From Calditrichota bacterium (GTDB lineage Bacteria; Zhuqueibacterota; Zhuqueibacteria; Zhuqueibacterales; Geothermadaptataceae), in NCBI GenBank assembly GCA_008501765.1, contig QQUE01000007.1, positions 918,186-982,185 of the forward strand: a stretch of DNA of 64,000 nucleotides. The letters are read 5' to 3'. Below, in pieces: positions 1 to 64,000 of the stretch. A program made the position numbers and the translations under genes. How positions within the stretch are numbered: position 1 is the first letter of the stretch; each line of letters opens with the position of its first letter. The notes under the pieces were generated by a model. It saw only the letters and a list, made by a program, of their open reading frames with translations, ran no database searches and was not told the DNA's origin.

Positions 1-891
1 TCCGAGATGCTCGCCGCGATGGCCGAGTTTGGCCGTGTCTCCGAAAGTATCTCGACGACGGAAGTCATCGTCATTGCTTTATTCTCTCTGATCGGATTGG
101 GCGGACTCTTGCTGCCTTTTTCCGCGGGTCATGTGATTAAATCCAAATGGAAAAATGCAATCCGCCATTTATTGAATCCCGGGAAAAACAGTTTACTGCT
201 TTGGTTTGCGGGGGCGTTACTCATCACTTTCATCCTGGCGGCGCTGGTGCGCAATCAAATCAAAGGCAACTGGATTCTACCCGCTTTTGTGTTGCTAATT
301 CCACTATACAGGTCGGAACCGTGGCGAAAATTTGTTTGGACGAATCTGCTATTTTCCATCGTTTTAAGCGCAGGGATGACACTTTTCTTTATTTTTCCGG
401 GTACACTGAAAGATTTTGAACATTCCTTTAAATTTGTAAACAAAACCTATGTTGCCCAGGCTGGCGTGCGGGAGAATAAAATTTCAACAACTTCGTCATG
501 GGAAAACAGGGTGGCTGAATATCAATCGTTGCATCATTTTCAAAATGAGGTACAATCGTTTTGGATGCTTCATTCAAAAAATACAGTACATCCGCAATGG
601 CTAATCTGTGATGATTACGGTCTCGCCGCGCAACTTATTTTTGCCTGGAATAAATGTGCCACCCGATTGGTTATCCCAGCCGATGGCATATTTTTTAGCT
701 CACAGATGCTGGCGAAAAAAGAGATGCGTGGGCATGTTCTCGTTCTGGCAGTTCACACATCAGCAAACGAAATTTGGAGCCAATTACCGGCTATCGCCGA
801 TAAAAAATTAGTGCACCACCCGGTCACGGGTTCAGCCATTGAAATAGCGGTCATGGATATTCCAATAACATGGCCTGAAAATTACGAGTAA
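1..891 (+). CDS. C-terminal part of a membrane glycosyltransferase (GT39/ArnT-like), 5' truncated by window
   Basis: The reading frame is open to the left edge, so the true start lies outside the window. The visible 297 codons show hydrophobic segments around residues 20-40, 62-80, 90-105 and 115-130 (counted from the first in-window Met), then a soluble tail of about 150 residues. The segment GNWILPAFVLLIPLY resembles the loop of dolichyl-phosphate-mannose/ArnT-type transferases where a conserved NWP-like motif precedes a membrane helix. The tail stretch beginning ICDDYGLAAQLIF resembles the part of that family that describes the soluble C-terminal region (xD.YxLAxxLxFY). Such enzymes move sugars from polyprenyl phosphate carriers at the outer face of the inner membrane. 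The family call is from pattern memory and the catalytic N-terminus is missing, so the acceptor is unknown. Confidence 0.5.
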   Translation, partial: SEMLAAMAEFGRVSESISTTEVIVIALFSLIGLGGLLLPFSAGHVIKSKWKNAIRHLLNPGKNSLLLWFAGALLITFILAALVRNQIKGNWILPAFVLLIPLYRSEPWRKFVWTNLLFSIVLSAGMTLFFIFPGTLKDFEHSFKFVNKTYVAQAGVRENKISTTSSWENRVAEYQSLHHFQNEVQSFWMLHSKNTVHPQWLICDDYGLAAQLIFAWNKCATRLVIPADGIFFSSQMLAKKEMRGHVLVLAVHTSANEIWSQLPAIADKKLVHHPVTGSAIEIAVMDIPITWPENYE

Positions 892-968
892 ATTTATAAA
901 TCTTTTGCCAATCAAAGTCATATTTCAGGATGCAATTGATAAACAATCTTTTTAAACAGGGAGTTAAA

Positions 969-1718
969 ATGAATTCGAAAACAAGCATAATCCTGATTTC
1001 ATTTTTTCTATTTTTTACCGCCAACCACATTTCGGCTTCGGAAAAAATCCATCAAACCTATGATCAACTTTTGCAAAAATTCGTCGCCGAAAACCTGGTT
1101 AAATACAATCAATTTCATCGCTCAAAAGAAGATATTTCCACCCTTAAAAAATATATCGTTTCCCTTGAAAAAATTGATCCGGACAAGTTACCGAAAAAGG
1201 ATGCGCTTGCCTATTGGATAAATCTGTATAATGCAGTGACCCTGCAGTTGATTCTCGACAATTATCCTGTCGAAAGTATTAAAGATATCGGTGGATTGCT
1301 ATCAAGTCCGTGGAAGAAAAAACTAGTGACTGTGAATGGTGAGCAACTGACTTTAAATCAGATTGAAAATGAAATAATTCGCCCCAAATTTAAAGACGCG
1401 CGCATACATTTTGCATTAAATTGTGCATCGATTGGCTGCCCGCCATTAGCCGCAAATGCCTACGAGGGAAGGACTCTGGATGAACAACTGGATCGAGCTT
1501 CAAAATTGGCGTTGTCGAACGATGAGTGGGTAAAAATCAGCGATAAAATATATATCAGCAAAATATTCGATTGGTACGGTCAGGATTTTATCGAATATTC
1601 AGGTTCAGTTCGAAAATATATCGCCAATTACAGGCCGGATATGGCGGAGACAATTCTCGATGAAAATAAAGAAATCAAATTTCTGGATTACAACTGGAAA
1701 CTAAATATTTTGCAGTAA
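969..1718 (+). CDS. DUF547 family exported protein
   Basis: This 249-residue protein carries DUF547, a domain of unknown biochemical role found in bacteria and plants. Diagnostic stretches are AYWINLYNAVTLQLI (about residues 84-98), HFALNCASIGCPPL (about 143-156) and a C-terminal region ending FLDYNWKLN. The N-terminus has Lys followed by a hydrophobic core (ILISFFLFFTA), consistent with a signal peptide cleaved after HISA. The ATG at 969 is preferred over an in-frame ATG at 930 because AGGGAG lies at 958-963 directly before it and the signal peptide then starts at residue 1. It is convergent with the next gene. Function cannot be stated beyond a periplasmic or surface location. Confidence 0.85.
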   Translation: MNSKTSIILISFFLFFTANHISASEKIHQTYDQLLQKFVAENLVKYNQFHRSKEDISTLKKYIVSLEKIDPDKLPKKDALAYWINLYNAVTLQLILDNYPVESIKDIGGLLSSPWKKKLVTVNGEQLTLNQIENEIIRPKFKDARIHFALNCASIGCPPLAANAYEGRTLDEQLDRASKLALSNDEWVKISDKIYISKIFDWYGQDFIEYSGSVRKYIANYRPDMAETILDENKEIKFLDYNWKLNILQ

Positions 1719-1783
1719 TGCCACAGCAATTTGACGATTCCTTTTCTTGCCTACATTTTACATGTAAGTATGAATAATTGCAG

Positions 1784-3592
1784 TTAGACTTTTGCCGCAA
1801 TCCGTTTGATCAGCACAATCACCACGGCGGCAAAACCAATCAGCATCAAAAAAGAAATGATGATTAAAGCAACCATAACGATGCTTGGATTTTTAAAAAA
1901 ATCCTGCGGTTTCATGCTGGAAATAACTTCAATATTCATTCCTGGATTGCGGTAATTCTCTGGCACATCCGGGATATTGTTATTGTCGATATCCGGGAAG
2001 GATTTACAAAAATCAACTGCAGCCTGATCCAGCTTGATTGTTTTTCCAGCTCGCAGGATAGTGGCATCTGCCAACTTTTCCAACTCTGTCCCTTCACGGT
2101 TTAATAAACTAATTCGCAGAAAACCGGAGGTCATTCGATGCATAATTTGCAGGCGTTGGGCAGTAATCCAATCGCTGACAACGGAATATTTCGCGGTTTT
2201 ATCAAAGGAAATATTGTGCGCTTCAGAATCACCACCTCCCCTTTTTGCCTCAATTACCCTGTTAAAAATTATTCTGCTGGTGTTATAACGCACTTTTAAT
2301 CCAGCGAAGTGTAGAAAATAATCAGCTCCTTTTATTGGGTAGACGGAAGAATTTACCTCCAAAACCTTCTGCAAATCTTCGCCGTTCAACAGAAAGCGGA
2401 CCAGTGGGACGGATGAAGTCTCAAAACCGGGAATTGAAATATTGGGCAAGGAGTTTAGAAGTTGTGTCTGAGCAATAAGCGAATTTTCATCTGGAACGGG
2501 TTTGGCACGAATATTCTCATTCAATAAAAACGCAAAATCGGTGGATTCATTTGTTGCCTGATTTACAGCCCAAAGCATGGCATCCGTCAGCATTTGGCCG
2601 TAACCCGATGCAGGGAGTTCATTCTGTAACGGAAAATTACTTTGTACACCGAGTTCCCCGTTCGTTTCAGGATTGCTCTCACTAACCAAATAATCCAGCG
2701 GAATTTGTCGCAATTTTCGAATTTTCCGACCGGCAGCGTTGATGGCAACCTCGGCCAAATTCAATTCCATGTTGTTTGTGGAGGCCTGCAGGACAGGGGT
2801 GTTTTCTGAATAAAGTGTATCGGTCAATTGCGTGTTCGTACCACCACTGATAATTATGTCGATATCAGGGGCTTTCAGGCCGAGATACTGCGTTTCACCG
2901 GTCCACGAACGGCTTCCAGGCTTTTTGCTCATCCCGGAAAAAGTGAGGCACACGATAAAATCGACTTGTTCATGATATTTTAAAAAGCGGGAAGCCTGTT
3001 GCGCCGCCAATTCCGGGTCTTTGAAGTTGTAACCCAAACTTTGGCTCAGTTTAAATATCACTTCATTACCAAGTACCGCAAAAACACCTATTTTGAACCC
3101 TGATTTTTCCAAAACAAGGTACTCATGCAGCGATTTATTTTTAAACATTTTTTGTATCGGATCGGATAAATTTGCCGATGTGTCCGGCATCAAATTGGTC
3201 AATATTACTGGTGGAAAATTCTTCTGCCTTCCAGCCTTTTCAATAAGGGATACGAAGTTTTTAGCGCCGCCGTATAAATCGTCCAAGCCGGGCATGGTTA
3301 CATCGAAATTGAGAGCCTGAAACAGCGGGAAATCCCCGCCATGGAGAATTTTACTTAAATGCCCAACGTTTGCCGTGATCAACGGGCTATTCGAAATATT
3401 CTGCAAAGAATCAATTGTTAATTTTAACTCTGCCCCGGATACCAGATTTACACTTTGGGTAAATGCGTTCAAACCTGTCGAATAAATGACATTTAATACC
3501 GAATCCGGTGAGCTGGCATCGGCGTTATTACCCTCGCTGAAAATTATCAGCATATAAAGACAAATCAGAAATGTTTTCAATGCGATTTTCAC
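1784..3592 (-). CDS. 5'-nucleotidase/UshA-like protein with degenerate metal site, membrane anchored
   Basis: The 602-residue protein follows the layout of secreted 5'-nucleotidases (metallophosphatase domain, then 5'-nucleotidase C-terminal domain). It starts with a signal peptide and ends with a transmembrane helix (about 570-595) and basic residues. The nucleotidase C-terminal domain is visible from GYGQMLTDAMLWAVNQ to FLLNENIRAKPVPDEN and LNGEDLQKVLE. Each expected metal-ligand motif is altered: NDxHG reads STGLNAF, GNHEFD reads PGLDDLYGG, the LSHSG histidine reads LTFSG, and GHxHT reads SGGTNT. Metal-dependent hydrolysis is therefore unlikely, and it may bind rather than cut a nucleotide or sugar ligand. 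GTG at 3592 sits 7 nt after AGG; a TTG one codon upstream is the alternative start. Family call is fairly secure; loss of activity is inference. Confidence 0.75.
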   Translation of the reverse strand: MKIALKTFLICLYMLIIFSEGNNADASSPDSVLNVIYSTGLNAFTQSVNLVSGAELKLTIDSLQNISNSPLITANVGHLSKILHGGDFPLFQALNFDVTMPGLDDLYGGAKNFVSLIEKAGRQKNFPPVILTNLMPDTSANLSDPIQKMFKNKSLHEYLVLEKSGFKIGVFAVLGNEVIFKLSQSLGYNFKDPELAAQQASRFLKYHEQVDFIVCLTFSGMSKKPGSRSWTGETQYLGLKAPDIDIIISGGTNTQLTDTLYSENTPVLQASTNNMELNLAEVAINAAGRKIRKLRQIPLDYLVSESNPETNGELGVQSNFPLQNELPASGYGQMLTDAMLWAVNQATNESTDFAFLLNENIRAKPVPDENSLIAQTQLLNSLPNISIPGFETSSVPLVRFLLNGEDLQKVLEVNSSVYPIKGADYFLHFAGLKVRYNTSRIIFNRVIEAKRGGGDSEAHNISFDKTAKYSVVSDWITAQRLQIMHRMTSGFLRISLLNREGTELEKLADATILRAGKTIKLDQAAVDFCKSFPDIDNNNIPDVPENYRNPGMNIEVISSMKPQDFFKNPSIVMVALIIISFLMLIGFAAVVIVLIKRIAAKV

Positions 3593-3616
3593 CAATCAAC
3601 CTGCATTTAATAATTT

Positions 3617-3921
3617 AATCCGTTGTGCACAATTCAATTGTATCAGACTCAACACCCTTCATGTCATTCCGGCAATCTTCTAACCGAAACGAAGTTCGGC
3701 GCAGCAATCGCAAAGCGAGCAGGTAGTCGCAAACCGATGCAAGCACAAAATAAATACGAAACAAGTCATCCCGGCTCGAGTGCCTGCGAGATGCCGGGAT
3801 CTCCCAGGCACGGCACTTTAACCGATGTTCGCGTTAATCCTTTGAGATCCCGGTATTTTGCGCTAAAAAAACCGGGAAGATTAGACATATAAGTGCTATT
3901 TCCTTATGTCGAACTCACGTT
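3617..3921. repeat. Intergenic repeat block with palindromes, partial MITE-like end
   Basis: No convincing gene lies between 3593 and 3942. The block starts with a 17-base match (15 of 17) to the terminal repeat of the element at 51551-51733 (TCCGTTGTGCAC core, about 3619-3630). It holds a 10-bp inverted repeat CCGGGATCTC at 3794-3803 and GAGATCCCGG at 3844-3853, plus CCCGGC at 3770-3775 against GCCGGG at 3793-3798. It ends with TCGAACTCACGTT at 3909-3921, the reverse complement of a motif repeated near 60.0-60.4 kb. The block therefore looks like pieces of two dispersed repeat families next to each other. An open frame here (3623-3892) has low-complexity, repeat-derived residues and no relatives I recognise. 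Confidence 0.6.
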
Positions 3922-3942
3922 AATTTACTGTTTTAGCACACA

Positions 3943-4746
3943 TTAAAAAAAAGGGATCAAGTCTTCCAGCGACGGGACTACAAAATCCGGTTGAATTGTA
4001 GATTCCTGCAACATCGCCAGGTTTGTCTCCCCTGTTAAAACGAGAATAGACAGCAAATTATTTTGTCTTCCAATCTCGATATCAGTCATCAACCGGTCTC
4101 CGATGACGGCTATTTTACTATTTTCACTTCCTGTACGCCGTAAAACACCTTCGAACATTGGAGTGTGAGGTTTCCCTAAAACAAAGGGTTTCCTGCCGCT
4201 TGCAGCGGTCAACGCTGCGGTAATTGCACCGCAATCGGGCAGAACAGTTCCGTTTTCAACAGGACAGGTAAAATCAGGGTGGGTTGCGTAAAACGGCACA
4301 CCTTGAATCAGTAAATTTGTTGCTACCTGCAGGCGGCTATAATTCAATTCAAGGTCAAAGCCAACCACCACAGCATCCGGATTCGATTCTTCGCAACTAA
4401 AACCGTTCTCCAAAAAATAGTCGATGAGCGCTTTGGTTCCCAGAATATAAAGTTTTTTCCCAACCTTTTTCTTTTTCAAGTATTCGATGGTGGCATCTGC
4501 CGAGGTGTAAATTAAGTCCTTTTCAAATTCAAGCCCAAAACTGCGAAATTTATCAATATAATTTTGCGGTGTTTTTGAGGAATTATTGGTGATAAACAGA
4601 AACGAGCGATTCGTCTCGCGCAGGAACGAAATGAACCGGGAAGTATAGGGAAAAACACGATCTCCCAAATAAGTAGTCCCATCGAGGTCTATGGCAAAAC
4701 ATTCAATATTTTGCAGGCGCTGTTTAAATTCGGTCTCCGTTAGCAT
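3943..4746 (-). CDS. HAD-superfamily IIA phosphatase (NagD/p-nitrophenylphosphatase type)
   Basis: The 267-residue cytosolic protein carries the three HAD motifs in order: nucleophile motif AIDLDGTTYLGD (Asp20 and Asp22), motif II FITNNSSKTP, and motif IV VIGDRLMTDIEIG near the C-terminus. The C2-type cap lies between motifs II and III and includes VVVGFDLELNYSRL and LPDCGAITAALTAASGRKP, typical of the NagD/PGP subfamily. These enzymes remove phosphate from nucleotides, phosphosugars or damaged metabolites such as phosphoglycolate; the substrate cannot be read from sequence. Length matches the family. It stands alone on the minus strand with about 100-200 bp spacers on each side. Confidence 0.9.
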   Translation of the reverse strand: MLTETEFKQRLQNIECFAIDLDGTTYLGDRVFPYTSRFISFLRETNRSFLFITNNSSKTPQNYIDKFRSFGLEFEKDLIYTSADATIEYLKKKKVGKKLYILGTKALIDYFLENGFSCEESNPDAVVVGFDLELNYSRLQVATNLLIQGVPFYATHPDFTCPVENGTVLPDCGAITAALTAASGRKPFVLGKPHTPMFEGVLRRTGSENSKIAVIGDRLMTDIEIGRQNNLLSILVLTGETNLAMLQESTIQPDFVVPSLEDLIPFF

Positions 4747-4925
4747 TTTATTCCGGAATATTTTAAATTATTCAATTTTAAATATTTAAGGCGATTTTAC
4801 TAAAAGTATTTATTGATAGCTCACATAGATTCCCGCTTGAAGCGTGCAGAACCAAAAGTCGGTGAAGCAAAATGACAATTTAGAGTAGATAATCCGTCAT
4901 TTAATCTCATTTCGCATAACGGATT

Positions 4926-5822
4926 TTATTTATAATCATAAAAATATGGTATTCTATCGCGAAAAAACACCAGCTTGTCAACGCCTGCCTGTGCAAACAT
5001 CTGCCCAGCCGTCTCAAAATGCCGGCCAATGGCCTCGGGCCGGTGTGCGTCGGAGGCAAATGTCAATTTCATTTTCTTATTTTTGCAGAATTCGACTGCT
5101 TTTTGGCTTAAAAATGGCCTGCCATAGGGACGGTCGATCCCCTGCGTATTGAGTTCGACTGCGATATCGGTTTCACTCGCCAATTGCAGCACATCAAATA
5201 TGGCATCTTCATAAAATTTTTCATAGCCGGCGAGATAAAAACTTTTGCCTTTTGCATCGACTTTATCAAACTTGCGCAACAGGTCGATGTGCGAAAGGAC
5301 ATCGAAAAGTTGCATTTTTACCATCCCGCACAGGGCTTTGTGATATTCTTCAATTATTCTTTCTATGCCGCAGATTTCGATATATTTTTTAAAACTCTCC
5401 GCTTTGTCATCCCACATAACAATAGCTGGATTCGCATTGTCTGCCGTGATATCGAGTGGTAAAAGATGTACTGAGCCGTTCAAGGCCCCGATGGTTAAAT
5501 CCGATGCCTGCACACGCTGTAAAAAATCATCGGCAATCGACCTTATTTCATCTTCCGAGTCGATAAAATAATCCATTTCAAGGCCGATGGGAATATCGGA
5601 GCCAACAAACAATTCGATGAACGGCTCGAGTTCGCCCGGGGACATGGCAAAATAAAAATCACCACGCGGCCCCTGCTGATATTTTTTCGGCAACGGGCCG
5701 TGCTCTTTAACGCTGATGGCAATTTTCCGGTCGCGCGCACATTTTATGAATGGTGCTAATTCGTGCCGTGGTGGCTCGTCAGCATGAAAGCGCAGATGAA
5801 TATGCTCGTCATATATTTTCAT
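4926..5822 (-). CDS. PHP-domain phosphoesterase, histidinol-phosphatase-like
   Basis: The 298-residue protein is a single PHP domain. Metal-binding motifs appear in order: DEHIHL (His7, His9), KEHGPL, GLEMDY, SHIDLLRK and the terminal SDAHRPE. This set matches the HisJ/K04486 histidinol-phosphatase family, which dephosphorylates histidinol phosphate in the cytosol using a trinuclear metal site. No his genes are in the window, so a different phosphoester substrate is possible. The ATG at 5822 puts the first metal motif right at the N-terminus, as usual for PHP proteins. A TTG at 5843 preceded by GGGAG would add seven residues and cannot be excluded. Confidence 0.75.
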   Translation of the reverse strand: MKIYDEHIHLRFHADEPPRHELAPFIKCARDRKIAISVKEHGPLPKKYQQGPRGDFYFAMSPGELEPFIELFVGSDIPIGLEMDYFIDSEDEIRSIADDFLQRVQASDLTIGALNGSVHLLPLDITADNANPAIVMWDDKAESFKKYIEICGIERIIEEYHKALCGMVKMQLFDVLSHIDLLRKFDKVDAKGKSFYLAGYEKFYEDAIFDVLQLASETDIAVELNTQGIDRPYGRPFLSQKAVEFCKNKKMKLTFASDAHRPEAIGRHFETAGQMFAQAGVDKLVFFRDRIPYFYDYK

Positions 5823-6045
5823 TCGGATTGTCTCAAATAACAAATTACTCCCAAAAATGGCTTAAACGACTGGCCATAAAGGCCAAAATATAAAGAATAG
5901 TTTTCAGGATACAAATTAAAAAAAGGATAATTAATTGGGGATTAACATTATGCTTAACTGGTGAAAGGAGAATCTGAGCGCCAGCCGCACAGAAGAAGTG
6001 CCAATGGGAAAAATATCTCAATTGCCGAATGCTAAGATTTATTTT

Positions 6046-8001
6046 TTAAACCGTGTCTTCAACATAAGCGCGCAAGACCTCACCAACGCTCCACGCCTGG
6101 GAAATGCAGCCACGCGGATTGTGAGGTGGTTCAGCGCCAAAAATTTCTGAGATTGTACCCAGCCCCCAGGTTTTGAGGTGTGTTTTAATCTGTTCGATGA
6201 TGTGCCGGGCTTCCTTTTTACCTGCTTCACCGTGAACACTGACGAGCGCCGTCAAATAGGGGCCAATGAGCCATCCCCAAACCGTACCCTGATGATAGGA
6301 GCTGTTGCGGGCTTCCGGGTTTCCGCCATAAAAAGACCGGTATGCAGGTTCATTTTGTGCCAGGCTACGCAAACCGTAGGGCGTCAGCAACTTTTCCCGG
6401 ACGACCTGTAAAATCTTCTCAGCACGTTGACCGTCAAATAATGGAAATGGCAGGCTCAAAGCAAAAATTTGATTAGGCCGCACTGCAGCATTACTGTGGT
6501 TGCGGTCGATGTAGTCGTATAAACATTGTTTGTGCTCATTCCAAAACTTGGATTTGAAAGATTCTTTAACTGCTGCTGCCCGTTTTTCCAAGTATTCACC
6601 TGTCGGCTGGTCACCGGCGAGTTTCTTAAATCGGGCGAGAATTTCGAGGGAATTGTACCACAGCGCATTAATTTCAACAGCTTTACCATGCCGTGGCGTT
6701 ACCCCCCAACCATTGACTTCGGCGTCCATCCAGGTATGCTGCAATCCACTTTTACCTGCAAAAAGCAAATGATCACTATCAATCTGGATATTATGCCGGG
6801 TCCCCTTTTCATGCCAGTCGATAATTTCATCCATCTTCGGCAATAATTCAGCCTGAATAAAAGCGAAATCATCCGTATATTGCCAGTATTTAAAAATAGC
6901 GATGAAAAACCAAAACGCGGCGTCAGCATTGTTATAGTGGAGCTCCTGATCGTCGGTGCGCAGGTGATCCGGCAACATTCCCTTATTGACAAATTGAGAA
7001 AAGATGCGCAAAATTTTGCGTGCGTCTTCGAATCGGCCGGTGGATAAACAAATGCCCGGGAGGGCGATCATCGCCTGCCGGCTCGAGTCATTCATCCAGT
7101 GGTAGCCAGCCAGAATTGATCGTAAATAATTGTCCCTTTTCACGATGAACTGATCGGCTGCCAAACACAACTGACGGGAAAACTGATCATCTACTTTCAG
7201 CTCGACAAATAATTTCTCCCGCCGCTGTTGTTCCCGTTGCAATAAATGGCTCGCCTGGTTGCCGACATGATTTTCGAGGGAGGCAATTATTCCCAGCTCC
7301 TGCCCGGATTCCAGCGTGATTTCAAAAGTTCCCGGATTAAACAGGTCTTCGTGATGATCCAAACCCCGAAATTTTTCCAAAGGATATTCAAATTTATTTA
7401 TCCAATGTGGATTATCTGTAAACCGGGAGCCGGGAACGGATAGAAAGAAATCATACAACTCCGGATAAATTCGCATTTGAAAAAGGCCACCGTTAAAATG
7501 ATAGTCTCGCAAAATAGTATGATTTTCTTTACGGAGTTCATCGATTTGTCGTGCGGCAAAAAGTGGAAATAAACGGAGCCTGACCGGCTCGGGACTTTCT
7601 AAAATTTTATAAATGATGAGCGTCGTATTTTCGCCATTAATGGCTGCGATAGTTTTTTGAATTTTTGTTGCACCACACTGGTATTCGAACTCAGGAAATA
7701 TATTTTTGCGAAATACCTGCAGGTATTGAAAACCTTTTGGCTGGACTTTACCCGGGAAAATATTGGAGTTTAATTCATAATCCCGGCTGCCGATAAGGAG
7801 CGTTTCATCCAATTTGGAGAGCACGACTTGCCGGTTATCGGGATTGCCAATGGCCGGTACAAACAATCCATGATAACGCCGCGTATTGGCTCCCGAAATA
7901 GTTGAACTTGCCCAACCGCCAATCCCGTTTGTCTCCAGCCATTCTTTCGTGCTGGCCTGAGTAAAATTCTGCGTAACCTCGGCGTCAAACTCTATTTCCA
8001 A
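6046..8001 (-). CDS. Glycogen debranching enzyme (amylo-alpha-1,6-glucosidase family)
   Basis: The 651-residue protein has the two-part layout of archaeal/bacterial GDE proteins. An N-terminal beta-rich domain (about 1-270) contains TNGIGGWASSTISGANTRRYHGL, spanning roughly residues 24-46 and typical of GDE_N. The C-terminal (alpha/alpha)6 catalytic domain holds TWMDAEVNG and TPRHGKAVEINALWYNSL, the hallmark of the amylo-1,6-glucosidase family, plus a late SSYHQGTVWGWLIGPY stretch. It would hydrolyse alpha-1,6 branch points in glycogen in the cytosol. No signal peptide is seen. The start is a TTG at 8001, supported by AAGGAG at 8008-8013 with 6 nt spacing. It follows tal-pgi on the same strand, fitting a link between glycogen and central sugar metabolism. 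Confidence 0.9.
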   Translation of the reverse strand: MEIEFDAEVTQNFTQASTKEWLETNGIGGWASSTISGANTRRYHGLFVPAIGNPDNRQVVLSKLDETLLIGSRDYELNSNIFPGKVQPKGFQYLQVFRKNIFPEFEYQCGATKIQKTIAAINGENTTLIIYKILESPEPVRLRLFPLFAARQIDELRKENHTILRDYHFNGGLFQMRIYPELYDFFLSVPGSRFTDNPHWINKFEYPLEKFRGLDHHEDLFNPGTFEITLESGQELGIIASLENHVGNQASHLLQREQQRREKLFVELKVDDQFSRQLCLAADQFIVKRDNYLRSILAGYHWMNDSSRQAMIALPGICLSTGRFEDARKILRIFSQFVNKGMLPDHLRTDDQELHYNNADAAFWFFIAIFKYWQYTDDFAFIQAELLPKMDEIIDWHEKGTRHNIQIDSDHLLFAGKSGLQHTWMDAEVNGWGVTPRHGKAVEINALWYNSLEILARFKKLAGDQPTGEYLEKRAAAVKESFKSKFWNEHKQCLYDYIDRNHSNAAVRPNQIFALSLPFPLFDGQRAEKILQVVREKLLTPYGLRSLAQNEPAYRSFYGGNPEARNSSYHQGTVWGWLIGPYLTALVSVHGEAGKKEARHIIEQIKTHLKTWGLGTISEIFGAEPPHNPRGCISQAWSVGEVLRAYVEDTV

Positions 8002-8314
8002 ACCACTCTCCTTGTGGGTATTTTCTTAACCATAAATGATTACTTCAAAGTTGCAGGCAATACAGTCTTTTGTAAGGACTCACCTGGTTTTCGATTAATT
8101 GCGAGTTTTCCGGGCATGGCATTTTGTCGATGTAAAAACCTAAATATATTACCAATTATCCCGTCTGTTCGCAGAGAACAATTTCTTCCTTTGGCAATGA
8201 AATTGTGAAATAATTATCGTTAAAAACAATCCATTTTAATATGCTCAATTTTCAACAAAACTATTTTTTTTGCCGTTTCCTTTTTCCTTGCAACTGAAAG
8301 TTAGTCGCAGCAGA

Positions 8315-8347
8315 AATTATAAAAGCCCGTGTGGCAAATACGGGCTT
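8315..8347 (-). terminator. Hairpin terminator candidate downstream of tal-pgi
   Basis: An 8-bp perfect stem (AAGCCCGT at 8323-8330 with ACGGGCTT at 8340-8347, 9-nt loop) is followed on the minus strand by a T-rich run (TTTTATAATTT). It lies about 290 bp beyond the tal-pgi stop and before the debranching-enzyme gene, so it would separate those two transcripts. The distance from the stop codon and the interrupted U-tract lower the confidence. Confidence 0.45.
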
Positions 8348-8503
8348 CTGGTCTGGGAATGATTATTTAAATTCCGCAGCATTGGAATTATTGTGGCCGA
8401 CTGGAATTAATTTTCACATGAAATTGCCGGCGTATAATTTTATAGAAATCTAAATTTGTCTTTATTTTTTCTCCTAACCAAATCTATTCATAAACTGGTA
8501 AAA

Positions 8504-8593
8504 ATGTGCCTGGCACTTCTACAAGTTTTAAAAACACCTAAAAGCTACTTTGCTAATTTAAATTTATAAAAATCAACTAAGTGCCAGGCACAT
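8504..8593. repeat. 90-bp inverted-repeat element built from two GTGCC-N-GGCAC palindromes
   Basis: ATGTGCCTGGCACTT at 8504-8518 is the exact reverse complement of AAGTGCCAGGCACAT at 8579-8593. Each 15-mer itself contains a palindrome (GTGCC, one base, GGCAC). The 60-nt spacer is AT-rich and non-coding. The structure lies 43 bp beyond the tal-pgi stop codon. It could be a short non-autonomous repeat of the REP/BIME kind or a structured 3' UTR of tal-pgi. Confidence 0.75.
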
Positions 8594-8635
8594 CCACTGC
8601 GCTTAATGAATAATTCAGGCTAAAACGCACCCAAA

Positions 8636-11413
8636 CTAAATCTGATCAATTAAATTTTTAAGTTTGTCTATCGGGTTTTCACCCAGATTTAGAGTGATTA
8701 CATACCTGCCGTTCGCGCTTAATGCCTGGCGATCACCCATTGCCTGTGCTGTTTTCAGCACCTGAAATGACATGGAAGCCGTGTCACTACCAACATCATC
8801 CGGGATTGCAGCATCGTGCCGGGCAGAGGAAGTCAACTGAATAAATAAACCATGCCCCTCATCCCCTTTGTGAAGCTGCCCCGTGGAGTGCAGAAACCGG
8901 GGGCCATACCCAATCGTTGTTGCCAGTTTCTGTGAATCACGTATTGTACTGGCAAACACCTTTAATAGCGAATCCATTTCGTTCGTTGGGGTCACATATG
9001 CATGTACAGCGACATAACTTTGTTTCGGTGTTTTTTGAGCATGGGAGAAAAACTCCTGCAACAATTCTTTCAGAGTTACCGCGCCGGAATCGGCAAAAAC
9101 AGCAATCCCGTCTTCTTCAAAAACAGGCGCCGGATCTGGCAATTCTCCCTTTTCGAGATATTCTGCGACAATTTTTTTGGCGCTGTCCTTCGCCGCCTCG
9201 ACATTCGGTTGGTCAAAAGGATTGACCCCCAAACTTCGGCAGGCTATGGCCGTGGCCACCTCCCAGCGAAAAAATTCAGCCCCAAGTTCATCAATATTTT
9301 TTAAATTGAATTGCACGACTGGATGCCCGGCCTCGATTAGTGCATTGACTTCTGCATCCACAGATTTGTCACTGGATAATTTAAGGTATATAAAAAGCCG
9401 ATCATTCGAATAAACGGCCAGTTCTCCGATGGTTTCAGTCGTGACAGGTAAAATACCATTATATTCTTTGCCAGAACTTTCAGCAACCAACTGCTCAATC
9501 CAAGCGCCTATCGGCTGCAGGGTTTCGGTTGTTATCAAAGTTACTTTATCCCGCCCAGCCCTGGCCAGCTCACCCATTACGACACCAAGCCATACACCGG
9601 AGTTGTCTTCTCGGCTACGGCACTGCTCAGCCATGGATATGGTTTTATCCAATAAATTTTCTACATCGATACCGATCAAGGCCGCAGGTACGAGCCCGAA
9701 ATATGACAAGGCGGAAAATCGTCCACCGATATGTGGATTATTAAGGAATGTCCTGCGAAAACTATACCTGCCAGCCATATCTTCCAGGCTGCTGCCGCCG
9801 TCTGTTATTGCGACAAATTGCTGACCAGCTTTGTTGCCGGAGACCGCGTGAACTTTTTGATAAAAATACTTAAAAAAGGACAGCGTTTCGACGGTGCTAC
9901 CGGACTTGGTTGAGACGATGAAGAGTGTTTTTTCCAGGTCTATTTCCGCTTCCCTTGCCAGAACAGCGCCCGGATCTGTGCTGTCGAGAACAGCGAGATC
10001 AAGATACCCCTTTTTTACTCCGAAAATTTTGTGAAATACTTCCGGGGCCATGCTCGAACCGCCCATGCCAAACAAAAGAACGTTCGTAAATCCAGCTTGG
10101 CGGACTTCTTCGACAAATGAATTGATTTCTGGTAAATTATTTTGCATTTCCCACGGGCTGTCTAACCAATCGAGGCGATTGGTGATTTCGGTCGGGTCCG
10201 ATTTCCAGACAGTGTGATCTTTCGCCCAAAGACGGGCGAGGATATGATTTTCTTTCATTTCCGCAAATACGTCCGCGATGGTTAGTTCATGCGAACCAAG
10301 AGAAGCAAAATTGGGATTTAAATCGCTACTGAAATCTTTTTTTTTCTGCTCGATACTGCGCATTAACTCCTCAAATGCCTGGACAAATTGTGCGATGCCA
10401 TCGGTTTGTAATTTGGATGTTATTTCTGCAATATCAATATTCATGGCAGCCAAATCTTGCAACTGTTTTTGGGTGGTTTCCAGGTTTTGTTCAACTTTAT
10501 CCGCGACAGTTCCGTGATCGAGAAAGGCTTTCAAAGTTGTGGGTGGAACCGTATTCACAGTGCCATTTCCGATGAGTTCATCGACATACATAACATCAGA
10601 ATAATCTGGATTTTTTACGCCGGTACTCGCCCACAGCAGGCGCTGGGGTCTCGCCCCTTTTGCAGCTAATTTTTCCCAGCGCGCACCCGCGAATAATTCT
10701 TTATAAATGGAATAAGCCTCTTTGGCGTTTGCCACAGCTATTTTTCCGAGAAGCGTTGTATTGCCTTTTTCCGTTAAAAGTTTATCAACAACGCCATCCG
10801 TTCTGCTGACAAAATAGGAAGCCACCGAGGCAATCTTGCTGATATCTCCGCCGGCAGCATCCAATTTTTCCAGACCGTCGAGAAAGGCATTCACAACGTC
10901 GCGGTAGTTGGGGTTGGCAAAAATCAATGTAATATTCACATTAATTCCGCTCGCGATTAATTCTGTCACAGCGGGCAATCCCTCAGCTGCGGCCGGGACT
11001 TTAATCATCACATTTTCCCTGTCAACAGCGGCATAATAACGTTTTGCATCTGCGATGGTCCCGTTCGTATCATGGGCCAATGTAGGGCTAACTTCGAGGC
11101 TGACAAAGCCATCTTCGCCTTTACTCTTCTTATAAACAGAATCGAGAGCATCACAAGCATCACGGATATCCTGTATAACCAGCGCATCGTATATTTCCTG
11201 GGTCGATTTTCCGGCAATCACCAATTCTTTTATCGCTGCATCGTAAGTCTCACTGCCGGCGATTGCATTTTTGAATATCGCCGGATTTGAGGTCATGCCA
11301 CGCACACCATTTTTAATCAGTTTTTTTATCTCACCCGAAACAATCATATCCCGGTGAATATAATCATACCAAATCGACTGACCATGACTGAGTAATTGCT
11401 TTAAATTCGCCAC
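8636..11413 (-). CDS. tal-pgi: Bifunctional transaldolase / glucose-6-phosphate isomerase
   Basis: The 925-residue protein fuses two enzymes. Residues 1 to about 365 are transaldolase: GMTSNPAIFKNAI, LEVSPTLAHDT, and NVMIKVPAAAEG with the Schiff-base Lys138. Residues from about 400 to the end are phosphoglucose isomerase: LLFGMGGSSMAPEVFH, FIVSTKSGSTVET, and a C-terminal GDEGHGLFIQ. Transaldolase exchanges dihydroxyacetone units in the pentose phosphate pathway, and the isomerase interconverts glucose-6-P and fructose-6-P, so one polypeptide links the two pathways. The fusion is known in cyanobacteria, acidobacteria and several other phyla. The start is a GTG at 11413 preceded by AGGAG with 8 nt spacing. 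Length is close to known fusions (about 950). Confidence 0.95.
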   Translation of the reverse strand: MANLKQLLSHGQSIWYDYIHRDMIVSGEIKKLIKNGVRGMTSNPAIFKNAIAGSETYDAAIKELVIAGKSTQEIYDALVIQDIRDACDALDSVYKKSKGEDGFVSLEVSPTLAHDTNGTIADAKRYYAAVDRENVMIKVPAAAEGLPAVTELIASGINVNITLIFANPNYRDVVNAFLDGLEKLDAAGGDISKIASVASYFVSRTDGVVDKLLTEKGNTTLLGKIAVANAKEAYSIYKELFAGARWEKLAAKGARPQRLLWASTGVKNPDYSDVMYVDELIGNGTVNTVPPTTLKAFLDHGTVADKVEQNLETTQKQLQDLAAMNIDIAEITSKLQTDGIAQFVQAFEELMRSIEQKKKDFSSDLNPNFASLGSHELTIADVFAEMKENHILARLWAKDHTVWKSDPTEITNRLDWLDSPWEMQNNLPEINSFVEEVRQAGFTNVLLFGMGGSSMAPEVFHKIFGVKKGYLDLAVLDSTDPGAVLAREAEIDLEKTLFIVSTKSGSTVETLSFFKYFYQKVHAVSGNKAGQQFVAITDGGSSLEDMAGRYSFRRTFLNNPHIGGRFSALSYFGLVPAALIGIDVENLLDKTISMAEQCRSREDNSGVWLGVVMGELARAGRDKVTLITTETLQPIGAWIEQLVAESSGKEYNGILPVTTETIGELAVYSNDRLFIYLKLSSDKSVDAEVNALIEAGHPVVQFNLKNIDELGAEFFRWEVATAIACRSLGVNPFDQPNVEAAKDSAKKIVAEYLEKGELPDPAPVFEEDGIAVFADSGAVTLKELLQEFFSHAQKTPKQSYVAVHAYVTPTNEMDSLLKVFASTIRDSQKLATTIGYGPRFLHSTGQLHKGDEGHGLFIQLTSSARHDAAIPDDVGSDTASMSFQVLKTAQAMGDRQALSANGRYVITLNLGENPIDKLKNLIDQI

Positions 11414-11642
11414 TTTTTATTCTCCTGATTCCCTGATTTTTATGTGGTAGTCTTCCATGTATTTTTAATCTGAATAGCGGATATAATAATAATTTTTGAT
11501 CTGTAAACCAACGCCTAATCCTTGAAAGATTAGAATTATCTGTAACTGAAATTACACAGCGGTTGGTAAATCAAACTGAAGTCTAATTTATCACTCTGAA
11601 AGAACCATGTATCCTTGATTTATATAAACCGAGATACCCCAT

Positions 11643-12578
11643 TTAAAGAAAGGACCAGGCAATAAACACGATATAGCCAATCAAGAGAAAACCTCCGGTC
11701 GATGTCTGCAATCGACCGGACAATTTGAAAAGTGGATAAAGCATGAGAGTCATCAAAAATTGTACTGCCAACTGCATTCCCATGGCTGCATTTATCTCAC
11801 GAATGGCGGCGACACCGCCGAGGACGATCAACGTATTGATTATATTGCTACCGATGACGTTACCCACGCCAATTTCAAATTGGCCCTTAGAGATACTCGC
11901 AACGGCGGCTGCCAGTTCCGGCAAAGATGTCCCTATAGCGATTATTGTGAGGCCAATAACCGCATCGCTGACACCGAGCCATTCCATAATTGGGATGGAA
12001 TGATCCACAATCAGCCAGTTTGAACTGCCAATGAGCAGGCCCAGACCAAAAACGATATAGAGAATATTTTTAGCCCATACACGCTTCCGCACATTATTTT
12101 TTACCGGCTGCGCGCGTTGTTCATTAATTGCCCGGTGTAAGATATGCCAGAAAAAGAACACACCACCCAGCAAAAGGAAACAGCCTTCCCATTGTGTGAC
12201 TTTCTCATCACCGGCAATAAACATTAAAAGGACGGTCACAATACCGAGAATAACCAAATCGTGTTTTATAATTTTTCGTTCTACGGCCAAAGGTGCCATC
12301 AAGGCAGAAATACCAAGAATAAGCCCGATATTTGCGATATTGCTACCGATGACATTGCCGATGGACATCCCATCCATATCCTCGGTAATAACCGCAACAA
12401 GGCTGACCACAAACTCCGGCGCAGAAGTGCCGAGTGCAACAACGGTGAGTCCAACAAGCAAAGGCCGGACACCCAGATTTGCCGCCACCTGCGATGAACC
12501 ATCAACCAGCCATTGGGCACCAATATTTAACAAGACAATGCCAATTACAACAAGGCCGATATCAACTGTTATATCCAT
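11643..12578 (-). CDS. Na+/Ca2+ exchanger family protein (CaCA, YrbG type)
   Basis: The 311-residue inner-membrane protein has the two inverted alpha repeats of CaCA antiporters. Repeat 1 reads GTSAPEFVVSL and GNVIGSNIANIGLILG; repeat 2 reads GTSLPELAAAVAS and GNVIGSNIINTLIVLGG. The acidic residues in the two GTSxPE motifs bind the cation. About ten hydrophobic segments can be seen, with a hydrophilic loop around residues 150-170. Length matches the YrbG group. It likely exports Ca2+ in exchange for Na+ or H+; ion preference is not visible. No operon partner is evident. Confidence 0.92.
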   Translation of the reverse strand: MDITVDIGLVVIGIVLLNIGAQWLVDGSSQVAANLGVRPLLVGLTVVALGTSAPEFVVSLVAVITEDMDGMSIGNVIGSNIANIGLILGISALMAPLAVERKIIKHDLVILGIVTVLLMFIAGDEKVTQWEGCFLLLGGVFFFWHILHRAINEQRAQPVKNNVRKRVWAKNILYIVFGLGLLIGSSNWLIVDHSIPIMEWLGVSDAVIGLTIIAIGTSLPELAAAVASISKGQFEIGVGNVIGSNIINTLIVLGGVAAIREINAAMGMQLAVQFLMTLMLYPLFKLSGRLQTSTGGFLLIGYIVFIAWSFL

Positions 12579-12786
12579 TTATTTTCCAGCAAGTTAGAAG
12601 AAGCGTCTATGAAAATTGGTATCGGCGCAACAAAAAACAGAGGTGTTTTTTTGTCAGGAAACGGTTACCAATTCAGGGCAATTTTAAGTCCAACAATTTA
12701 CATTTAAAACAATTAAAAACAACTATAAAGTCAGATAAAATATGCCGGATTCCAATACCGCGATTCCCCAAATAGTAGAATCTGGA

Positions 12787-14226
12787 CTATTTCCCTGCCC
12801 GTTTTTGCGATTTGTATAGGATTATCCATAAACAAAGAATTGCCCCCATTGCAAAAACACCTGAAAAGCCATAGAAATTCGTACCAATTTCCCGGAATAA
12901 GTTTGGTGCCAACAGGGGTAGAATCCGTCCTGCAATCGCTATATTTATCATTATAAATGCGAAGGTGACAAGCTCTGGTTTATAAATCCATTTTACCCCC
13001 ATAAATGCCGGGATCATTCGTGGCGCCATGCCGAGAATCAGGTTTGTTATAAATCCCAACAAATAGGCATGGCGGATAAGATCATCACTTATAATTTTAT
13101 AAGCATAAAATATTGTAAAAAATTCATTTACAATCTGACAGATCACACCCAAAACAAGCCATATAAAAGCTGCGTATATTAACAATTCAAAGCGGCCATA
13201 TTCGCCATAATCCGGCATACCAGGCCGTGTGGGTCTCCGGGTTTCAGAAAAGACAGCCTCCTGTTTTTGCAACCACGATTTTTGCAACCGGGTGATAATA
13301 TCCAGTTTCCAAACAAGCCACAAAACAATAAAATTCCTGACTACCACCCCAATTGCTGATATGTTTTCAGCCACATTCGAATTTTCAAGTTGCGCGATTG
13401 GAATTTGTGGAATGAGATAAACCAGCACGGAGATCAAATAAATGAAGGCGAGTTGACGAACTGGCCAATCAGCGGCCGGCAAACGAAAATACAGCGGGAA
13501 AGTACGAATTGCAAAAGAGAAACTGATGGGAAAGAGAACAAAAGCAAGAAATATTTCGATAGCAAATTCGTTCCACATCCTATCCAATAATATGGATTGT
13601 GTTACAATCAATTGTGCCATCAAAATAAAATTGAGCACCGCGTAAATAAACCAGCCGGCAAGCACCATCATAAGAAATGGAGCAACCGGCGGTAGAGCTG
13701 GTCGTCGCATTTTAATTTTTGCAACGGTCATAATTCGAAACAGGGTGCGAATGTAGTAGAGAATCCCGGTCAAAAACAAGGCTGCGGACAGGAATAAAAT
13801 CCACAATCCAATTTTAAAATATATGCCGCTGCAATAGGGTAGAAAAAAACTTCCGGTATAGCGGAGAATCAAGCTCAGAATGACGAGAACTAAAATTATG
13901 GAAGGCGCCTTTTTATTTTCCAGTGGTATGCCGGCAAATCGGGGTATAAAATGCAGGCTGATTGGAATAATAAAACAGCCTGTCCAGCCAACCAATTGCA
14001 GATGGCCGTGCAGTTGAGTATAAGCGAATTGGAATTCTATAAAATTGCGTTCAAATGCAGTTCCGGCTACGGAAAGTGCCCCCAGTGCAAGCCCGCCAAA
14101 AAGCGTAAAAAACAAGCCCCACCATATAAATCGAATTTCGAAAGCCGTGTGACCAACACCAGGCTTCGATGCAGAAATTATCTTTTCAATTTGTGGGGGT
14201 CCGGATTTATCAGCCATGTTTCGCAT
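12787..14226 (-). CDS. NnrS-like polytopic membrane protein
   Basis: This 479-residue protein has about twelve hydrophobic segments and resembles the NnrS family, linked to nitric-oxide stress in proteobacteria. Histidines expected in NnrS/heme-copper-oxidase-like folds are visible: TQLHGHLQLVGW (about residues 69-80), ISLHFIPRFAG, and RHAYLLGFITNLILGMAPRM, which parallels the NnrS pattern HxxxxGxxxxxxxGMxxR. The N-terminal 30 residues are soluble. The next gene in the same direction upstream is a radical SAM protein, and an Rrf2 regulator lies beyond that, so nitrosative control is possible but not shown. Two in-frame ATGs (14226 and 14217) are near; the first is kept. Assignment is by motif resemblance only. 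Confidence 0.6.
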   Translation of the reverse strand: MRNMADKSGPPQIEKIISASKPGVGHTAFEIRFIWWGLFFTLFGGLALGALSVAGTAFERNFIEFQFAYTQLHGHLQLVGWTGCFIIPISLHFIPRFAGIPLENKKAPSIILVLVILSLILRYTGSFFLPYCSGIYFKIGLWILFLSAALFLTGILYYIRTLFRIMTVAKIKMRRPALPPVAPFLMMVLAGWFIYAVLNFILMAQLIVTQSILLDRMWNEFAIEIFLAFVLFPISFSFAIRTFPLYFRLPAADWPVRQLAFIYLISVLVYLIPQIPIAQLENSNVAENISAIGVVVRNFIVLWLVWKLDIITRLQKSWLQKQEAVFSETRRPTRPGMPDYGEYGRFELLIYAAFIWLVLGVICQIVNEFFTIFYAYKIISDDLIRHAYLLGFITNLILGMAPRMIPAFMGVKWIYKPELVTFAFIMINIAIAGRILPLLAPNLFREIGTNFYGFSGVFAMGAILCLWIILYKSQKRAGK

Positions 14227-14256
14227 CTTAAATTGAGTTTTGATATTGGGTCAGGT

Positions 14257-15171
14257 TTATTGATTTTTACTAAGGTATTTGGATCCTTGCCGCACGTTAT
14301 TGGCATCAAAATAATTGTGAATCAGATTAAGCGAATGCCGTTTATTTAAACTCCATTGTGGGGCAATCAACCCACTATCTTCACGGCATTCTGCAATGAT
14401 CCGGTGAATATATTGCTCGGGATGCAATCGCATAATAAACTCGGAGAGCACTTCAGCATAAGAATCCAGGTCAAATGTAGGCACTTCTCCCCTTCTAAAT
14501 TGGTGGGCCATGACAGTTTTATCGATGACCATTAACTGGTGAATTTTAACACCATGAATAGGCAAATCAGCGATTACCTGTGCTGTTTTATACATATCTT
14601 CCCGTGTTTCACCGGGCAAACCCAAAACAACATGAACAACATTTTCAGCACCCAGACGATAAAGCCTTTGAAATACCTCGTAGCAGTCTTCTGCCGTGTG
14701 TTGTCGGTTAATTTGCCGCAAAGATTTATTATGGCTGGTCTGCATGCCCAACTCGACACTTAAAAATGTCCGGTCAGCAAGCTCATCCATATAGGCGAAG
14801 GTCTCTTCAGTAAAACAATCCGGTCGTGTTCCCAAAGCCAAACCAAAAATTTTCGGATGGGCTAAAACTGGTTCGTAAATTTGTTTAAGTTTTGCGACGG
14901 GGGCATAAGTATTGGAAAAAGGCTGGAAATAGGCAATGAATTTGTTAAAACGATAGGTCGCGCGTGCTATCCCTTTCGTAAGCTGCAGCAGGATATTGTC
15001 ATTGCTAATTGCCACCGGGCTGAATGCTTCATTATCACAGTAGGTGCAACCGCCATAGGCTTTCGATCCATCGATATTTGGACAGGTAAAGCCACCATTC
15101 AAGGGAATTTTGAGAACAGGTTCGCCAAATTTATCTACGAGAAAATATTTATAAGCATTATAGGTACGCAT
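14257..15171 (-). CDS. TIGR01212-family radical SAM protein (YhcC-like)
   Basis: The 304-residue protein opens with the unusual cluster-binding motif of this family: FTCPNIDGSKAYGGCTYCDN, where the three cysteines (residues 30, 43 and 46) bind the [4Fe-4S] cluster that cleaves S-adenosylmethionine. Further family stretches are FQPFSNTYAPVAKLKQIYE, LGTRPDCFTEE, SVELGMQTSHNKSLRQINR, HVVLGLPGETREDM and HQLMVIDKTVMAHQF. The family resembles Elp3-like radical SAM proteins, and the E. coli relative YhcC has no firmly established reaction. Length is normal. No clear ribosome-binding site precedes the ATG at 15171. Confidence 0.92.
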   Translation of the reverse strand: MRTYNAYKYFLVDKFGEPVLKIPLNGGFTCPNIDGSKAYGGCTYCDNEAFSPVAISNDNILLQLTKGIARATYRFNKFIAYFQPFSNTYAPVAKLKQIYEPVLAHPKIFGLALGTRPDCFTEETFAYMDELADRTFLSVELGMQTSHNKSLRQINRQHTAEDCYEVFQRLYRLGAENVVHVVLGLPGETREDMYKTAQVIADLPIHGVKIHQLMVIDKTVMAHQFRRGEVPTFDLDSYAEVLSEFIMRLHPEQYIHRIIAECREDSGLIAPQWSLNKRHSLNLIHNYFDANNVRQGSKYLSKNQ

Positions 15172-15547
15172 ATTTTTGTACAGGTGCTATGGATCATAAA
15201 AAATGCTAAACGCAGTTCACCAAACGATATGGCAATCATAAAGTATATGCGGGTTGACCAAATTTTATCAATATTCAGCCTGGATTGGACGTCAAATTAT
15301 GCTGGGTGTTTCCAACTGAAATATGGATCATTAAATGAATCTATCAAATAAAGGATTCCTGTTATTATTGCAAGCTTTTTCTTATTACTCGATATTTTTT
15401 CTTTTTAGGATTGCATAAATTAATTATAATAAAAGGCATAATTTCCAAACAGACAAAAGCAGCTTTATTTCTCCTTGCAAAACATCAAAAAAATAAATAT
15501 CTTTTATTATTGAATTAAATATAACGTGCCTGATTGACGGAGATGCA

Positions 15548-16033
15548 GTGATACTTTCAAAAGCCAGTGAATATGCCATACGAGCTGTAATTTATATCGC
15601 CCTTGTCGAACGCAAAGGATACACCCCAATCCGTGAAATTTCAAATGCTCTTGATATTTCATTTCACTTTCTAACAAAAATTTTTCAGATTCTTACAGAA
15701 AAAAACTATCTTGCCTCGTATCGTGGCCCCCGTGGCGGAATTTTACTCGCGAAACCATCAAGTGAGATAACTTTGTTTGACATCGTCGTTGCGGTTGATG
15801 ATGACAAACTTTTTGAAGAGTGCGCCATCGGCCTTTCCGGGTGCGGCGAAGATACTCCCTGCCCAATTCATGACCGGTGGGGCCCGATCCGGGATGATAT
15901 CAAAAATAAATTGATGAATGCAACCATCGACATTCTCGTCACAAAAATGAAGGATGATGAGCTTCGATTGGCTGATAATAACGACCATGTCAACAATTGG
16001 TTTAAGGCGCTTAAAGTTATTAGAAATGAATAA
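15548..16033 (+). CDS. Rrf2-family transcriptional regulator with Fe-S cysteines
   Basis: The 161-residue protein has an N-terminal winged helix (residues 1-65; SKASEYAIRAVIYIAL, SFHFLTKIFQILTEKNYLAS, RGPRGGILLAKP) and then a cysteine loop with Cys92, Cys99 and Cys105 (spacing C-x6-C-x5-C, followed by PIHDRW). Rrf2 proteins such as IscR, NsrR and RirA bind an Fe-S cluster there and use it to sense iron, oxygen or NO. The start is a GTG at 15548 with GGAGA at 15539-15543. It is divergent from the radical SAM gene and 311 bp upstream of a co-directional exported protein. Its targets are unknown; the two flanking genes are natural candidates. Confidence 0.92.
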   Translation: MILSKASEYAIRAVIYIALVERKGYTPIREISNALDISFHFLTKIFQILTEKNYLASYRGPRGGILLAKPSSEITLFDIVVAVDDDKLFEECAIGLSGCGEDTPCPIHDRWGPIRDDIKNKLMNATIDILVTKMKDDELRLADNNDHVNNWFKALKVIRNE

Positions 16034-16344
16034 TTAAATTGGCCTGGAACTGGGCGAACAACAAATTCATCATCCAAAATTTAGCACCATACAAAAATTT
16101 GGTTGATTCGTCCACTTTCTGTATCCATGAATTAAAATCCTTGCCTGTCCCCAAATCCTGCAATTGCAGAGAATGTGCATGTACGGGGCTCCCTCAAACC
16201 AGGTAAACGCGCCCGTAGCAGAATAACACACCCATCCTGAAAATCCAATCTCCCGATAGAACAATTGCGCCTTAAATCAAGTTTGGAACTGTTGTTGCGA
16301 GTGCTTCCCCAATAGGCACGCAAACAAGTAAAACAGGAGGACGC

Positions 16345-16914
16345 ATGCAAAAAAACAATCCGAATAAAAAATCACAGTTCTGGAGCTTTTTTGCAGCCAC
16401 ATTAGCCATATGTTTTATATTCAGTGGTTCTTTTACGCTTCAAGGGGACAACCGGCTTCAGTTCCCAAAGATCGATACGAAGAGTTTGGTTTGCGATTTC
16501 AAGCAGAGCTCCTGTTCCAATTGTGGAATGGAATTTATTCTTTTCCATTCTTCCGATATCAAGGATGGCGTGACTTTTCAATATACATTCGATCCCTCAT
16601 TTTTCGCTGAGAACAATGACCTTTTTTTTATAGAAAATATACTGTGTCAACCAGAAAATGGTGAGCCATCTTTTTTTTCAGTGCGCAATATTCAAGTAAG
16701 CGCAGCCCATTTGCGGGTGAACAATAAGTTCACAAGCCAACATTTTCCCCTGAAAATTGCCGCAGGAAATTACATAATTTCCCTCAGTTTGCAAACAACG
16801 CAAACCGGAAAATCCTGGCATCACACATATTCAGTTTCGATCGATAAAAACAATGAGGTAAAGTTAAATCAAATTAAATTACCTGTGATTAAAAATTCAT
16901 TTTACAGGGTGTAA
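16345..16914 (+). CDS. Small exported protein of unknown function with clustered cysteines
   Basis: No family is recognised. The 189-residue product has a basic N-terminus (MQKNNPNKKSQF) and a hydrophobic stretch (FAATLAICFIFSGSF), so it is probably exported or anchored by an uncleaved signal. Just after it come four cysteine positions including VCDFKQSSCSNCGMEF (about residues 49-64), which could bind metal or form disulphides; one more Cys occurs near residue 105. The rest looks beta-rich. AGGAGG at 16336-16341, directly upstream of the ATG at 16345, is among the strongest ribosome-binding sites in the window. It follows the Rrf2 gene in the same direction and may be its target, but this is inference. 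Confidence 0.7.
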   Translation: MQKNNPNKKSQFWSFFAATLAICFIFSGSFTLQGDNRLQFPKIDTKSLVCDFKQSSCSNCGMEFILFHSSDIKDGVTFQYTFDPSFFAENNDLFFIENILCQPENGEPSFFSVRNIQVSAAHLRVNNKFTSQHFPLKIAAGNYIISLSLQTTQTGKSWHHTYSVSIDKNNEVKLNQIKLPVIKNSFYRV

Positions 16915-17418
16915 ATCATCCATAAAAGATGCTTTTCTCCTCAGTGTTTTTATTGCTGGCGTGCAATTAATTTTACTCGTTTTAAAAAATTTTCTTTTTT
17001 TTTAGATAGCTGGAATTAAATTGCTCACAATTTTGTATCTAATTGCAATGGTCATACAGCGACTCAAGAAAACAAATCCAATTTATTAATCACCCTTGAA
17101 TATTTTCCCGGCAATCCCCCGGCATTCCAGAACAAAATTCCAATAATCTCATAAACAGAAATGGCGTTAAGTCGAATAATTGCTTCGAATTTTAAAAATG
17201 AAACAAGACTTTCATTTTATATATAGAATATTTACACTACCGATATAGTTACTATACCAGAAATTGTTCTCACAATTCACACTCAAATTTAAAATAAACT
17301 CACTATTTTTATTTTAGGGCTCGAATTTTCTTGCAGTTTCAAAAAAATTGACATACTATTATATCTTTTGTTAATTTTTTTAGCTGTTCACTCAATCAAA
17401 CAATAAATTAAATGACTT
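16915..17418. other. AT-rich spacer upstream of rho
   Basis: This 504-bp stretch has no coding frame I can support. It is strongly AT-rich with many A and T runs. TTGACA occurs at 17348-17353 but no matching -10 box lies at 16-18 bp, so I do not call a promoter. No terminator with a solid stem was seen. The length leaves room for a rho leader region, which in other bacteria is involved in autoregulation. Confidence 0.4.
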
Positions 17419-18522
17419 ATGGATGACGTTCGTAACGGTATTTTAGAGCTTTCAACCAAGGGATATGGTTTTTTGCGGCAAGCTGACAAAAACTTCCTGC
17501 CTCAGGTTGATGATGTTTTCATCGCTCCCCCTCTTATTCAAAAATTCAGACTAAAAGACGGTGCAGATCTCGAAGTTAAGGTCGTACCAGATCGCAAAGA
17601 CCCACGTAAAAGCCGGGCTATTTTTATTGAGTCCATTCAGGGTATTCCCCCAACAGAATGGTCGAACAATAACAACTTTGAATCACTGCCGGTTATAATG
17701 CCCGAAAAACCAATGTGGCTCGAATCCAAACCCAACAACCTAACCCAAAGGATAATCGATCTGTTTGCTCCCATTGGCGAAGGACAACGGTGTTTGATCG
17801 TCGCGCCACCACGCTCAGGTAAAACAACGGTATTATTCGATATCGCAGAGGCGATTTCTTCCAAGCATTCCGATAAAAAGCTCATCGCCCTGCTCCTCGA
17901 TGAACGACCGGAAGAAGTAACTGAGTTCAGACGCAATGTCAAAGGCACAATTTTAGCCAGCAGTTTTGACCGCGATGTGGAAAATCATTTGCGGTTAACC
18001 CGCCTGACTCTCGAATACATGAAACGGAATGTCGAAGCTGGAAAAGATGTCGTTTTGCTTGTTGATTCACTAACACGAGCTGGCCGTGCTTTTAATGTCG
18101 GGCAGGAAAGCAGTGGCCGGCTTATGACGGGTGGTCTTGATGCCCGTGCACTCGAAGTGCCGAAAAAGCTGTTTGGGGCCGCACGAAAAATTGAAAATGG
18201 CGGTTCACTAACCATCATTGCGACAGTTCTCGTAGACACTGGCTCCCGCATGGATGAGTTTATTTTTCAGGAATTTAAGGGAACTGGTAATATGGAGCTG
18301 GTTCTCGACCGGTCTCTTGCTGATGAGCGCATTTTCCCCGCCATCGATATTAAAGAAAGTAGTACACGCAAGGAAGAAAAACTCTTTGGTGAAAACACGG
18401 CCATGGCGCAATCTTTGAGACGTTCGTTACACTCAGCAACCCCCAAAGAAGCAACCAAACATGCCATCGCCCTGATGAAAAAATTCAAAACAAACGAGGA
18501 AGTCCTCAAGCAATTCAAATAG
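17419..18522 (+). CDS. rho: Transcription termination factor Rho, short form
   Basis: The 367-residue protein is Rho, the hexameric RNA-dependent ATPase that pulls RNA polymerase off transcripts. The RNA-binding cold-shock domain occupies residues 3-75 with the RNP motif GYGFLR. The motor has Walker A VAPPRSGKTT (about 128-137), Walker B VVLLVDSLTRAGRA (about 210-223), the Q-loop region SSGRLMTGGLDARALE, and the R-loop segment EFKGTGNMEL. It begins directly at the cold-shock domain, so the N-terminal helix bundle of E. coli Rho (419 residues) is missing. Whether it is the sole rho or a paralogue cannot be told here. The ATG at 17419 has no clear ribosome-binding site. A weak 7-bp inverted repeat (18531-18537 with 18558-18564) follows the stop. 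Confidence 0.95.
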   Translation: MDDVRNGILELSTKGYGFLRQADKNFLPQVDDVFIAPPLIQKFRLKDGADLEVKVVPDRKDPRKSRAIFIESIQGIPPTEWSNNNNFESLPVIMPEKPMWLESKPNNLTQRIIDLFAPIGEGQRCLIVAPPRSGKTTVLFDIAEAISSKHSDKKLIALLLDERPEEVTEFRRNVKGTILASSFDRDVENHLRLTRLTLEYMKRNVEAGKDVVLLVDSLTRAGRAFNVGQESSGRLMTGGLDARALEVPKKLFGAARKIENGGSLTIIATVLVDTGSRMDEFIFQEFKGTGNMELVLDRSLADERIFPAIDIKESSTRKEEKLFGENTAMAQSLRRSLHSATPKEATKHAIALMKKFKTNEEVLKQFK

Positions 18523-18749
18523 TTTTCTCTGCTGTATTTATTAAATTTTTTCTTGTTATACAGCCAAAATCTCCGCATTCTCCCCATCGAATTACCTGAT
18601 AGATGATAATAAGTCATAGAAGGACGCAAACCAATTTTTACGATTTCCTGGCCTCATAAATCTGCTTTTTTTCTTGCACAAAAGCGTAAATTGCCTTTTA
18701 TTAAACTCAAATAGAATAACCATTTAATTTGATATTCAGGAGTTTTTCA

Positions 18750-20213
18750 ATGAAATTAAAGCACCTCTCTTTTTTTCATCAAAATTCCCGTTCATACAGC
18801 GTGCTATTTATATTGTTGATTTTTATAGCTTCTTGTGCAAGAGATTATGTAACTGGAAAACGAACTTTTAATTTAGTATCGGAACAGGAAGAAGTTAAAA
18901 TCGGCAAGGAAGCCGATCCGTCAATTTCCGCTCAATATGGATTATATAATGATCCGGAATTATCAGCTTATATCGATAACATTGGTCAGAAAATAGCGGC
19001 CATCTCACACAGACCCAAATTGAAATATACATTTCGAGTTGTTGACAGCCCCATAGTAAACGCTTTCGCTTTGCCCGGCGGCTGGATCTATTTCACCCGT
19101 GGAATTCTCGCTCATTTTAATTCTGAAGAAGAATTGGCTGGTGTGATGGGACACGAAATCGGCCATGTGGTTGCCCGCCACGGAGCCGAACAAATGTCAA
19201 AAGCACAACTCGCGGGTATTGGATTGGCCGGAATGTCGATTTTCTCACCCGAATTAGCCCGATTCGGGGAACTGGCACAGGTCGGCGTTGGGTTATTGTT
19301 TCTTAAATTTGGCCGCAGCCAGGAATCAGAATCAGACAGATTGGGGGTTGAATACAGCACGAAATTAGGCTATGATGCTCACAAAATGGCCGACTTTTTC
19401 CGAACGATCGCTCGCCTCAGTGAATCAGCAGAAGGCAGCCTCCCCAATTTTCTTTCCACTCACCCAAATCCGGTTGATAGAGAAAGTACGGTCAATAGAC
19501 TTGCTGGCGAATGGCAAAAAAAGATCAATTTCAAGCCCTTAAAAATAAATAGTCGTGACTATTATAAACGCATTGATGGCCTCGTATATGGGAATGATCC
19601 ACGCCAGGGATTTGTCGAAAACCAAACATTTTATCACCCGGAAATGCAGTTTCAATTTCCAGTACCTGAAACGTGGAAAATAGCCAATATGCCAACAATA
19701 GTACAAATGGCATCACCCGATGAAAAAGCGTATATCCAGTTCAGCCTGGCTCTTGAAAAAACGTTAGCGGCTGCAGCCGATAAGTTTGTTCAAGAAAATA
19801 AGTTGACGGTTATAAACAGGCAAAACACAAAAATCAATGAGTTTAACGCACTTCTTGTAGATGCCAAACATGAAACCGAAACCCAGTCAATTCGTGTTTT
19901 AACCTATTATATCCAGAAAGATAAAAACATCTTTTCTTTTCAAGGATTAGCAAAAACGGCGGATTATGAATCGAAAAAAAATGATCTCTATTATGTGATG
20001 ACCGGATTCCGGCAGCTAACCGATCAAAATGCGCTCAACAAGAAGCCGCTGCGTATAAGAATCGAAACTGTTAACAATCCGGATACCTTCAAAAATGTTA
20101 TGAAATTATTTCGAATGAAAGAAGATTTATTCCCGGAACTGGCCATTCTCAATGGAGTTGAGGAATCGGCTCGGCTGAACAAGGGCGACATTGTAAAAAT
20201 CATTCGTGAGTAA
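18750..20213 (+). CDS. M48-family zinc metalloprotease lipoprotein with C-terminal LysM-like region
   Basis: The 487-residue protein starts with a lipoprotein signal: hydrophobic LLIFIASC with lipobox Cys29. The M48 catalytic helix is GHEIGHVVARHGAEQM (HExxH at about 135-139), and the third zinc ligand lies in SESDRLGVEY, as in BepA/LoiP-type periplasmic proteases that degrade misfolded outer-membrane proteins. After the peptidase domain (to about residue 260) there is a second domain (about 290-430) containing ETWKIANMPTIVQMASPDE, and a short C-terminal segment with DLFPELAILNGVEE and LNKGDIVKII, which looks like a diverged LysM repeat. ATG 18750 is chosen because AGGAG lies at 18738-18742; an in-frame ATG at 18729 lacks such a site. 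The next gene follows 8 bp later. Confidence 0.9.
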   Translation: MKLKHLSFFHQNSRSYSVLFILLIFIASCARDYVTGKRTFNLVSEQEEVKIGKEADPSISAQYGLYNDPELSAYIDNIGQKIAAISHRPKLKYTFRVVDSPIVNAFALPGGWIYFTRGILAHFNSEEELAGVMGHEIGHVVARHGAEQMSKAQLAGIGLAGMSIFSPELARFGELAQVGVGLLFLKFGRSQESESDRLGVEYSTKLGYDAHKMADFFRTIARLSESAEGSLPNFLSTHPNPVDRESTVNRLAGEWQKKINFKPLKINSRDYYKRIDGLVYGNDPRQGFVENQTFYHPEMQFQFPVPETWKIANMPTIVQMASPDEKAYIQFSLALEKTLAAAADKFVQENKLTVINRQNTKINEFNALLVDAKHETETQSIRVLTYYIQKDKNIFSFQGLAKTADYESKKNDLYYVMTGFRQLTDQNALNKKPLRIRIETVNNPDTFKNVMKLFRMKEDLFPELAILNGVEESARLNKGDIVKIIRE

Positions 20214-20221
20214 TACAATAA

Positions 20222-21277
20222 ATGGCAATTTTCGATAAAAATTTGTTTGATATTCCACCAATCCGCAGTTTCACCGACTGTGCGCAAAAATACCAATATC
20301 TGAAGGAACTGTGCAGCAAATATCGCGGAATTGTTCAATTTCAACATCTTGGCACAAGTGAAGAAAACCGCGATATTTGCGCAGTCATACTGGGGACAGG
20401 CAAGAAAAGAATCAGCATCCTGAGCGGCTCCCATTCCGACGAACCTGTGGGCTCCGAAACTATATTTTATCTCATCGCGTTTTTGCTCGAGAACCACCAT
20501 TCTGATCCAGCTTTTTTGAAGCGATATTCTTTTTATTTTATTCCGCATATAAACCCCGACGGTGAGCGGAAAAATTGGAATTGGATTTCACGATGGCCCG
20601 ATATATCAGCCTATCTACAGTACGCATTTCGTGAACTGCCGGGAAGAGATATCGAATTTGGATATCCCGCCATGCGGCCGGAAAACGAAGCGGCTGCCAA
20701 ATTTTTACGACAAAATGCACCCTTCGATGCCCATATTAGTTTACACGGCATGGGATTCGCCGAAGGCATCATGCTGCTGCTTGAACGCTCATCTCTTGAT
20801 CGCACTGCCAGTCTGCAGCACAAATTTCTCCACCTGGCATCGAAGTTTGATCTGCCCTTGCACGATCAAGACAGACATGGTGAAAAAGGATTTTCTTACA
20901 TTGGACCCGGATTTACCACCACCCCCGAAAGTAAGGCTATGCAGCAATTTTTTCTACAACAAAACAATCCTGCCATGGCGAACAAATTTAAATTGAATTC
21001 GATGGAGTTTGTGCAAAGCCTTGGCGGCGATCCATTTTGTTTGGTTACTGAATTGCCGTTGTTTGTAATCAACCTGCGTCTACCAGAAAATAAATCAGGG
21101 ATTCCCGCTGCCTACTTTAAATTTCGGGATGAGAAAACGGGATTGCAGCAGAAACTGCAAAATGGAGATGCGATAGAGAAAGAATTAGCCGAATTCGATA
21201 TCACTCCCCTGCCCTTGGAAATCGCAATTTATTTACAATTGGCCACAATTGAACTCGTATTGGAAACGATTGATTGA
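20222..21277 (+). CDS. M14-family zinc carboxypeptidase-like protein
   Basis: The 351-residue protein shows the M14 zinc-site pattern: GSHSDEPVGSE (His and Glu spaced HxxE), HINPDGE, a distal His in DAHISLHGMGFAEG, and a likely catalytic Glu in FCLVTELPLF. No signal peptide is visible, so it is probably cytosolic, unlike many M14 enzymes. The family cleaves C-terminal residues or amide bonds in peptides, muropeptides or small acyl-amino compounds; the substrate cannot be read. It starts 8 bp after the M48 gene and is followed by the YjbQ gene after 26 bp, consistent with one transcript. Confidence 0.85.
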   Translation: MAIFDKNLFDIPPIRSFTDCAQKYQYLKELCSKYRGIVQFQHLGTSEENRDICAVILGTGKKRISILSGSHSDEPVGSETIFYLIAFLLENHHSDPAFLKRYSFYFIPHINPDGERKNWNWISRWPDISAYLQYAFRELPGRDIEFGYPAMRPENEAAAKFLRQNAPFDAHISLHGMGFAEGIMLLLERSSLDRTASLQHKFLHLASKFDLPLHDQDRHGEKGFSYIGPGFTTTPESKAMQQFFLQQNNPAMANKFKLNSMEFVQSLGGDPFCLVTELPLFVINLRLPENKSGIPAAYFKFRDEKTGLQQKLQNGDAIEKELAEFDITPLPLEIAIYLQLATIELVLETID

Positions 21278-21303
21278 CCCGATATAAAAAAGGAAAAATA
21301 GTA

Positions 21304-21732
21304 ATGGCCTGGTTTCAAAAAGAGATACACCTGGAAGCGCGATCCCGTGGTTTTCATCTTGTGACACGAGAAATTACCCAACAGATACCCGATTTATCAA
21401 AAATAAAAGTTGGGATAGCTCATATTTTTATCATGCACACATCCGCATCTTTGACCATCAACGAAAACGCCGATCCCGATGTTCGTGTAGATATGGAATC
21501 TCATTTTAGCAAATTTGTTCCGGAGCGCGCTCCATATTACCAGCACACACTTGAAGGCGACGACGATATGCCGGCGCATATTAAGTCTTCTCTGCTGGGA
21601 AGCAGCCTCAGTATTCCAGTGCGTCAAGGCCGTTTTTATATGGGGACATGGCAGGGAATTTACTTATGCGAACACCGAAATCATGGGGGTGGGCGAAAAT
21701 TAATTATAACGATAAACGGTGAAAAGGAATAA
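21304..21732 (+). CDS. YjbQ/UPF0047 family protein
   Basis: The 142-residue protein is a complete YjbQ-type protein. Family stretches are AHIFIMHTSASLTINENADPD, which spans about 35-55, and DMPAHIKSSLLGSSLSIP followed by GTWQGIYLCEHRNHGG. Conserved His, Asp and Glu residues in these segments form the probable metal site. The family has been reported to have weak thiamine-phosphate synthase activity, and its physiological role is unclear. The ATG at 21304 is preferred over a TTG 30 bp upstream, because AAAAAGGAAAA precedes it. It ends the rho-distal group and is convergent with the GNAT gene 15 bp away. Confidence 0.92.
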   Translation: MAWFQKEIHLEARSRGFHLVTREITQQIPDLSKIKVGIAHIFIMHTSASLTINENADPDVRVDMESHFSKFVPERAPYYQHTLEGDDDMPAHIKSSLLGSSLSIPVRQGRFYMGTWQGIYLCEHRNHGGGRKLIITINGEKE

Positions 21733-21747
21733 ATTTTATTGTGCTTT

Positions 21748-22197
21748 TCACTCATTGATTTCTATCACCGGTCGGCATTCCATATAGTCTTGCGGATTCG
21801 GAATAGCAATAAAATCAAATTTTTCATAAAATGAATGCGCGTCTTTGGTAGCCAACATCCATTTACGCAACTGTGCCAGCGATGGATGATTTTTGATTGT
21901 TTTAATCAGAAATGAGCCAAGGCCTTTCCCCTGGTATTCTTCAAGAATAAATACGTCGGCGAGATAGCCAAACGAAATAAAATCAGTGATAACGCGTGCA
22001 AATCCGATTTGTGTTTTTAAATGATAGAGGCCAAAACAAACTGATCCGCGGATAGCACGTTCAACAACTTTTTGTTCAATTCCAGCACTCCAATAGCTTG
22101 TTGTCAAAAATCCATGAACGACGTCAATATCAAGTTTTTCAGGATTATTGCTGACAATAAAATCACCGTCTTTTACTTCATAAATTTTAGTATGCAT
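21748..22197 (-). CDS. GNAT-family N-acetyltransferase
   Basis: The 149-residue protein has the GNAT fold. The acetyl-CoA binding motif A is FILEEYQGKGLGSFLIK (Q/RxxGxG/A form), preceded by the beta-strand region GFARVITDFISFGYLADV and followed by the late motif HSFYEKFDF. The acceptor, amino group of a small molecule or protein, is unknown. The ATG at 22197 is chosen because GAGG (complement of 22206-22209) sits 8 nt upstream; earlier in-frame starts would add residues with no similarity to the fold. Confidence 0.85.
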   Translation of the reverse strand: MHTKIYEVKDGDFIVSNNPEKLDIDVVHGFLTTSYWSAGIEQKVVERAIRGSVCFGLYHLKTQIGFARVITDFISFGYLADVFILEEYQGKGLGSFLIKTIKNHPSLAQLRKWMLATKDAHSFYEKFDFIAIPNPQDYMECRPVIEINE

Positions 22198-22515
22198 TCT
22201 CATATCCTCAATGGTTGGCATGCCATGCAAAACCTGTGGATAGCGCACATTGACTGGGTTTTACCCATAAATATACTGAGGAATTTAAGATAGTGCAACT
22301 TATTTAAAACCGGAATTGCAGGAAAATTTTGCATAACGGTGGTTGCAATCACGTGTTTGGCTAAAATCGCATTAACAAACGCCATCGTCAAATAATTTTA
22401 GTAAAGATCAGAGGGAAAACGAGGTTTCAATCACTTTAAATTTAAGCCAGCTGTGTTCAGAAATTCAAGGTGGGATTGAGGAAAAATATGGCAATATTTC
22501 GCCGGAATTATCATA

Positions 22516-23109
22516 CTACATTTCTTTTTCCACATGCCTGGAAAAACAATCCGGGCAAATACCGTGGCTGAACTGTGCATCTGAATGGACAGAAATATAA
22601 TCTTCCAATTGCTGCCAATAATTGCTGTCATTACGTATTTTCTTACAATAGCTACAGATAGGGAGAAGACCCTGTAATTTTTTAACCTGCGCAAACGCCT
22701 TCTCCAGTTCAATTACCCGGTCAGCCAGCGCGTGCCGCAATGAAACCGTGCGTATTCCCACTTTAATACGAGCCAGCAGTACTTCCTTGTCGTACGGCTT
22801 CATTACATAATCATCCGCGCCCGAATTCAACCCTTCTAATAAATTTTCCCGTTTGGATTGTACAGTGAGCAGAATTAAATACACCCCATTGTATTTTTCA
22901 TCTGCGCGCAGTAAACGGCACACTTCGGTACCGTCATGTGCAGGCATCAGCCAATCGAGAATGGCAATTTCAATATCAGCATGTTTTTCAAGGAGTCTGA
23001 GGGCAGCAGCGCCATCCACAGCCTCAATTACATCATAACCATCATTTTGTAAAATAAGTTTCAGAAGCTGCCGCGATGCATTATCATCTTCTGCTATAAG
23101 GATTTTCAT
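22516..23109 (-). CDS. Response regulator with C-terminal Cys4 (zinc-ribbon-like) tail
   Basis: Residues 1-120 are a receiver domain with acidic pocket EDD (7-9), phosphoacceptor Asp52 in ILDWLMPAHDG, Thr82 and Lys104 (VMKPYDKE). A short coiled segment (about 125-146) leads to LLPICSYCKKIRNDSNYW and ICPDCFSRHVEKEM, giving Cys152/Cys155 and Cys185/Cys188. This tail recurs in receiver and sensor proteins of many environmental bacteria, and its biochemical output is not established; a structural zinc is likely. There is no DNA-binding domain and no histidine kinase gene nearby, so its partner lies elsewhere. AAGGA precedes the ATG at 23109. Confidence 0.92.
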   Translation of the reverse strand: MKILIAEDDNASRQLLKLILQNDGYDVIEAVDGAAALRLLEKHADIEIAILDWLMPAHDGTEVCRLLRADEKYNGVYLILLTVQSKRENLLEGLNSGADDYVMKPYDKEVLLARIKVGIRTVSLRHALADRVIELEKAFAQVKKLQGLLPICSYCKKIRNDSNYWQQLEDYISVHSDAQFSHGICPDCFSRHVEKEM

Positions 23110-23175
23110 AAAACGATCCTTTTCAATTCAACCGGAATCAATCAATGATATCAATTAAGAGGAACTATAAAATTC

Positions 23176-24108
23176 CTATCTTCTATTTCGGCTGAATATT
23201 TCCAAAACCACCTCTTTTATTAAATGATGATAATAAAATAATTTATCTTCAAGTGACCAATACGCCGCAGCCCCCTGGGTAAGTCCATTTAAAATGCCAT
23301 TGTACAAGCTCAAAATCCCATCATTTCCCGGATAATAGGTGAGACCCATTCCAACAAAACGGGCATGATGGGCATCACTGCCGCCGGTAATCGCGACTTT
23401 CGTTTTTAGTTTTTGCATCGCTTTAATGGTGTTTAAATTATAACGCACCCCCGAACCCGGCACCGCATTATAACATTCAATGGCATCAAATGGCACCGTT
23501 TGCATCAGTTCACGGCACCCCCATTTTTCATTGAAAATTTTTTCGAGAATGCGTGGGGTGAAAGGGTGATTTGCCACCGCAAAACCGCCGAGCGCGTGAA
23601 TCGCCGCCACCGTGTCCTGTGCGCTCATTCCGGCATCCACTTTCTGGGTCAAAAACAGGCCCCCGATGTGCCCATCGTGGCTTGAAACTTCAATTCCGGG
23701 AACTATCGCAATCGGTAATTGCCGCTCGTGGACCAGCCGCCGTGCCAAAAGAGCGCCGCCAATTTCATCATGATCGGTGATTGCCACTGCATCGAGACCG
23801 GCAGCGACGGCAGCCTCAAGCACAAGCTCGAGATCGTCGCCATCAGACCATGCGGTATGGACGTGCAAATCTGCTGAATTTTGCAGAATGATATTTTTCC
23901 GGCCACCATATCCGGCAAGTTTCATATTTGGCAAAAATTCAAGTTCATATTTTGAAGGCTGCCAGTAATCAAGCTTGTCGATTCGTTCAAAATCGTCTAA
24001 ATAATCGCTTTTATATTCAGTTGTGAACTTTTTTTTATTGAATTCTGCCGGCTGCAAATTATTGCGAAAAGGCGTGGCCAAATCGGAGCGTGAAGGTTTA
24101 TTTTCCAT
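23176..24108 (-). CDS. PHP-domain metal-dependent phosphoesterase (TrpH/YciV-like)
   Basis: The 310-residue protein has a PHP domain after an N-terminal extension of about 70 residues. Metal motifs are ADLHVHTAWSDG, AITDHDEIGG, VPGIEVSSHDG, VANHPF and GGSDAHHARFVG. Relatives such as YciV (RNase AM) act as 5'-3' exonucleases on short RNA or on nucleotide phosphates, while others have no known substrate. The extension holds EFLPNMKLAGYGGRKN just before the domain and no signal peptide. It lies 66 bp downstream, in the minus direction, of a long empty spacer and precedes the response regulator gene on the same strand. Confidence 0.88.
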   Translation of the reverse strand: MENKPSRSDLATPFRNNLQPAEFNKKKFTTEYKSDYLDDFERIDKLDYWQPSKYELEFLPNMKLAGYGGRKNIILQNSADLHVHTAWSDGDDLELVLEAAVAAGLDAVAITDHDEIGGALLARRLVHERQLPIAIVPGIEVSSHDGHIGGLFLTQKVDAGMSAQDTVAAIHALGGFAVANHPFTPRILEKIFNEKWGCRELMQTVPFDAIECYNAVPGSGVRYNLNTIKAMQKLKTKVAITGGSDAHHARFVGMGLTYYPGNDGILSLYNGILNGLTQGAAAYWSLEDKLFYYHHLIKEVVLEIFSRNRR

Positions 24109-24818
24109 ATAATTTTTGAATCGAAATTCAATCCTCGCTACAAGAATTCAGGATTCCCCAAAAATCCGGTTTATCATCAATGGAATCGCATTTTTAAAGA
24201 TCGATTGATTTACCACAAAAAGTAGCCATTCCATCAACATTGCTGAAATTTATTTATTTTGTTCTGCAGTTAAAATCAACATCATAAAATTTCAGACACG
24301 AAAAGTACGGCAGTTTGATTAAACTGTCGATATAGTTAAAATCAACTGGCGACAGTTTAACAAAAACTGTTCCAGTACAAAAAATAGTATGCACGAACTG
24401 AAATTGAGCATAAACACAGCGGAAATCGTTGCAAAGTGATACGAAATTGATAACTCAATTTCAAAATTGCGTTTCAGGCCCGCACGATAGTTATTTTCTT
24501 ATTATTGCAATTGCAGTGCAAAATAGTTTGCCCAATTGTATTTGGTTACTGTATGAAGCACAGCAGTGGAACAAAAAAATAGATCTCAGGTTTTAACTTG
24601 TATTTCGATGTATAAATCAATATAAAAATTCGTTACTATTTCTTGACTAAGTAATCTGTTTTATTTACCTTTTTCAGTTTTTTTATCGCATGGCACATGC
24701 GGACGGCTATAGCATCAGTTTAAAGGGCCACTTAAAATATTACATTAAATCGTTCATTCATATTCTACCTTTTCAGGGTAGGCAAAGAACAGGATTGAGT
24801 TTTTAAAAGGAGTTTCAA
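24109..24818. other. 710-bp non-coding spacer between divergent PHP and ugd genes
   Basis: No reading frame with support was found. The spacer contains an 11-bp perfect inverted repeat (listed separately) and several AT-rich blocks. It must contain the promoters of both divergent genes. TTGACT at 24643-24648 is a possible -35 element for ugd but no good -10 follows at the right distance. Confidence 0.5.
24319..24360. repeat. Inverted repeat (hairpin) upstream of ugd
   Basis: TTAAACTGTCG at 24319-24329 is the exact reverse complement of CGACAGTTTAA at 24350-24360, with a 20-nt loop. Similarity extends outward imperfectly (CAGTTTGA versus CAAAAACTG). It has no T-run, so it is not a plain terminator. 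It could be an operator, an RNA structure or a repeat remnant. Confidence 0.55.
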
Positions 24819-26141
24819 ATGAAAATCGCAGTTGTGGGAACAGGATATGTTGGGTTAGTTGCAGGAACTTGTTTTGCTGATTCGGGAAATGACGTCATCT
24901 GCGTAGACATCGACCCTGAAAAGATAAATAAATTGCTCAAAGGGCAAATTCCAATATTCGAACCCGGGCTTGAAGGACTTGTTCTGCGCAATGTGAAAGA
25001 AGAGCGGCTAAAATTTACCACCGATATTAAATCTGCGGTGGAATCGTCAGAAATAATCTTCATTGCTGTTGGCACGCCGCCAGATGAAGACGGCTCTGCC
25101 GACTTAAAACACGTTTTGGCGGTCGCCCGCGATATTGGTAAATACATGAACACATTTAAAGTGGTCGTCAATAAAAGCACCGTCCCGGTTGGCACGGCGG
25201 ATAAAGTTACGGCAGAGATTAGAAGCCATACAAAGCAAGATTTCAGCGTTGTTTCCAATCCGGAATTTCTCAAAGAAGGCGCTGCAATCGACGATTTCAT
25301 GCGGCCCGACCGTGTGGTGATCGGCACGTCCAACCCCAAAGCGGCAGAAATGATGAAACGCCTGTACGCGCCGTTCGTGCGCTCTGGAAATCCCATTCAC
25401 ATAATGGATGAGCGCAGCGCTGAATTGACAAAATACACTGCAAATTCGATGCTGGCCACGAAAATATCCTTTATCAACGAAATTGCCAATCTGTGTGATA
25501 AAGTCGGTGCAAATATTGAACATGTGCGCCAGGGAATTGCCAGCGACAGCCGCATTGGGCATCATTTTATCTATCCCGGTACCGGTTACGGTGGCTCCTG
25601 TTTTCCGAAAGATGTGCAAGCGCTTATTCGAACCGCGCGTGAATATGGCGTCGATACCCAAATAATCCAGTCTGTGGAAGATGTCAATTACCGCCAAAAA
25701 ACAGTTTTGTTCGACAGAATTATGGCTTACTTCAACGGCGATCTGGCCGGAAAAACCATCGCGATCTGGGGCCTGGCATTTAAACCACGCACCGACGATA
25801 TGCGTGAGGCACCAGCGATCAGCATGATTAATGCGCTGACAAAAGAAGGTGCAAAAATCCAGGCCCACGATCCCGAGGCATTGCATGAGGCCCAACGTAT
25901 TTTTGGTGAACGGATCGAAAAAGACATCACACTTTTCGAAAAAAGATACGATGCTTTGGAAAACGCAGACGCGTTGCTGATCATGACTGAATGGAATGCT
26001 TTCCGGGAGCCGGATTTTAATTTGATCAAAGAATCGCTCAATCAACCGGCCGTTTTCGATGGCAGAAATTTATACGAACCTGCACGGATGAACGAGTTAA
26101 ATATTGACTATTTTTCAATCGGGCGTCCAAAGGCCAATTAA
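24819..26141 (+). CDS. UDP-glucose/UDP-GlcNAc 6-dehydrogenase family protein
   Basis: The 440-residue enzyme oxidises the C6 hydroxyl of a UDP-sugar to a carboxylate using two NAD+. The N-terminal Rossmann motif is MKIAVVGTGYVGLVAG with Asp30-32 for NAD ribose; the central region has SNPEFLKEGAAIDDF and TKYTANSMLATKISFINEI; the catalytic Cys261 is in TGYGGSCFPKD; and the UDP-binding C-terminal domain holds WGLAFKPRTDDMREAP. AAAGGAG precedes the ATG. Sequence alone does not separate UDP-glucose from UDP-GlcNAc activity. It could feed UDP-GlcNAcA to the diacetamido-uronate genes at 32-36 kb, which lack their own dehydrogenase. A terminator follows directly. Confidence 0.95.
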   Translation: MKIAVVGTGYVGLVAGTCFADSGNDVICVDIDPEKINKLLKGQIPIFEPGLEGLVLRNVKEERLKFTTDIKSAVESSEIIFIAVGTPPDEDGSADLKHVLAVARDIGKYMNTFKVVVNKSTVPVGTADKVTAEIRSHTKQDFSVVSNPEFLKEGAAIDDFMRPDRVVIGTSNPKAAEMMKRLYAPFVRSGNPIHIMDERSAELTKYTANSMLATKISFINEIANLCDKVGANIEHVRQGIASDSRIGHHFIYPGTGYGGSCFPKDVQALIRTAREYGVDTQIIQSVEDVNYRQKTVLFDRIMAYFNGDLAGKTIAIWGLAFKPRTDDMREAPAISMINALTKEGAKIQAHDPEALHEAQRIFGERIEKDITLFEKRYDALENADALLIMTEWNAFREPDFNLIKESLNQPAVFDGRNLYEPARMNELNIDYFSIGRPKAN

Positions 26142-26154
26142 TTTTATACATGTT

Positions 26155-26186
26155 AGAGCCACGCTCTGCAATCGTGGCTCTTTCTT
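26155..26186 (+). terminator. Rho-independent terminator of the UDP-sugar dehydrogenase gene
   Basis: A 9-bp perfect stem, AGAGCCACG at 26155-26163 with CGTGGCTCT at 26173-26181, encloses a 9-nt loop and is followed by TTCTTCT. It begins 13 bp after the stop codon at 26141. The U-tract is interrupted but the stem is GC-rich and well placed. Confidence 0.8.
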
Positions 26187-26427
26187 CTGAAATTCCAATC
26201 AATTACGTGCCGCAGAATACCAGGACAAAAAGGGAACCAGACCTATCTACGCAATTTCCATTCAATGCACAGCGTCGTCCCAACATAGATTTCCAATTCT
26301 GTTTAAACATAATTAGAATGCACATGTCTCTGAATCGGAGCACTCTATTTGTGTTCCATCAAATGTTTCGTACAATAGACTATTCCAATTATAAACCTCA
26401 GCGTTATTTCAAACAAGGATTCGTTGT

Positions 26428-28779
26428 ATGTCACTGAAAAAGGCCCAGTTGTTAATTTTTACGTCTTCACTTTTTTTCTCCCTAGCTTACGCGCAATATC
26501 CACAAAATTTGGACGTAAAAACAATTATGCAGGATCCGGATTCCTGGCTGGGCTCATTGCCAAAAAAGCCCTATTGGTCAGAAGACAGTAAAACCATTTA
26601 TTTTAAATGGAATCCGGAGAATGCCGATTCTGATTCACTTTATGCAATTTCGATCCGAGGTGGGATAGCAAAAAAAGTAACCGCCAAAGAACAGGCGCTT
26701 TTACCGGGCCGGAACGGGCATTTTTCAGATGACCAAAAATATAAAGTCTTCTCAAAAAATGGTGATATTTTCATTTTCAATTTGAAGAGGAACAAACTCG
26801 AACGAATCACCCGTTCTTTGGCAAATGAAAGCAATCCACGCTTCTCAATGGATCAGAAACGTGTAATCTTTCAGCGGGACAATGGACTGTTTTCCTGGAA
26901 CCGCCAGACCGGCAAAATTGCACAATTATTCGATATTAAATCTGCAGATAGCCCCACGGAAGATGTACCCCCGGTAGATCCACAGGAAAATTTCATCCAA
27001 TCCGAAGAACGTGAGCTCATGCAGGTACTGCGACAGCGGAAAGAACAAGAACGGCGCCGGAAAGAAAAGAAAAATGCAAACACAGCCATTCCAACTTTTT
27101 ATGTCGGTAATTTTCGTATTAATAATATCCAGCTTTCCCCTGATGAAAAATTCATCACATTAAATTTATCGCAGGAAAAAAGCCCTGGAAAAAATACGAA
27201 AATTCCAAATTACATCACGGAAAGCGGTTACACACAATCTGACGACAGACGGACAAAAGTCGGCTCAAAACAACGTGATTTCAAGTTGGCCTGCATCGAT
27301 ATTAAAAAGGATACACTTATTTTCGTTGCCAGTGACAGTTTACCGGGCATTCAAGATTTCCCCAAATTTTCATCACAGAATAAGAAAGAGGGCGATAACC
27401 GTACTGTCAACATTTGGGGACCATTTTGGAGCCACAAAACCAATCAGGCTTTTGTGGAAGTACGCTCACACGACAACAAAAGCCGCTGGCTGGCGTTGTT
27501 AAATCCGCAAACCGGAGAGCTGCAAAGCTTCGAGCACCAGCACGACGAAGCGTGGATCGGCGGCCCCGGCATTTCGTGGTGGAATGGCTCAGGTACGCAC
27601 GGCTGGCTGCCTGATGATAGCGGCATCTGGTTTTGCAGCGAGGAAAGTGGCTTCAGCCATCTTTATATTTACGATTTTAAAAAGGGCGAAAAAAAACAAC
27701 TCACAGCCGGGCAATATGAAATCTATAGCCCCCATCTTTCTCGCAATAAAAAATACTGGTATTTTAGTTCAAATGAAGAGCATCCGGGGGAACGCCATTT
27801 TTATCGCATGAATCTGGATGGCTCCAAAAAAGTGAAACTCACTTCCCTGCCCGGCCGCAATGACGGCTCCGTTTCACCGGATGGCAAACAGCTTCTCATT
27901 CGCAGATCATTCAGCAATCAGCCCTGGGAATTATATCTGCAGGAAGCAAAATCGGGCGGTAAAATACGAAGGTTGACTGAGTCCACCACCGAAAAATGGC
28001 AGCAGTACAACTGGCATGTGCCACAAATTGTTCGCATCCCGGCTAAAGACGGCAACCGGCCCTACGCCCGGCTCTATAAGCCACAAAATCCGAACGGCGC
28101 TGCCGTCCTTTTTGTCCACGGCGCTGGCTGGCTGCAAAATGCGCACAAATGGTGGTCGAGTTATTTCCGCGAGTACATGTTTCACAATCTGCTATTGGAA
28201 CGCGGCTACACTGTGCTGGATATCGATTTCCGCGGCAGCGCAGGCTACGGCCGCGATTGGCGTACGGCTATTTATCGCAGCATGGGCGACAAAGATCTCG
28301 AGGATTATGTCGATGGTGCCAAATGGCTGGTGGAAAAACACGGTATCGATGCGCGGCGAATCGGAATTTATGGCGGTTCCTACGGTGGATTTATCACACT
28401 CATGGCGCAATTTACCAAACCCGGTGTTTTTAAAAGCGGCGCTGCCCTGCGCCCCGTTACCGACTGGGCGCACTACAACCACGGTTATACTTCCAATATT
28501 TTAAATATCCCGCAGGCGGATACAACAGCATACCGCAGCAGCAGCCCCATTTATTTTGCTGAAGGATTGCAGGACAATCTGCTCATCTGCGTCGGTATGC
28601 TCGATCCCAATGTGCATTTTCAGGATGTCGTGCGCCTGTCGCAGCGGCTCATTGAGCTGGAAAAAGAAAACTGGGAAGTGGCGTTTTACCCCATGGAAGG
28701 GCACGGTTTCAAAGAAGCCAGTTCATGGACTGACGAATACCGCCGGATTTTCAAGTTGTTTGAGCAGACGTTGAAATAA
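26428..28779 (+). CDS. Exported S9-family (prolyl oligopeptidase/DPP-IV-like) serine peptidase
   Basis: The 783-residue protein has a signal peptide (MSLKKAQLLIFTSSLFF, cleavage after LAYA). Residues about 25-530 form a WD40/TolB-like beta-propeller with repeats such as PRFSMDQKRVIFQRD and PDGKQLLIRRSF. The C-terminal alpha/beta hydrolase domain has the nucleophile Ser651 in GIYGGSYGGF, Asp726 in GMLDPNVHF and His759 in EGHGFKEA. It would cut dipeptides or short peptides in the periplasm or outside the cell. A lysine/arginine-rich segment around residues 205-225 (RQRKEQERRRKEKK) is an unusual charged insertion in the propeller. AAGGA lies about 10 nt before the ATG. Confidence 0.93.
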   Translation: MSLKKAQLLIFTSSLFFSLAYAQYPQNLDVKTIMQDPDSWLGSLPKKPYWSEDSKTIYFKWNPENADSDSLYAISIRGGIAKKVTAKEQALLPGRNGHFSDDQKYKVFSKNGDIFIFNLKRNKLERITRSLANESNPRFSMDQKRVIFQRDNGLFSWNRQTGKIAQLFDIKSADSPTEDVPPVDPQENFIQSEERELMQVLRQRKEQERRRKEKKNANTAIPTFYVGNFRINNIQLSPDEKFITLNLSQEKSPGKNTKIPNYITESGYTQSDDRRTKVGSKQRDFKLACIDIKKDTLIFVASDSLPGIQDFPKFSSQNKKEGDNRTVNIWGPFWSHKTNQAFVEVRSHDNKSRWLALLNPQTGELQSFEHQHDEAWIGGPGISWWNGSGTHGWLPDDSGIWFCSEESGFSHLYIYDFKKGEKKQLTAGQYEIYSPHLSRNKKYWYFSSNEEHPGERHFYRMNLDGSKKVKLTSLPGRNDGSVSPDGKQLLIRRSFSNQPWELYLQEAKSGGKIRRLTESTTEKWQQYNWHVPQIVRIPAKDGNRPYARLYKPQNPNGAAVLFVHGAGWLQNAHKWWSSYFREYMFHNLLLERGYTVLDIDFRGSAGYGRDWRTAIYRSMGDKDLEDYVDGAKWLVEKHGIDARRIGIYGGSYGGFITLMAQFTKPGVFKSGAALRPVTDWAHYNHGYTSNILNIPQADTTAYRSSSPIYFAEGLQDNLLICVGMLDPNVHFQDVVRLSQRLIELEKENWEVAFYPMEGHGFKEASSWTDEYRRIFKLFEQTLK

Positions 28780-28852
28780 GGTTTTGCTTGTATAAATAGA
28801 AGTAGTCGGGGATTTTCGGACATTGCTTTAAGTGATCGATAGTATTAATTTA

Positions 28853-29120
28853 TTGATTGTGCCTTTAGCTCCGCGGTTTTTTTCTTAAACGGCCTTCGAA
28901 AAATGGCGTTAAGAACTTTTTGAGAATTTCCGTTAAGAATCATTTATTGTTTGAGCGCAGCGAGTTTAAAATGATTTAGGAAATTCTCAAAAAGTTTAGC
29001 CGATTTTTCGTCAGCCTTGATTTTTTTGTTTCTTTTTTGATCAAGCAAAAAAGAAAATGCACAACACATTAAAAAATTTTGCAATTAGATTAAGTACACC
29101 GGAGCTAAGGTCACAATCAA
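28853..29120. mobile_element. 268-bp inverted-repeat element (MITE-like), no coding capacity
   Basis: The ends, 28853-28873 and 29100-29120, are inverted repeats that match at 19 of 21 positions (TTGATTGTG...TTAGCTCCG). Inside is a perfect 18-bp inverted repeat, AACTTTTTGAGAATTTCC at 28914-28931 with its complement at 28979-28996. The match continues outward imperfectly through CGAAAAAT. The region has no coding frame. It sits between the S9 peptidase and an IS3 remnant, which suggests a non-autonomous element or the end of a larger one. Confidence 0.6.
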
Positions 29121-29153
29121 TTAATTTATTCATCATAAACCAGGAGCCTATCG

Positions 29154-29647
29154 ATGCGAAAACAACGCCGAAATCCCTCACCGTCCTTCAAAGCTAAAGT
29201 AGCCCATGCCGCTTTAAAATGTAACAAGACATTATCTGACCTATCAGCCAACTAAAGACGCCACGCCAATCAAATCACACTATGGAAGATGCAACTCACA
29301 ACCGAAACAGCTGACTTATTTCAGCACGGCGCAGGCAAATCCACTTCAGATGCTGAAAAAGACAAGCTGCACTTCAACTTACCTATGAATGGCAGCCGTC
29401 GTCTTCGTGATGAACTCAAAGATGACGGGTTCTTCGTTGGTCGTGATTATGTTCGTCATTTAATGCGCGAAATGGGTATAAAAGCAATTTATCCACGTGT
29501 TCGAACCACGCATCCAGGCAAAGGACACAAAATTTATCCATAACTTTTACGGGGCTTGACCATTGACAGGCCCAATCAGGTTTGGGCAGAAAAACTCCGG
29601 ATCAGGTGTATTTCGAATACTGCCGGGCACGATTGGAAGCGGCTTAA
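29154..29647 (+). pseudogene. IS3-family transposase remnant (orfA and orfB pieces, internal deletions)
   Basis: From ATG 29154 the frame reads MRKQRRNPSPSFKAKVAHAA, the typical orfA N-terminus, then an in-frame TAA at 29253, then NQITLWKMQL and GAGKST from the orfA helix region. After KDKLH it jumps to orfB: NGSRRLRDELKDDGFFVGRD, VRHLMREMGIKAIYP, GHKIYP, another TAA at 29541-29543, and LLRGLTIDRPNQVWAE. In a shifted frame the orfB C-terminus follows at once, KTPDQVYFEYCRARLEAA with TAA at 29645-29647. The DDE catalytic core is absent and total length is about 0.5 kb against about 1.2 kb for an intact copy, so this copy is inactive. Confidence 0.9.
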
Positions 29648-29809
29648 CAAAAAAGATTCAATTAGATATTATGTGTATTTTTCTTCTCTTGTGTTGTTTT
29701 AATATATCCAATGGTGTTGTTTGCCAACACAAATGAATGAAAAAAAGCAATTGAACAAATCGGAAAGATCACTTATAAAACATGAAAAACAGTCCTACAA
29801 ACCCACCAT

Positions 29810-30351
29810 CTTGCATTGGCAACTGGATTGCTTTTTGTCCGGTTTTCACGTCCCGCTGCTGAAATTCTGGTTCGTGAAAACGCGCTCATTTCACCATACA
29901 AAGAAATTACGGGTTTGGTGTTCCCCACAACAAACGCACGGCGTAACCAGCTGTTGACTTATCTGCACGGCTCACTTTAAGTCGTACCGAAAAGGATGAA
30001 ACTGGGGAGTCAAAACGCAAATTCCACCCGTCAGGACTCGAACATGATCAGGTCGCCGTTTTCCCGCTCACCAGAACAATCGTGCACCCGATCGATGAAA
30101 ACAGCCCGTTTAACAGCACAAATGAAAAACTGCTCGCGGACTCTAATGCGGAAATACTCATTCTCCTTTCTGCATTTGATGAAACATTCTCAGCCACTGT
30201 GCACACGCGCACATCATATAAATACAACGAGATCGTTTGGGGGAAGAAATTTGACTTCACCAGGCAAGTGGCAACTGAACCGATGTTTTTGCACGGTTTT
30301 TTTCGAAAAGTGCGCAATTTTTTATGCATTTATGGTTGGTGCAGGTATTAA
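29810..30351 (+). pseudogene. Frameshifted inward-rectifier K+ channel (KirBac-type) pseudogene, N-terminus lost
   Basis: Two frames together give the second half of a bacterial Kir channel. Frame one (29810-29977) reads the end of the inner helix and the first cytoplasmic strands: LALATGLLFVRFSRPAAEIL, VRENALISPYKEITGLVF, NARRNQLL. Frame two (about 29950-30351) continues with ARLTLSRTEKDETGES, TRTIVHPIDENSPFN, LSAFDETFSATVHTRTSY and YNEIVWGKKF. These are characteristic Kir cytoplasmic-domain motifs. The pore and first membrane helix are missing, although ATG 29782 reading MKNSPTNPPS may be a relic of the N-terminus. The end runs out of similarity after about 30265. It lies next to the IS3 remnant, which may have caused the decay. 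Confidence 0.85.
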
Positions 30352-30426
30352 TAGAGTAAGAAAATCCACAGAATCTTAAAAGGATTCTCATTGCCGGGAA
30401 GCTATTAACATTGCACGGATAGCAAA

Positions 30427-31683
30427 ATGAAAAAGATTTTAATTTTAGGTACCGCATCGCTCGTTCTCCTCATTTTTGCGACATTTACAGCAAATGCTCA
30501 GATAGAAAAAGGAAGTTGGGGCGGCGGACTAAACCTTGGCGCACAAAAGGGCTTCGGCCCACAAAGCTATCCCATGGGGATCGGTTTTGAGGCGCTATTA
30601 TCGTATAAACTTTCTCGCAACTTAACACTAACGGGTGTCGGTGGCTACCGGCCAATTCGGGAAAAATTATCAGACAATAATATCAGTTCTACCAAACTGG
30701 CTTTCAGTGATTTGTTAGTGGAATATGACATAGCTAAATTAAGCAACATGACACCATTTCTTGCAGCGGGTGGTGGTTTGTATAGTGTTGGTTTCATCAC
30801 CGCTAATGCAGATCGACTTCAGCTCGCCGCAGAAGGTGCCTTTGGTTTTGGCATTCGGAGTTTTATCGGTCCACAAATGGCCTTTAAACTTGCTGTTATG
30901 AATAAAATAACCGCCGACGGGATTCGTGAAGATAAACAAAAATCGTATCTAACCTCAACACTTGGGCTGACGTATTATTTTAATAACAAAACAGCTTTGG
31001 ATGATGAAAATCTCTTCACGAACGAAGATATCGAAGATCTTCCAATTGAGGGCGATCTTGCAGCAACGCCGTCACAACTGGTTGAATATTCTCGTAATTT
31101 GGATAGCAACGAAGATTTTCAGGCTTTGCTGAATTCCGAAAATCCGCCTGAAGAAATCCAGGAATACAAAAAGCTGCAAGAGCGCGTTAACAAGTTAATT
31201 GAACTAATTTCCCAGAAGGACATGGAGATTTCTGACCTGAAGCATTCTATATTAGGTGAGGATGCAACATCCAGCGATTATGCAAACTATGACAGCGACT
31301 CCAATGCACAAGTCGAATTTACTTACGCTTATGAGGATGGTCTGTATAAATTTTATAGCCGCCGCTACGATGACGCCATAGAGGTATTTTCATCTTTAAT
31401 TCAAAATTACCCGAACCACTACCTAATTGGCAATTGCAATTATTGGCTCGGTGAAGCCTATTTTTCGATTGGTGACTTTTCACAATCGATTATGTCACTT
31501 GATCAGGTTCTGGCCGATGCAGGTGCAATTAAACGTGACGATGCGTTGTATATGATGGGACGTTCGTACAAAGAGTTAGGGCAATTAGATAAAGCCCGTG
31601 AAGCCTTTGGCCGTGTAATCAATGAATATCCAAAAAGTGAATTTGTCAGTAAATCCCTCGAAGTGCTCAGTAATTTAAGATAA
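30427..31683 (+). CDS. Outer-membrane beta-barrel fused to a CpoB/YbgF-like TPR domain
   Basis: The 418-residue protein has a clear signal peptide (cleavage after TANA, about residue 24). Residues about 27-190 look like a small outer-membrane barrel: alternating hydrophobic strands such as WGGGLNLGAQ, LTLTGVGGYRP and FLAAGGGLYSVGF, with an aromatic-rich last strand LTSTLGLTYYF. A linker with acidic residues and a short coiled coil (about 245-275, QEYKKLQERVNKLIELI) leads to at least two TPR units (about 300-418), including YNYxWLGEAYFSIGDF-like NYWLGEAYFSIGDFSQSI and DALYMMGRSYKELGQLDKA. The TPR part resembles the C-terminus of CpoB/YbgF, which works with the Tol-Pal system. A tol operon is not in view. 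A terminator follows. Confidence 0.75.
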   Translation: MKKILILGTASLVLLIFATFTANAQIEKGSWGGGLNLGAQKGFGPQSYPMGIGFEALLSYKLSRNLTLTGVGGYRPIREKLSDNNISSTKLAFSDLLVEYDIAKLSNMTPFLAAGGGLYSVGFITANADRLQLAAEGAFGFGIRSFIGPQMAFKLAVMNKITADGIREDKQKSYLTSTLGLTYYFNNKTALDDENLFTNEDIEDLPIEGDLAATPSQLVEYSRNLDSNEDFQALLNSENPPEEIQEYKKLQERVNKLIELISQKDMEISDLKHSILGEDATSSDYANYDSDSNAQVEFTYAYEDGLYKFYSRRYDDAIEVFSSLIQNYPNHYLIGNCNYWLGEAYFSIGDFSQSIMSLDQVLADAGAIKRDDALYMMGRSYKELGQLDKAREAFGRVINEYPKSEFVSKSLEVLSNLR

Positions 31684-31716
31684 TTTACTCGCTTCGTTTT
31701 CGTTGCTCCGGTAGCA

Positions 31717-31747
31717 GGCTATGATATTCAGGATCATGGCCTTTTTT
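31717..31747 (+). terminator. Rho-independent terminator of the barrel-TPR gene
   Basis: A 9-bp stem (GGCTATGAT at 31717-31725 with ATCATGGCC at 31733-31741, one G-U pair) with a 7-nt loop is followed by six T residues at 31742-31747. It starts 34 bp after the stop codon. Confidence 0.8.
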
Positions 31748-32182
31748 CTACAAGATTTTCTCCTTTTCATTTCCCCATTTAACCTGCTTTATTCACAAAT
31801 ATTTTTTAAATTATTCTTAACCTTTTGATAATTAGATATTTGAGATAAGACGATGAGAAACTAAGTTATCTATTAAAATTAGCTCTCACACAGCCACGGA
31901 GTTCACAAAATTATGATTTTATAAGTATTTAAATATTTTTTTGTGGATTTAGTGCCCTTGTGTGCGAATTATTCAGGTTAACATTCTCACCTTCAAAATC
32001 TACAATTTGTAAACATCCCTATCACATAAAATTTAGGGTTAGACGGTAATTTTCGATCCAAGGGAATAAAATATCTGAATTCGATGGATCAATGGCGTTG
32101 ATTGCAGGGTATGAATTTGATACGATGGTGGGAATCCCGCACCAAAAAAGCAAAAAATGATGATGCGGGACAGAATTAATTA
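31748..32182. other. Non-coding spacer between convergent genes
   Basis: This 435-bp AT-rich region lies between the barrel-TPR gene and the 3' end of the polysaccharide locus. A 7-bp inverted repeat (TCCCGCA near 32132 with TGCGGGA near 32164, long AT-rich loop) lies just beyond the last polysaccharide gene and might end its transcript, but it has no clear U-tract. I see no gene. Confidence 0.45.
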
Positions 32183-33292
32183 TTAGATTTTTACAGCCAA
32201 TTTCACAGCATCAGCGACGCGCTGAATTTGCTCTTCAGTTAATTCCGGGAAGAGTGGCAGGCTTATTATGCACTTTGCGGATCGTTCTGCTTCCGGAAAC
32301 TGACCACGTGCGATATTCATATTTGAATATGCTGGTTGTAAATGCAATGGAACCGGGTAATGAATTCCGGCGCCAATCCCTTTCTCATTTAACTCGGCAA
32401 GAACGCGATCACGATTTGGCACTTCGATCACATAAAGATGATAAACGGCTTCAACATCTTCCCGCTCACCAGGGATGATGACTTCCGGCGTATCGGAAAA
32501 AAATTCATTATAGCGTTTGGCATGCGCTCGACGTTTCTCTGTCCAGTGATCAAGATGGCGCAATTTCGTGTTCAAAATAGCCGCTTGCAATGCATCACAG
32601 CGGTGGTTGTACCCTTCGATGCTATGCTCATATTTTGTCAGCCGACCATGATTTCGCAGCCTGACGGCATTTTCAGCAAATTTAGCATCATTTGTAACGA
32701 TTGCCCCGGCATCGCCAAAGGCGCCAAGGTTTTTTCCGGGATAAAAACTAAAGCAGGCAGCTTTTCCCAGGCTACCAATTCTCTTTCCTTTATAACGGGC
32801 GCCATGCGCTTGCGCGGCATCTTCTACCACAAAAAGATCATGCTGCCGGGCAATTTGATTAATGGCGTCCATTTCTGCCGGATGACCGAAAATATGAACT
32901 GGTAAAATGGCTTTCGTTTTTTCTGTGATGGCATTTTCCAGCGCCTGAATATCCATCGTTCGCGTAAACGGATCAATATCAACAAAGCGAATGGTTGCGC
33001 CGGTGTGGGAGATTGCCTCAGAGGTGGCGATGAATGTATTGACAACCGTGATTACTTCATCCCCGGGGCCAATTCCCAAGCCTTTTAATGCCAGAAACAG
33101 AGCATCTGTCCCGTTTGAAACGGCAATACAATGCTCAGCTTCACAATATTCAGCAAAGGACTTTTCAAAATCCTGCAAATACTTGCCACCAATAAAAGCT
33201 GTATTTTCAATTACTTCAGCGACTATACCATCAATTTCTTCACGGATCGAAGCATACTGCGCTTTTAAATCTACTAAAGGTATTTTTTTCAT
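32183..33292 (-). CDS. DegT/DnrJ/EryC1/StrS-family sugar aminotransferase (WbpE-like)
   Basis: The 369-residue PLP enzyme transfers an amino group to a keto-sugar nucleotide. The N-terminus MKKIPLVDLKAQYASI and TAFIGGKYLQDFE are typical of the WbpE/FdtB/ArnB group. AVSNGTDALFLALKGLGIG binds the phosphate, VEDAAQAHGARYKG holds the PLP-pyridine Asp, and SFYPGKNLGAFGDAG carries the lysine that forms the internal aldimine. ATG 33292 is chosen since AGGG lies 7 nt upstream; further starts overlap that site. With the neighbouring dehydrogenase and acetyltransferase it fits the 3-amination step in UDP-2,3-diacetamido-2,3-dideoxy-glucuronate synthesis. It is the last gene of the minus-strand polysaccharide locus. 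Confidence 0.9.
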   Translation of the reverse strand: MKKIPLVDLKAQYASIREEIDGIVAEVIENTAFIGGKYLQDFEKSFAEYCEAEHCIAVSNGTDALFLALKGLGIGPGDEVITVVNTFIATSEAISHTGATIRFVDIDPFTRTMDIQALENAITEKTKAILPVHIFGHPAEMDAINQIARQHDLFVVEDAAQAHGARYKGKRIGSLGKAACFSFYPGKNLGAFGDAGAIVTNDAKFAENAVRLRNHGRLTKYEHSIEGYNHRCDALQAAILNTKLRHLDHWTEKRRAHAKRYNEFFSDTPEVIIPGEREDVEAVYHLYVIEVPNRDRVLAELNEKGIGAGIHYPVPLHLQPAYSNMNIARGQFPEAERSAKCIISLPLFPELTEEQIQRVADAVKLAVKI

Positions 33293-33380
33293 ATTCATCC
33301 CTGATCGAAAAAATGTACACATTATTACTTAAGGTCATTCAATTATAGAGAACAATTCCCTGTTTTTGCTTCCTAAATTA

Positions 33381-34343
33381 TCAGATAAACAAAGCGATAC
33401 CCAGCAATCCGAACGCAACTGTAACCGAATAAAGCAACATCACGGCTTGCGGTTCTGTTACACGAATTACTGAAGCGACGTAAAATTTTAAAGAGACATA
33501 TTTCATTGTCGGAGGCGATTCAATCGTCCCATCATTGCGTACTTTTCCAAATTTAACCAACGGTACTCTTCGCAATTTGAGTGTCCAAAAATCCAAAATA
33601 TAATTTATTGTGTGGGGCAAAACGATGATAAATCCAAAGAGCTCCATGCGGTTCATCACCAGATAAGTACCCAGGGCACCCCCAAGAAAATAGGTCCCGA
33701 TATTACCCAGTAAAATTCGTGCAGGAAATTTATTGAACCACATAAATGCAATCAACGCCGGAACCATTGGCGCTAAAATTACTAAATTCCCCAAACCACC
33801 CGCGATGTATGAATGAACACCGACGAAAATAAAAAGCAGGGTGCTCAAGCCGCCGGACAGCCCGTTGTAGCCAGCGTGCACATTAATTAAATTGGCGACG
33901 ACCATAATATAAAATGGCACGAATAACCACCGATAAAAGGTACCCAGTTCCAGGTCCGTAAAAATGAGGCCAAGTGATGTTCCTTCGGCGAGAGAAGATG
34001 CAGGCAAAGCAAGTACAAATAAGATAAATACTTTATCGTATCGCATTTTAAAGCCCATCAGATCGTCGGCTAAACCATAAAGGCCAAACACAAATGCGAC
34101 GAAATAGTATTGCAATAGTTTTCCAACATCTGGTGCGCTAAATTGCGCAATGGTCAGAGCGATAAGTGTCGCCGCCATAATCGCCAGCCCACCCATGGTC
34201 GGAATTTCCGGGCGATTTGGTTTATACATGTCCTTTACAACATATCCGGCTTGAAATGCTTTTTTTATGAGCAATTTGGTGAGGCCAATACCCAATACAA
34301 ACGAAAGTATTGAGATAAAAAGGATATCTCCTGTCAGATTCAT
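33381..34343 (-). CDS. Polyprenyl-phosphate GlcNAc-1-phosphate transferase, archaeal/eukaryal-like GPT type
   Basis: The 320-residue protein has about ten membrane segments and belongs to the MraY/WecA/DPAGT1 superfamily, which starts glycan assembly by moving a sugar phosphate to a polyprenyl phosphate. Visible motifs are VKDMYKPNRPEIPTMGGLAI after the first helix, YGLADDLMGFKMRYDK with the catalytic Asp pair, INVHAGYNGLSGGLS, LLGNIGTYFLGGALG, and PHTINYILDF. The AGxNGL form and the DMxKPxRP-x-GG start look more like archaeal AglH and eukaryal GPT than bacterial WecA. ATG 34343 is chosen because AAGGA lies 7 nt upstream. No WcaJ/WbaP-type initiating transferase was seen, so this is the likely initiating enzyme of the locus. 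Confidence 0.85.
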   Translation of the reverse strand: MNLTGDILFISILSFVLGIGLTKLLIKKAFQAGYVVKDMYKPNRPEIPTMGGLAIMAATLIALTIAQFSAPDVGKLLQYYFVAFVFGLYGLADDLMGFKMRYDKVFILFVLALPASSLAEGTSLGLIFTDLELGTFYRWLFVPFYIMVVANLINVHAGYNGLSGGLSTLLFIFVGVHSYIAGGLGNLVILAPMVPALIAFMWFNKFPARILLGNIGTYFLGGALGTYLVMNRMELFGFIIVLPHTINYILDFWTLKLRRVPLVKFGKVRNDGTIESPPTMKYVSLKFYVASVIRVTEPQAVMLLYSVTVAFGLLGIALFI

Positions 34344-34422
34344 GATGCAGTCCTTGTTGCAGTGCACGTACGTAGTAGATCCCAGCAAGAAATCACCCCA
34401 AATTCATACTTGCTGATGTCAA

Positions 34423-35094
34423 TTAATATACAAGTTCCAAAGTGTCTTTATAGCGCAATTGGCTTCGTAATTTTATTTTTTGAGCAGGATTGCCAACGAC
34501 CACAGCGTCTGGTTCGACATCGTGTTTTACAACACTGCCGGCGCCGATTAAACATCCTGCACCCAACTCCACACCGGGTAAAATTGTCGCGTTTGCCCCG
34601 ATGATTACATTTTCATTTATAACAGGGCCTTGCAGACGATTTTTTACATCTTTTCCCAGTGGAAAATCTGCATTTGTCAGCACTACATTTGGCCCAAGCC
34701 AGGCCCCTTTTTTTATTATAGTAAATTCAGGAATGAACGCCTGTGAATGAATTCGAACATCATCTTCAATTACAACCTGGTGCTCGACCACGGTTTTTGA
34801 GCCTATTGAAACATTATTTCCAATTGTGCAAAGTTCGCGAATTTGCACTCCGTGCCCGGTTTGAAAATGTGCCCCGATAGTCGTCCCGGCATAAATCACC
34901 GTGTGACTGCGAATATAACAATCATCCCCAATTTTTAATTTGAGATCAGGATCCGCATTTTTTGGAGGAATCCCAAGCAAACAATAGGGCTCCACAAATT
35001 GATTCTCCTGAATTGTCAGAGAATTCCCAATGTGGATTAACCCGTTCTTTTGCAATTTATTCTCTTCATCAAACGGGTGTGGCATGTTATGCAT
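34423..35094 (-). CDS. Left-handed beta-helix (hexapeptide) acyltransferase, WbpD-like
   Basis: The 223-residue protein consists mainly of hexapeptide repeats, for example IGDDCYIRSHTVIYAGTTIG, IGNNVSIGSKTVVEHQVVI and VIIGANATILPGVELGAGCL, ending in the standard PDAVVVGNPAQKIK. Such enzymes form trimers and acetylate amino sugars with acetyl-CoA. Position next to a Gfo/Idh dehydrogenase and a WbpE-like aminotransferase points to the 3-N-acetyl step of UDP-diacetamido-uronate synthesis. ATG 35094 overlaps the upstream stop codon by 8 bases (ATGCATAA) and has GGAG 9 nt before it, indicating translational coupling. Starts at 35109 and 35127 would extend further into the preceding gene. Confidence 0.85.
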   Translation of the reverse strand: MHNMPHPFDEENKLQKNGLIHIGNSLTIQENQFVEPYCLLGIPPKNADPDLKLKIGDDCYIRSHTVIYAGTTIGAHFQTGHGVQIRELCTIGNNVSIGSKTVVEHQVVIEDDVRIHSQAFIPEFTIIKKGAWLGPNVVLTNADFPLGKDVKNRLQGPVINENVIIGANATILPGVELGAGCLIGAGSVVKHDVEPDAVVVGNPAQKIKLRSQLRYKDTLELVY

Positions 35095-36178
35095 AAGATG
35101 AAACTCCATTGCTCTGCCGCGTTCCATTTGTCGGAGTCAATTCGGATCCATTTTTCTTGCCGTTTTCCTGAGATGGAGTCCCGATTTTTTTGCCATTTTT
35201 TTGAACCGAGTCGATGGGCATGACATCCAAATCCCGCTTTATTTCGGCTGATAATAATGCCAGTTCACAAACGCGGCTGGTAAAGTATTCCTCTTTCCCA
35301 ATATTGACCATTTTGGTGTACTCACCATTGAGTTCATGGGAGACGATGGTTAAGAAATGGTTCAATTCGTCGCGTAATGGTTCTGATTTTTCAATTTCAA
35401 TGGAGTAGGGCTCATCTTTATTCACCCCGTCATACGATACAGAAATTGGATATACCTGAATGGTCTGTTCCTGGAAATCACAGGCAATTTTCAGATTTTC
35501 TGCGACAATCCAGATATCGCGTGCCTTTTCCGGATGACAACTGCTAACCTCAAGACTGGCATAAAAACGGTCGTAATCAAGCATGATCATCGCTGATTCT
35601 TCAAGTCCATTACCGAAGAGATCCATGGTTTTACAATAGACCCGCTCCGGTCGTTTATCCAAGATAAAATTTAAAATATCAATGAGATGAACACCCAAAT
35701 TTACCACGGCGCCCGAATCACGACGTGGTGGGTTGGTCGAATGAACGTATCGTGTGGTGATATATTGCAATTGCCCGGCGTCAGCCAGGAGTTCTTTCAA
35801 TTTGATGACCGCTGGATTAAAACGGTATAAATAGCCAACTGAAAAAACACATTTTTGCTGCTCTGCCAATTCAACCAGTTCATTGGTCTTTTGAGCACGT
35901 AACGTCACTGGTTTTTCAACAAGTACATGTTTTTTCGCGATGAGGCATTCTTTGACAACATCGTAGTGTTTATCGGTGGGCACAGCCACAGTAACTGCGT
36001 CCACAAACGGCAGCATGTCATAAAAATCCTGGAAATAGAGGATGTTGTTTTCCTTAGCCAATTCCTCAGTATTTGGATTGATATCAGCAATTCCAACAAG
36101 TTCACAATCTAATTTTGAGAGAGTACGGATGTGGTTTTTGCCCCACCTGCCTGCACCTATTACACCTACTTTTACCAT
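35087..36178 (-). CDS. Gfo/Idh/MocA-family sugar-nucleotide dehydrogenase (WbpB/WlbA-like)
   Basis: The 363-residue oxidoreductase has an N-terminal Rossmann fold (KVGVIGAGRWGKNHIRTL), the AVPTDKHYD region, and the family signature VLVEKPVTL. SVGYLYRFNPAVIKLKELL and VNLGVHLIDILNFILD are typical of the WlbA/WbpB group that oxidises C3 of UDP-N-acetylglucuronate. After about residue 320 there is a low-complexity, Asn/Gly/Lys-rich tail (SQENGKKNGSELTPTNGTRQ) absent from most relatives. The stop codon is overlapped by the next gene, so the two are probably made together. A 507-bp spacer upstream may hold an internal promoter. Confidence 0.88.
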   Translation of the reverse strand: MVKVGVIGAGRWGKNHIRTLSKLDCELVGIADINPNTEELAKENNILYFQDFYDMLPFVDAVTVAVPTDKHYDVVKECLIAKKHVLVEKPVTLRAQKTNELVELAEQQKCVFSVGYLYRFNPAVIKLKELLADAGQLQYITTRYVHSTNPPRRDSGAVVNLGVHLIDILNFILDKRPERVYCKTMDLFGNGLEESAMIMLDYDRFYASLEVSSCHPEKARDIWIVAENLKIACDFQEQTIQVYPISVSYDGVNKDEPYSIEIEKSEPLRDELNHFLTIVSHELNGEYTKMVNIGKEEYFTSRVCELALLSAEIKRDLDVMPIDSVQKNGKKIGTPSQENGKKNGSELTPTNGTRQSNGVSSYA

Positions 36179-36685
36179 TTTCTATTCTTCTCCTTGCTAT
36201 TATTTATATCCTGAAAAAAAACGTTGGTGATGGGATATAATTAATTTTAGCGTAAAATAAATGCGTTGAATTATTCAAACAGGAAAATGAATGGAGGAAA
36301 AGTGAGCAGTCCTGCTAAAGATTGCCATGAAGGGAGGTTAGAAAAGATGAGAAAATCAAAGGGTGCGATAATTCCAAAGCAAATTTCAAACTGGCACCAA
36401 CAACATCATCTATCCCGGGGCTTCGTTCCCGCCAATATCAGCGAAAAAACAAAAAATTCCCTTTCTCCATTCTCGAGCCCGTTTTACTTACCAGTCGATA
36501 AAAACGTCATGTTCCTACAACTGTTTTGAGATCAACTACATACAGTTTGAATTTAAAAATACTGATATAAGTTAGTTACATTGGCAAGTTTATGCGGAGA
36601 AAAAAGTAGAGAAAAAGAGAGAATTAATAAAGCGATTGAAATAACGTTTATTCAGATTAATATCATACAAATTCGCATAATAATT
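36179..36685. other. Spacer inside the polysaccharide locus
   Basis: This 507-bp gap splits the minus-strand locus. No coding frame is convincing: a plus-strand frame at 36266-36529 has poor composition and no recognisable domain. A local promoter for the diacetamido-uronate gene set is plausible, but I cannot place one. Confidence 0.4.
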
Positions 36686-37780
36686 TTATAGAAAATTATC
36701 TTGATAGGCTGGGTTTTCTCTCATTATGCGATGGCTCTGTGGGTAGTTTTCGAAAAACCAAACCATGAATGCAGTGACGTCAATTTTTTCAGAAAGCATT
36801 CTATTCCGGCGGGCTTTATATTCCTGTTGCAAGTTTTCTGAATTCACCAAATCTTCAATTTTTTTAAACAACTGGTTAGGATATTGTGTTTGAATCCCGA
36901 ATGTGAGTCCATAATCATGCTCAAGTTCATCGAGATAACCCAACTTACCCACAAAATCATTATATCTCAAAGAAGGTGTCCCAAGGACCGCAGCTTCAGC
37001 GGCCATTGTCTGGCTATCGCCAATGTACATTTCGGCATAAAACAACGCATGATGCACATCATCTGGATTGATTTTGATTCGATATTTTTCAAATTGAGAT
37101 TCCAGCTCTCTTTCGGAAGTGATGTAAATATTGCCTTTTGGCTCCAGAATGTTGATTATTTTCTGTGCAATCTCTGTAGTTATTCCACTTTTGCCGGTGT
37201 CGTGATGCGCAGTTAATTTGGCAAATCTCAAGAGAAAAAATGACTCATCCAAGTTGACATACTTCTTGATCCGTTCCTGATCAGGTAGAAATTGATTAGG
37301 ATGCAAATAAGCTAATTCGTGATACCCCGAATAATGCACCGTTTTATCCTCCCATTTCCCAGTTCTGCAAGGATTTGGTGCCAAAATACAACTTGCCAGC
37401 GGATACCCCATTTTGGCAAACAAGGGAACAGCATCAAAATCATCTTCATTGACATTGATTGCTGGAATTTTTAATAACTTGCCAATGTGCGTGATTTCGG
37501 TCGATGTTCCCACCATAATATCCGGACGGTTTTTAAAACACGCTTTAAGAATTCCGCAATCTCGATGCAGTAGACCAAGGGCAATGGATAATTTATCATC
37601 CTTCCGCCCTGCTGGTTGGATATTGAGATAATTAAAACCTGACTCTTTAACCAGCTCTTCTAAAATATCTTTCTTTTTAATAAGCAGATAAATTGAATGC
37701 CCATTAGTTTTTAGTTGAGACAAAACATTTTTAAAAAGATGGTAGTGGGCGGGATGCCCTAAATAGAATAAAACTTTCAT
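36686..37780 (-). CDS. DUF354 family glycosyltransferase-like protein
   Basis: The 364-residue protein matches DUF354, a GT-B-like family found in polysaccharide clusters and archaea. Family stretches are VLFYLGHPAHYHLFKNVL at the N-terminus, RPDIMVGTSTEITHIGKLL, NVNEDDFDAVPLF, and the C-terminal sugar-nucleotide-like site MYIGDSQTMAAEAAVLGTPS. Its exact reaction is not established; transfer of a sugar from a nucleotide donor is likely. The start ATG overlaps the preceding gene's stop by 4 bases (ATGA). With the next two genes upstream it forms a tight three-gene block. Confidence 0.85.
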   Translation of the reverse strand: MKVLFYLGHPAHYHLFKNVLSQLKTNGHSIYLLIKKKDILEELVKESGFNYLNIQPAGRKDDKLSIALGLLHRDCGILKACFKNRPDIMVGTSTEITHIGKLLKIPAINVNEDDFDAVPLFAKMGYPLASCILAPNPCRTGKWEDKTVHYSGYHELAYLHPNQFLPDQERIKKYVNLDESFFLLRFAKLTAHHDTGKSGITTEIAQKIINILEPKGNIYITSERELESQFEKYRIKINPDDVHHALFYAEMYIGDSQTMAAEAAVLGTPSLRYNDFVGKLGYLDELEHDYGLTFGIQTQYPNQLFKKIEDLVNSENLQQEYKARRNRMLSEKIDVTAFMVWFFENYPQSHRIMRENPAYQDNFL

Positions 37781-38934
37781 CGGAGGTCGCTATTCTTAAA
37801 TAATAAATAGGATAATGCGGCAAACATCCATGCATTAGACCAGCGCATAAAGGAGATTTTGCTGGTGAAATATTTATACTTGCGGAAATAGAAATGTCCG
37901 TCCTTGGCCTGCATGTTGGAAACCATCCAATTAGCAACGTTTTCTGCTATCTTTAACTTGCCAAAACGCACCAAAGTCAAAATAGATTGTGCGGCTGAAG
38001 TGCAGTCAACGGGATATTTTTTTTGATCATAAAATTTAGGAATTTTCTCATGTTCGAAAAAATTGTCACAGTAAAATTGAAATCCCAATTCCAAGTTATT
38101 ACGATGCGTTTCATCACCGGTCAACTTGACAAATGTTTCAAGGCAATCAAGAATGTATCCCGTATGATAATTATCTACCCAATCACGATTATCATTGTGT
38201 GAATAAACCCACGCACCTGTTCGGTTTTGATGTTTCATCACAAATTGCACTGTGAGAGCGGCTTCATTCAACAAAGAACTATCACTATTAATTGAATACA
38301 CCTGCGAAAGCAGCCTTGCCCCTTTCATTGTGGCATTGAAAACGATTTGTTTGTCAAGCGGTGAGTAGGAATAACAAAATAAATCGCCTTCATAAACCTT
38401 ATTTAAATCCTTGCGGATAAAATCTACTGCGCTGATGCACAAATCCAAAGCATGTCGATTTTGAGTTAATTCATAAGCTATAAATAGGCTATTTGTAATA
38501 ATCCCTGTCGCAACGACTGTCGGTGTGAAGGCCGGGATTGAAGCATAACGTGCTTCCCAGTCAAAATCGTACCCCCAACAAGCGCCGCTAAATCCTTTGG
38601 ATTGCAGCCGGATTAATTCGTCCAGCAGAATTTCTATCCGTTCTAAATAGATTTCATTTTTCTCTGGAAATACCTGCGACAGATAAGCAAAACCCTGTAG
38701 ACACAATCCAAGGGTTACCGGGTTATAGCCCTTGGGGATTCCAAGCAAAGGACGCAAATTTAACAACGATCGCTTGGTAATTTGTTGAACGAGAAATCTT
38801 AATTTTTTATTATTTAAAGCAGGAAGTTTAAATAACGGCGACTCCAAGCCGTCATAGCGATCGTATCCCCGATACTTATTAGCTAAAATATAGTTTTCAA
38901 GGCGGAGAGTGTTAGGTGCCAAAGTTGGAGGCAT
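37777..38934 (-). CDS. (alpha/alpha)6-barrel protein of polysaccharide clusters
   Basis: The 385-residue soluble protein has no single clear catalytic motif. Its repeating helical pattern, with elements such as NPVTLGLCLQGFAYLSQVF, GTGxxxNSLFIAYELT-like ATGIITNSLFIAYELTQN, HTGYILDCLETFVKLTGD and CTSAAQSILTLVRFGKLK, resembles six-hairpin (alpha/alpha)6 toroids of glycoside hydrolases, lyases and epimerases. SNAWMFAALSYLLF near the end is typical of this group in capsule loci. It may act on the polymer or on a lipid-linked intermediate. The start lies 1 bp after the bi-domain oxidoreductase stop and its own stop overlaps the DUF354 start by 4 bp. Confidence 0.65.
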   Translation of the reverse strand: MPPTLAPNTLRLENYILANKYRGYDRYDGLESPLFKLPALNNKKLRFLVQQITKRSLLNLRPLLGIPKGYNPVTLGLCLQGFAYLSQVFPEKNEIYLERIEILLDELIRLQSKGFSGACWGYDFDWEARYASIPAFTPTVVATGIITNSLFIAYELTQNRHALDLCISAVDFIRKDLNKVYEGDLFCYSYSPLDKQIVFNATMKGARLLSQVYSINSDSSLLNEAALTVQFVMKHQNRTGAWVYSHNDNRDWVDNYHTGYILDCLETFVKLTGDETHRNNLELGFQFYCDNFFEHEKIPKFYDQKKYPVDCTSAAQSILTLVRFGKLKIAENVANWMVSNMQAKDGHFYFRKYKYFTSKISFMRWSNAWMFAALSYLLFKNSDLR

Positions 38935-38935
38935 C

Positions 38936-41077
38936 TCAATCTGCCAAAGCTATAGTTTTACCGCTCGCAAGCGACTCAAGAATTTTAAAAGGTAAAAGAC
39001 TCGACAAATAAAGTTCATCAAAAGGAATGGGTGTGGCAATTCCTTTTTGAACAGCGTTTAGAAATTGCTGCACCTCAATCGCATGTCCCTTATCTTGTTT
39101 TGCTTTACATGTAACAGTTTTCTGCCCGTATATAGTCAGGCGGGAGAAATCATGAATAACTGCTGTCATCCCATCACAATAGACTTCCAGATATTCCTTC
39201 TCTAATTGCTTGCTGCCGTTGGCAAAATAGGAGATGGTTGCAATTGAGCCGTTGGCAAATTTCAAATTTACTGAAAGTGTATCATTTAAATTTAAAGCTG
39301 TATCCATCCCCAAAGCGCTCACTGCAACAGGTTTACTGCCACTTAAATACATACATAAATCAATAAAATGGCATACTTCCCCGATAATCCTTCCACCCCC
39401 AATTTCCGGATCCTGTGTCCAATGGTCGGCCGGAATATGGCCCACATTTATTCGATAATTGATAGCTTTTTTAGAGTCTCTGCCAAGTTTCTGCACAAGA
39501 GTTTCGACCATGGGTGCAAATCGCCGATTAAATCCAATCATAAGGTGTGAGTCGCTTTTTTCATAGGCCGTTTTAATTCTTTCCAACGCATCAACAGTTA
39601 GACATATTGGTTTTTCCACAAACACATTTTTGCCATTTTCCAGAGCTGCCAGAACAAATTCTGCATGGGAATCATGCCGTGTCGCGATGAAAATCGTATT
39701 TATCTCTGGATTTGCAAAGACTTCTGCGGGTGAACTTACGGCGTGCTTAAATTTGAATTTGTCTGCAACATTTCTACTGCTATTGCCCGAAGCTGTATTT
39801 ACGGCAATCAAATCTCCATACTTCACTGCAGTGGGTAAAAGAAATTTCTGCGCGAAACTTCCAGCTCCAATAAAACCAATATGCGGCGTTTGTGCTGATG
39901 TCGAAAGAGAACCATTTGACCTATTTGTCAGGTTGATACTGGACTCAAGTTTTTTTGTCGTGTCGTATTTGAGTAAAACGCCAAACACTGGCTCAGTTCT
40001 GGCTAAAATTAAATCGTAGGCAGACAGCGCATTTTCAAATTCAAAAATATGTGTCGTCAACAAATCGATGTCCAGTTTATCCTGATGCACCAATTCGAGA
40101 TAAGCCTGCATATTGCGATTTTCGGTCCAGCGCACATAACCGATGGGATAGTCGAGTCCCTTTTCTTCATAGTTTGCATCGTATCTGCCAGGACCATACG
40201 ATGATGACATACGCAGTTCAAGTTCTTTTTGGTAATAGTTGGAACGGCTGAATCCAGTAGGCACAGCGCCCACAATGACGACTTTCCCTTTACGGCGGCA
40301 TAATTTCCCGGCCAGTTCTACAGGATCAAGGCTGCTTGTTCCCGCTGTGATGATGACAGAATCAACACCGTAGCCACCTGAGATTTCGTTTATCCCTTGT
40401 AGCAGTGTTTCATCATTTCTTACAAATGCAGCATCAGCGCCAGATTTTTTCGCAAGCTCAACAGCTGCAGTATCGATGTCAATTCCCATTACCACATTGC
40501 CCGCTGCTTTGAGCATTTGCACTGTCAACTGACCTATGAGGCCCAAGCCGACAACAACACAACTCTCGCCCAATCGTAAATCAGCCTGCCGAATGCCTTG
40601 CAGCGCGATTGACGCAACAGTGGTATAGGCAGCATGTGCGGATTTTACATTTTCCGAAACTTTAACACATAAATTTTTCTCCACAGCGATCACTTCCGCA
40701 TGGGCTGCAGAAACACCACTACAGGCGACCCTGTCGCCTACACTCAATCCCGTAACATCTTGCCCGACTTCGATTATTCGCCCCATTGCGCTATAACCCA
40801 GGGGCGCTGGCGCATCAAGTTTGTTCATCACTTTTTGGTAAGTCGCCTGAATGCCCTCAGTTTTAACAGAATCGAGCACCTGCTTCACTTGTTCAGGTTT
40901 TTGCCTGGCTTTTGCAAATAAAGAAGACCGCGCTGTCTTGACTTTGCTGCCTTCCGTTCCAGCGCTAATAAGAGAGTACTCTGTCCTAACAAGAACCTTG
41001 CCTTTGGCAAGCGCTGGAAATGGAACTTCAAGCAGCTCCATTTTACCAGTTTTGAGATTTTGTATGAGTTGCTGCAT
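38936..41077 (-). CDS. Bi-domain oxidoreductase: medium-chain alcohol dehydrogenase fused to Gfo/Idh/MocA
   Basis: The 713-residue protein is a known fusion type. Residues 1 to about 355 form an alcohol-dehydrogenase-like domain: YSLISAGTEGSKV, GYSAMGRIIEVGQDVTGLSV, VGDRVACSG and the NAD(P) site VVGLGLIGQLTVQMLKAAG. Residues from about 395 form a Gfo/Idh/MocA domain: PHIGFIGAGSFAQKFLLP, IATRHDSHAEFVLAAL, NVFVEKPICL and GGGRIIGEVCHFIDL. Such proteins occur in capsule or exopolysaccharide loci next to heparinase-like or (alpha/alpha)6 proteins and glycosyltransferases, and probably oxidise a sugar in the pathway; the reaction is not known. It heads the three-gene block with the next two genes. 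Confidence 0.9.
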   Translation of the reverse strand: MQQLIQNLKTGKMELLEVPFPALAKGKVLVRTEYSLISAGTEGSKVKTARSSLFAKARQKPEQVKQVLDSVKTEGIQATYQKVMNKLDAPAPLGYSAMGRIIEVGQDVTGLSVGDRVACSGVSAAHAEVIAVEKNLCVKVSENVKSAHAAYTTVASIALQGIRQADLRLGESCVVVGLGLIGQLTVQMLKAAGNVVMGIDIDTAAVELAKKSGADAAFVRNDETLLQGINEISGGYGVDSVIITAGTSSLDPVELAGKLCRRKGKVVIVGAVPTGFSRSNYYQKELELRMSSSYGPGRYDANYEEKGLDYPIGYVRWTENRNMQAYLELVHQDKLDIDLLTTHIFEFENALSAYDLILARTEPVFGVLLKYDTTKKLESSINLTNRSNGSLSTSAQTPHIGFIGAGSFAQKFLLPTAVKYGDLIAVNTASGNSSRNVADKFKFKHAVSSPAEVFANPEINTIFIATRHDSHAEFVLAALENGKNVFVEKPICLTVDALERIKTAYEKSDSHLMIGFNRRFAPMVETLVQKLGRDSKKAINYRINVGHIPADHWTQDPEIGGGRIIGEVCHFIDLCMYLSGSKPVAVSALGMDTALNLNDTLSVNLKFANGSIATISYFANGSKQLEKEYLEVYCDGMTAVIHDFSRLTIYGQKTVTCKAKQDKGHAIEVQQFLNAVQKGIATPIPFDELYLSSLLPFKILESLASGKTIALAD

Positions 41078-41135
41078 ATTATGCGATCGGTTTTAAATGA
41101 GGATTATAAATATTAATACACAATTTGATTAATGG

Positions 41136-42224
41136 CTATTTAAGAATAGTATCAAAAACTTTCAGAATATTTTTTTCAAATATTTCCAACGTATATTTTT
41201 CATAAAATTTTTTCTTTCCTGCTTCTCCCATCGCAATCGATTCATCTTTATTTTTAATTAAATATTCAATTTTATTAGCTAAAGCACTAGTATCATTTTT
41301 AGAAACTAAAAATCCGGTTATTCCATCATCAATAATTTCAGGGATTGAACCTTCAAACGTTGATACAACTGGAAGACCTGCTTGCATTGCCTCTAAAATA
41401 ACCAGTCCCCAGGCTTCATTTAAGGTGGGGTGGACAAATATATCACTTTTGATAAAAAGATCATCTTTTTCGTTGCCATAAACAGCGCCAACATATTCAA
41501 CTTGATCAGTTAAATTTCTCGTTCGAAGTAATTGTAAAATACTATTCTTATTATAATCACGCTCATTACCTGCTATTTTAGCAACAAAGGGTATCATTTT
41601 TTGAGATAAAATCTCAAGAGCATCCAAGTAATCAATAATCCCTTTTGACCTGTTCAAATTAGAGAGAAATAATAATCGTGCTAATCTTCTATTCTCTTGA
41701 GTTTTAACAATTGTTTTTTGCGGTATGCCATTATTTACAATAAAAGGTTTTTCAGTATAAACATACGCTATGTCATTTTTAATGAGTTCAGATAAACAAA
41801 TAATATGCACATTTTTAAATGCAAATTTATATAGGCTCTCCTGAAAAGAAGAACCTTTCACCTTGTTATCAATCCCTTTCCCATGTAAATGAATAAGAAT
41901 TTTTTTTCGAAATATTTTAATCGTGGTAACAAAGAACAAATCGCGATAAAATGCAAAACCAAGAGGTGAAATTTGAAAATAAACTAGGTCCGGTCTAAAT
42001 GTTAAAATCTGTAAAACAAGCTTAAATAGAATTTTAGCAATAATAATTATTTTTCCCCATGAAAAAGTAGCAAGATTAATATTATTTTGTGCGTATGAGA
42101 TTTTAATGGTCTGTGTGATAAAGATGTTATCTAAACTCTTATTCTCACAAACATATTGATTCATTAATGTTGCACCCGTAACAGGAGGAGGCAGTTTAAG
42201 AAGAAATAGTATTTTCTTTTTCAT
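41136..42224 (-). CDS. GT4-family (GT-B) glycosyltransferase
   Basis: The 362-residue cytosolic enzyme begins MKKKILFLLKLPPPVTGATL, a common acceptor-domain start. The donor domain has RLLFLSNLNRSKGIIDYLD, VEYVGAVYGNEKDDLF and the E-x7-E signature in PTLNEAWGLVILEAMQAG, followed by PVVSTFEGSIPEIIDDG. It adds one sugar from a nucleotide donor to the growing repeat unit at the inner face of the membrane, and specificity is not readable. Base composition is clearly more AT-rich than the oxidoreductase gene next to it, and this gene marks one edge of the AT-rich core. Confidence 0.92.
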   Translation of the reverse strand: MKKKILFLLKLPPPVTGATLMNQYVCENKSLDNIFITQTIKISYAQNNINLATFSWGKIIIIAKILFKLVLQILTFRPDLVYFQISPLGFAFYRDLFFVTTIKIFRKKILIHLHGKGIDNKVKGSSFQESLYKFAFKNVHIICLSELIKNDIAYVYTEKPFIVNNGIPQKTIVKTQENRRLARLLFLSNLNRSKGIIDYLDALEILSQKMIPFVAKIAGNERDYNKNSILQLLRTRNLTDQVEYVGAVYGNEKDDLFIKSDIFVHPTLNEAWGLVILEAMQAGLPVVSTFEGSIPEIIDDGITGFLVSKNDTSALANKIEYLIKNKDESIAMGEAGKKKFYEKYTLEIFEKNILKVFDTILK

Positions 42225-42279
42225 ATCAAAAAATTATGGGAAAAGAATTAAAGAAATATCGTATTAATACCAAGTTGAA

Positions 42280-43392
42280 TTATTTGCTCATAGATTCATT
42301 TGAGTAAGCATTCTTTATAGCAGCTAACATATTATTTATACTAAAATCAGTAGAGAATTTTTGGGCCTGTTTAATTGAATTTTTCGAAAATTTTTCATAT
42401 AAACTCTGATCATCTAAAAGCATACAAACATGCGAAACCCAAGCATCAACTTTCAAAGGTAATACAAAACCATTATATTTATGCACAACTAAATCATCCG
42501 CAGCCCCAGCATTTTCACATGTGATTACCGGCAAGCCTGAGGCACAAGCTTCATTTGCAACAACACCCCACCCATCAACTTCAGTAGGAAACAAAAATAA
42601 TTTTGAAGCGCCATAATAAGCTGGAAGTTCGTTTTGTTGTACAAACCCAGGATAATTAAAACTAACATTGATCTTTTTCAAAATTTTCAGAATATCATCT
42701 TGCAATGGGCCGCTTCCAAGAAGCAAAATTTTTATATTCTTTTTTTTCTTATTTAATTTTTCAACAACCTCTAAAAAAAAATACGGCATCTTTCGTTGGA
42801 TAAATTGCCCTGAAAACATAATATCATATTTTTTTTCCACCCCTGAAGACTGAGCATAAAAATTATTTTCAATATTATATGGCACCTTAAATATTTTTTG
42901 ATCAGGCACACCATATGAAAGAAAGTTTTGTCGACCTTTTTCACCGACTGGAAGTGCTGCAGTAATGTATCGATAAACCACTTTTCGAATCATAATGTGA
43001 AATATTGAAAATTCTTTTTCTGTTAGTGACCATGAATCAGTATTGACGAAAAGTTTTTTCTTAAATACTTTTGCAAATAAAATAGCAGCTAACATCGTTG
43101 GGTTAAATCCACCTGTGACTATGATGTCAGGATTGTGCATTTTAAGTTGAGTCCAAATATCAGCATTCCAATAAATAGATCGATTCCACAGTTTGAATTT
43201 ACTTTTTTTTAGAAATAAATGATTATGTTCAATTTGTGGTGGATTCCATCTTCTATTGGGTTCTGAATGAGCACAATAATATATCATAAACTTCCCCGTT
43301 ACACTATCAGCAAGTTTATTAAAATAAAATACCCTATAAGGAGATGGGATATTAGCAATAATTACCGTTTTAATACGTTTACCTTTTAACAT
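42280..43392 (-). CDS. GT4-family (GT-B) glycosyltransferase
   Basis: The 370-residue enzyme has an N-terminal domain starting TVIIANIPSPYRVFYFNKL, typical of WcaI/PssA-like GT4 enzymes. The donor domain shows IMFSGQFIQRKMPYFFLEV, ILLLGSGPLQDDILKIL and the E-x7-E form PTEVDGWGVVANEACASG with PVITCENAGAADDLV. ATG 43392 is preferred to an in-frame TTG nine bases upstream. The gene lies 19 bp downstream of the FkbM methyltransferase gene in the same direction. Acceptor and donor sugars are unknown. Confidence 0.92.
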   Translation of the reverse strand: MLKGKRIKTVIIANIPSPYRVFYFNKLADSVTGKFMIYYCAHSEPNRRWNPPQIEHNHLFLKKSKFKLWNRSIYWNADIWTQLKMHNPDIIVTGGFNPTMLAAILFAKVFKKKLFVNTDSWSLTEKEFSIFHIMIRKVVYRYITAALPVGEKGRQNFLSYGVPDQKIFKVPYNIENNFYAQSSGVEKKYDIMFSGQFIQRKMPYFFLEVVEKLNKKKKNIKILLLGSGPLQDDILKILKKINVSFNYPGFVQQNELPAYYGASKLFLFPTEVDGWGVVANEACASGLPVITCENAGAADDLVVHKYNGFVLPLKVDAWVSHVCMLLDDQSLYEKFSKNSIKQAQKFSTDFSINNMLAAIKNAYSNESMSK

Positions 43393-43411
43393 TGCACCCA
43401 ATAGTAAGCAA

Positions 43412-44284
43412 TTAGATAGTTGATTCTAAAATGCTGAATTGATATTTTTTTTGAACTCGGTTTAAAAATTCTTGTGATATGAAAACAGGATCTTCCTGTA
43501 ATTTCGACAAACTATTTCTATGAAACTGCTTATTTCGGAAATCAAAATAAAGAGGGCCGATAAATCCAGATATATTCAGTAACTTTATAATTTCATTTCT
43601 ATTTTCTGATATTTCGATTACGAATACTTGTACTTTTTCAAGAATACTATTAAAGCCAAGCAATACATCTAATTCAAATCCTTCAACATCAATTTTTACA
43701 AAATCAGGTTTAATATCATTTTTAGAACAAAAGGAACTAATTGTTAATTTTTCAACTTCAATTGAATCAATATGTTGATCATTTTTGATTATCTTATTTA
43801 CTGAACTATAAGGTTTATTCGAAAAGCAGCAAATACCGTTATCGCGACTAATTGCTTTATTTATGGCTACTACATTATCCCGTTTATTATAAGCTAAATT
43901 TGCATTTAATTTTTGAAAAGTACTGGGTGTCGGTTCAAATGCAAATACCTTAGTCTTACTAAATTCTGAAAAGAGCAGGCTATATATACCTAGGTTGGCA
44001 CCAATATCAAAAAAAACACCTCCCAAATTTTTAGCACAAAATCTAAACAAATTCATATTGTTATAATCAAATAATCCTTGCGTATAGATTTTCGTTCCAC
44101 CTTGCTTAGCTACCGATTTGTTAGTTATTAAGAGAGTAGATTCAGAGACTGTTAGTTTCAAAGGGAATTTATTGAATAATTTTACAAAGCTCCACTCTAT
44201 GTATTTATAGAGAGCAAAGAATCTATTCACATTTTCATTTTGCAAAATTCGGAATATTGAGTTTTTTATATTGATCAAATGCAT
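43412..44284 (-). CDS. FkbM-family SAM-dependent methyltransferase
   Basis: The 290-residue protein has the FkbM methyltransferase domain: motif I GGVFFDIGANLGIYSLLF, VFAFEPTPSTFQKLNANL, and FVKIDVEGFELDVLLGF. It transfers a methyl group from S-adenosylmethionine, most likely to a sugar hydroxyl in this setting. An N-terminal extension of about 95 residues precedes motif I, longer than in minimal relatives. It is one of three methyltransferases in the locus, suggesting that the polymer is O-methylated at several places or capped by methylation. Confidence 0.9.
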   Translation of the reverse strand: MHLINIKNSIFRILQNENVNRFFALYKYIEWSFVKLFNKFPLKLTVSESTLLITNKSVAKQGGTKIYTQGLFDYNNMNLFRFCAKNLGGVFFDIGANLGIYSLLFSEFSKTKVFAFEPTPSTFQKLNANLAYNKRDNVVAINKAISRDNGICCFSNKPYSSVNKIIKNDQHIDSIEVEKLTISSFCSKNDIKPDFVKIDVEGFELDVLLGFNSILEKVQVFVIEISENRNEIIKLLNISGFIGPLYFDFRNKQFHRNSLSKLQEDPVFISQEFLNRVQKKYQFSILESTI

Positions 44285-44320
44285 TCAAACAATCTTTCAT
44301 CGTAATTTAAGATAAATAAT

Positions 44321-45085
44321 TTATAAGACTCGTAACAACCTAGCCCAATTTTTAAAAAGAAATCCATAATATAAATGATCAAATATATTCTCTGATGTAT
44401 AATCCGAAATCAATCGCTTTTTCTCAACAGAGTATGGAGTTTCATAATAACGAGACCCTGATTGTTCACTATGAATTCTAAAGTTTGAAAGAACATCATT
44501 AATCCTGACTACATTGATGCTAGTTTGGGAAAAGAATCGTGCATACAAAGCTCTGTCCATTATAATTTTATAATCTAAATCCAATCCTCCAACTTTTTCA
44601 TAAAAGTTTTTAGACCAAAAAGAAGACATCTGCGGTATAGCAAACTGATCATACAATATAGCTTTTAAGCAGGTTTTTTTTGATTTTACACGTTTAAGAA
44701 ATTTATCATGAATATCGATTTTATTACTATCACCATAAAGCAAATCAAACTTTGTAAAATTATAGATATCTGCAACCTTTTGCAATGCTCCAGGCTGAAA
44801 AGTATCATCTGAATTTAACCAGGCAAGAATATCACCTGTTGCCCGATTAAATCCTTTCGATAATGCATGTGTTTGTCCATTATCATCCTCGCTGGCATGA
44901 AAAGAAATATATTTATCATATTTCTTGATAATTTCATAGGATTTATCCGTTGAACCACCATCATAAATTATATATTCCAGGTTAGGATATTTCTGATCTA
45001 ATACACTTGTTATTGTTCTTTCAATGTATTTTTCAAAATTATAATTAGGGGTTATTACTGAAATACGAGGGTACTTTTCATCCAT
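44321..45085 (-). CDS. GT2-family glycosyltransferase
   Basis: The 254-residue protein has the GT-A fold of family 2: ISVITPNYNFEKYIERTITS at the N-terminus, IIYDGGSTDKSYEI, and the metal-binding D-x-D-like element ILAWLNSDDTFQPGAL. The variant YDGGSTD and the HALSKGFNRATGD stretch are typical of repeat-unit GT2 enzymes. It adds one sugar by inversion at the cytosolic face. No membrane segment is seen. It lies 36 bp upstream of the FkbM gene in the direction of transcription. Confidence 0.92.
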   Translation of the reverse strand: MDEKYPRISVITPNYNFEKYIERTITSVLDQKYPNLEYIIYDGGSTDKSYEIIKKYDKYISFHASEDDNGQTHALSKGFNRATGDILAWLNSDDTFQPGALQKVADIYNFTKFDLLYGDSNKIDIHDKFLKRVKSKKTCLKAILYDQFAIPQMSSFWSKNFYEKVGGLDLDYKIIMDRALYARFFSQTSINVVRINDVLSNFRIHSEQSGSRYYETPYSVEKKRLISDYTSENIFDHLYYGFLFKNWARLLRVL

Positions 45086-45166
45086 TTAAAAATCTCATTT
45101 AGGTAGTGTCTATAGAAGTATTGAATTTGACCAATCTACTTGCCGTTAATGTCAAGTAAAAACAAA

Positions 45167-46537
45167 TCAGTATTTAACTAATTTTTGCACAGAAAATAAA
45201 AGGATAAACTGAGTTGCATATTGGACACAACTAAAAAATACACCTCCGGCAAACCAACCTAGTATTAAATAATTAACTTGAAATATTACAATTGATGCAA
45301 CTAAAAATTCAACTAAGTTAATACCAGGATTTTTAAAAAACTTTCTAAAAAGGTTTAAAAAAATAAAAAGAAACGAGCCTAAAAAAAAGACCATATACAT
45401 TCCATAACGTGACCAGGCGTAAACAATATTGTTATGCACTCCACCTTCACTTCTTCCTTCAACCCAAAAAACCCGACTATCAGTTCTTAATCCCGTACCC
45501 CAAAACCTGTCTAAATTGTCAAGAAAAAAATAAGTTGTTGTCAATGATTGATTTAAATGCCCCGAGTCAGTGTATTCGCCTTTATTTTTATTTCCGATAC
45601 TATCAGAAACATCTACTAAACCAGTAAAAGTTAACGCAGAAGCATATCTGTTTGTAAAATCAAATACGATTTTACTTTTTGTATACAGATAGGGAAATAC
45701 AAAAACAATAAAGATAAAAACAAAAAACATTTGCTTGAATTTTCTTTTGTAATTTCTATCAATTTTATAAAGATAAAAAAGATAAATTAATGCATCGGTA
45801 AAAAAAGAAAGTAATAAAGCACTTCTTCTGAATGAAAAAACAAGACAAAACAAAATAATTAAGTTGTAATACAGAAACTCGCGTTTACCTGAGTACAGAT
45901 AAATTGAAAAGCAAATAACATGAAATATAGCCAACCAAATCAGAAAATCGCCTTGAATATTTGTTGTGTTCCTACCAGCCCAAGTTGCACCATTACCGGA
46001 GATAAAAAACAGGATAGACAATACTGCACGTGAAAGTGTTATGACTAGTCCAATTTTAAAAATGGTAAATATTACTTTTTGATATTCTAGTTTACTCAGA
46101 GTAAGTAATGCATAACTAAAAGGGATAATTATAATAAGTGATCGTCCCATTCGACTACTTATCAAAGAAAAAAAACTTGCTTCAGAGTTATTGTTGGGGT
46201 TTAAGAATGTTAAAATTGTAACCAATAGAGTTGATAAAAGAAAATATTGAATAATATAAGTCTGCTTAAATCTAATTGGGAATTTTAATAATAGAATTAT
46301 ACTTATCAAGACAACAACTAAATCAAATAATGGAGACCTACCAAATGCTGGATTTGAGCCAAATAAAATTTGAAGCGGTGTAAAAACTTCATGAAATCCG
46401 AGATTAATCTGTGGATCGACAGATGCATAAATTTGCCCAATCCAAAAAATAATTATTATGATTGTTAATGAACTTGAATATACAATTCGATCGTGATTCA
46501 AATTATTACCATATATATGCGTAGTTATTTCGTTCAT
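45167..46537 (-). CDS. O-antigen/capsule polymerase-like membrane protein (Wzy type)
   Basis: The 456-residue protein has eleven or more hydrophobic segments and a large hydrophilic loop (about residues 300-370) including GEYTDSGHLNQSLTT, DRFWGTGLRTDSRVFW and GGVHNNIVYAWSRYGMYMVF. The GVHNxxxxxxxxxG pattern in the loop is common in Wzy polymerases and WaaL ligases. It would join repeat units at the periplasmic face. Choice between polymerase and ligase rests on context (Wzx present, no core genes). ATG 46537 lies 1 base after the previous stop (TAAAATG), which favours it over an upstream ATG at 46576. Confidence 0.75.
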   Translation of the reverse strand: MNEITTHIYGNNLNHDRIVYSSSLTIIIIIFWIGQIYASVDPQINLGFHEVFTPLQILFGSNPAFGRSPLFDLVVVLISIILLLKFPIRFKQTYIIQYFLLSTLLVTILTFLNPNNNSEASFFSLISSRMGRSLIIIIPFSYALLTLSKLEYQKVIFTIFKIGLVITLSRAVLSILFFISGNGATWAGRNTTNIQGDFLIWLAIFHVICFSIYLYSGKREFLYYNLIILFCLVFSFRRSALLLSFFTDALIYLFYLYKIDRNYKRKFKQMFFVFIFIVFVFPYLYTKSKIVFDFTNRYASALTFTGLVDVSDSIGNKNKGEYTDSGHLNQSLTTTYFFLDNLDRFWGTGLRTDSRVFWVEGRSEGGVHNNIVYAWSRYGMYMVFFLGSFLFIFLNLFRKFFKNPGINLVEFLVASIVIFQVNYLILGWFAGGVFFSCVQYATQFILLFSVQKLVKY

Positions 46538-46538
46538 T

Positions 46539-47765
46539 TTATTGGAAGTGACGGTTATTATTAAGTTTTGAATCAATTGCCTTATTATAAGCTTCTATAA
46601 AATTACTGCTGGAATTAGATTGGCTTAATATCTGAATGCGTTTTTGAGAATTCTCAATATTTTTTTCCCTAAATTCGTTATCAAAACACCCTTTCTCAAT
46701 CAGATTCGCAATTTCAATTTCATTTAATGGATCGAAAATGAATTCATCATAACCTATACTTTCAGGTAATGAAGTTACATTAGAACAAATTACAGGTGTC
46801 CCGTGATACATTGCCTCAAAAAGAGGTCCACTACCTGCTTCATAAAGTGTGGGAATTACAACCAACCTGGCCATTTTATATAAACCGTTTAAATCTTCAT
46901 TACTTACGTTGCCTATAAATTTCACTTGATCAGTGAGATTAAGCTTGTTAACATGTTTCCACAATTCTTGATAAAACCCATCCTTTTTTCCAGTACAAAC
47001 AAGTAAAATAGATACTTTTCTCTCTTTGAGTATCACAAGCGCCTTGAAGAGTATCTGATGATTTTTATGCTTCCAAAGTTGTGCAGGAAAAAAAATAAAT
47101 GAATTGGGTAGAGAATATTTTTTTTCAAGTTTGTTTTGATCAGAATGTTTTGAATCCCCCACCCAGTACTTACCAAAGTCTGGAGGACAGACACTAACTT
47201 TGCTTTTGGGTACCGCGAAAAAAGTAATGATATCATTACGAACATGGTTGAATGAAACAACGATATGATTTGCTAACTCGATAGCACGCATATAATTTAA
47301 AGCACGGAGCATTCTTTCTCGCGGAGAGAAGAAAGCAGGGTAATGCAGTTCTTGCAAATCATGCATTGAAATAACTAGAGGCGTTTTCATATTATACCCA
47401 GGCGCAGTTTGCATAGGAACATGACAAATATCAATCTGCAATGAATCAACAGCATTTCTAAATGGATCAAATACTGCAATCAGATTTGCAAACCTGCTCA
47501 CATTTATACTTTTTGTTTTATCTAAAAAATAAAAGAGTTTATTAAGGCCAGTAAAAACTTTTCTTAGTTTTGAGTTTCTTAATTCTATTACTTCAATTTT
47601 ATTATTATTATCAAAAATTGAATTAATATTATTACAACCACCTTCATCAACGATAAGGATAACTTTATGGACGTTATCATCTTTTACTAACATCTTAATA
47701 ATACAAATTGTATAACTCCCAACTCCAGATGAAGAGAGTTTTCCTACATAAAAACCTATTTTCAT
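46539..47765 (-). CDS. GT4-family (GT-B) glycosyltransferase
   Basis: The 408-residue enzyme starts MKIGFYVGKLSSSGVGSYTI. The donor domain shows SFIFFPAQLWKHKNHQILFK, VKFIGNVSNEDLNGLYKMA and an E-x7-E motif in PTLYEAGSGPLFEAMYHG, with PVICSNVTSLPESIG following. These are standard for GT4 mannosyl- or rhamnosyl-like transferases, but the sugar is not defined. ATG 47765 has GGGA 8 nt upstream and replaces a TTG four codons earlier. It is 15 bp downstream of the GNAT gene. Confidence 0.92.
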   Translation of the reverse strand: MKIGFYVGKLSSSGVGSYTICIIKMLVKDDNVHKVILIVDEGGCNNINSIFDNNNKIEVIELRNSKLRKVFTGLNKLFYFLDKTKSINVSRFANLIAVFDPFRNAVDSLQIDICHVPMQTAPGYNMKTPLVISMHDLQELHYPAFFSPRERMLRALNYMRAIELANHIVVSFNHVRNDIITFFAVPKSKVSVCPPDFGKYWVGDSKHSDQNKLEKKYSLPNSFIFFPAQLWKHKNHQILFKALVILKERKVSILLVCTGKKDGFYQELWKHVNKLNLTDQVKFIGNVSNEDLNGLYKMARLVVIPTLYEAGSGPLFEAMYHGTPVICSNVTSLPESIGYDEFIFDPLNEIEIANLIEKGCFDNEFREKNIENSQKRIQILSQSNSSSNFIEAYNKAIDSKLNNNRHFQ

Positions 47766-47780
47766 TGCGAATCCCAATGA

Positions 47781-48272
47781 CTATAAATCACTCGTTTTTA
47801 TTTTTTTTTGCATAATGATGTTTTGATTACTCTTATCCATGCTTATTTTCTCAAAACCCGTATTAATATAAAGATGTATAGCTTTGATATTTTCAGGATG
47901 AACCTTCAACATTAGTGCTGGAAAATTATTTATATTGCACAATGCAAGACAGTAAGTTAGACTCAGTTTGCCCAGACCACATCTTTGATACTTTGGATTG
48001 ATCCACACTCCATACGAGGGTATCTGATATCCTGCATCCAGACCACGGAGCATAAAAAAGCCTATGAGCGTACCTTTAAAATAAAATCCGAAATACTTAT
48101 CTAAAACTGCTTGACTCAACATGGTTTTGACTGACTTATACTCAAAGTTAAACGGAATAAAATACTTTGAATATTTTGAATCAGCTGAGTTGAACATCGT
48201 CACTAATTCAGGCGTTGCGCCCGGTTCAAGAAGTTGGATTTCTATATTTGGATAAGTATTATCTGATTTCAT
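47781..48272 (-). CDS. GNAT-family N-acetyltransferase of the polysaccharide locus
   Basis: The 163-residue protein has GNAT features: acetyl-CoA motif PKYQRCGLGKLSLTYCLA, strand region SYGVWINPKYQ and a late NIKAIHLYINTGFEKISMD. The start ATG overlaps the stop of the perosamine-synthase-like gene by 14 bases, so the two proteins are probably coupled. The obvious substrate is therefore the 4-amino sugar nucleotide made by that aminotransferase, in the way WecD or PerB-like enzymes N-acetylate their products. That link is inference from position. Confidence 0.82.
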   Translation of the reverse strand: MKSDNTYPNIEIQLLEPGATPELVTMFNSADSKYSKYFIPFNFEYKSVKTMLSQAVLDKYFGFYFKGTLIGFFMLRGLDAGYQIPSYGVWINPKYQRCGLGKLSLTYCLALCNINNFPALMLKVHPENIKAIHLYINTGFEKISMDKSNQNIIMQKKIKTSDL

Positions 48273-49362
48273 GGAAATAATTTTCAATTTGTTGACAAAT
48301 ATACTTTACATCAGCTTTTCCCAAATCAGGATAACTCGGTAAATTAATGCCTCTCCAACCCAAGTCTTCTGCATTCCCATGTTTTTGATACTTTGATGCA
48401 TACATTGGCATGGTATGAACAGGGTAAAAAACCGGACGGGTTTCGATTTTTCTATCCATTAAATACTGTCTAAGACTATCTCGTAGTTTAGGTTCATTAA
48501 CAAGAATAGAACACATCCAATAAGAATGATATACTTCTCCAATTTCTTCATGAAAATTAACCGGGATGTGAGTTAGATACTCTTTATACCAATTTGCTAT
48601 AGCCCGTTTCTTGTTTAAAACACTTTGAATTTTCTCAAGTTGTGCTAAACCGATTGCAGCACAAATATTTGTCATTCGATAATTATAACCTATTACGTCA
48701 TGCCAGTATTCACGATATTTGGCAAGTCCTTGCCCTTTGTAATGCACCATTCGTGAATGAAGGGTTTCGTCATTTGTAATTACCATTCCACCTTCACCCG
48801 TTGTGATTGTTTTATTACCAAAAAAACTGTATGTCCCGATATCCCCAAATGTCCCGACTAATGTACCTTTATATTTTGTTCCAATTGCTTCAGCACAATC
48901 TTCCACAAGAAATAAATCATTTTCTTTGGCAATTTTTACAATACTATCCATTTCACATGGATGACCATAAAGGTGAACAGCAAGAATAGCCTTTGTCTTG
49001 TGCGTTATATTTTTCTTTATATCTATAGGATTCATTTGCCATGTATCACTAAGCGAGTCTACAAAAACAGGTGTAGCTCCCGTATAGGCAATTGCATTTA
49101 CGGAAGCAATATAGGTCAAGGTGGGAACTATGACTTCATCTCCTTCACCAATACCAAGCGCGATCAATGCGAGATGCAGAGCAACAGTACCGTTTGTCAC
49201 AGCAGCTGAATATTTTACACCATTAAAACGTGCAAAGTGCTCTTCAAATAAGGATATAAATTTACCCTTTGAAGATATCCACGTGGAGTCTAAACATTCA
49301 TTTACATATTCTTTTTCTTTTTCGGAAAAAGTTGGTTGATAAACTGGGTACTTATATTTCAT
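48259..49362 (-). CDS. DegT-family aminotransferase, GDP-perosamine synthase-like
   Basis: The 367-residue PLP enzyme has the start YPVYQPTFSEKEKEYVNECL and WISSKGKFISLFEEHFA, then VTNGTVALHLALIALGIG, PTLTYIASVNAIAYTGATPV, VEDCAEAIGTKYKG, and the lysine motif YSFFGNKTITTGEGGM. This combination closely resembles GDP-perosamine synthase (RfbE/PerA), which converts GDP-4-keto-6-deoxymannose to GDP-perosamine. That substrate would be made by Gmd encoded in the same locus. A related 4-amino sugar is also possible. The start overlaps the preceding methyltransferase stop by 4 bases (ATGA). Confidence 0.85.
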   Translation of the reverse strand: MKYKYPVYQPTFSEKEKEYVNECLDSTWISSKGKFISLFEEHFARFNGVKYSAAVTNGTVALHLALIALGIGEGDEVIVPTLTYIASVNAIAYTGATPVFVDSLSDTWQMNPIDIKKNITHKTKAILAVHLYGHPCEMDSIVKIAKENDLFLVEDCAEAIGTKYKGTLVGTFGDIGTYSFFGNKTITTGEGGMVITNDETLHSRMVHYKGQGLAKYREYWHDVIGYNYRMTNICAAIGLAQLEKIQSVLNKKRAIANWYKEYLTHIPVNFHEEIGEVYHSYWMCSILVNEPKLRDSLRQYLMDRKIETRPVFYPVHTMPMYASKYQKHGNAEDLGWRGINLPSYPDLGKADVKYICQQIENYFHEIR

Positions 49363-50153
49363 GCAATTGAGCTCGGCATATTTTTTAATCTATTCAACAG
49401 GTAATGATAATCATCTTCAATCTTCGAAGGGAATTTCACTGGTAAAAAATTGGAATATTTGCTAGTTATTAAACGAAATGCATAGGAATTTATTTTTTTA
49501 TGCGAGAATAAATGAAAATTAGTACCATTTGAATACAGATTTACCTGATACTTTTGTGCTAGATGCTTTAACGTCGTCATGCTATAAAGTGTAATATGTT
49601 GTCCACCTTTAAAATTATAATACCACCAAGTATTTGGATCAGGGACGCTATTACCAAATAGTACTGTACTAAAGATTAAAAATTGGGCATTCATTGTATT
49701 AAATACTTTATCCAAAATATCATTTGGGTTATACGTGTGTTCAAATACTTCAAATGCAGTGACACCATCGGTTTTCATATTTTCTTGATATTCAAATCCT
49801 TTGGCAAAAATATTTGTAGCATAGGGATCATTATGAACAAAATCATATCCAATATCCCGCATAAGTCTCGTAAAAACACCATAACCTCCCCCGTAATCAA
49901 GAAACAGTCCCCCCTTATTAAAAAACACTTTAATAATCTTTGCTGTTTTTTTTTTAAAAGCCATATTACGTGTAAGAATACCAGTATCAAAAATTCCTAT
50001 TGCTTCAGAATAAGCTTCATCTAACCAGTAAGGTTTTTCAGTTTGTATTAAATTACAACTTTTGCAATGGAAATAGTCAACATCATACTTACCAAGTAAA
50101 AGATGTGTAAAGATTTTACACATATCACTTTTGCAAATCATACACAATTTCAT
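49359..50153 (-). CDS. Class I SAM methyltransferase with N-terminal Cys4 motif
   Basis: The 264-residue protein begins with CMICKSD (Cys4 and Cys7) and, about 25 residues later, FHCKSCNLIQ, forming a probable zinc site as in sugar C-methyltransferases of the TylC3/NovU kind. The SAM site is GGLFLDYGGGYGVFTRLM, followed by VHNDPYA and TAFEVFEHTYNP. Unlike full-size C-methyltransferases (about 400 residues) it lacks the C-terminal domain, so O- or N-methylation is as likely. ATG 50153 replaces a TTG two codons earlier. Its stop overlaps the next start. Confidence 0.82.
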   Translation of the reverse strand: MKLCMICKSDMCKIFTHLLLGKYDVDYFHCKSCNLIQTEKPYWLDEAYSEAIGIFDTGILTRNMAFKKKTAKIIKVFFNKGGLFLDYGGGYGVFTRLMRDIGYDFVHNDPYATNIFAKGFEYQENMKTDGVTAFEVFEHTYNPNDILDKVFNTMNAQFLIFSTVLFGNSVPDPNTWWYYNFKGGQHITLYSMTTLKHLAQKYQVNLYSNGTNFHLFSHKKINSYAFRLITSKYSNFLPVKFPSKIEDDYHYLLNRLKNMPSSIA

Positions 50154-50220
50154 TCTCAAACCTAAAATATTATTTAATTCGAAGTGATAATCATAACACT
50201 CATTTGCACAAAACTATTTA

Positions 50221-51402
50221 TTATGCTGCAACCTGGTTTTGTAAAATTATTGAATTTATAGCAGTTTTCATTTTCATAGAAAAATTTTCAATAGAGTGAT
50301 TTGAATTAGCAAATTCCAATGCTTTTTTACTTTGCTCATATAATTCTTCACTTGACATTAATAAGGCTTTATCAATAGTATCACTGATTGTTTTTGGATT
50401 TAAATCATTAAAGACATAACCAATATCTTCTACATCTAATCCACTTGCTTCGGAGATTATCGGTATTAGACCACCATTTCCCATGACAGTAATAACAGAA
50501 GGAGATCCTCCCTCACTTGCGGAAGGGAAAATGGTGAAAGCACAAATTTCCATTAGATTCTGAAATAGCTCTGAAGATATATTTACAAATCCGTAAGTCT
50601 TAATATTCGGTGTATTATATAGATAATCATTGTAGACATCTTCAAATTTTTTTTCATTTTTAATTGGACCGCAAACATGTAAGGTTATATCAATTCTGTT
50701 CTTAAAAATATCTAACAAAATATCAAGTCCCTTGTGTATTAGACCTGAGCTACCAAACCAAAGAAAGTGATGTTTAGCTTTTTGATAATTTTTATTACTA
50801 ATATCAATATTGCATACTTTATAAAAACTTGCTGGAATTGGAAATATTCTATTATCATTCCTATTTGAGATTCTATATGTTTTTTCTGTAAAGTAGTTAC
50901 CAAGTATAATTGTATTTGAAGACAATCTAGTTTGCATACCTACTTTATTAAGAAATCTTGATGATTCCGGAATCATTATACCTTTTTGTTTTGATACATC
51001 TAAAACTCTGTCAACTGTGACTGTATTGCTAAATTCAGGATGACATCCTGTACCATAGAAAATTGTAATAGTTTGTGCAAAATATTCTGAATAAAAATAT
51101 TGTTCAAGTGGTTCACCAAATCCAAATATAATATCATATTTGGAATAGTTTATTTTATTGTTATTATTAAAATCGATTACATCAACATTAAATCCCAATT
51201 CAGAAAATATTTTTGCAATTTGATGACACTCTTTAAAATTAGTATGTTTAAACCAATCTTTTTCTGGGATAAAAAATGGTTCTGTTATATATGATATTAA
51301 TACATTTTTTTTATAATTATTTTTAAATACATTTTTCTTATATAAGAAAACTCCTTTGATTATCTTTTTAACAAACCTATAAATTCTCTTCCATAAAAGC
51401 AC
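50221..51402 (-). CDS. GT-B-type glycosyltransferase (GT4-like)
   Basis: The 393-residue protein has a donor domain with HHFLWFGSSGLIHKGLDIL, ITLHVCGPIKNEK and FTIFPSASEGGSPSVITVMG. The usual second Glu of the E-x7-E motif is replaced (EGGSPSVIT), a variant also seen in other GT-B enzymes. The N-terminal half is very AT-rich and has a poor match to known families, apart from DIIFGFGEPLEQYF. The start is a GTG at 51402 with GGGAG about 10 nt upstream. It is the most AT-rich gene in the locus. Confidence 0.8.
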   Translation of the reverse strand: MLLWKRIYRFVKKIIKGVFLYKKNVFKNNYKKNVLISYITEPFFIPEKDWFKHTNFKECHQIAKIFSELGFNVDVIDFNNNNKINYSKYDIIFGFGEPLEQYFYSEYFAQTITIFYGTGCHPEFSNTVTVDRVLDVSKQKGIMIPESSRFLNKVGMQTRLSSNTIILGNYFTEKTYRISNRNDNRIFPIPASFYKVCNIDISNKNYQKAKHHFLWFGSSGLIHKGLDILLDIFKNRIDITLHVCGPIKNEKKFEDVYNDYLYNTPNIKTYGFVNISSELFQNLMEICAFTIFPSASEGGSPSVITVMGNGGLIPIISEASGLDVEDIGYVFNDLNPKTISDTIDKALLMSSEELYEQSKKALEFANSNHSIENFSMKMKTAINSIILQNQVAA

Positions 51403-51550
51403 TGGGCTTTTTCTCCCATATCTGGAGTAATAAAATGTTTATTACTTTGTATTTAGTCGTAAGTCTATTTCGAGACGAAAGGTATATTGTTCAGAATTTT
51501 ACTTTATATATATTATTAGATATAGACTCGGTTCAATATTAAATTAAAAT

Positions 51551-51733
51551 AACCCGTTGTGCAGAATAGAAAATTTTCCTATTTATTCATCATTTTCGTC
51601 ATTCCCGCACGATTTTAGCGGGAATCCAGATGGAATTTAGACTGCAAAACGATGGATTCCGTCTAAAAACATGACGGAATGACGAGAAAAGGTCGACTTG
51701 TGACAGATTAGAATGAATTCTGCACAACGGGTT
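51551..51733. mobile_element. 183-bp MITE with 17-bp perfect terminal inverted repeats and AAAAT duplication
   Basis: AACCCGTTGTGCAGAAT at 51551-51567 and its exact reverse complement at 51717-51733 bound a non-coding segment. AAAAT directly precedes the left end and directly follows the right end, consistent with a 5-bp target-site duplication. Inside are nested inverted repeats: TTTTCGTCATTCC near 51593-51605 against GGAATGACGAGAAAA near 51676-51690, CATTCCCGC/GCGGGAAT around 51600-51623, and ATTCCGTC/GACGGAAT around 51657-51680. The whole element can fold into a multi-arm hairpin. It lies 13 bp beyond the stop codon of the methyltransferase gene, inside the operon. Confidence 0.85.
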
Positions 51734-51746
51734 AAAATAATTAAAT

Positions 51747-52619
51747 TTAAGAATCTCTCTTACCAATATAATAAATGTCATCCCAAATGATTACTTGGTT
51801 TTGAAATTCTGTTCTATTTGTTTTTACATTTTTATATACTGGTTTAAAATTTTTATTTAAAAAATTTTCGATAACACTCTTATCAACTTTAAGAGGATGT
51901 GCCGCATCATAATTTGTACTTATTTCTTTTTTAATTTTTTCCTGATCGTAGAGCTTATCTTCAAAAATAAAATATGATCCCTTTGGGGTCACTTTCAAAA
52001 TATTATTGAATACTTTATTTATATCGTAGCAATGTTCAATTACATTTATCATTACTACTAAGTCATAGGGTTTTGTTAAATCTGCTTCTTCAAGTGGTAG
52101 CGAAATAAGTTGATCAATTTGAATGCGCGAAAAAAAATTCGTTTTTAAATAAGAGAATAAAGTGGGAGAAACCTTCTTTAATATTTTACTTATTCGAGGT
52201 TTTTTATCTAAAACTAGATGATTTTCATTATAAGAGCAATATGGATGATTTAGATATTCTGTAATCAGCGGATCTAACAAAGTACATTTTTCTATTTTAC
52301 ATTTTGTACCTATGATCCTTAAATTCGTGAATGGCCCACTTCCAATTTCCAATGCATGAGAAAATTTCGCTTTTTTTAAACTAGAATAATTATGAAATTG
52401 GTTAGAATGATAAATATTTCTATCATCGATACTGCTAGTACCCTTAGCAAGCCAATGTTTTTTTTCAGCCTTTTGTGCACTTTCCCATCTCTTTTTTGAT
52501 ACTTGAATTATACCATTATTATCACTTAAATATTTCTTATCGTTCATCTGTTCTAATGCTTTTTCTGCATCATTACCAGTTAATATATTAATATTCTCAT
52601 CTATAAATATTTTTTCCAT
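51747..52619 (-). CDS. Class I SAM-dependent methyltransferase
   Basis: The 290-residue protein has motif I in HALEIGSGPFTNLRIIG, a late-strand motif DLVVMINVIEHCYDINKVF, and SYFIFEDKLYDQEKI. An N-terminal region of about 85 residues contains KKHWLAKGTSSIDDRNIYHS, seen in some sugar or lipid methyltransferases of capsule clusters. AAAGGA lies 7 nt before the ATG. Substrate unknown. The MITE lies directly after its stop codon and would be part of its 3' RNA. Confidence 0.85.
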   Translation of the reverse strand: MEKIFIDENINILTGNDAEKALEQMNDKKYLSDNNGIIQVSKKRWESAQKAEKKHWLAKGTSSIDDRNIYHSNQFHNYSSLKKAKFSHALEIGSGPFTNLRIIGTKCKIEKCTLLDPLITEYLNHPYCSYNENHLVLDKKPRISKILKKVSPTLFSYLKTNFFSRIQIDQLISLPLEEADLTKPYDLVVMINVIEHCYDINKVFNNILKVTPKGSYFIFEDKLYDQEKIKKEISTNYDAAHPLKVDKSVIENFLNKNFKPVYKNVKTNRTEFQNQVIIWDDIYYIGKRDS

Positions 52620-52674
52620 CTAATTTTCCTTTCAAAAAAATACGGTTAAAGCTTAAAGATAACAGAGTTTCACC

Positions 52675-54060
52675 TTATCTATTCCAAATTCCTGCTGAAG
52701 AATTATTTATAATTTTGTAAAACTGAATACACGTAAATATAGATACTAATCCGACACAGAAAATAGTAGCCAATATAACTCCAACACTACCTAAACCTAG
52801 GTTTTTTGCAAAGTATATTGAAAGAGGGATATTTAAAATAATTGAAAATCCAGACAAATATAGACTCAAAGAAATTTTACCAATGCCATTTATTAAAGGA
52901 GCATAAATTGAACTCCACATATTAATTATTACATTCAGTCCCATAAAAAATGACAAAAGAATTGATATTTGAATCTCCTCTCCAATCCATATTTTATAGA
53001 AAGAATTTGAGAAAACCATCATAATTAATACAATTCCAACTGATAACAGCCAAAATTTCTGAGATTTGCGGACAATAGATTTAATCCATTCTAATTCATT
53101 TTTGAAATATGCTTCAGCATACGCTGGCACAAATGGAACAAGTACAACCACGTAAAATGCTAAAATAATAGAAAAATATTTTTGGGCAATATTATACTTA
53201 GTAACTTCCAAAGGATTTAGCACTTGAGTAATAATTATATTATCTGATGAAAAAATAATTATAGCAGTTATCTGGATAAAAAAAAATTTCAATCCTAGGT
53301 TTGCTAAATCCTTTGTTTTACTTAAATTTATATATTTTACTGAAGGTCTATATTGTTTATATTTTTTTATATATAAAATTAAAGAAGCGATAAGCCCAAT
53401 TATCAATGGTATTGCCGAATAACTTATACCCAAATATAATAAAGATCCTGACGTAGTATGAGTTAAAACAATGACTGCAAATAGAGAAATTATATTACTA
53501 ATTAATCCGATAAATCCGTTTAATGCAATCTTTTGGTCTGCAATTAAGATAGTTTTTACTAAATCAACTACTAAGCGAACCGCAAAAAATGTAATCAGAT
53601 AAAATGTCAGTAATTTTAATTCTTCTGTTAGACTGCTATCAGCATTTAAAATCAATGCCCAATTTAAAACTGGATTAATGAATATGAAAAGAATATATAT
53701 ACCGAGCATCATAAGCGTTAAAATAAAATAAGTCGTACTTATATATATTCTTGCTTGCTTTACATCATTTACAGCCATTGCCTCAGAGAGTTTAATTCGT
53801 AATCCATTACCCAAACCAAGATCAAAAAGATTAAACCATCCAATTATTGAACTCAGTGTAAGCCATATACCGTATTGGGTAGGATTAACATAATTGATAG
53901 CCATAGGGACAAGTAGTAAACCAATGAAAACATTCAATCCCTTGGTAACAAAAGAAGCTGCTATATTCTTCTTCGCTTTTATCGAACGGGCATGTCCTTT
54001 TGAAAAAAAACTCTGAATATTAAAGAATATTCCGTTAATTGTATTCGTCCTATACTGCAT
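52675..54060 (-). CDS. Polysaccharide repeat-unit flippase (Wzx/MVF-like)
   Basis: The 461-residue protein has about twelve to fourteen membrane helices. The N-terminal part KKNIAASFVTKGLNVFIGL and NPTQYGIWLTLSSIIGWFN followed by DLGLGNGLRIKLSEA are characteristic of the oligosaccharide flippase (polysaccharide_synt) family. It moves the finished undecaprenyl-linked repeat unit to the periplasmic side for the polymerase. It is AT-rich like its neighbours and unlike fcl just upstream, so the composition boundary falls between 54060 and 54081. Confidence 0.92.
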   Translation of the reverse strand: MQYRTNTINGIFFNIQSFFSKGHARSIKAKKNIAASFVTKGLNVFIGLLLVPMAINYVNPTQYGIWLTLSSIIGWFNLFDLGLGNGLRIKLSEAMAVNDVKQARIYISTTYFILTLMMLGIYILFIFINPVLNWALILNADSSLTEELKLLTFYLITFFAVRLVVDLVKTILIADQKIALNGFIGLISNIISLFAVIVLTHTTSGSLLYLGISYSAIPLIIGLIASLILYIKKYKQYRPSVKYINLSKTKDLANLGLKFFFIQITAIIIFSSDNIIITQVLNPLEVTKYNIAQKYFSIILAFYVVVLVPFVPAYAEAYFKNELEWIKSIVRKSQKFWLLSVGIVLIMMVFSNSFYKIWIGEEIQISILLSFFMGLNVIINMWSSIYAPLINGIGKISLSLYLSGFSIILNIPLSIYFAKNLGLGSVGVILATIFCVGLVSIFTCIQFYKIINNSSAGIWNR

Positions 54061-54080
54061 AAATTTATTTCGAAGTTAAT

Positions 54081-55025
54081 TTATTTGTCACGTAACATTG
54101 TTGTAAAAAAATTGTAAGTTGATTGAATACCTTCAGGTAGCCTTATGAAACATGACCAACCAGATTGGTATAATCTATTCACATCTAAAAGTTTCCTCGG
54201 TGTGCCATCCGGCTTGCTCGCATCCCACTCAATTTCGCCGTTATAGCCAACAATTTTCTGCACGAGGGCAGCTAAATCTTTAATCGCAATATCTTCACCT
54301 GTGCCAACATTGACATAATCACCTTCACCGCTTGCATTAAAATTGTGCATCAAAAACAACAGCGCATCGGCTAAGTCATCAGAATACAAAAATTCACGTC
54401 GCGGGGTACCGGTGCCCCAGAGGGTGACTTTGGGGTTGTTGTTTATTTTCGCTTCATGGAATTTGCGGATCATCGCCGGCAGCACGTGTGCGGTCTCAAG
54501 GTCAAAATTGTCGCCGGGGCCGTACAGGTTTGTCGGCATGGCGGAGATAAAATTGGTGCCGTATTGCCGGTTGTAGGATTCGCATAATTTTATCGCGGCT
54601 ATTTTGGCAATGGCATAAGGCTCATTCGTCGACTCCAGCGGGCCGGTGAGCAGGTATTCTTCTTTCAGCGGCTGCGGCGCGTTTTTAGGATAAATACAGG
54701 ATGAACCCAGGTTGAGCAACTTTTTCACGCCATGTTTGTAGCTCGCATGAATGACGTTGGTTGCAATCATCATATTGTCGTAAATAAACTCGGCCGAATA
54801 GGTGCTGTTGGCCATAATGCCGCCGACTTTGGCTGCTGCAAGAAAGACGTATTCCGGTTTTTCACGTTCGAAGAAGGCGTCTACTTGCTGCTGGTTGCGC
54901 AAGTCGAGTTCGGCAGAGCGAGCTCTGACTACGAACTTATAGCCTTCGGCTTCGAGTTTGCGCATGATGGCGGAGCCCACAAGCCCGGTGTGCCCGGCGA
55001 CGTATATTTTGGCATCTTTATTCAC
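54081..55025 (-). CDS. fcl: GDP-L-fucose synthase
   Basis: The 314-residue short-chain dehydrogenase epimerises and reduces GDP-4-keto-6-deoxy-D-mannose to GDP-L-fucose with NADPH. Visible are the NADP site [36 protein letters not shown], the catalytic Ser/Tyr/Lys set in [14 protein letters not shown] and [13 protein letters not shown], and [19 protein letters not shown]. The start is a GTG overlapping the gmd stop by 4 bases (GTGA), so the two are coupled. Length is standard. GC content is clearly higher than in the genes downstream. Confidence 0.96.
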
Positions 55026-56065
55026 GCCCGGATACGCCTTTCCACTTTTTTCAAATCAGCCTGCATCATTATTTTTACCAGTTCTTCAAGGGTTGTTTGC
55101 GCTTTCCAGCCTAACTCTTCTTGTGCTTTTGTGGCATCACCAATAAGCAGTTCAACTTCTGTTGGCCGGTAGTATTCGGGATCGATTTCAACCACGGTTT
55201 TTCCAGTTGCACGGTCAATACCAGACTCCTTTTCTCCCTGCCCCTGCCAGTCAATTTGAATGTCAGCCTCAGCGAAAGCAAGTTCAGTGAAGTCGCGCAC
55301 AGAGCGGGTCACGCCTGTAGCAAGTACATAATCCTGTGGTTCTTCCTGCTGCAGCATGCGCCACATGCCTTCCACATATTCCGGAGCATATCCCCAGTCT
55401 CGCTTTGCATCGAGGTTGCCGAGATAGAGTTTTTCCTGTATGCCAAATTTAATATTCGCAACCGCCCGCGTTATTTTTCGGGTGACAAATGTTTTCCCCC
55501 GTCGCGGTGATTCATGGTTGAAAAGAATGCCGTTACAGGCAAACAAATTATAGGCTTCACGATAATTTTTTATAATCCAGAAGGCATAAAGTTTTGCCAC
55601 GCCGTAAGGGCTGCGCGGGTAAAAAGGCGTTTCTTCTGTCTGCGGCACTTCCTGCACTTTGCCATAGAGTTCGCTGGTGGATGCCTGGTAAAACTTGGTA
55701 TTGATGCCCACTTCACGAATGGCATCCAGCAGTTTCAGGGTACCGAGGCCATCCACTTCTGCGGTGTATTCCGGCACTTCAAATGAGACTTTCACATGGC
55801 TTTGGGCGCCGAGATTGTAAATCTCATCCGGTTTAATTTTTTCGATCAGACGATTCAAATTACTGGAATCGGTGAGGTCACCGTGGTGTAATTTCATGCG
55901 TGTATTGTTAATATGGCGATCGCGATATAGGTGGTCAATTCGCCCGGTATTAAAAGAGCTGCTACGGCGAATGATGCCATGTACCAGGTAGCCTTTTTCA
56001 ATCAAAAGCTCGGTGAGATACGATCCGTCCTGCCCGGTGATGCCTGTAATGAGTGCTGTTTTCAT
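55022..56065 (-). CDS. gmd: GDP-mannose 4,6-dehydratase
   Basis: The 347-residue short-chain dehydrogenase removes water from GDP-mannose to give GDP-4-keto-6-deoxymannose. Diagnostic elements are the NADP site [51 protein letters not shown], the catalytic [15 protein letters not shown], and [16 protein letters not shown]. The product feeds fcl and, by inference, the perosamine-synthase-like aminotransferase, making this enzyme a branch point. A duplicated spacer lies just upstream of its start. Confidence 0.97.
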
Positions 56066-56412
56066 GTATTTTCTTTTAAAATCTGCTGTTGGTTATTTGC
56101 GTTTGGCTGTTGGTAAAAAACATAAAAGAAAACTAATTGCCAATGGCCAAGAGCAAATAGCCAAAAACTAACCTTAGCTTACTTTCCGTTTTTTATGTCG
56201 TTTTTGAACTTTACCATTGTTTCCTTGCGCGCTGCTTTCATGTATTTTCTTTTAAAATCTGCTGTTGGTTATTTGCGTTTGGCTGTTGGTAAAAAACATA
56301 AAAGAAAACTAATTGCCAATGGCCAAGAGCAAATAGCCAAAAACTAACCTTAGCTTACTTTCCGTTTTTTATGCCGTTTTTGATATTTGCCATTATTTCC
56401 TTGCGTGCTGCT
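56060..56412. repeat. Direct tandem duplication, period 176 bp, next to gmd and kinase genes
   Basis: Positions 56060-56197 are identical to 56236-56373 (138 nt without a difference). Similarity then continues with 6 differences over the next 42 nt. Each copy contains the spacer that follows a Wzc-type kinase gene plus the last codons of such a gene. The spacer part holds an imperfect hairpin of about 27 bp: TTGGTTATTTGC pairs with GCAAATAGCCAA, flanking an A-rich loop. Confidence 0.92.
56174..56239 (-). pseudogene. Fossil 3' end (21 codons and stop) of a second Wzc-type kinase gene
   Basis: Read on the minus strand this reads ESSAQGNNGKVQKRHKKRKV plus Ser and a stop. The intact kinase gene ends ESSTQGNNGKYQKRHKKRKV plus Ser at 56350-56415. 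The two differ at 6 bases, three of them silent and three changing two residues (Thr/Ala and Tyr/Val). No upstream part of a kinase remains, since the frame is preceded directly by the neighbouring spacer copy. Confidence 0.85.
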
Positions 56413-58692
56413 TTCACCGTAATAATATTGATTCGAGTAGTAATAGTAATAACTGCCGTACATATTTTCTGCACGTACGTCGTTGAGAACCACACCAAGG
56501 AATCGCGCCCGCGCCGTTTTCAGCAGTTGGTCTGCCCGCTTTACACCTTCAATCTGAGATTTACCAGATTTATTAATCAACAATACACCGTCGACTTCAG
56601 AAGCGACAATGAGGGCATCTGTCACAGCAATAATTGGTGGGCTATCCAGCAAAATGATATCAAACTGACTTTTCAAGCTTTCCAATAAATTGCGCATACG
56701 TACCGAGCCCAGAAGTTCTGATGGATTCGGCGGCATCACACCGCTGGTTAAAATATGTAAATTATCGATGTCAAGTGTTTTAATGACATCATCTGCAGCT
56801 GATTCCGTTGCAAGCAAATTTGTCAGGCCCGGCTTCTTATCAAACTTGAAGAAATTATGGACAACCGGGCGGCGCAAATCAGCATCGATTATGAGCGTTT
56901 TCAAGCCCATGTTTGCCAGTGTAATTCCGAGATTGATCGTTGTCGTGGATTTGCCCTCACCGGGGCCGGGGCTGGTAATTAAAATCGTTTTCAAATTGCC
57001 ATCAGCCTGGCTGTACTGCAAGTTTGTGCGAATAATACGGTATGCTTCCGAAATCGGCGATTTTGGCCGGTTCAGTGCGATCATCCGGGCTTGAAAATCA
57101 GCATTTTTGCCATTGCCGTTGGGCAGCAAAGATGAAAGTCCACCCGAGGATTCTACATCGATGTGCGGAATGGTGCCGACAAACGGCAGATTGAGACGCT
57201 CGATATCTTCAACGGTTCGAACTGTTTTATCCAGATATTCCAGGGAAATTGCGATGGCAAATCCGAGACCGAGACCGAACAACATGCCGAGCATTAAATT
57301 CTGACGCTTTTTGGGAGAAATCGGAGAACCCGGTTCAACAGCGCGGTCGATTATTCGCACTTTCCCAATCTGTCCAGCCATGGAAATGCGGGATTCTTCG
57401 TATTTCTCTTTCATCATATAATAAAGTTTTTCATCCACCGATTTTGTGCGTGCCAACCGCGCCAACCGCAATGTCTTGGCAGGTAATTTTTCAAGCTTTT
57501 TGCTGTACGTATCGACAATCCCTTTTAGTGCGACTGAACGTGCTTTTAGAGTACGAATTTCTGTTTCCGCTTCGATGACCTGGCTGACAAGCTGTTGTGC
57601 GTGAGCCATTGGATCATTAGGCGTCAAACCACCGAGCACTAATTTTTTGGTTTCAGTAATCAACCGCTCTTTTATTGTTTCTTGCCGGGAGCGTAATTTT
57701 TTCAAGTTCGGATTATCTTCGGAAACATCCTGCGACAGAAAAGAAGAAGCTTTGCGTTCGATCTCAGCCAATTCATCCCGCAGCTTCAAAATCAAAGGAT
57801 TGGATATTTGCGCTATATTATTTTGCAGATTTTTTTTCTGTATGCCTAATTGCTGGTTGAGATATTCCAGTCTTTTTTCATAAGCCTTCAAGTCTGTCAA
57901 CGCCGAATTATAAAGCGTTTCAAACTCAGCCAATTGATTGATCAATTCTTGCGTATCACCGGAAAGATCAGCGATATTTTCTTTTTCCTGAAAACTTTTT
58001 AGTTCTTCCTCGGAGCTTTTCAAATCCAACTCTTTTTTTGAGAGCTGTTCTTCGAGAAAATCAACTACTTCGCGGATTTCCCCCTGGCTCAATATCTGAT
58101 CCTGATTCTGATAAATAGTCGCAACCAAATTGGTTAAATATGCGGCTTCAAAAGGGGAAGAGCCTTTGACACGAATTTCGATAAAATAATTGGTGTCAAT
58201 AACAGGATCAGCCGTAAGCCCAGCTCGTAGCTTGCCAACAGCATAAGCTCTGGCTTGCTGCATTATACGCACTGTATCAACCGGTTGCCCTTCGTAATTT
58301 TCATGATGCGCTTCAAGCGCCAGCTCGACACCATTCTTAATTATAGGCAATGTTTTACTGTAATCAGATCGCATCACTTCCTGAATTACGTGCTCAGCAA
58401 TGGAACGGCTTTTCAGCAAATAGACCTGATCGTTAATCTCATCCTGCTTGCCAAAAAGCGCATTTTGATCAAATAAAACACTCTGCATGCCGCCATCTTC
58501 CTGCACCATTATTGTTGATGCAGCCTGAAAAACGGGATCCTGATTGAGTGTATAAAATGCTGTGCCGGCAGAAATCATGATAAAGCAGAGAACAATGAGC
58601 CACCAGCGACGGCGAACAATCCGCAGGTAATCTGCTATTGAAAGTGTTCGCTCTTCCGCAAATATTCCACTTTGTGGCTGGATTTCATTCAT
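56350..58692 (-). CDS. Polysaccharide co-polymerase with tyrosine autokinase domain (Wzc-like)
   Basis: The 780-residue inner-membrane protein has a first membrane helix near residues 30-50 (WWLIVLCFIMISAGTAFYTL), a periplasmic Wzz domain with long coiled coils (about 215-400), and a second helix after KKRQNLMLGMLFGLGLGFAI near 480. The C-terminal BY-kinase has Walker A TSPGPGEGKSTTTIN, Walker A' LIIDADLRRP and Walker B IILLDSPP. The tail carries the tyrosine cluster YGSYYYYYSNQYYYGE, phosphorylated in relatives to control chain length and export. No Wzb-type phosphatase gene was seen nearby. The very end of the gene is duplicated downstream. Direct repeats flank it on both sides. Confidence 0.95.
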   Translation of the reverse strand: MNEIQPQSGIFAEERTLSIADYLRIVRRRWWLIVLCFIMISAGTAFYTLNQDPVFQAASTIMVQEDGGMQSVLFDQNALFGKQDEINDQVYLLKSRSIAEHVIQEVMRSDYSKTLPIIKNGVELALEAHHENYEGQPVDTVRIMQQARAYAVGKLRAGLTADPVIDTNYFIEIRVKGSSPFEAAYLTNLVATIYQNQDQILSQGEIREVVDFLEEQLSKKELDLKSSEEELKSFQEKENIADLSGDTQELINQLAEFETLYNSALTDLKAYEKRLEYLNQQLGIQKKNLQNNIAQISNPLILKLRDELAEIERKASSFLSQDVSEDNPNLKKLRSRQETIKERLITETKKLVLGGLTPNDPMAHAQQLVSQVIEAETEIRTLKARSVALKGIVDTYSKKLEKLPAKTLRLARLARTKSVDEKLYYMMKEKYEESRISMAGQIGKVRIIDRAVEPGSPISPKKRQNLMLGMLFGLGLGFAIAISLEYLDKTVRTVEDIERLNLPFVGTIPHIDVESSGGLSSLLPNGNGKNADFQARMIALNRPKSPISEAYRIIRTNLQYSQADGNLKTILITSPGPGEGKSTTTINLGITLANMGLKTLIIDADLRRPVVHNFFKFDKKPGLTNLLATESAADDVIKTLDIDNLHILTSGVMPPNPSELLGSVRMRNLLESLKSQFDIILLDSPPIIAVTDALIVASEVDGVLLINKSGKSQIEGVKRADQLLKTARARFLGVVLNDVRAENMYGSYYYYYSNQYYYGESSTQGNNGKYQKRHKKRKVS

Positions 58693-58743
58693 ATTTATTC
58701 TTTCGATTAAAAGCGGTTATTGGCTTTCAAGTGTTGGCCGTTG

Positions 58744-58799
58744 GCCAAAAGCCAATAGCCAAAAGCCAATAGCCAAAAGCTAATAGCCAACAGCCAATA
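58744..58799. repeat. Heptamer tandem repeat, eight units of GCCAAWA
   Basis: Eight consecutive 7-mers read GCCAAAA, GCCAATA, GCCAAAA, GCCAATA, GCCAAAA, GCTAATA, GCCAACA, GCCAATA. They lie between the export protein gene and the kinase gene, within the presumed transcript. The same GCCAATAGCCAAAA vocabulary occurs in the duplicated spacers after the kinase gene. Bases 58725-58745 carry the complementary TTGGC words, so the block can also fold back on itself. Confidence 0.9.
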
Positions 58800-58808
58800 G
58801 CTGCACTA

Positions 58809-59345
58809 TCAATTGTATTTTAAGCGGTCGACAATGAGCGCAACAGAAGCCAGAGTAGCAACCACATTGAAAACCGAATTAACACCAAAAAAGCTGCGTA
58901 TTTTATCGCCACGCGATCTTTTGATTACTATCGAGTCCCCTGCCCTTAGCGTCGGCAGAAAACTTGTCTTCCCGGTTTCAAAATATTTGTCGATGCTTAT
59001 CACTTCAATATCGTGCATTTGTCCATGGCCATTTGAACTTATTTTCCCATCTTCAACTTGCTGACGCAATATCTGGATTTTATCCAGATCAGCGCCTTTA
59101 ATAAACCCGCCTGCGTTAGCTATCAAAGTTACCAGATCGGTATGCCTGGGGATAAAATACTGTCCCGGTTTTCGGATATAGCCAAGAATATTTACTTTAA
59201 TAAGAATTTCGTCAGAATCACCCAAAATGTATCTTGACGCCATATTTACAGGCTGGTTATTACTCGCAGTCTGTGCGCAAACCACCTGAAATAGTCCAGC
59301 CTGAGCAACAAAAAGCAGAGCGGCCAGCCGTATTTTAAAATTCAT
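58809..59345 (-). CDS. Small SLBB-domain polysaccharide export protein
   Basis: The 178-residue protein has a signal peptide (cleavage after VVCA), then YILGDSDEILIKVNILGYI and RKPGQYFIPRHTDLVTLIANAGGF, a single SLBB/ubiquitin-like domain as in Wza-type exporters, and a hydrophobic C-terminal segment (FFGVNSVFNVVATLASVALIV). The usual N-terminal polysaccharide-export domain of Wza is missing and the length is about half or less of E. coli Wza (379). Similar short forms occur in Bacteroidota/Ignavibacteria. AAGGA precedes the ATG at 59345. It is the first gene of the minus-strand locus. Confidence 0.85.
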   Translation of the reverse strand: MNFKIRLAALLFVAQAGLFQVVCAQTASNNQPVNMASRYILGDSDEILIKVNILGYIRKPGQYFIPRHTDLVTLIANAGGFIKGADLDKIQILRQQVEDGKISSNGHGQMHDIEVISIDKYFETGKTSFLPTLRAGDSIVIKRSRGDKIRSFFGVNSVFNVVATLASVALIVDRLKYN

Positions 59346-60014
59346 TGAGAAATCCTTTTATCGTCATTTTTTATCAGCCTTAAATCAAGTAACGGCACAA
59401 TCAAAATTATCTGCAAAAAGAGCGACTTAATTTATCAAGTTGTGCATTTTTACATGCAACCGATTCGATTTGTTATTTAAAATCAGTAAAACAATCCAAA
59501 TGTGAGAAGAAGTCAGTTTCGGGGCATCAGGAAAGGGTATGTTTGAAGTGATCATACCAGGTATGTATTTATGCAACAGATTTTGAATCATCTCCTTCAA
59601 TCCTTCGAAATAGAACCTGTGCAATTCTGCTCATCTGTAGAATTTTAACGTCATTAAAAAATACTACTTTAAGCCCATACCAATGTCTTCCGATTCCCTT
59701 CTTGGACACTGGATTTCCCCCTGTCTTACCATCGTGGCTACTTGTTCATTGTATAAACGAATGCAGCCACATCAAATCTTAATTAGCCAAGCTGGTATAA
59801 TTTACCGTTACCATTTCGTATTTGCGTAAAGATTAAAAAGATATTTTGATAAATTTTTTACATCGTCACGACGGCCCAAACTTTCGAGGACGAAGACGGT
59901 TCAATATAACAATTATTATCGGTTAAAATTAATACCAGGTCTGATTATTTTATTGCTATGCGGCATTTGCTTGTAAATAACACCAAATTTATTAGATTAC
60001 GCAGGATTTATAAT

Positions 60015-60387
60015 AACGTGAGTTCGATCAAGTCACCTTACTGAGAGCAGCATAGTTTCAGCCACAGATCGACACAGATAAGCACGGATTATATATACTT
60101 TTTTAACGTGAGCTCGATGTAAGCTGTAACATTCTTTACCGGCATAATTAAAATAGAACGAAGGCGTCTCGCCGAGCGTTTCGTGGGTTATCCTCGGCGG
60201 GACGCCTTCGGACTATATCCTATAATTAATTCGTTTTGTCCCAATTCCTCTTATATCAAACTTGCGTTTTTTTTATTTAAATCTGTGTTTGGTCAGTGAG
60301 AATCAGTGGCAAATATATATCCTGCAGTTTAATCCTGAATAAGGATGTCTGACTATTAAAAAGTATTTCTTAAGTCAAACTCACGTT
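60015..60387. repeat. Repeat cluster bounded by AACGTGAGTTCGA-type motifs
   Basis: The 13-mer AACGTGAG(T/C)T(C/T)GA occurs forward at 60015-60027 and 60105-60117 and in reverse at 60375-60387. A further reverse copy lies far away at 3909-3921. The 60105 and 60375 copies face each other and bound a 283-bp segment with a long central hairpin. The layout fits a non-autonomous element with short terminal inverted repeats; no target duplication was verified. Confidence 0.6.
60159..60210. repeat. 18-bp hairpin at the centre of the repeat cluster
   Basis: CGAAGGCGTCTCGCCGAG at 60159-60176 pairs with CTCGGCGGGACGCCTTCG at 60193-60210, with one G-U wobble and a 16-nt loop. The stem is very GC-rich in an AT-rich setting. 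It is not followed by a T-run on either strand, so a simple intrinsic terminator is unlikely. Confidence 0.85.
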
Positions 60388-60413
60388 ATAATTATATTAT
60401 CTAATGAAAAAGA

Positions 60414-61409
60414 ATGAATAAACTCAGCTCAAAAAATCCGCCGGAAATTACGCTCGCCCCAATGGATGGCGTTATCGAATTTTACATGCGCGATTTGCTC
60501 ACCGCAACGGGTGGTTACGACCTCTGCGTCACAGAATTTTTACGCGTCAGCAAGGAGTCTGCGCCTGCACGCATGTATCAACATATTTGTCCGGAATTAA
60601 AAACCGGGAGCCTGACTTCCAATGGCACGCCCGTTTTCCTGCAATTGCTCGGCGGCGAACCTCAAGCTTTTATCAAACATGCGGAACGTGCTTGTGAACT
60701 CGGAGCAATGGGCATTGATATAAATTTTGGCTGTCCGGCAAAACGTGTCAATCAACATAAAGCCGGGGCATTTTTGCTGCAAGAACCGGAAAAAGTTTAC
60801 CAAATCACCAAAGCGACGCGACAGGCAGTGCCGGATGAAATTCCGGTAAGCGCGAAAATCAGGCTGGGATACGAGAACACGGATCAAACACTGGAAATAG
60901 CCGAAGCCATCGCAGCTGCCGGTGCAACCTGGCTTACGGTGCATGCCCGTACCGCGAAACAGGCATACCGCCCTCCCGTACAGTGGGAGTGGATCGCCGC
61001 TGTGAAGAAAAAGAGTGCTATCCCCGTCATTGCCAATGGCGATATTTGGGATATTGAAGATTATCGGAATTGTCTTGAAATGACTGGCTGTGATGGCGTC
61101 ATGTTGGGAAGGGGTGCCCTGATTCAGCCAGATTTGGCCCTGCAAATTAAAGCTTATAAAAACGGTGACATTCGCACACCCATAAATTGGGATTATTTCC
61201 CCAAATTTATTTTACAGCTTGTGCAAAACATGACTGAGGGCGGTGCAGAAAAATACATTCTCCCGCGCGTGAAGCAATACGTCAGTCTTTTACGCTTACG
61301 GCATGAATTCGCCCATTTGCTTTTCAACAGAATTAAAAGATTAAGTTCAGTTGACGCGCTTACCGCCATTTTAGAAAAAAGTGATGACCTGCAGGAAATG
61401 GCCGTTTGA
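60414..61409 (+). CDS. tRNA-dihydrouridine synthase (DusC-like)
   Basis: The 331-residue flavoenzyme reduces a specific uridine in tRNA to dihydrouridine. It begins with LAPMDGVIEFYMRDLLTATG (FMN-binding start), then VFLQLLGGEP, the signature INFGCPAKRVNQHKAGAFLL with catalytic Cys107, VSAKIRLGYENTDQ, TVHARTAKQAYRPP, and VIANGDIWDIEDY with GVMLGRGALIQPDLA. The GCPAK and AYRPP forms fit the DusC group, which modifies U16 in E. coli, but position specificity is inference. The ATG at 60414 lacks a strong ribosome-binding site. It stands alone between two repeat-rich spacers. Confidence 0.93.
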   Translation: MNKLSSKNPPEITLAPMDGVIEFYMRDLLTATGGYDLCVTEFLRVSKESAPARMYQHICPELKTGSLTSNGTPVFLQLLGGEPQAFIKHAERACELGAMGIDINFGCPAKRVNQHKAGAFLLQEPEKVYQITKATRQAVPDEIPVSAKIRLGYENTDQTLEIAEAIAAAGATWLTVHARTAKQAYRPPVQWEWIAAVKKKSAIPVIANGDIWDIEDYRNCLEMTGCDGVMLGRGALIQPDLALQIKAYKNGDIRTPINWDYFPKFILQLVQNMTEGGAEKYILPRVKQYVSLLRLRHEFAHLLFNRIKRLSSVDALTAILEKSDDLQEMAV

Positions 61410-62012
61410 AACTGTCAATTCAACGATCGTTCCCGTTTTTCCCCGAAAAACTCTCATAATTTTATTTCTTCACATTAGTACTACTTTGGTCAATACGATT
61501 CTTTCAAAAAAGACAGGTAAGATTAAGATAACTAACCTGACGAGACTGTTGAAATTCCTCGAAATTTGGACCCAGAGCTTTTCGAAGGGCCCAAATTTGG
61601 GGGTAACGCTGGGCGCTTCAACAAGCTCAGCGACCGGTTTACCCGCTTTTTCGACAGCCTCGACAGGGCTTGGAGCCACCTCAGGGTTAAGCTCACCCCA
61701 GTCCAGTTTAACCTGCCAAAGTAGTTTTAGAGCCTATCCGAGAACGCAACAGCTGTTATTCCCAAATGCTTCGATGGGAATCCATTCTTTTGATATGAGT
61801 TAGTAGTGGATGCCGGATAAACACATTCGGGTTTGACATAACAGGTTTTCCGAAAGGCTCTGAATCGCAGCATTTTCGTTGAAACCAGACAATCTTCTTC
61901 GCGAATATTAATACTTCAGAGCGTTATTTTTCTGTTTTAATTAACTTTTAAAGTTTTAAGTTAGCACAGATTTTCAGACACAGCTATTCCAAAATATTAT
62001 AGCGGAGCTTTA
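61410..62012. repeat. 603-bp spacer with dispersed palindromic repeats
   Basis: No gene is supported. AAATTTGGACCC near 61562-61573 faces GGGCCCAAATTT near 61587-61598 (11 of 12 pairs). CGCTTCAACAAGCTCAGCGA near 61614-61633 belongs to a widespread class of intergenic palindromic words. AGAGCCTATCCGAGAAC near 61729 pairs imperfectly with GTTTTCCGAAAGGCTCT near 61847. Open frames across the block on both strands arise from these repeats. Confidence 0.5.
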
Positions 62013-63275
62013 ATGCAGAAGAAATATGATGTCGCGGTGATTGGGGGCGGTTCTGTTGGTCTGTGTACGGCTTATTTTTTACAAAAATCAGGTAAAAATG
62101 TTGTCGTTATCGATAAAGCGTTGCCTGGCAGCGCCGACCAGTGTTCGTACGCTAATGCTGGTTACGTGGCGCCGAGCCACATTATTCCTCTCGCCTCTCC
62201 GGGAATTATTTCCAAGGGCCTGCGCTGGATGCTAAATCCCGACAGCCCTTTTTACATTCATCCCCGACTGGACTGGCAACAGTTTAAATGGATGTGGACT
62301 TTCTGGCGCTCAGCCAATTTAGAGACTGTACAACGCGCCATTCCGATCCTTGCTGCGCTGTGCAACGAATCAGCCAACCTGTACAACGTGCTTGCCGAAG
62401 ATAAAAATATCGGCGATTTCGGGCTGGAAAAACAGGGATTGTTGATGCTTTATAACACCGAAAAGGCTTTCGCTGCTGATCATAAGATTGCCGAAACCGC
62501 AATAAAAGCGGGCGTGCCAACCAAACTTCTTAATCCACAGGAGATTAAAGAAACCGAACCGGCTTTCGAAACCACTGCTGTTGGAGCGATTTATTATACA
62601 GACGACTGGCACATTCGCCCCTCCTCCCTGTGTCAGCAACTGCATCAGGCACTGGCAAAAAATGGTGTCGATTTTATCGAAATGAACAACAGTCTGACTT
62701 TTGAAAAATCAGATGGAAAACTAACAAAAATATGCGCAGGCGAGAATGACATCAACGCCGATGAATTTGTTCTTGCCTCAGGAGCGTGGACGCCGCAGAT
62801 TGCCGGAACTTTGGGAATACGATTGCCAATACAAGCCGGAAAAGGTTACTCGGTCACCGTAAAAAATTCACAGCCCAAAGCAAAAGTTCCAGCCATACTC
62901 ACAGAAACAAAAGTGGCTGTCACACCGTACGGCGATGAAATTCGTTTTGCAGGCACACTTGAATTCAACGGTTTAAATACCGACATAAATCCCCGCCGTG
63001 TGCGTGCGATCCTGAATGCTGTTTCAAAGTACATCACCAATCTGGATATGGAAGAGGCCTTCTCAGCACAGCCCTGGGCTGGATTGCGCCCGTGTTCACC
63101 CGATGGGCTGCCACTCATTGGCCGGACTGAAAAATATAACAATCTGATAATTGCCGCAGGACATGCCATGGTCGGAATCACCCTCGCACCGGTAACCGGA
63201 AAAATCGTTTCAGAAATTGTGGCTGACGAAAAACCAAGCGTTGAACTGGATCTTTTGCAGCCTGATCGTTTCTAA
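62013..63275 (+). CDS. FAD-dependent D-amino-acid dehydrogenase-like oxidoreductase (DadA family)
   Basis: The 420-residue protein has the FAD-binding start DVAVIGGGSVGLCTAYFLQ and the DadA-type substrate region SYANAGYVAPSHIIPLASPG with LDWQQFKWMWTFWRSAN. The C-terminal FAD motif is AQPWAGLRPCSPDGLPLIG followed by NNLIIAAGHAMVGITLAP. DadA deaminates D-amino acids to keto acids and passes electrons to the membrane; D-hydroxyproline oxidases share these features, so the substrate is uncertain. No signal peptide is seen. GGAG lies about 6 nt before the ATG. A SlyX gene follows after 50 bp. Confidence 0.88.
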   Translation: MQKKYDVAVIGGGSVGLCTAYFLQKSGKNVVVIDKALPGSADQCSYANAGYVAPSHIIPLASPGIISKGLRWMLNPDSPFYIHPRLDWQQFKWMWTFWRSANLETVQRAIPILAALCNESANLYNVLAEDKNIGDFGLEKQGLLMLYNTEKAFAADHKIAETAIKAGVPTKLLNPQEIKETEPAFETTAVGAIYYTDDWHIRPSSLCQQLHQALAKNGVDFIEMNNSLTFEKSDGKLTKICAGENDINADEFVLASGAWTPQIAGTLGIRLPIQAGKGYSVTVKNSQPKAKVPAILTETKVAVTPYGDEIRFAGTLEFNGLNTDINPRRVRAILNAVSKYITNLDMEEAFSAQPWAGLRPCSPDGLPLIGRTEKYNNLIIAAGHAMVGITLAPVTGKIVSEIVADEKPSVELDLLQPDRF

Positions 63276-63325
63276 TTTTTCGGAGTAAATTGAGAATAAT
63301 CCATGCCATGATGCATTTTTAAAAT

Positions 63326-63538
63326 ATGGATAATGCCATGAAAGATCGCCTGATTGAAATTGAAACCAAACATGCGTACCTCGAAAATACCGTCGATGAG
63401 CTTAATTCTGTGGTCGTCAAACAACAAAATCAAATTGATGATCTCACAAAGCAAGTGCAACGGTTTTTAAGCGAGATGAGCTCTTTGGTTTCACAAATTA
63501 AAGACAACTCCGATGAAGCACCGCCTCCACATTTCTAA
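63326..63538 (+). CDS. slyX: SlyX family protein
   Basis: The 70-residue protein is almost wholly a coiled coil (IEIETKHAYLENTVDELN and VVVKQQNQIDDLTKQV, then FLSEM), ending in the typical EAPPPHF tail of SlyX. Its function is unknown in all species. An in-frame ATG at 63338 would shorten it by four residues. It sits between the DadA-like gene and a PqiA-like gene on the same strand. Confidence 0.9.
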   Translation: MDNAMKDRLIEIETKHAYLENTVDELNSVVVKQQNQIDDLTKQVQRFLSEMSSLVSQIKDNSDEAPPPHF

Positions 63539-63639
63539 AGTTGAATGCCCGGTTTTAACGCTGTGCGCTGGCGGACAAATATGAGACTTTGTGCCCTATT
63601 TTAAAATAATTCCCCGATGACACAACCAAGGAGACCTCG

Positions 63640-64000
63640 TTGCTGGATCCCAAGATTCGCAATATTATTGCGACAATTTTAATTGTGATTTCGTTTATTA
63701 TCCTCATTCCGGGATTATTTTACGATTTGATTACTATCACCGCAAATTTCAATTTTATGGGCAACAAAATTCAATTGTTCAATGAAACACGCAGTATATT
63801 ACAGACGATCGAGAATTTGCACAAATCCGGCAATACCTTTGTAGCCAGCTTGATTTTGTTTTTCAGCGTCATCATTCCATTCGTAAAGGGCATTTTATTG
63901 CTCATCGTATTGCGTTTGCCGGCAACACGAAAACGCTACAACGTATACACATTTGTGCGTAACATCAGTAAATGGTCGATGGCGGATGTCTTCGTTATGG
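63640..64000 (+). CDS. PqiA-like (paraquat-inducible protein A) membrane protein, 3' end cut by window
   Basis: The frame begins at a TTG (63640) preceded by AAGGAG at 63628-63633 with 6 nt spacing, and stays open to the window edge (120 codons). It shows a first membrane segment (IIATILIVISFIILIPGLF), a periplasmic-like loop with LFNETRSILQTIENLHKSG, a second segment (FVASLILFFSVIIPFVKGIL) and the sequence NISKWSMADVFVM. The KWSMxDVF motif is characteristic of PqiA-family proteins, which belong to a membrane-lipid transport system. The remaining helices lie beyond the window. Confidence 0.78.
   Translation, partial: MLDPKIRNIIATILIVISFIILIPGLFYDLITITANFNFMGNKIQLFNETRSILQTIENLHKSGNTFVASLILFFSVIIPFVKGILLLIVLRLPATRKRYNVYTFVRNISKWSMADVFVM

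Follow-up and report, generated by a model that had tools for sequence, protein, structure and literature searches.

A probable dead 3' half of a KirBac-type potassium channel gene among mobile-element debris in a Calditrichota genome

The window analysed here, the whole stretch of 64,000 nucleotides, comes from a genome of 5.9 Mb in 21 contigs with a completeness of 98.92%. The gene remains that concern us lie in a gap between two protein-coding genes, which they share with two mobile elements, and a further repeat lies just beyond (positions are those of the window):

26428–28779, plus strand: left neighbour, an S9 dipeptidyl-peptidase-like gene (Peptidase_S9 and DPPIV_N; 74% identity to the sister genome G001)
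28854–29120, no strand: MITE of 267 bp with terminal inverted repeats and dispersed matches in its own genome
29154–29647, plus strand: apparent relic of an IS3-type element (HTH_21 and a three-frame reading beside L077 of the sister genome)
29810–29950, plus strand: kir relic, piece 1 (frame 2), covering the last part of TM2 and the beginning of the cytoplasmic domain
29953–30255, plus strand: kir relic, piece 2, IRK_C segment, frame 1, with a faint tail to about 30300
30427–31683, plus strand: right neighbour, an intact TPR-containing protein (TPR families)
31775–31981, no strand: second dispersed repeat, to the right of the TPR gene and about 207 bp long, with matches in its own genome

The kir relic was read from a three-frame translation of 29700–30450, in which the codons of frame 1 start at 29701 + 3k and those of frame 2 at 29702 + 3k. 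Frame 1 reads HPIDENSPF and FDETFSATVHTRTSY, and frame 2 reads LALATGLLFVRFSRPAAEILVRENALISPYKEITGLVFPTTNARRNQ. Piece 2 matches the Pfam family IRK_C (PF17655) with 57.8 bits (cut-off 22.5, E = 1.4e-15) over profile positions 75–135 of 174 and KirBac3.1 residues 206–271 with E = 1.5e-11, and has no match among NCBIfam models at E ≤ 0.001. Piece 1, for which no Pfam family was found at E ≤ 1, matches KirBac1.1 residues 141–185 with E = 1.1e-4. Among the Kir proteins from the same class (L002–L007), the best match of both pieces is the intact L004: in a local search piece 1 shows 60% identity over 48 aa (residues 145–192) and piece 2 shows 55% over 83 aa (residues 208–290), and when L004 was searched against the whole genome piece 1 showed 57% identity to residues 143–193 (E = 1.6e-11) and piece 2 aligned with residues 195–293. 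The two pieces align one after the other with a single intact channel and so belong to one gene that changes frame near 29950. The features of the Kir gene lineage present here are the IRK_C domain and a Kir-type end of TM2 running into the cytoplasmic domain. The similarity of piece 2 to Kir proteins is far above chance and that of piece 1 is good, and on these comparisons 29810–30255 of the plus strand is confirmed as what would be the C-terminal half of a bacterial inward-rectifier K+ channel, in two frames. The first-pass annotation had described a Kir cytoplasmic domain in two frames, HPIDENSPF included, from 29810 onwards, and both the translation and the protein-level searches against IRK_C and the KirBac channels bear this out. 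Its estimate of about 130 residues was slightly low, the two pieces together making about 148, and clear homology stops at about 30255 (WGKKF), a faint extension to about 30300 being seen in one of three comparisons (L007).

Compared with intact homologues, the relic is truncated and its frame is disrupted, the frameshift in the assembly lying near 29950. For L004 residues 1–142, which hold the N-terminus, TM1, the pore loop and the selectivity filter (T-x-G-Y/F-G in intact relatives), no convincing match was found at the relic locus. A single open reading frame of about 300 aa, as in functional Kir, is absent, and the ORFs that begin with usual start codons in the Kir frames have 54 aa (29816–29980) and 89 aa (30082–30351); the first-pass expectation that a standard gene caller would give short fragments and nothing more is plausible. 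They are overlapped in other frames by longer ORFs of 127 aa (29996–30379, plus strand), 93 aa (30048–30329, minus strand) and 78 aa (29721–29957, plus strand); in a Pfam scan at E ≤ 1 nothing matched the 127-aa and 93-aa ORFs, and the 78-aa ORF gave a single hit, under its cut-off. The 127-aa ORF, the longest between the S9 peptidase and TPR genes, runs in a frame without the Kir match of that stretch. Within the retained part 4 of the 21 near-invariant columns are changed, against a median of one among 42 homologues (none in 11, one in 19, two in 4, three in 7 and five in 1), a comparison that leans towards relaxed constraint and is weak as a test, since homologues with three or five changes exist.

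No intact kir was found elsewhere in the genome, whether by the IRK_C profile, which gave a single place in the 5.9 Mb at E ≤ 0.001 (E = 3.9e-15), or with full-length L004 as query. The latter returned three weak pore-region matches in the rest of the genome (L004 residues 71–160, 26–34% identity, E = 3.6e-7 to 0.0025). The frames that hold them are open over 289, 455 and 354 aa, and we read the matches as other K+ channels; the first 142 or so Kir residues joined to an IRK_C domain were not found elsewhere in the genome. The relic thus appears to be a pseudogene fragment, as the truncation, the broken frame and the missing 5' half all indicate and as had been claimed at first pass, and it would make no channel and most likely no product.

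That insertion-sequence debris lies nearby, another early claim, is also supported, a truncated, apparently IS3-type transposase relic and the MITE both lying upstream. The former, which we take from reading to be an IS3-type element with recognisable OrfA and OrfB ends, has a match to HTH_21 (39.8 bits on 29289–29540). Its parts follow in the order of an OrfA start with a stop, the HTH part of OrfB and an OrfB-like C-terminal end in another frame, and the interval expected to hold the catalytic domain is almost entirely gone; no DDE part was recognised by reading, the profile scan covering a small part of the relic. About 160 bases of unrecognised origin separate it from the kir relic. An insertion of the element exactly into kir is unsupported, as none of the tests of its ends was significant: inverted repeats as good arose in 521 of 1000 shuffles, left-end similarity to the IS of the sister genome as good in 351 of 1000, and a right-end alignment as good in 215 of 2000. 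The element L077 of the sister genome (contig C81) is similar and likewise decayed, and adjoins what by eye is an apparent broken integrase-like frame.

The MITE is bordered by a 9-bp target duplication, TTAATTTAT, at 28845–28853 and 29121–29129. Twenty copies were examined, the window copy and its 19 next-best matches (L041–L059), and the duplication is perfect in 11, has one mismatch in 7, two in one and four in one, so that 18 of the 20 have at most one mismatch. The terminal inverted repeats are about 20 bp long and the duplications are AT-rich. Copies of 266–269 bp (8), 287 bp (6), 307 bp (4) and 327 bp (2) occur because three fixed internal sites either carry or lack a G+C-rich module of about 20 bp, which one of the sites holds in reverse orientation. 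The module contains GGCGAAGC. Its 11-base core was not seen in the window, nor beyond the element spans of L041–L059 (62,689 bases in total). In a search of 40 genomes the MITE was present in its own genome and in two of the same genus, G002 (7 matches) and G001 (two short matches), and was not found in the other 37 among the candidates scored (18 of them in many genomes). The second repeat, with 37 of 126 candidates scored, has at least 40 further matches in the genome at 82–93% identity, certain of these being fragments of the same copy, and on contigs C3 and C15 copies of it lie beside or inside MITE pieces. Over 28500–32200 no RNA family was found at E ≤ 0.1.

The S9 peptidase gene is the right edge of a block whose synteny is conserved in the genus, and G001 keeps this block to the left of the relic, with four proteins of 22516–28779 at 72–90% identity. 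What follows the peptidase gene differs, being a KaiC-like gene in G001 and other frames in G002 to G006, the contigs of G002 and G006 being short in this comparison. Eight stretches (L060–L067) represent the locus in six genus and family relatives; compared with them as DNA, 28760–32200 gave a single match, within the TPR gene, and the Kir proteins L004, L005 and L007 searched against them gave nothing at E ≤ 0.01. Synteny is therefore broken on the left of the relic. The TPR protein matches a YbgF-type model under its cut-off, and its best-scoring match in the relatives has 37% identity. Parts of 33556–38874 match other contigs of G002 at 70–75% DNA identity, and the block right of the relic is therefore not private to this genome. 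These parts fall within a minus-strand run of ORFs (32183–56065), which include a DegT-type aminotransferase, a glycosyl transferase of family 4 and oxidoreductases among those scanned and perhaps form a surface-polysaccharide cluster.

Within the phylum IRK_C was found in 7 of 82 genomes, namely five of family f7, one of family f9 and the relic, f7 and f9 being two other families of the same class. It was not found in any of the 14 other genomes of the order (2 of the genus, 4 more of the family and 8 more of the order), 10 of which are at least 90% complete. The same-class Kir genes of the other families have long frames of 307–349 aa with the selectivity filter, whereas the relic is short and broken; one of them, L002, has a stop within the matched stretch.

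Farther afield, the named Kir matches, three confirmed among 108 stretches, are in two Flavobacteriales MAGs (62% and 53% identity) and a Sporocytophaga MAG (51%). In the phylum of the 62% match 64 of 395 sampled genomes have IRK_C, and the best-scoring 30 of these, besides L069, were included in a tree of 43 rows and 147 columns. The relic is unplaced in this tree among Bacteroidota and same-class sequences, no well-supported set of up to half of the rows including it, and no donor can be named from it. Kir was not found on phages (50,697 records, E ≤ 1e-5) and was found in nine plasmid records, seven of Synechocystis and two of Caballeronia, at 32–38% identity to L004. The tree included three of the nine, none of which belongs to the supported group containing the relic, so a plasmid source is not indicated. 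Among the 64 genomes a single IRK_C match lies in a short frame (genome G302, 1412–2358, minus strand, L141). Here a full-length kir is spread over two overlapping frames, in segments of 194 and 132 aa, which makes it either another pseudogene or the result of a sequencing error; a stand-alone domain in the 132-aa frame was rejected, as the other part of kir adjoins it in another frame. Broken or misread copies of kir are thus not unique to the window.

We propose that 29810–30255 is very probably the dead 3' half of a KirBac-type gene lying among mobile debris in an unstable gap. The gene would have lost everything that codes for the N-terminus, TM1, the pore loop and most of TM2; what is left is frameshifted near 29950 and would have faded where it encodes the end of the cytoplasmic domain. 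The gap, lying right of the conserved block of which the S9 peptidase gene is the last member, would also have received the IS3-type element and the MITE, and insertion-sequence activity or a rearrangement may have removed the 5' half of kir. A complete, working kir gene need never have stood at this locus.

As to how the gene came here, we incline, with moderate confidence, to the view that kir was acquired horizontally after the genus had formed and then decayed. As no IRK_C was found in the relatives of the genus, family and order and no Kir match at their locus, acquisition is at least as likely as loss, and the first-pass account of a KirBac channel formerly present in the lineage and later lost is unsupported. 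Two observations speak against acquisition. The G+C content by codon position is 0.51/0.39/0.50 in piece 2 and 0.51/0.39/0.51 in the neighbouring peptidase gene, so nothing marks the relic as foreign, and the relic is unplaced in the tree.

The same host-like composition would suit vertical loss, in which the ancestor of the class had kir, most families lost it and its last remains persist here, and the long kir frames in two families of the same class (five genomes of f7 and one of f9) point in that direction as well. We regard this history as possible, yet doubtful: a single gain suffices to explain the lack of a match in the 14 order relatives under acquisition, whereas vertical loss requires several independent losses, no Kir match was seen at the locus in the genus and family relatives, and the tree gives no supported grouping of the relic with the same-class sequences, though such a grouping is compatible with it.

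It is highly improbable that the gene is in fact intact and was broken by an error of sequencing or assembly. According to one report (PMC11017572), many of the pseudogenes described in bacteria may be real genes, and an error could account for the frameshift near 29950. It could not account for the missing 5' half, whose place is occupied by the transposase relic and other non-Kir sequence, and no long homopolymer lies immediately around the shift; as the 5' half was not found, correcting the frameshift could not restore a channel, and the refuting condition named at first pass, an erroneous frameshift with an intact gene upstream, fails.

Equally hard to credit is that the 89-aa frame, with its GTG at 30082, encodes a small protein that is still made, a detached fragment of the Kir cytoplasmic domain put to new use: the frame is open over 30082–30351 and 17 of the 21 near-invariant columns are kept over both pieces, but Kir function needs the pore, piece 2 covers profile positions 75–135 of 174 only with the start of the domain in the other frame, and the short IRK_C frame of G302 is part of a full-length split kir and no stand-alone domain.

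The dead 3' half of kir thus shares the end of TM2 and the cytoplasmic IRK_C sequence with KirBac3.1 and KirBac1.1 (PDB 1xl4 and 1p7b) and differs from them in lacking the N-terminus, TM1, the pore loop and the selectivity filter and in being frameshifted, so that it could not form a channel. Literature searches, judged by titles, gave no relevant publication on KirBac pseudogenes and, on KirBac phylogeny across bacterial genomes, only work on other channels; a search on horizontal transfer of prokaryotic inward rectifiers gave none. Pseudogenes are everyday features of prokaryotic genomes and are often explained by failed horizontal transfer (PMC522871). The kir relic resembles the cases described there in being isolated, broken, without a match in near relatives and beside mobile debris, and unlike them it points to no donor or direction.

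Gene remains of this kind are common in bacteria, so the find, though genuine, is an unremarkable one and leaves the understanding of Kir biology as it was. A six-frame profile search recovers remains that annotation may miss, and the relic adds one more data point to the patchy spread of Kir among bacteria, where IRK_C was found in 64 of 395 genomes sampled from the phylum of a Flavobacteriales MAG and in 7 of 82 from the phylum of the window.
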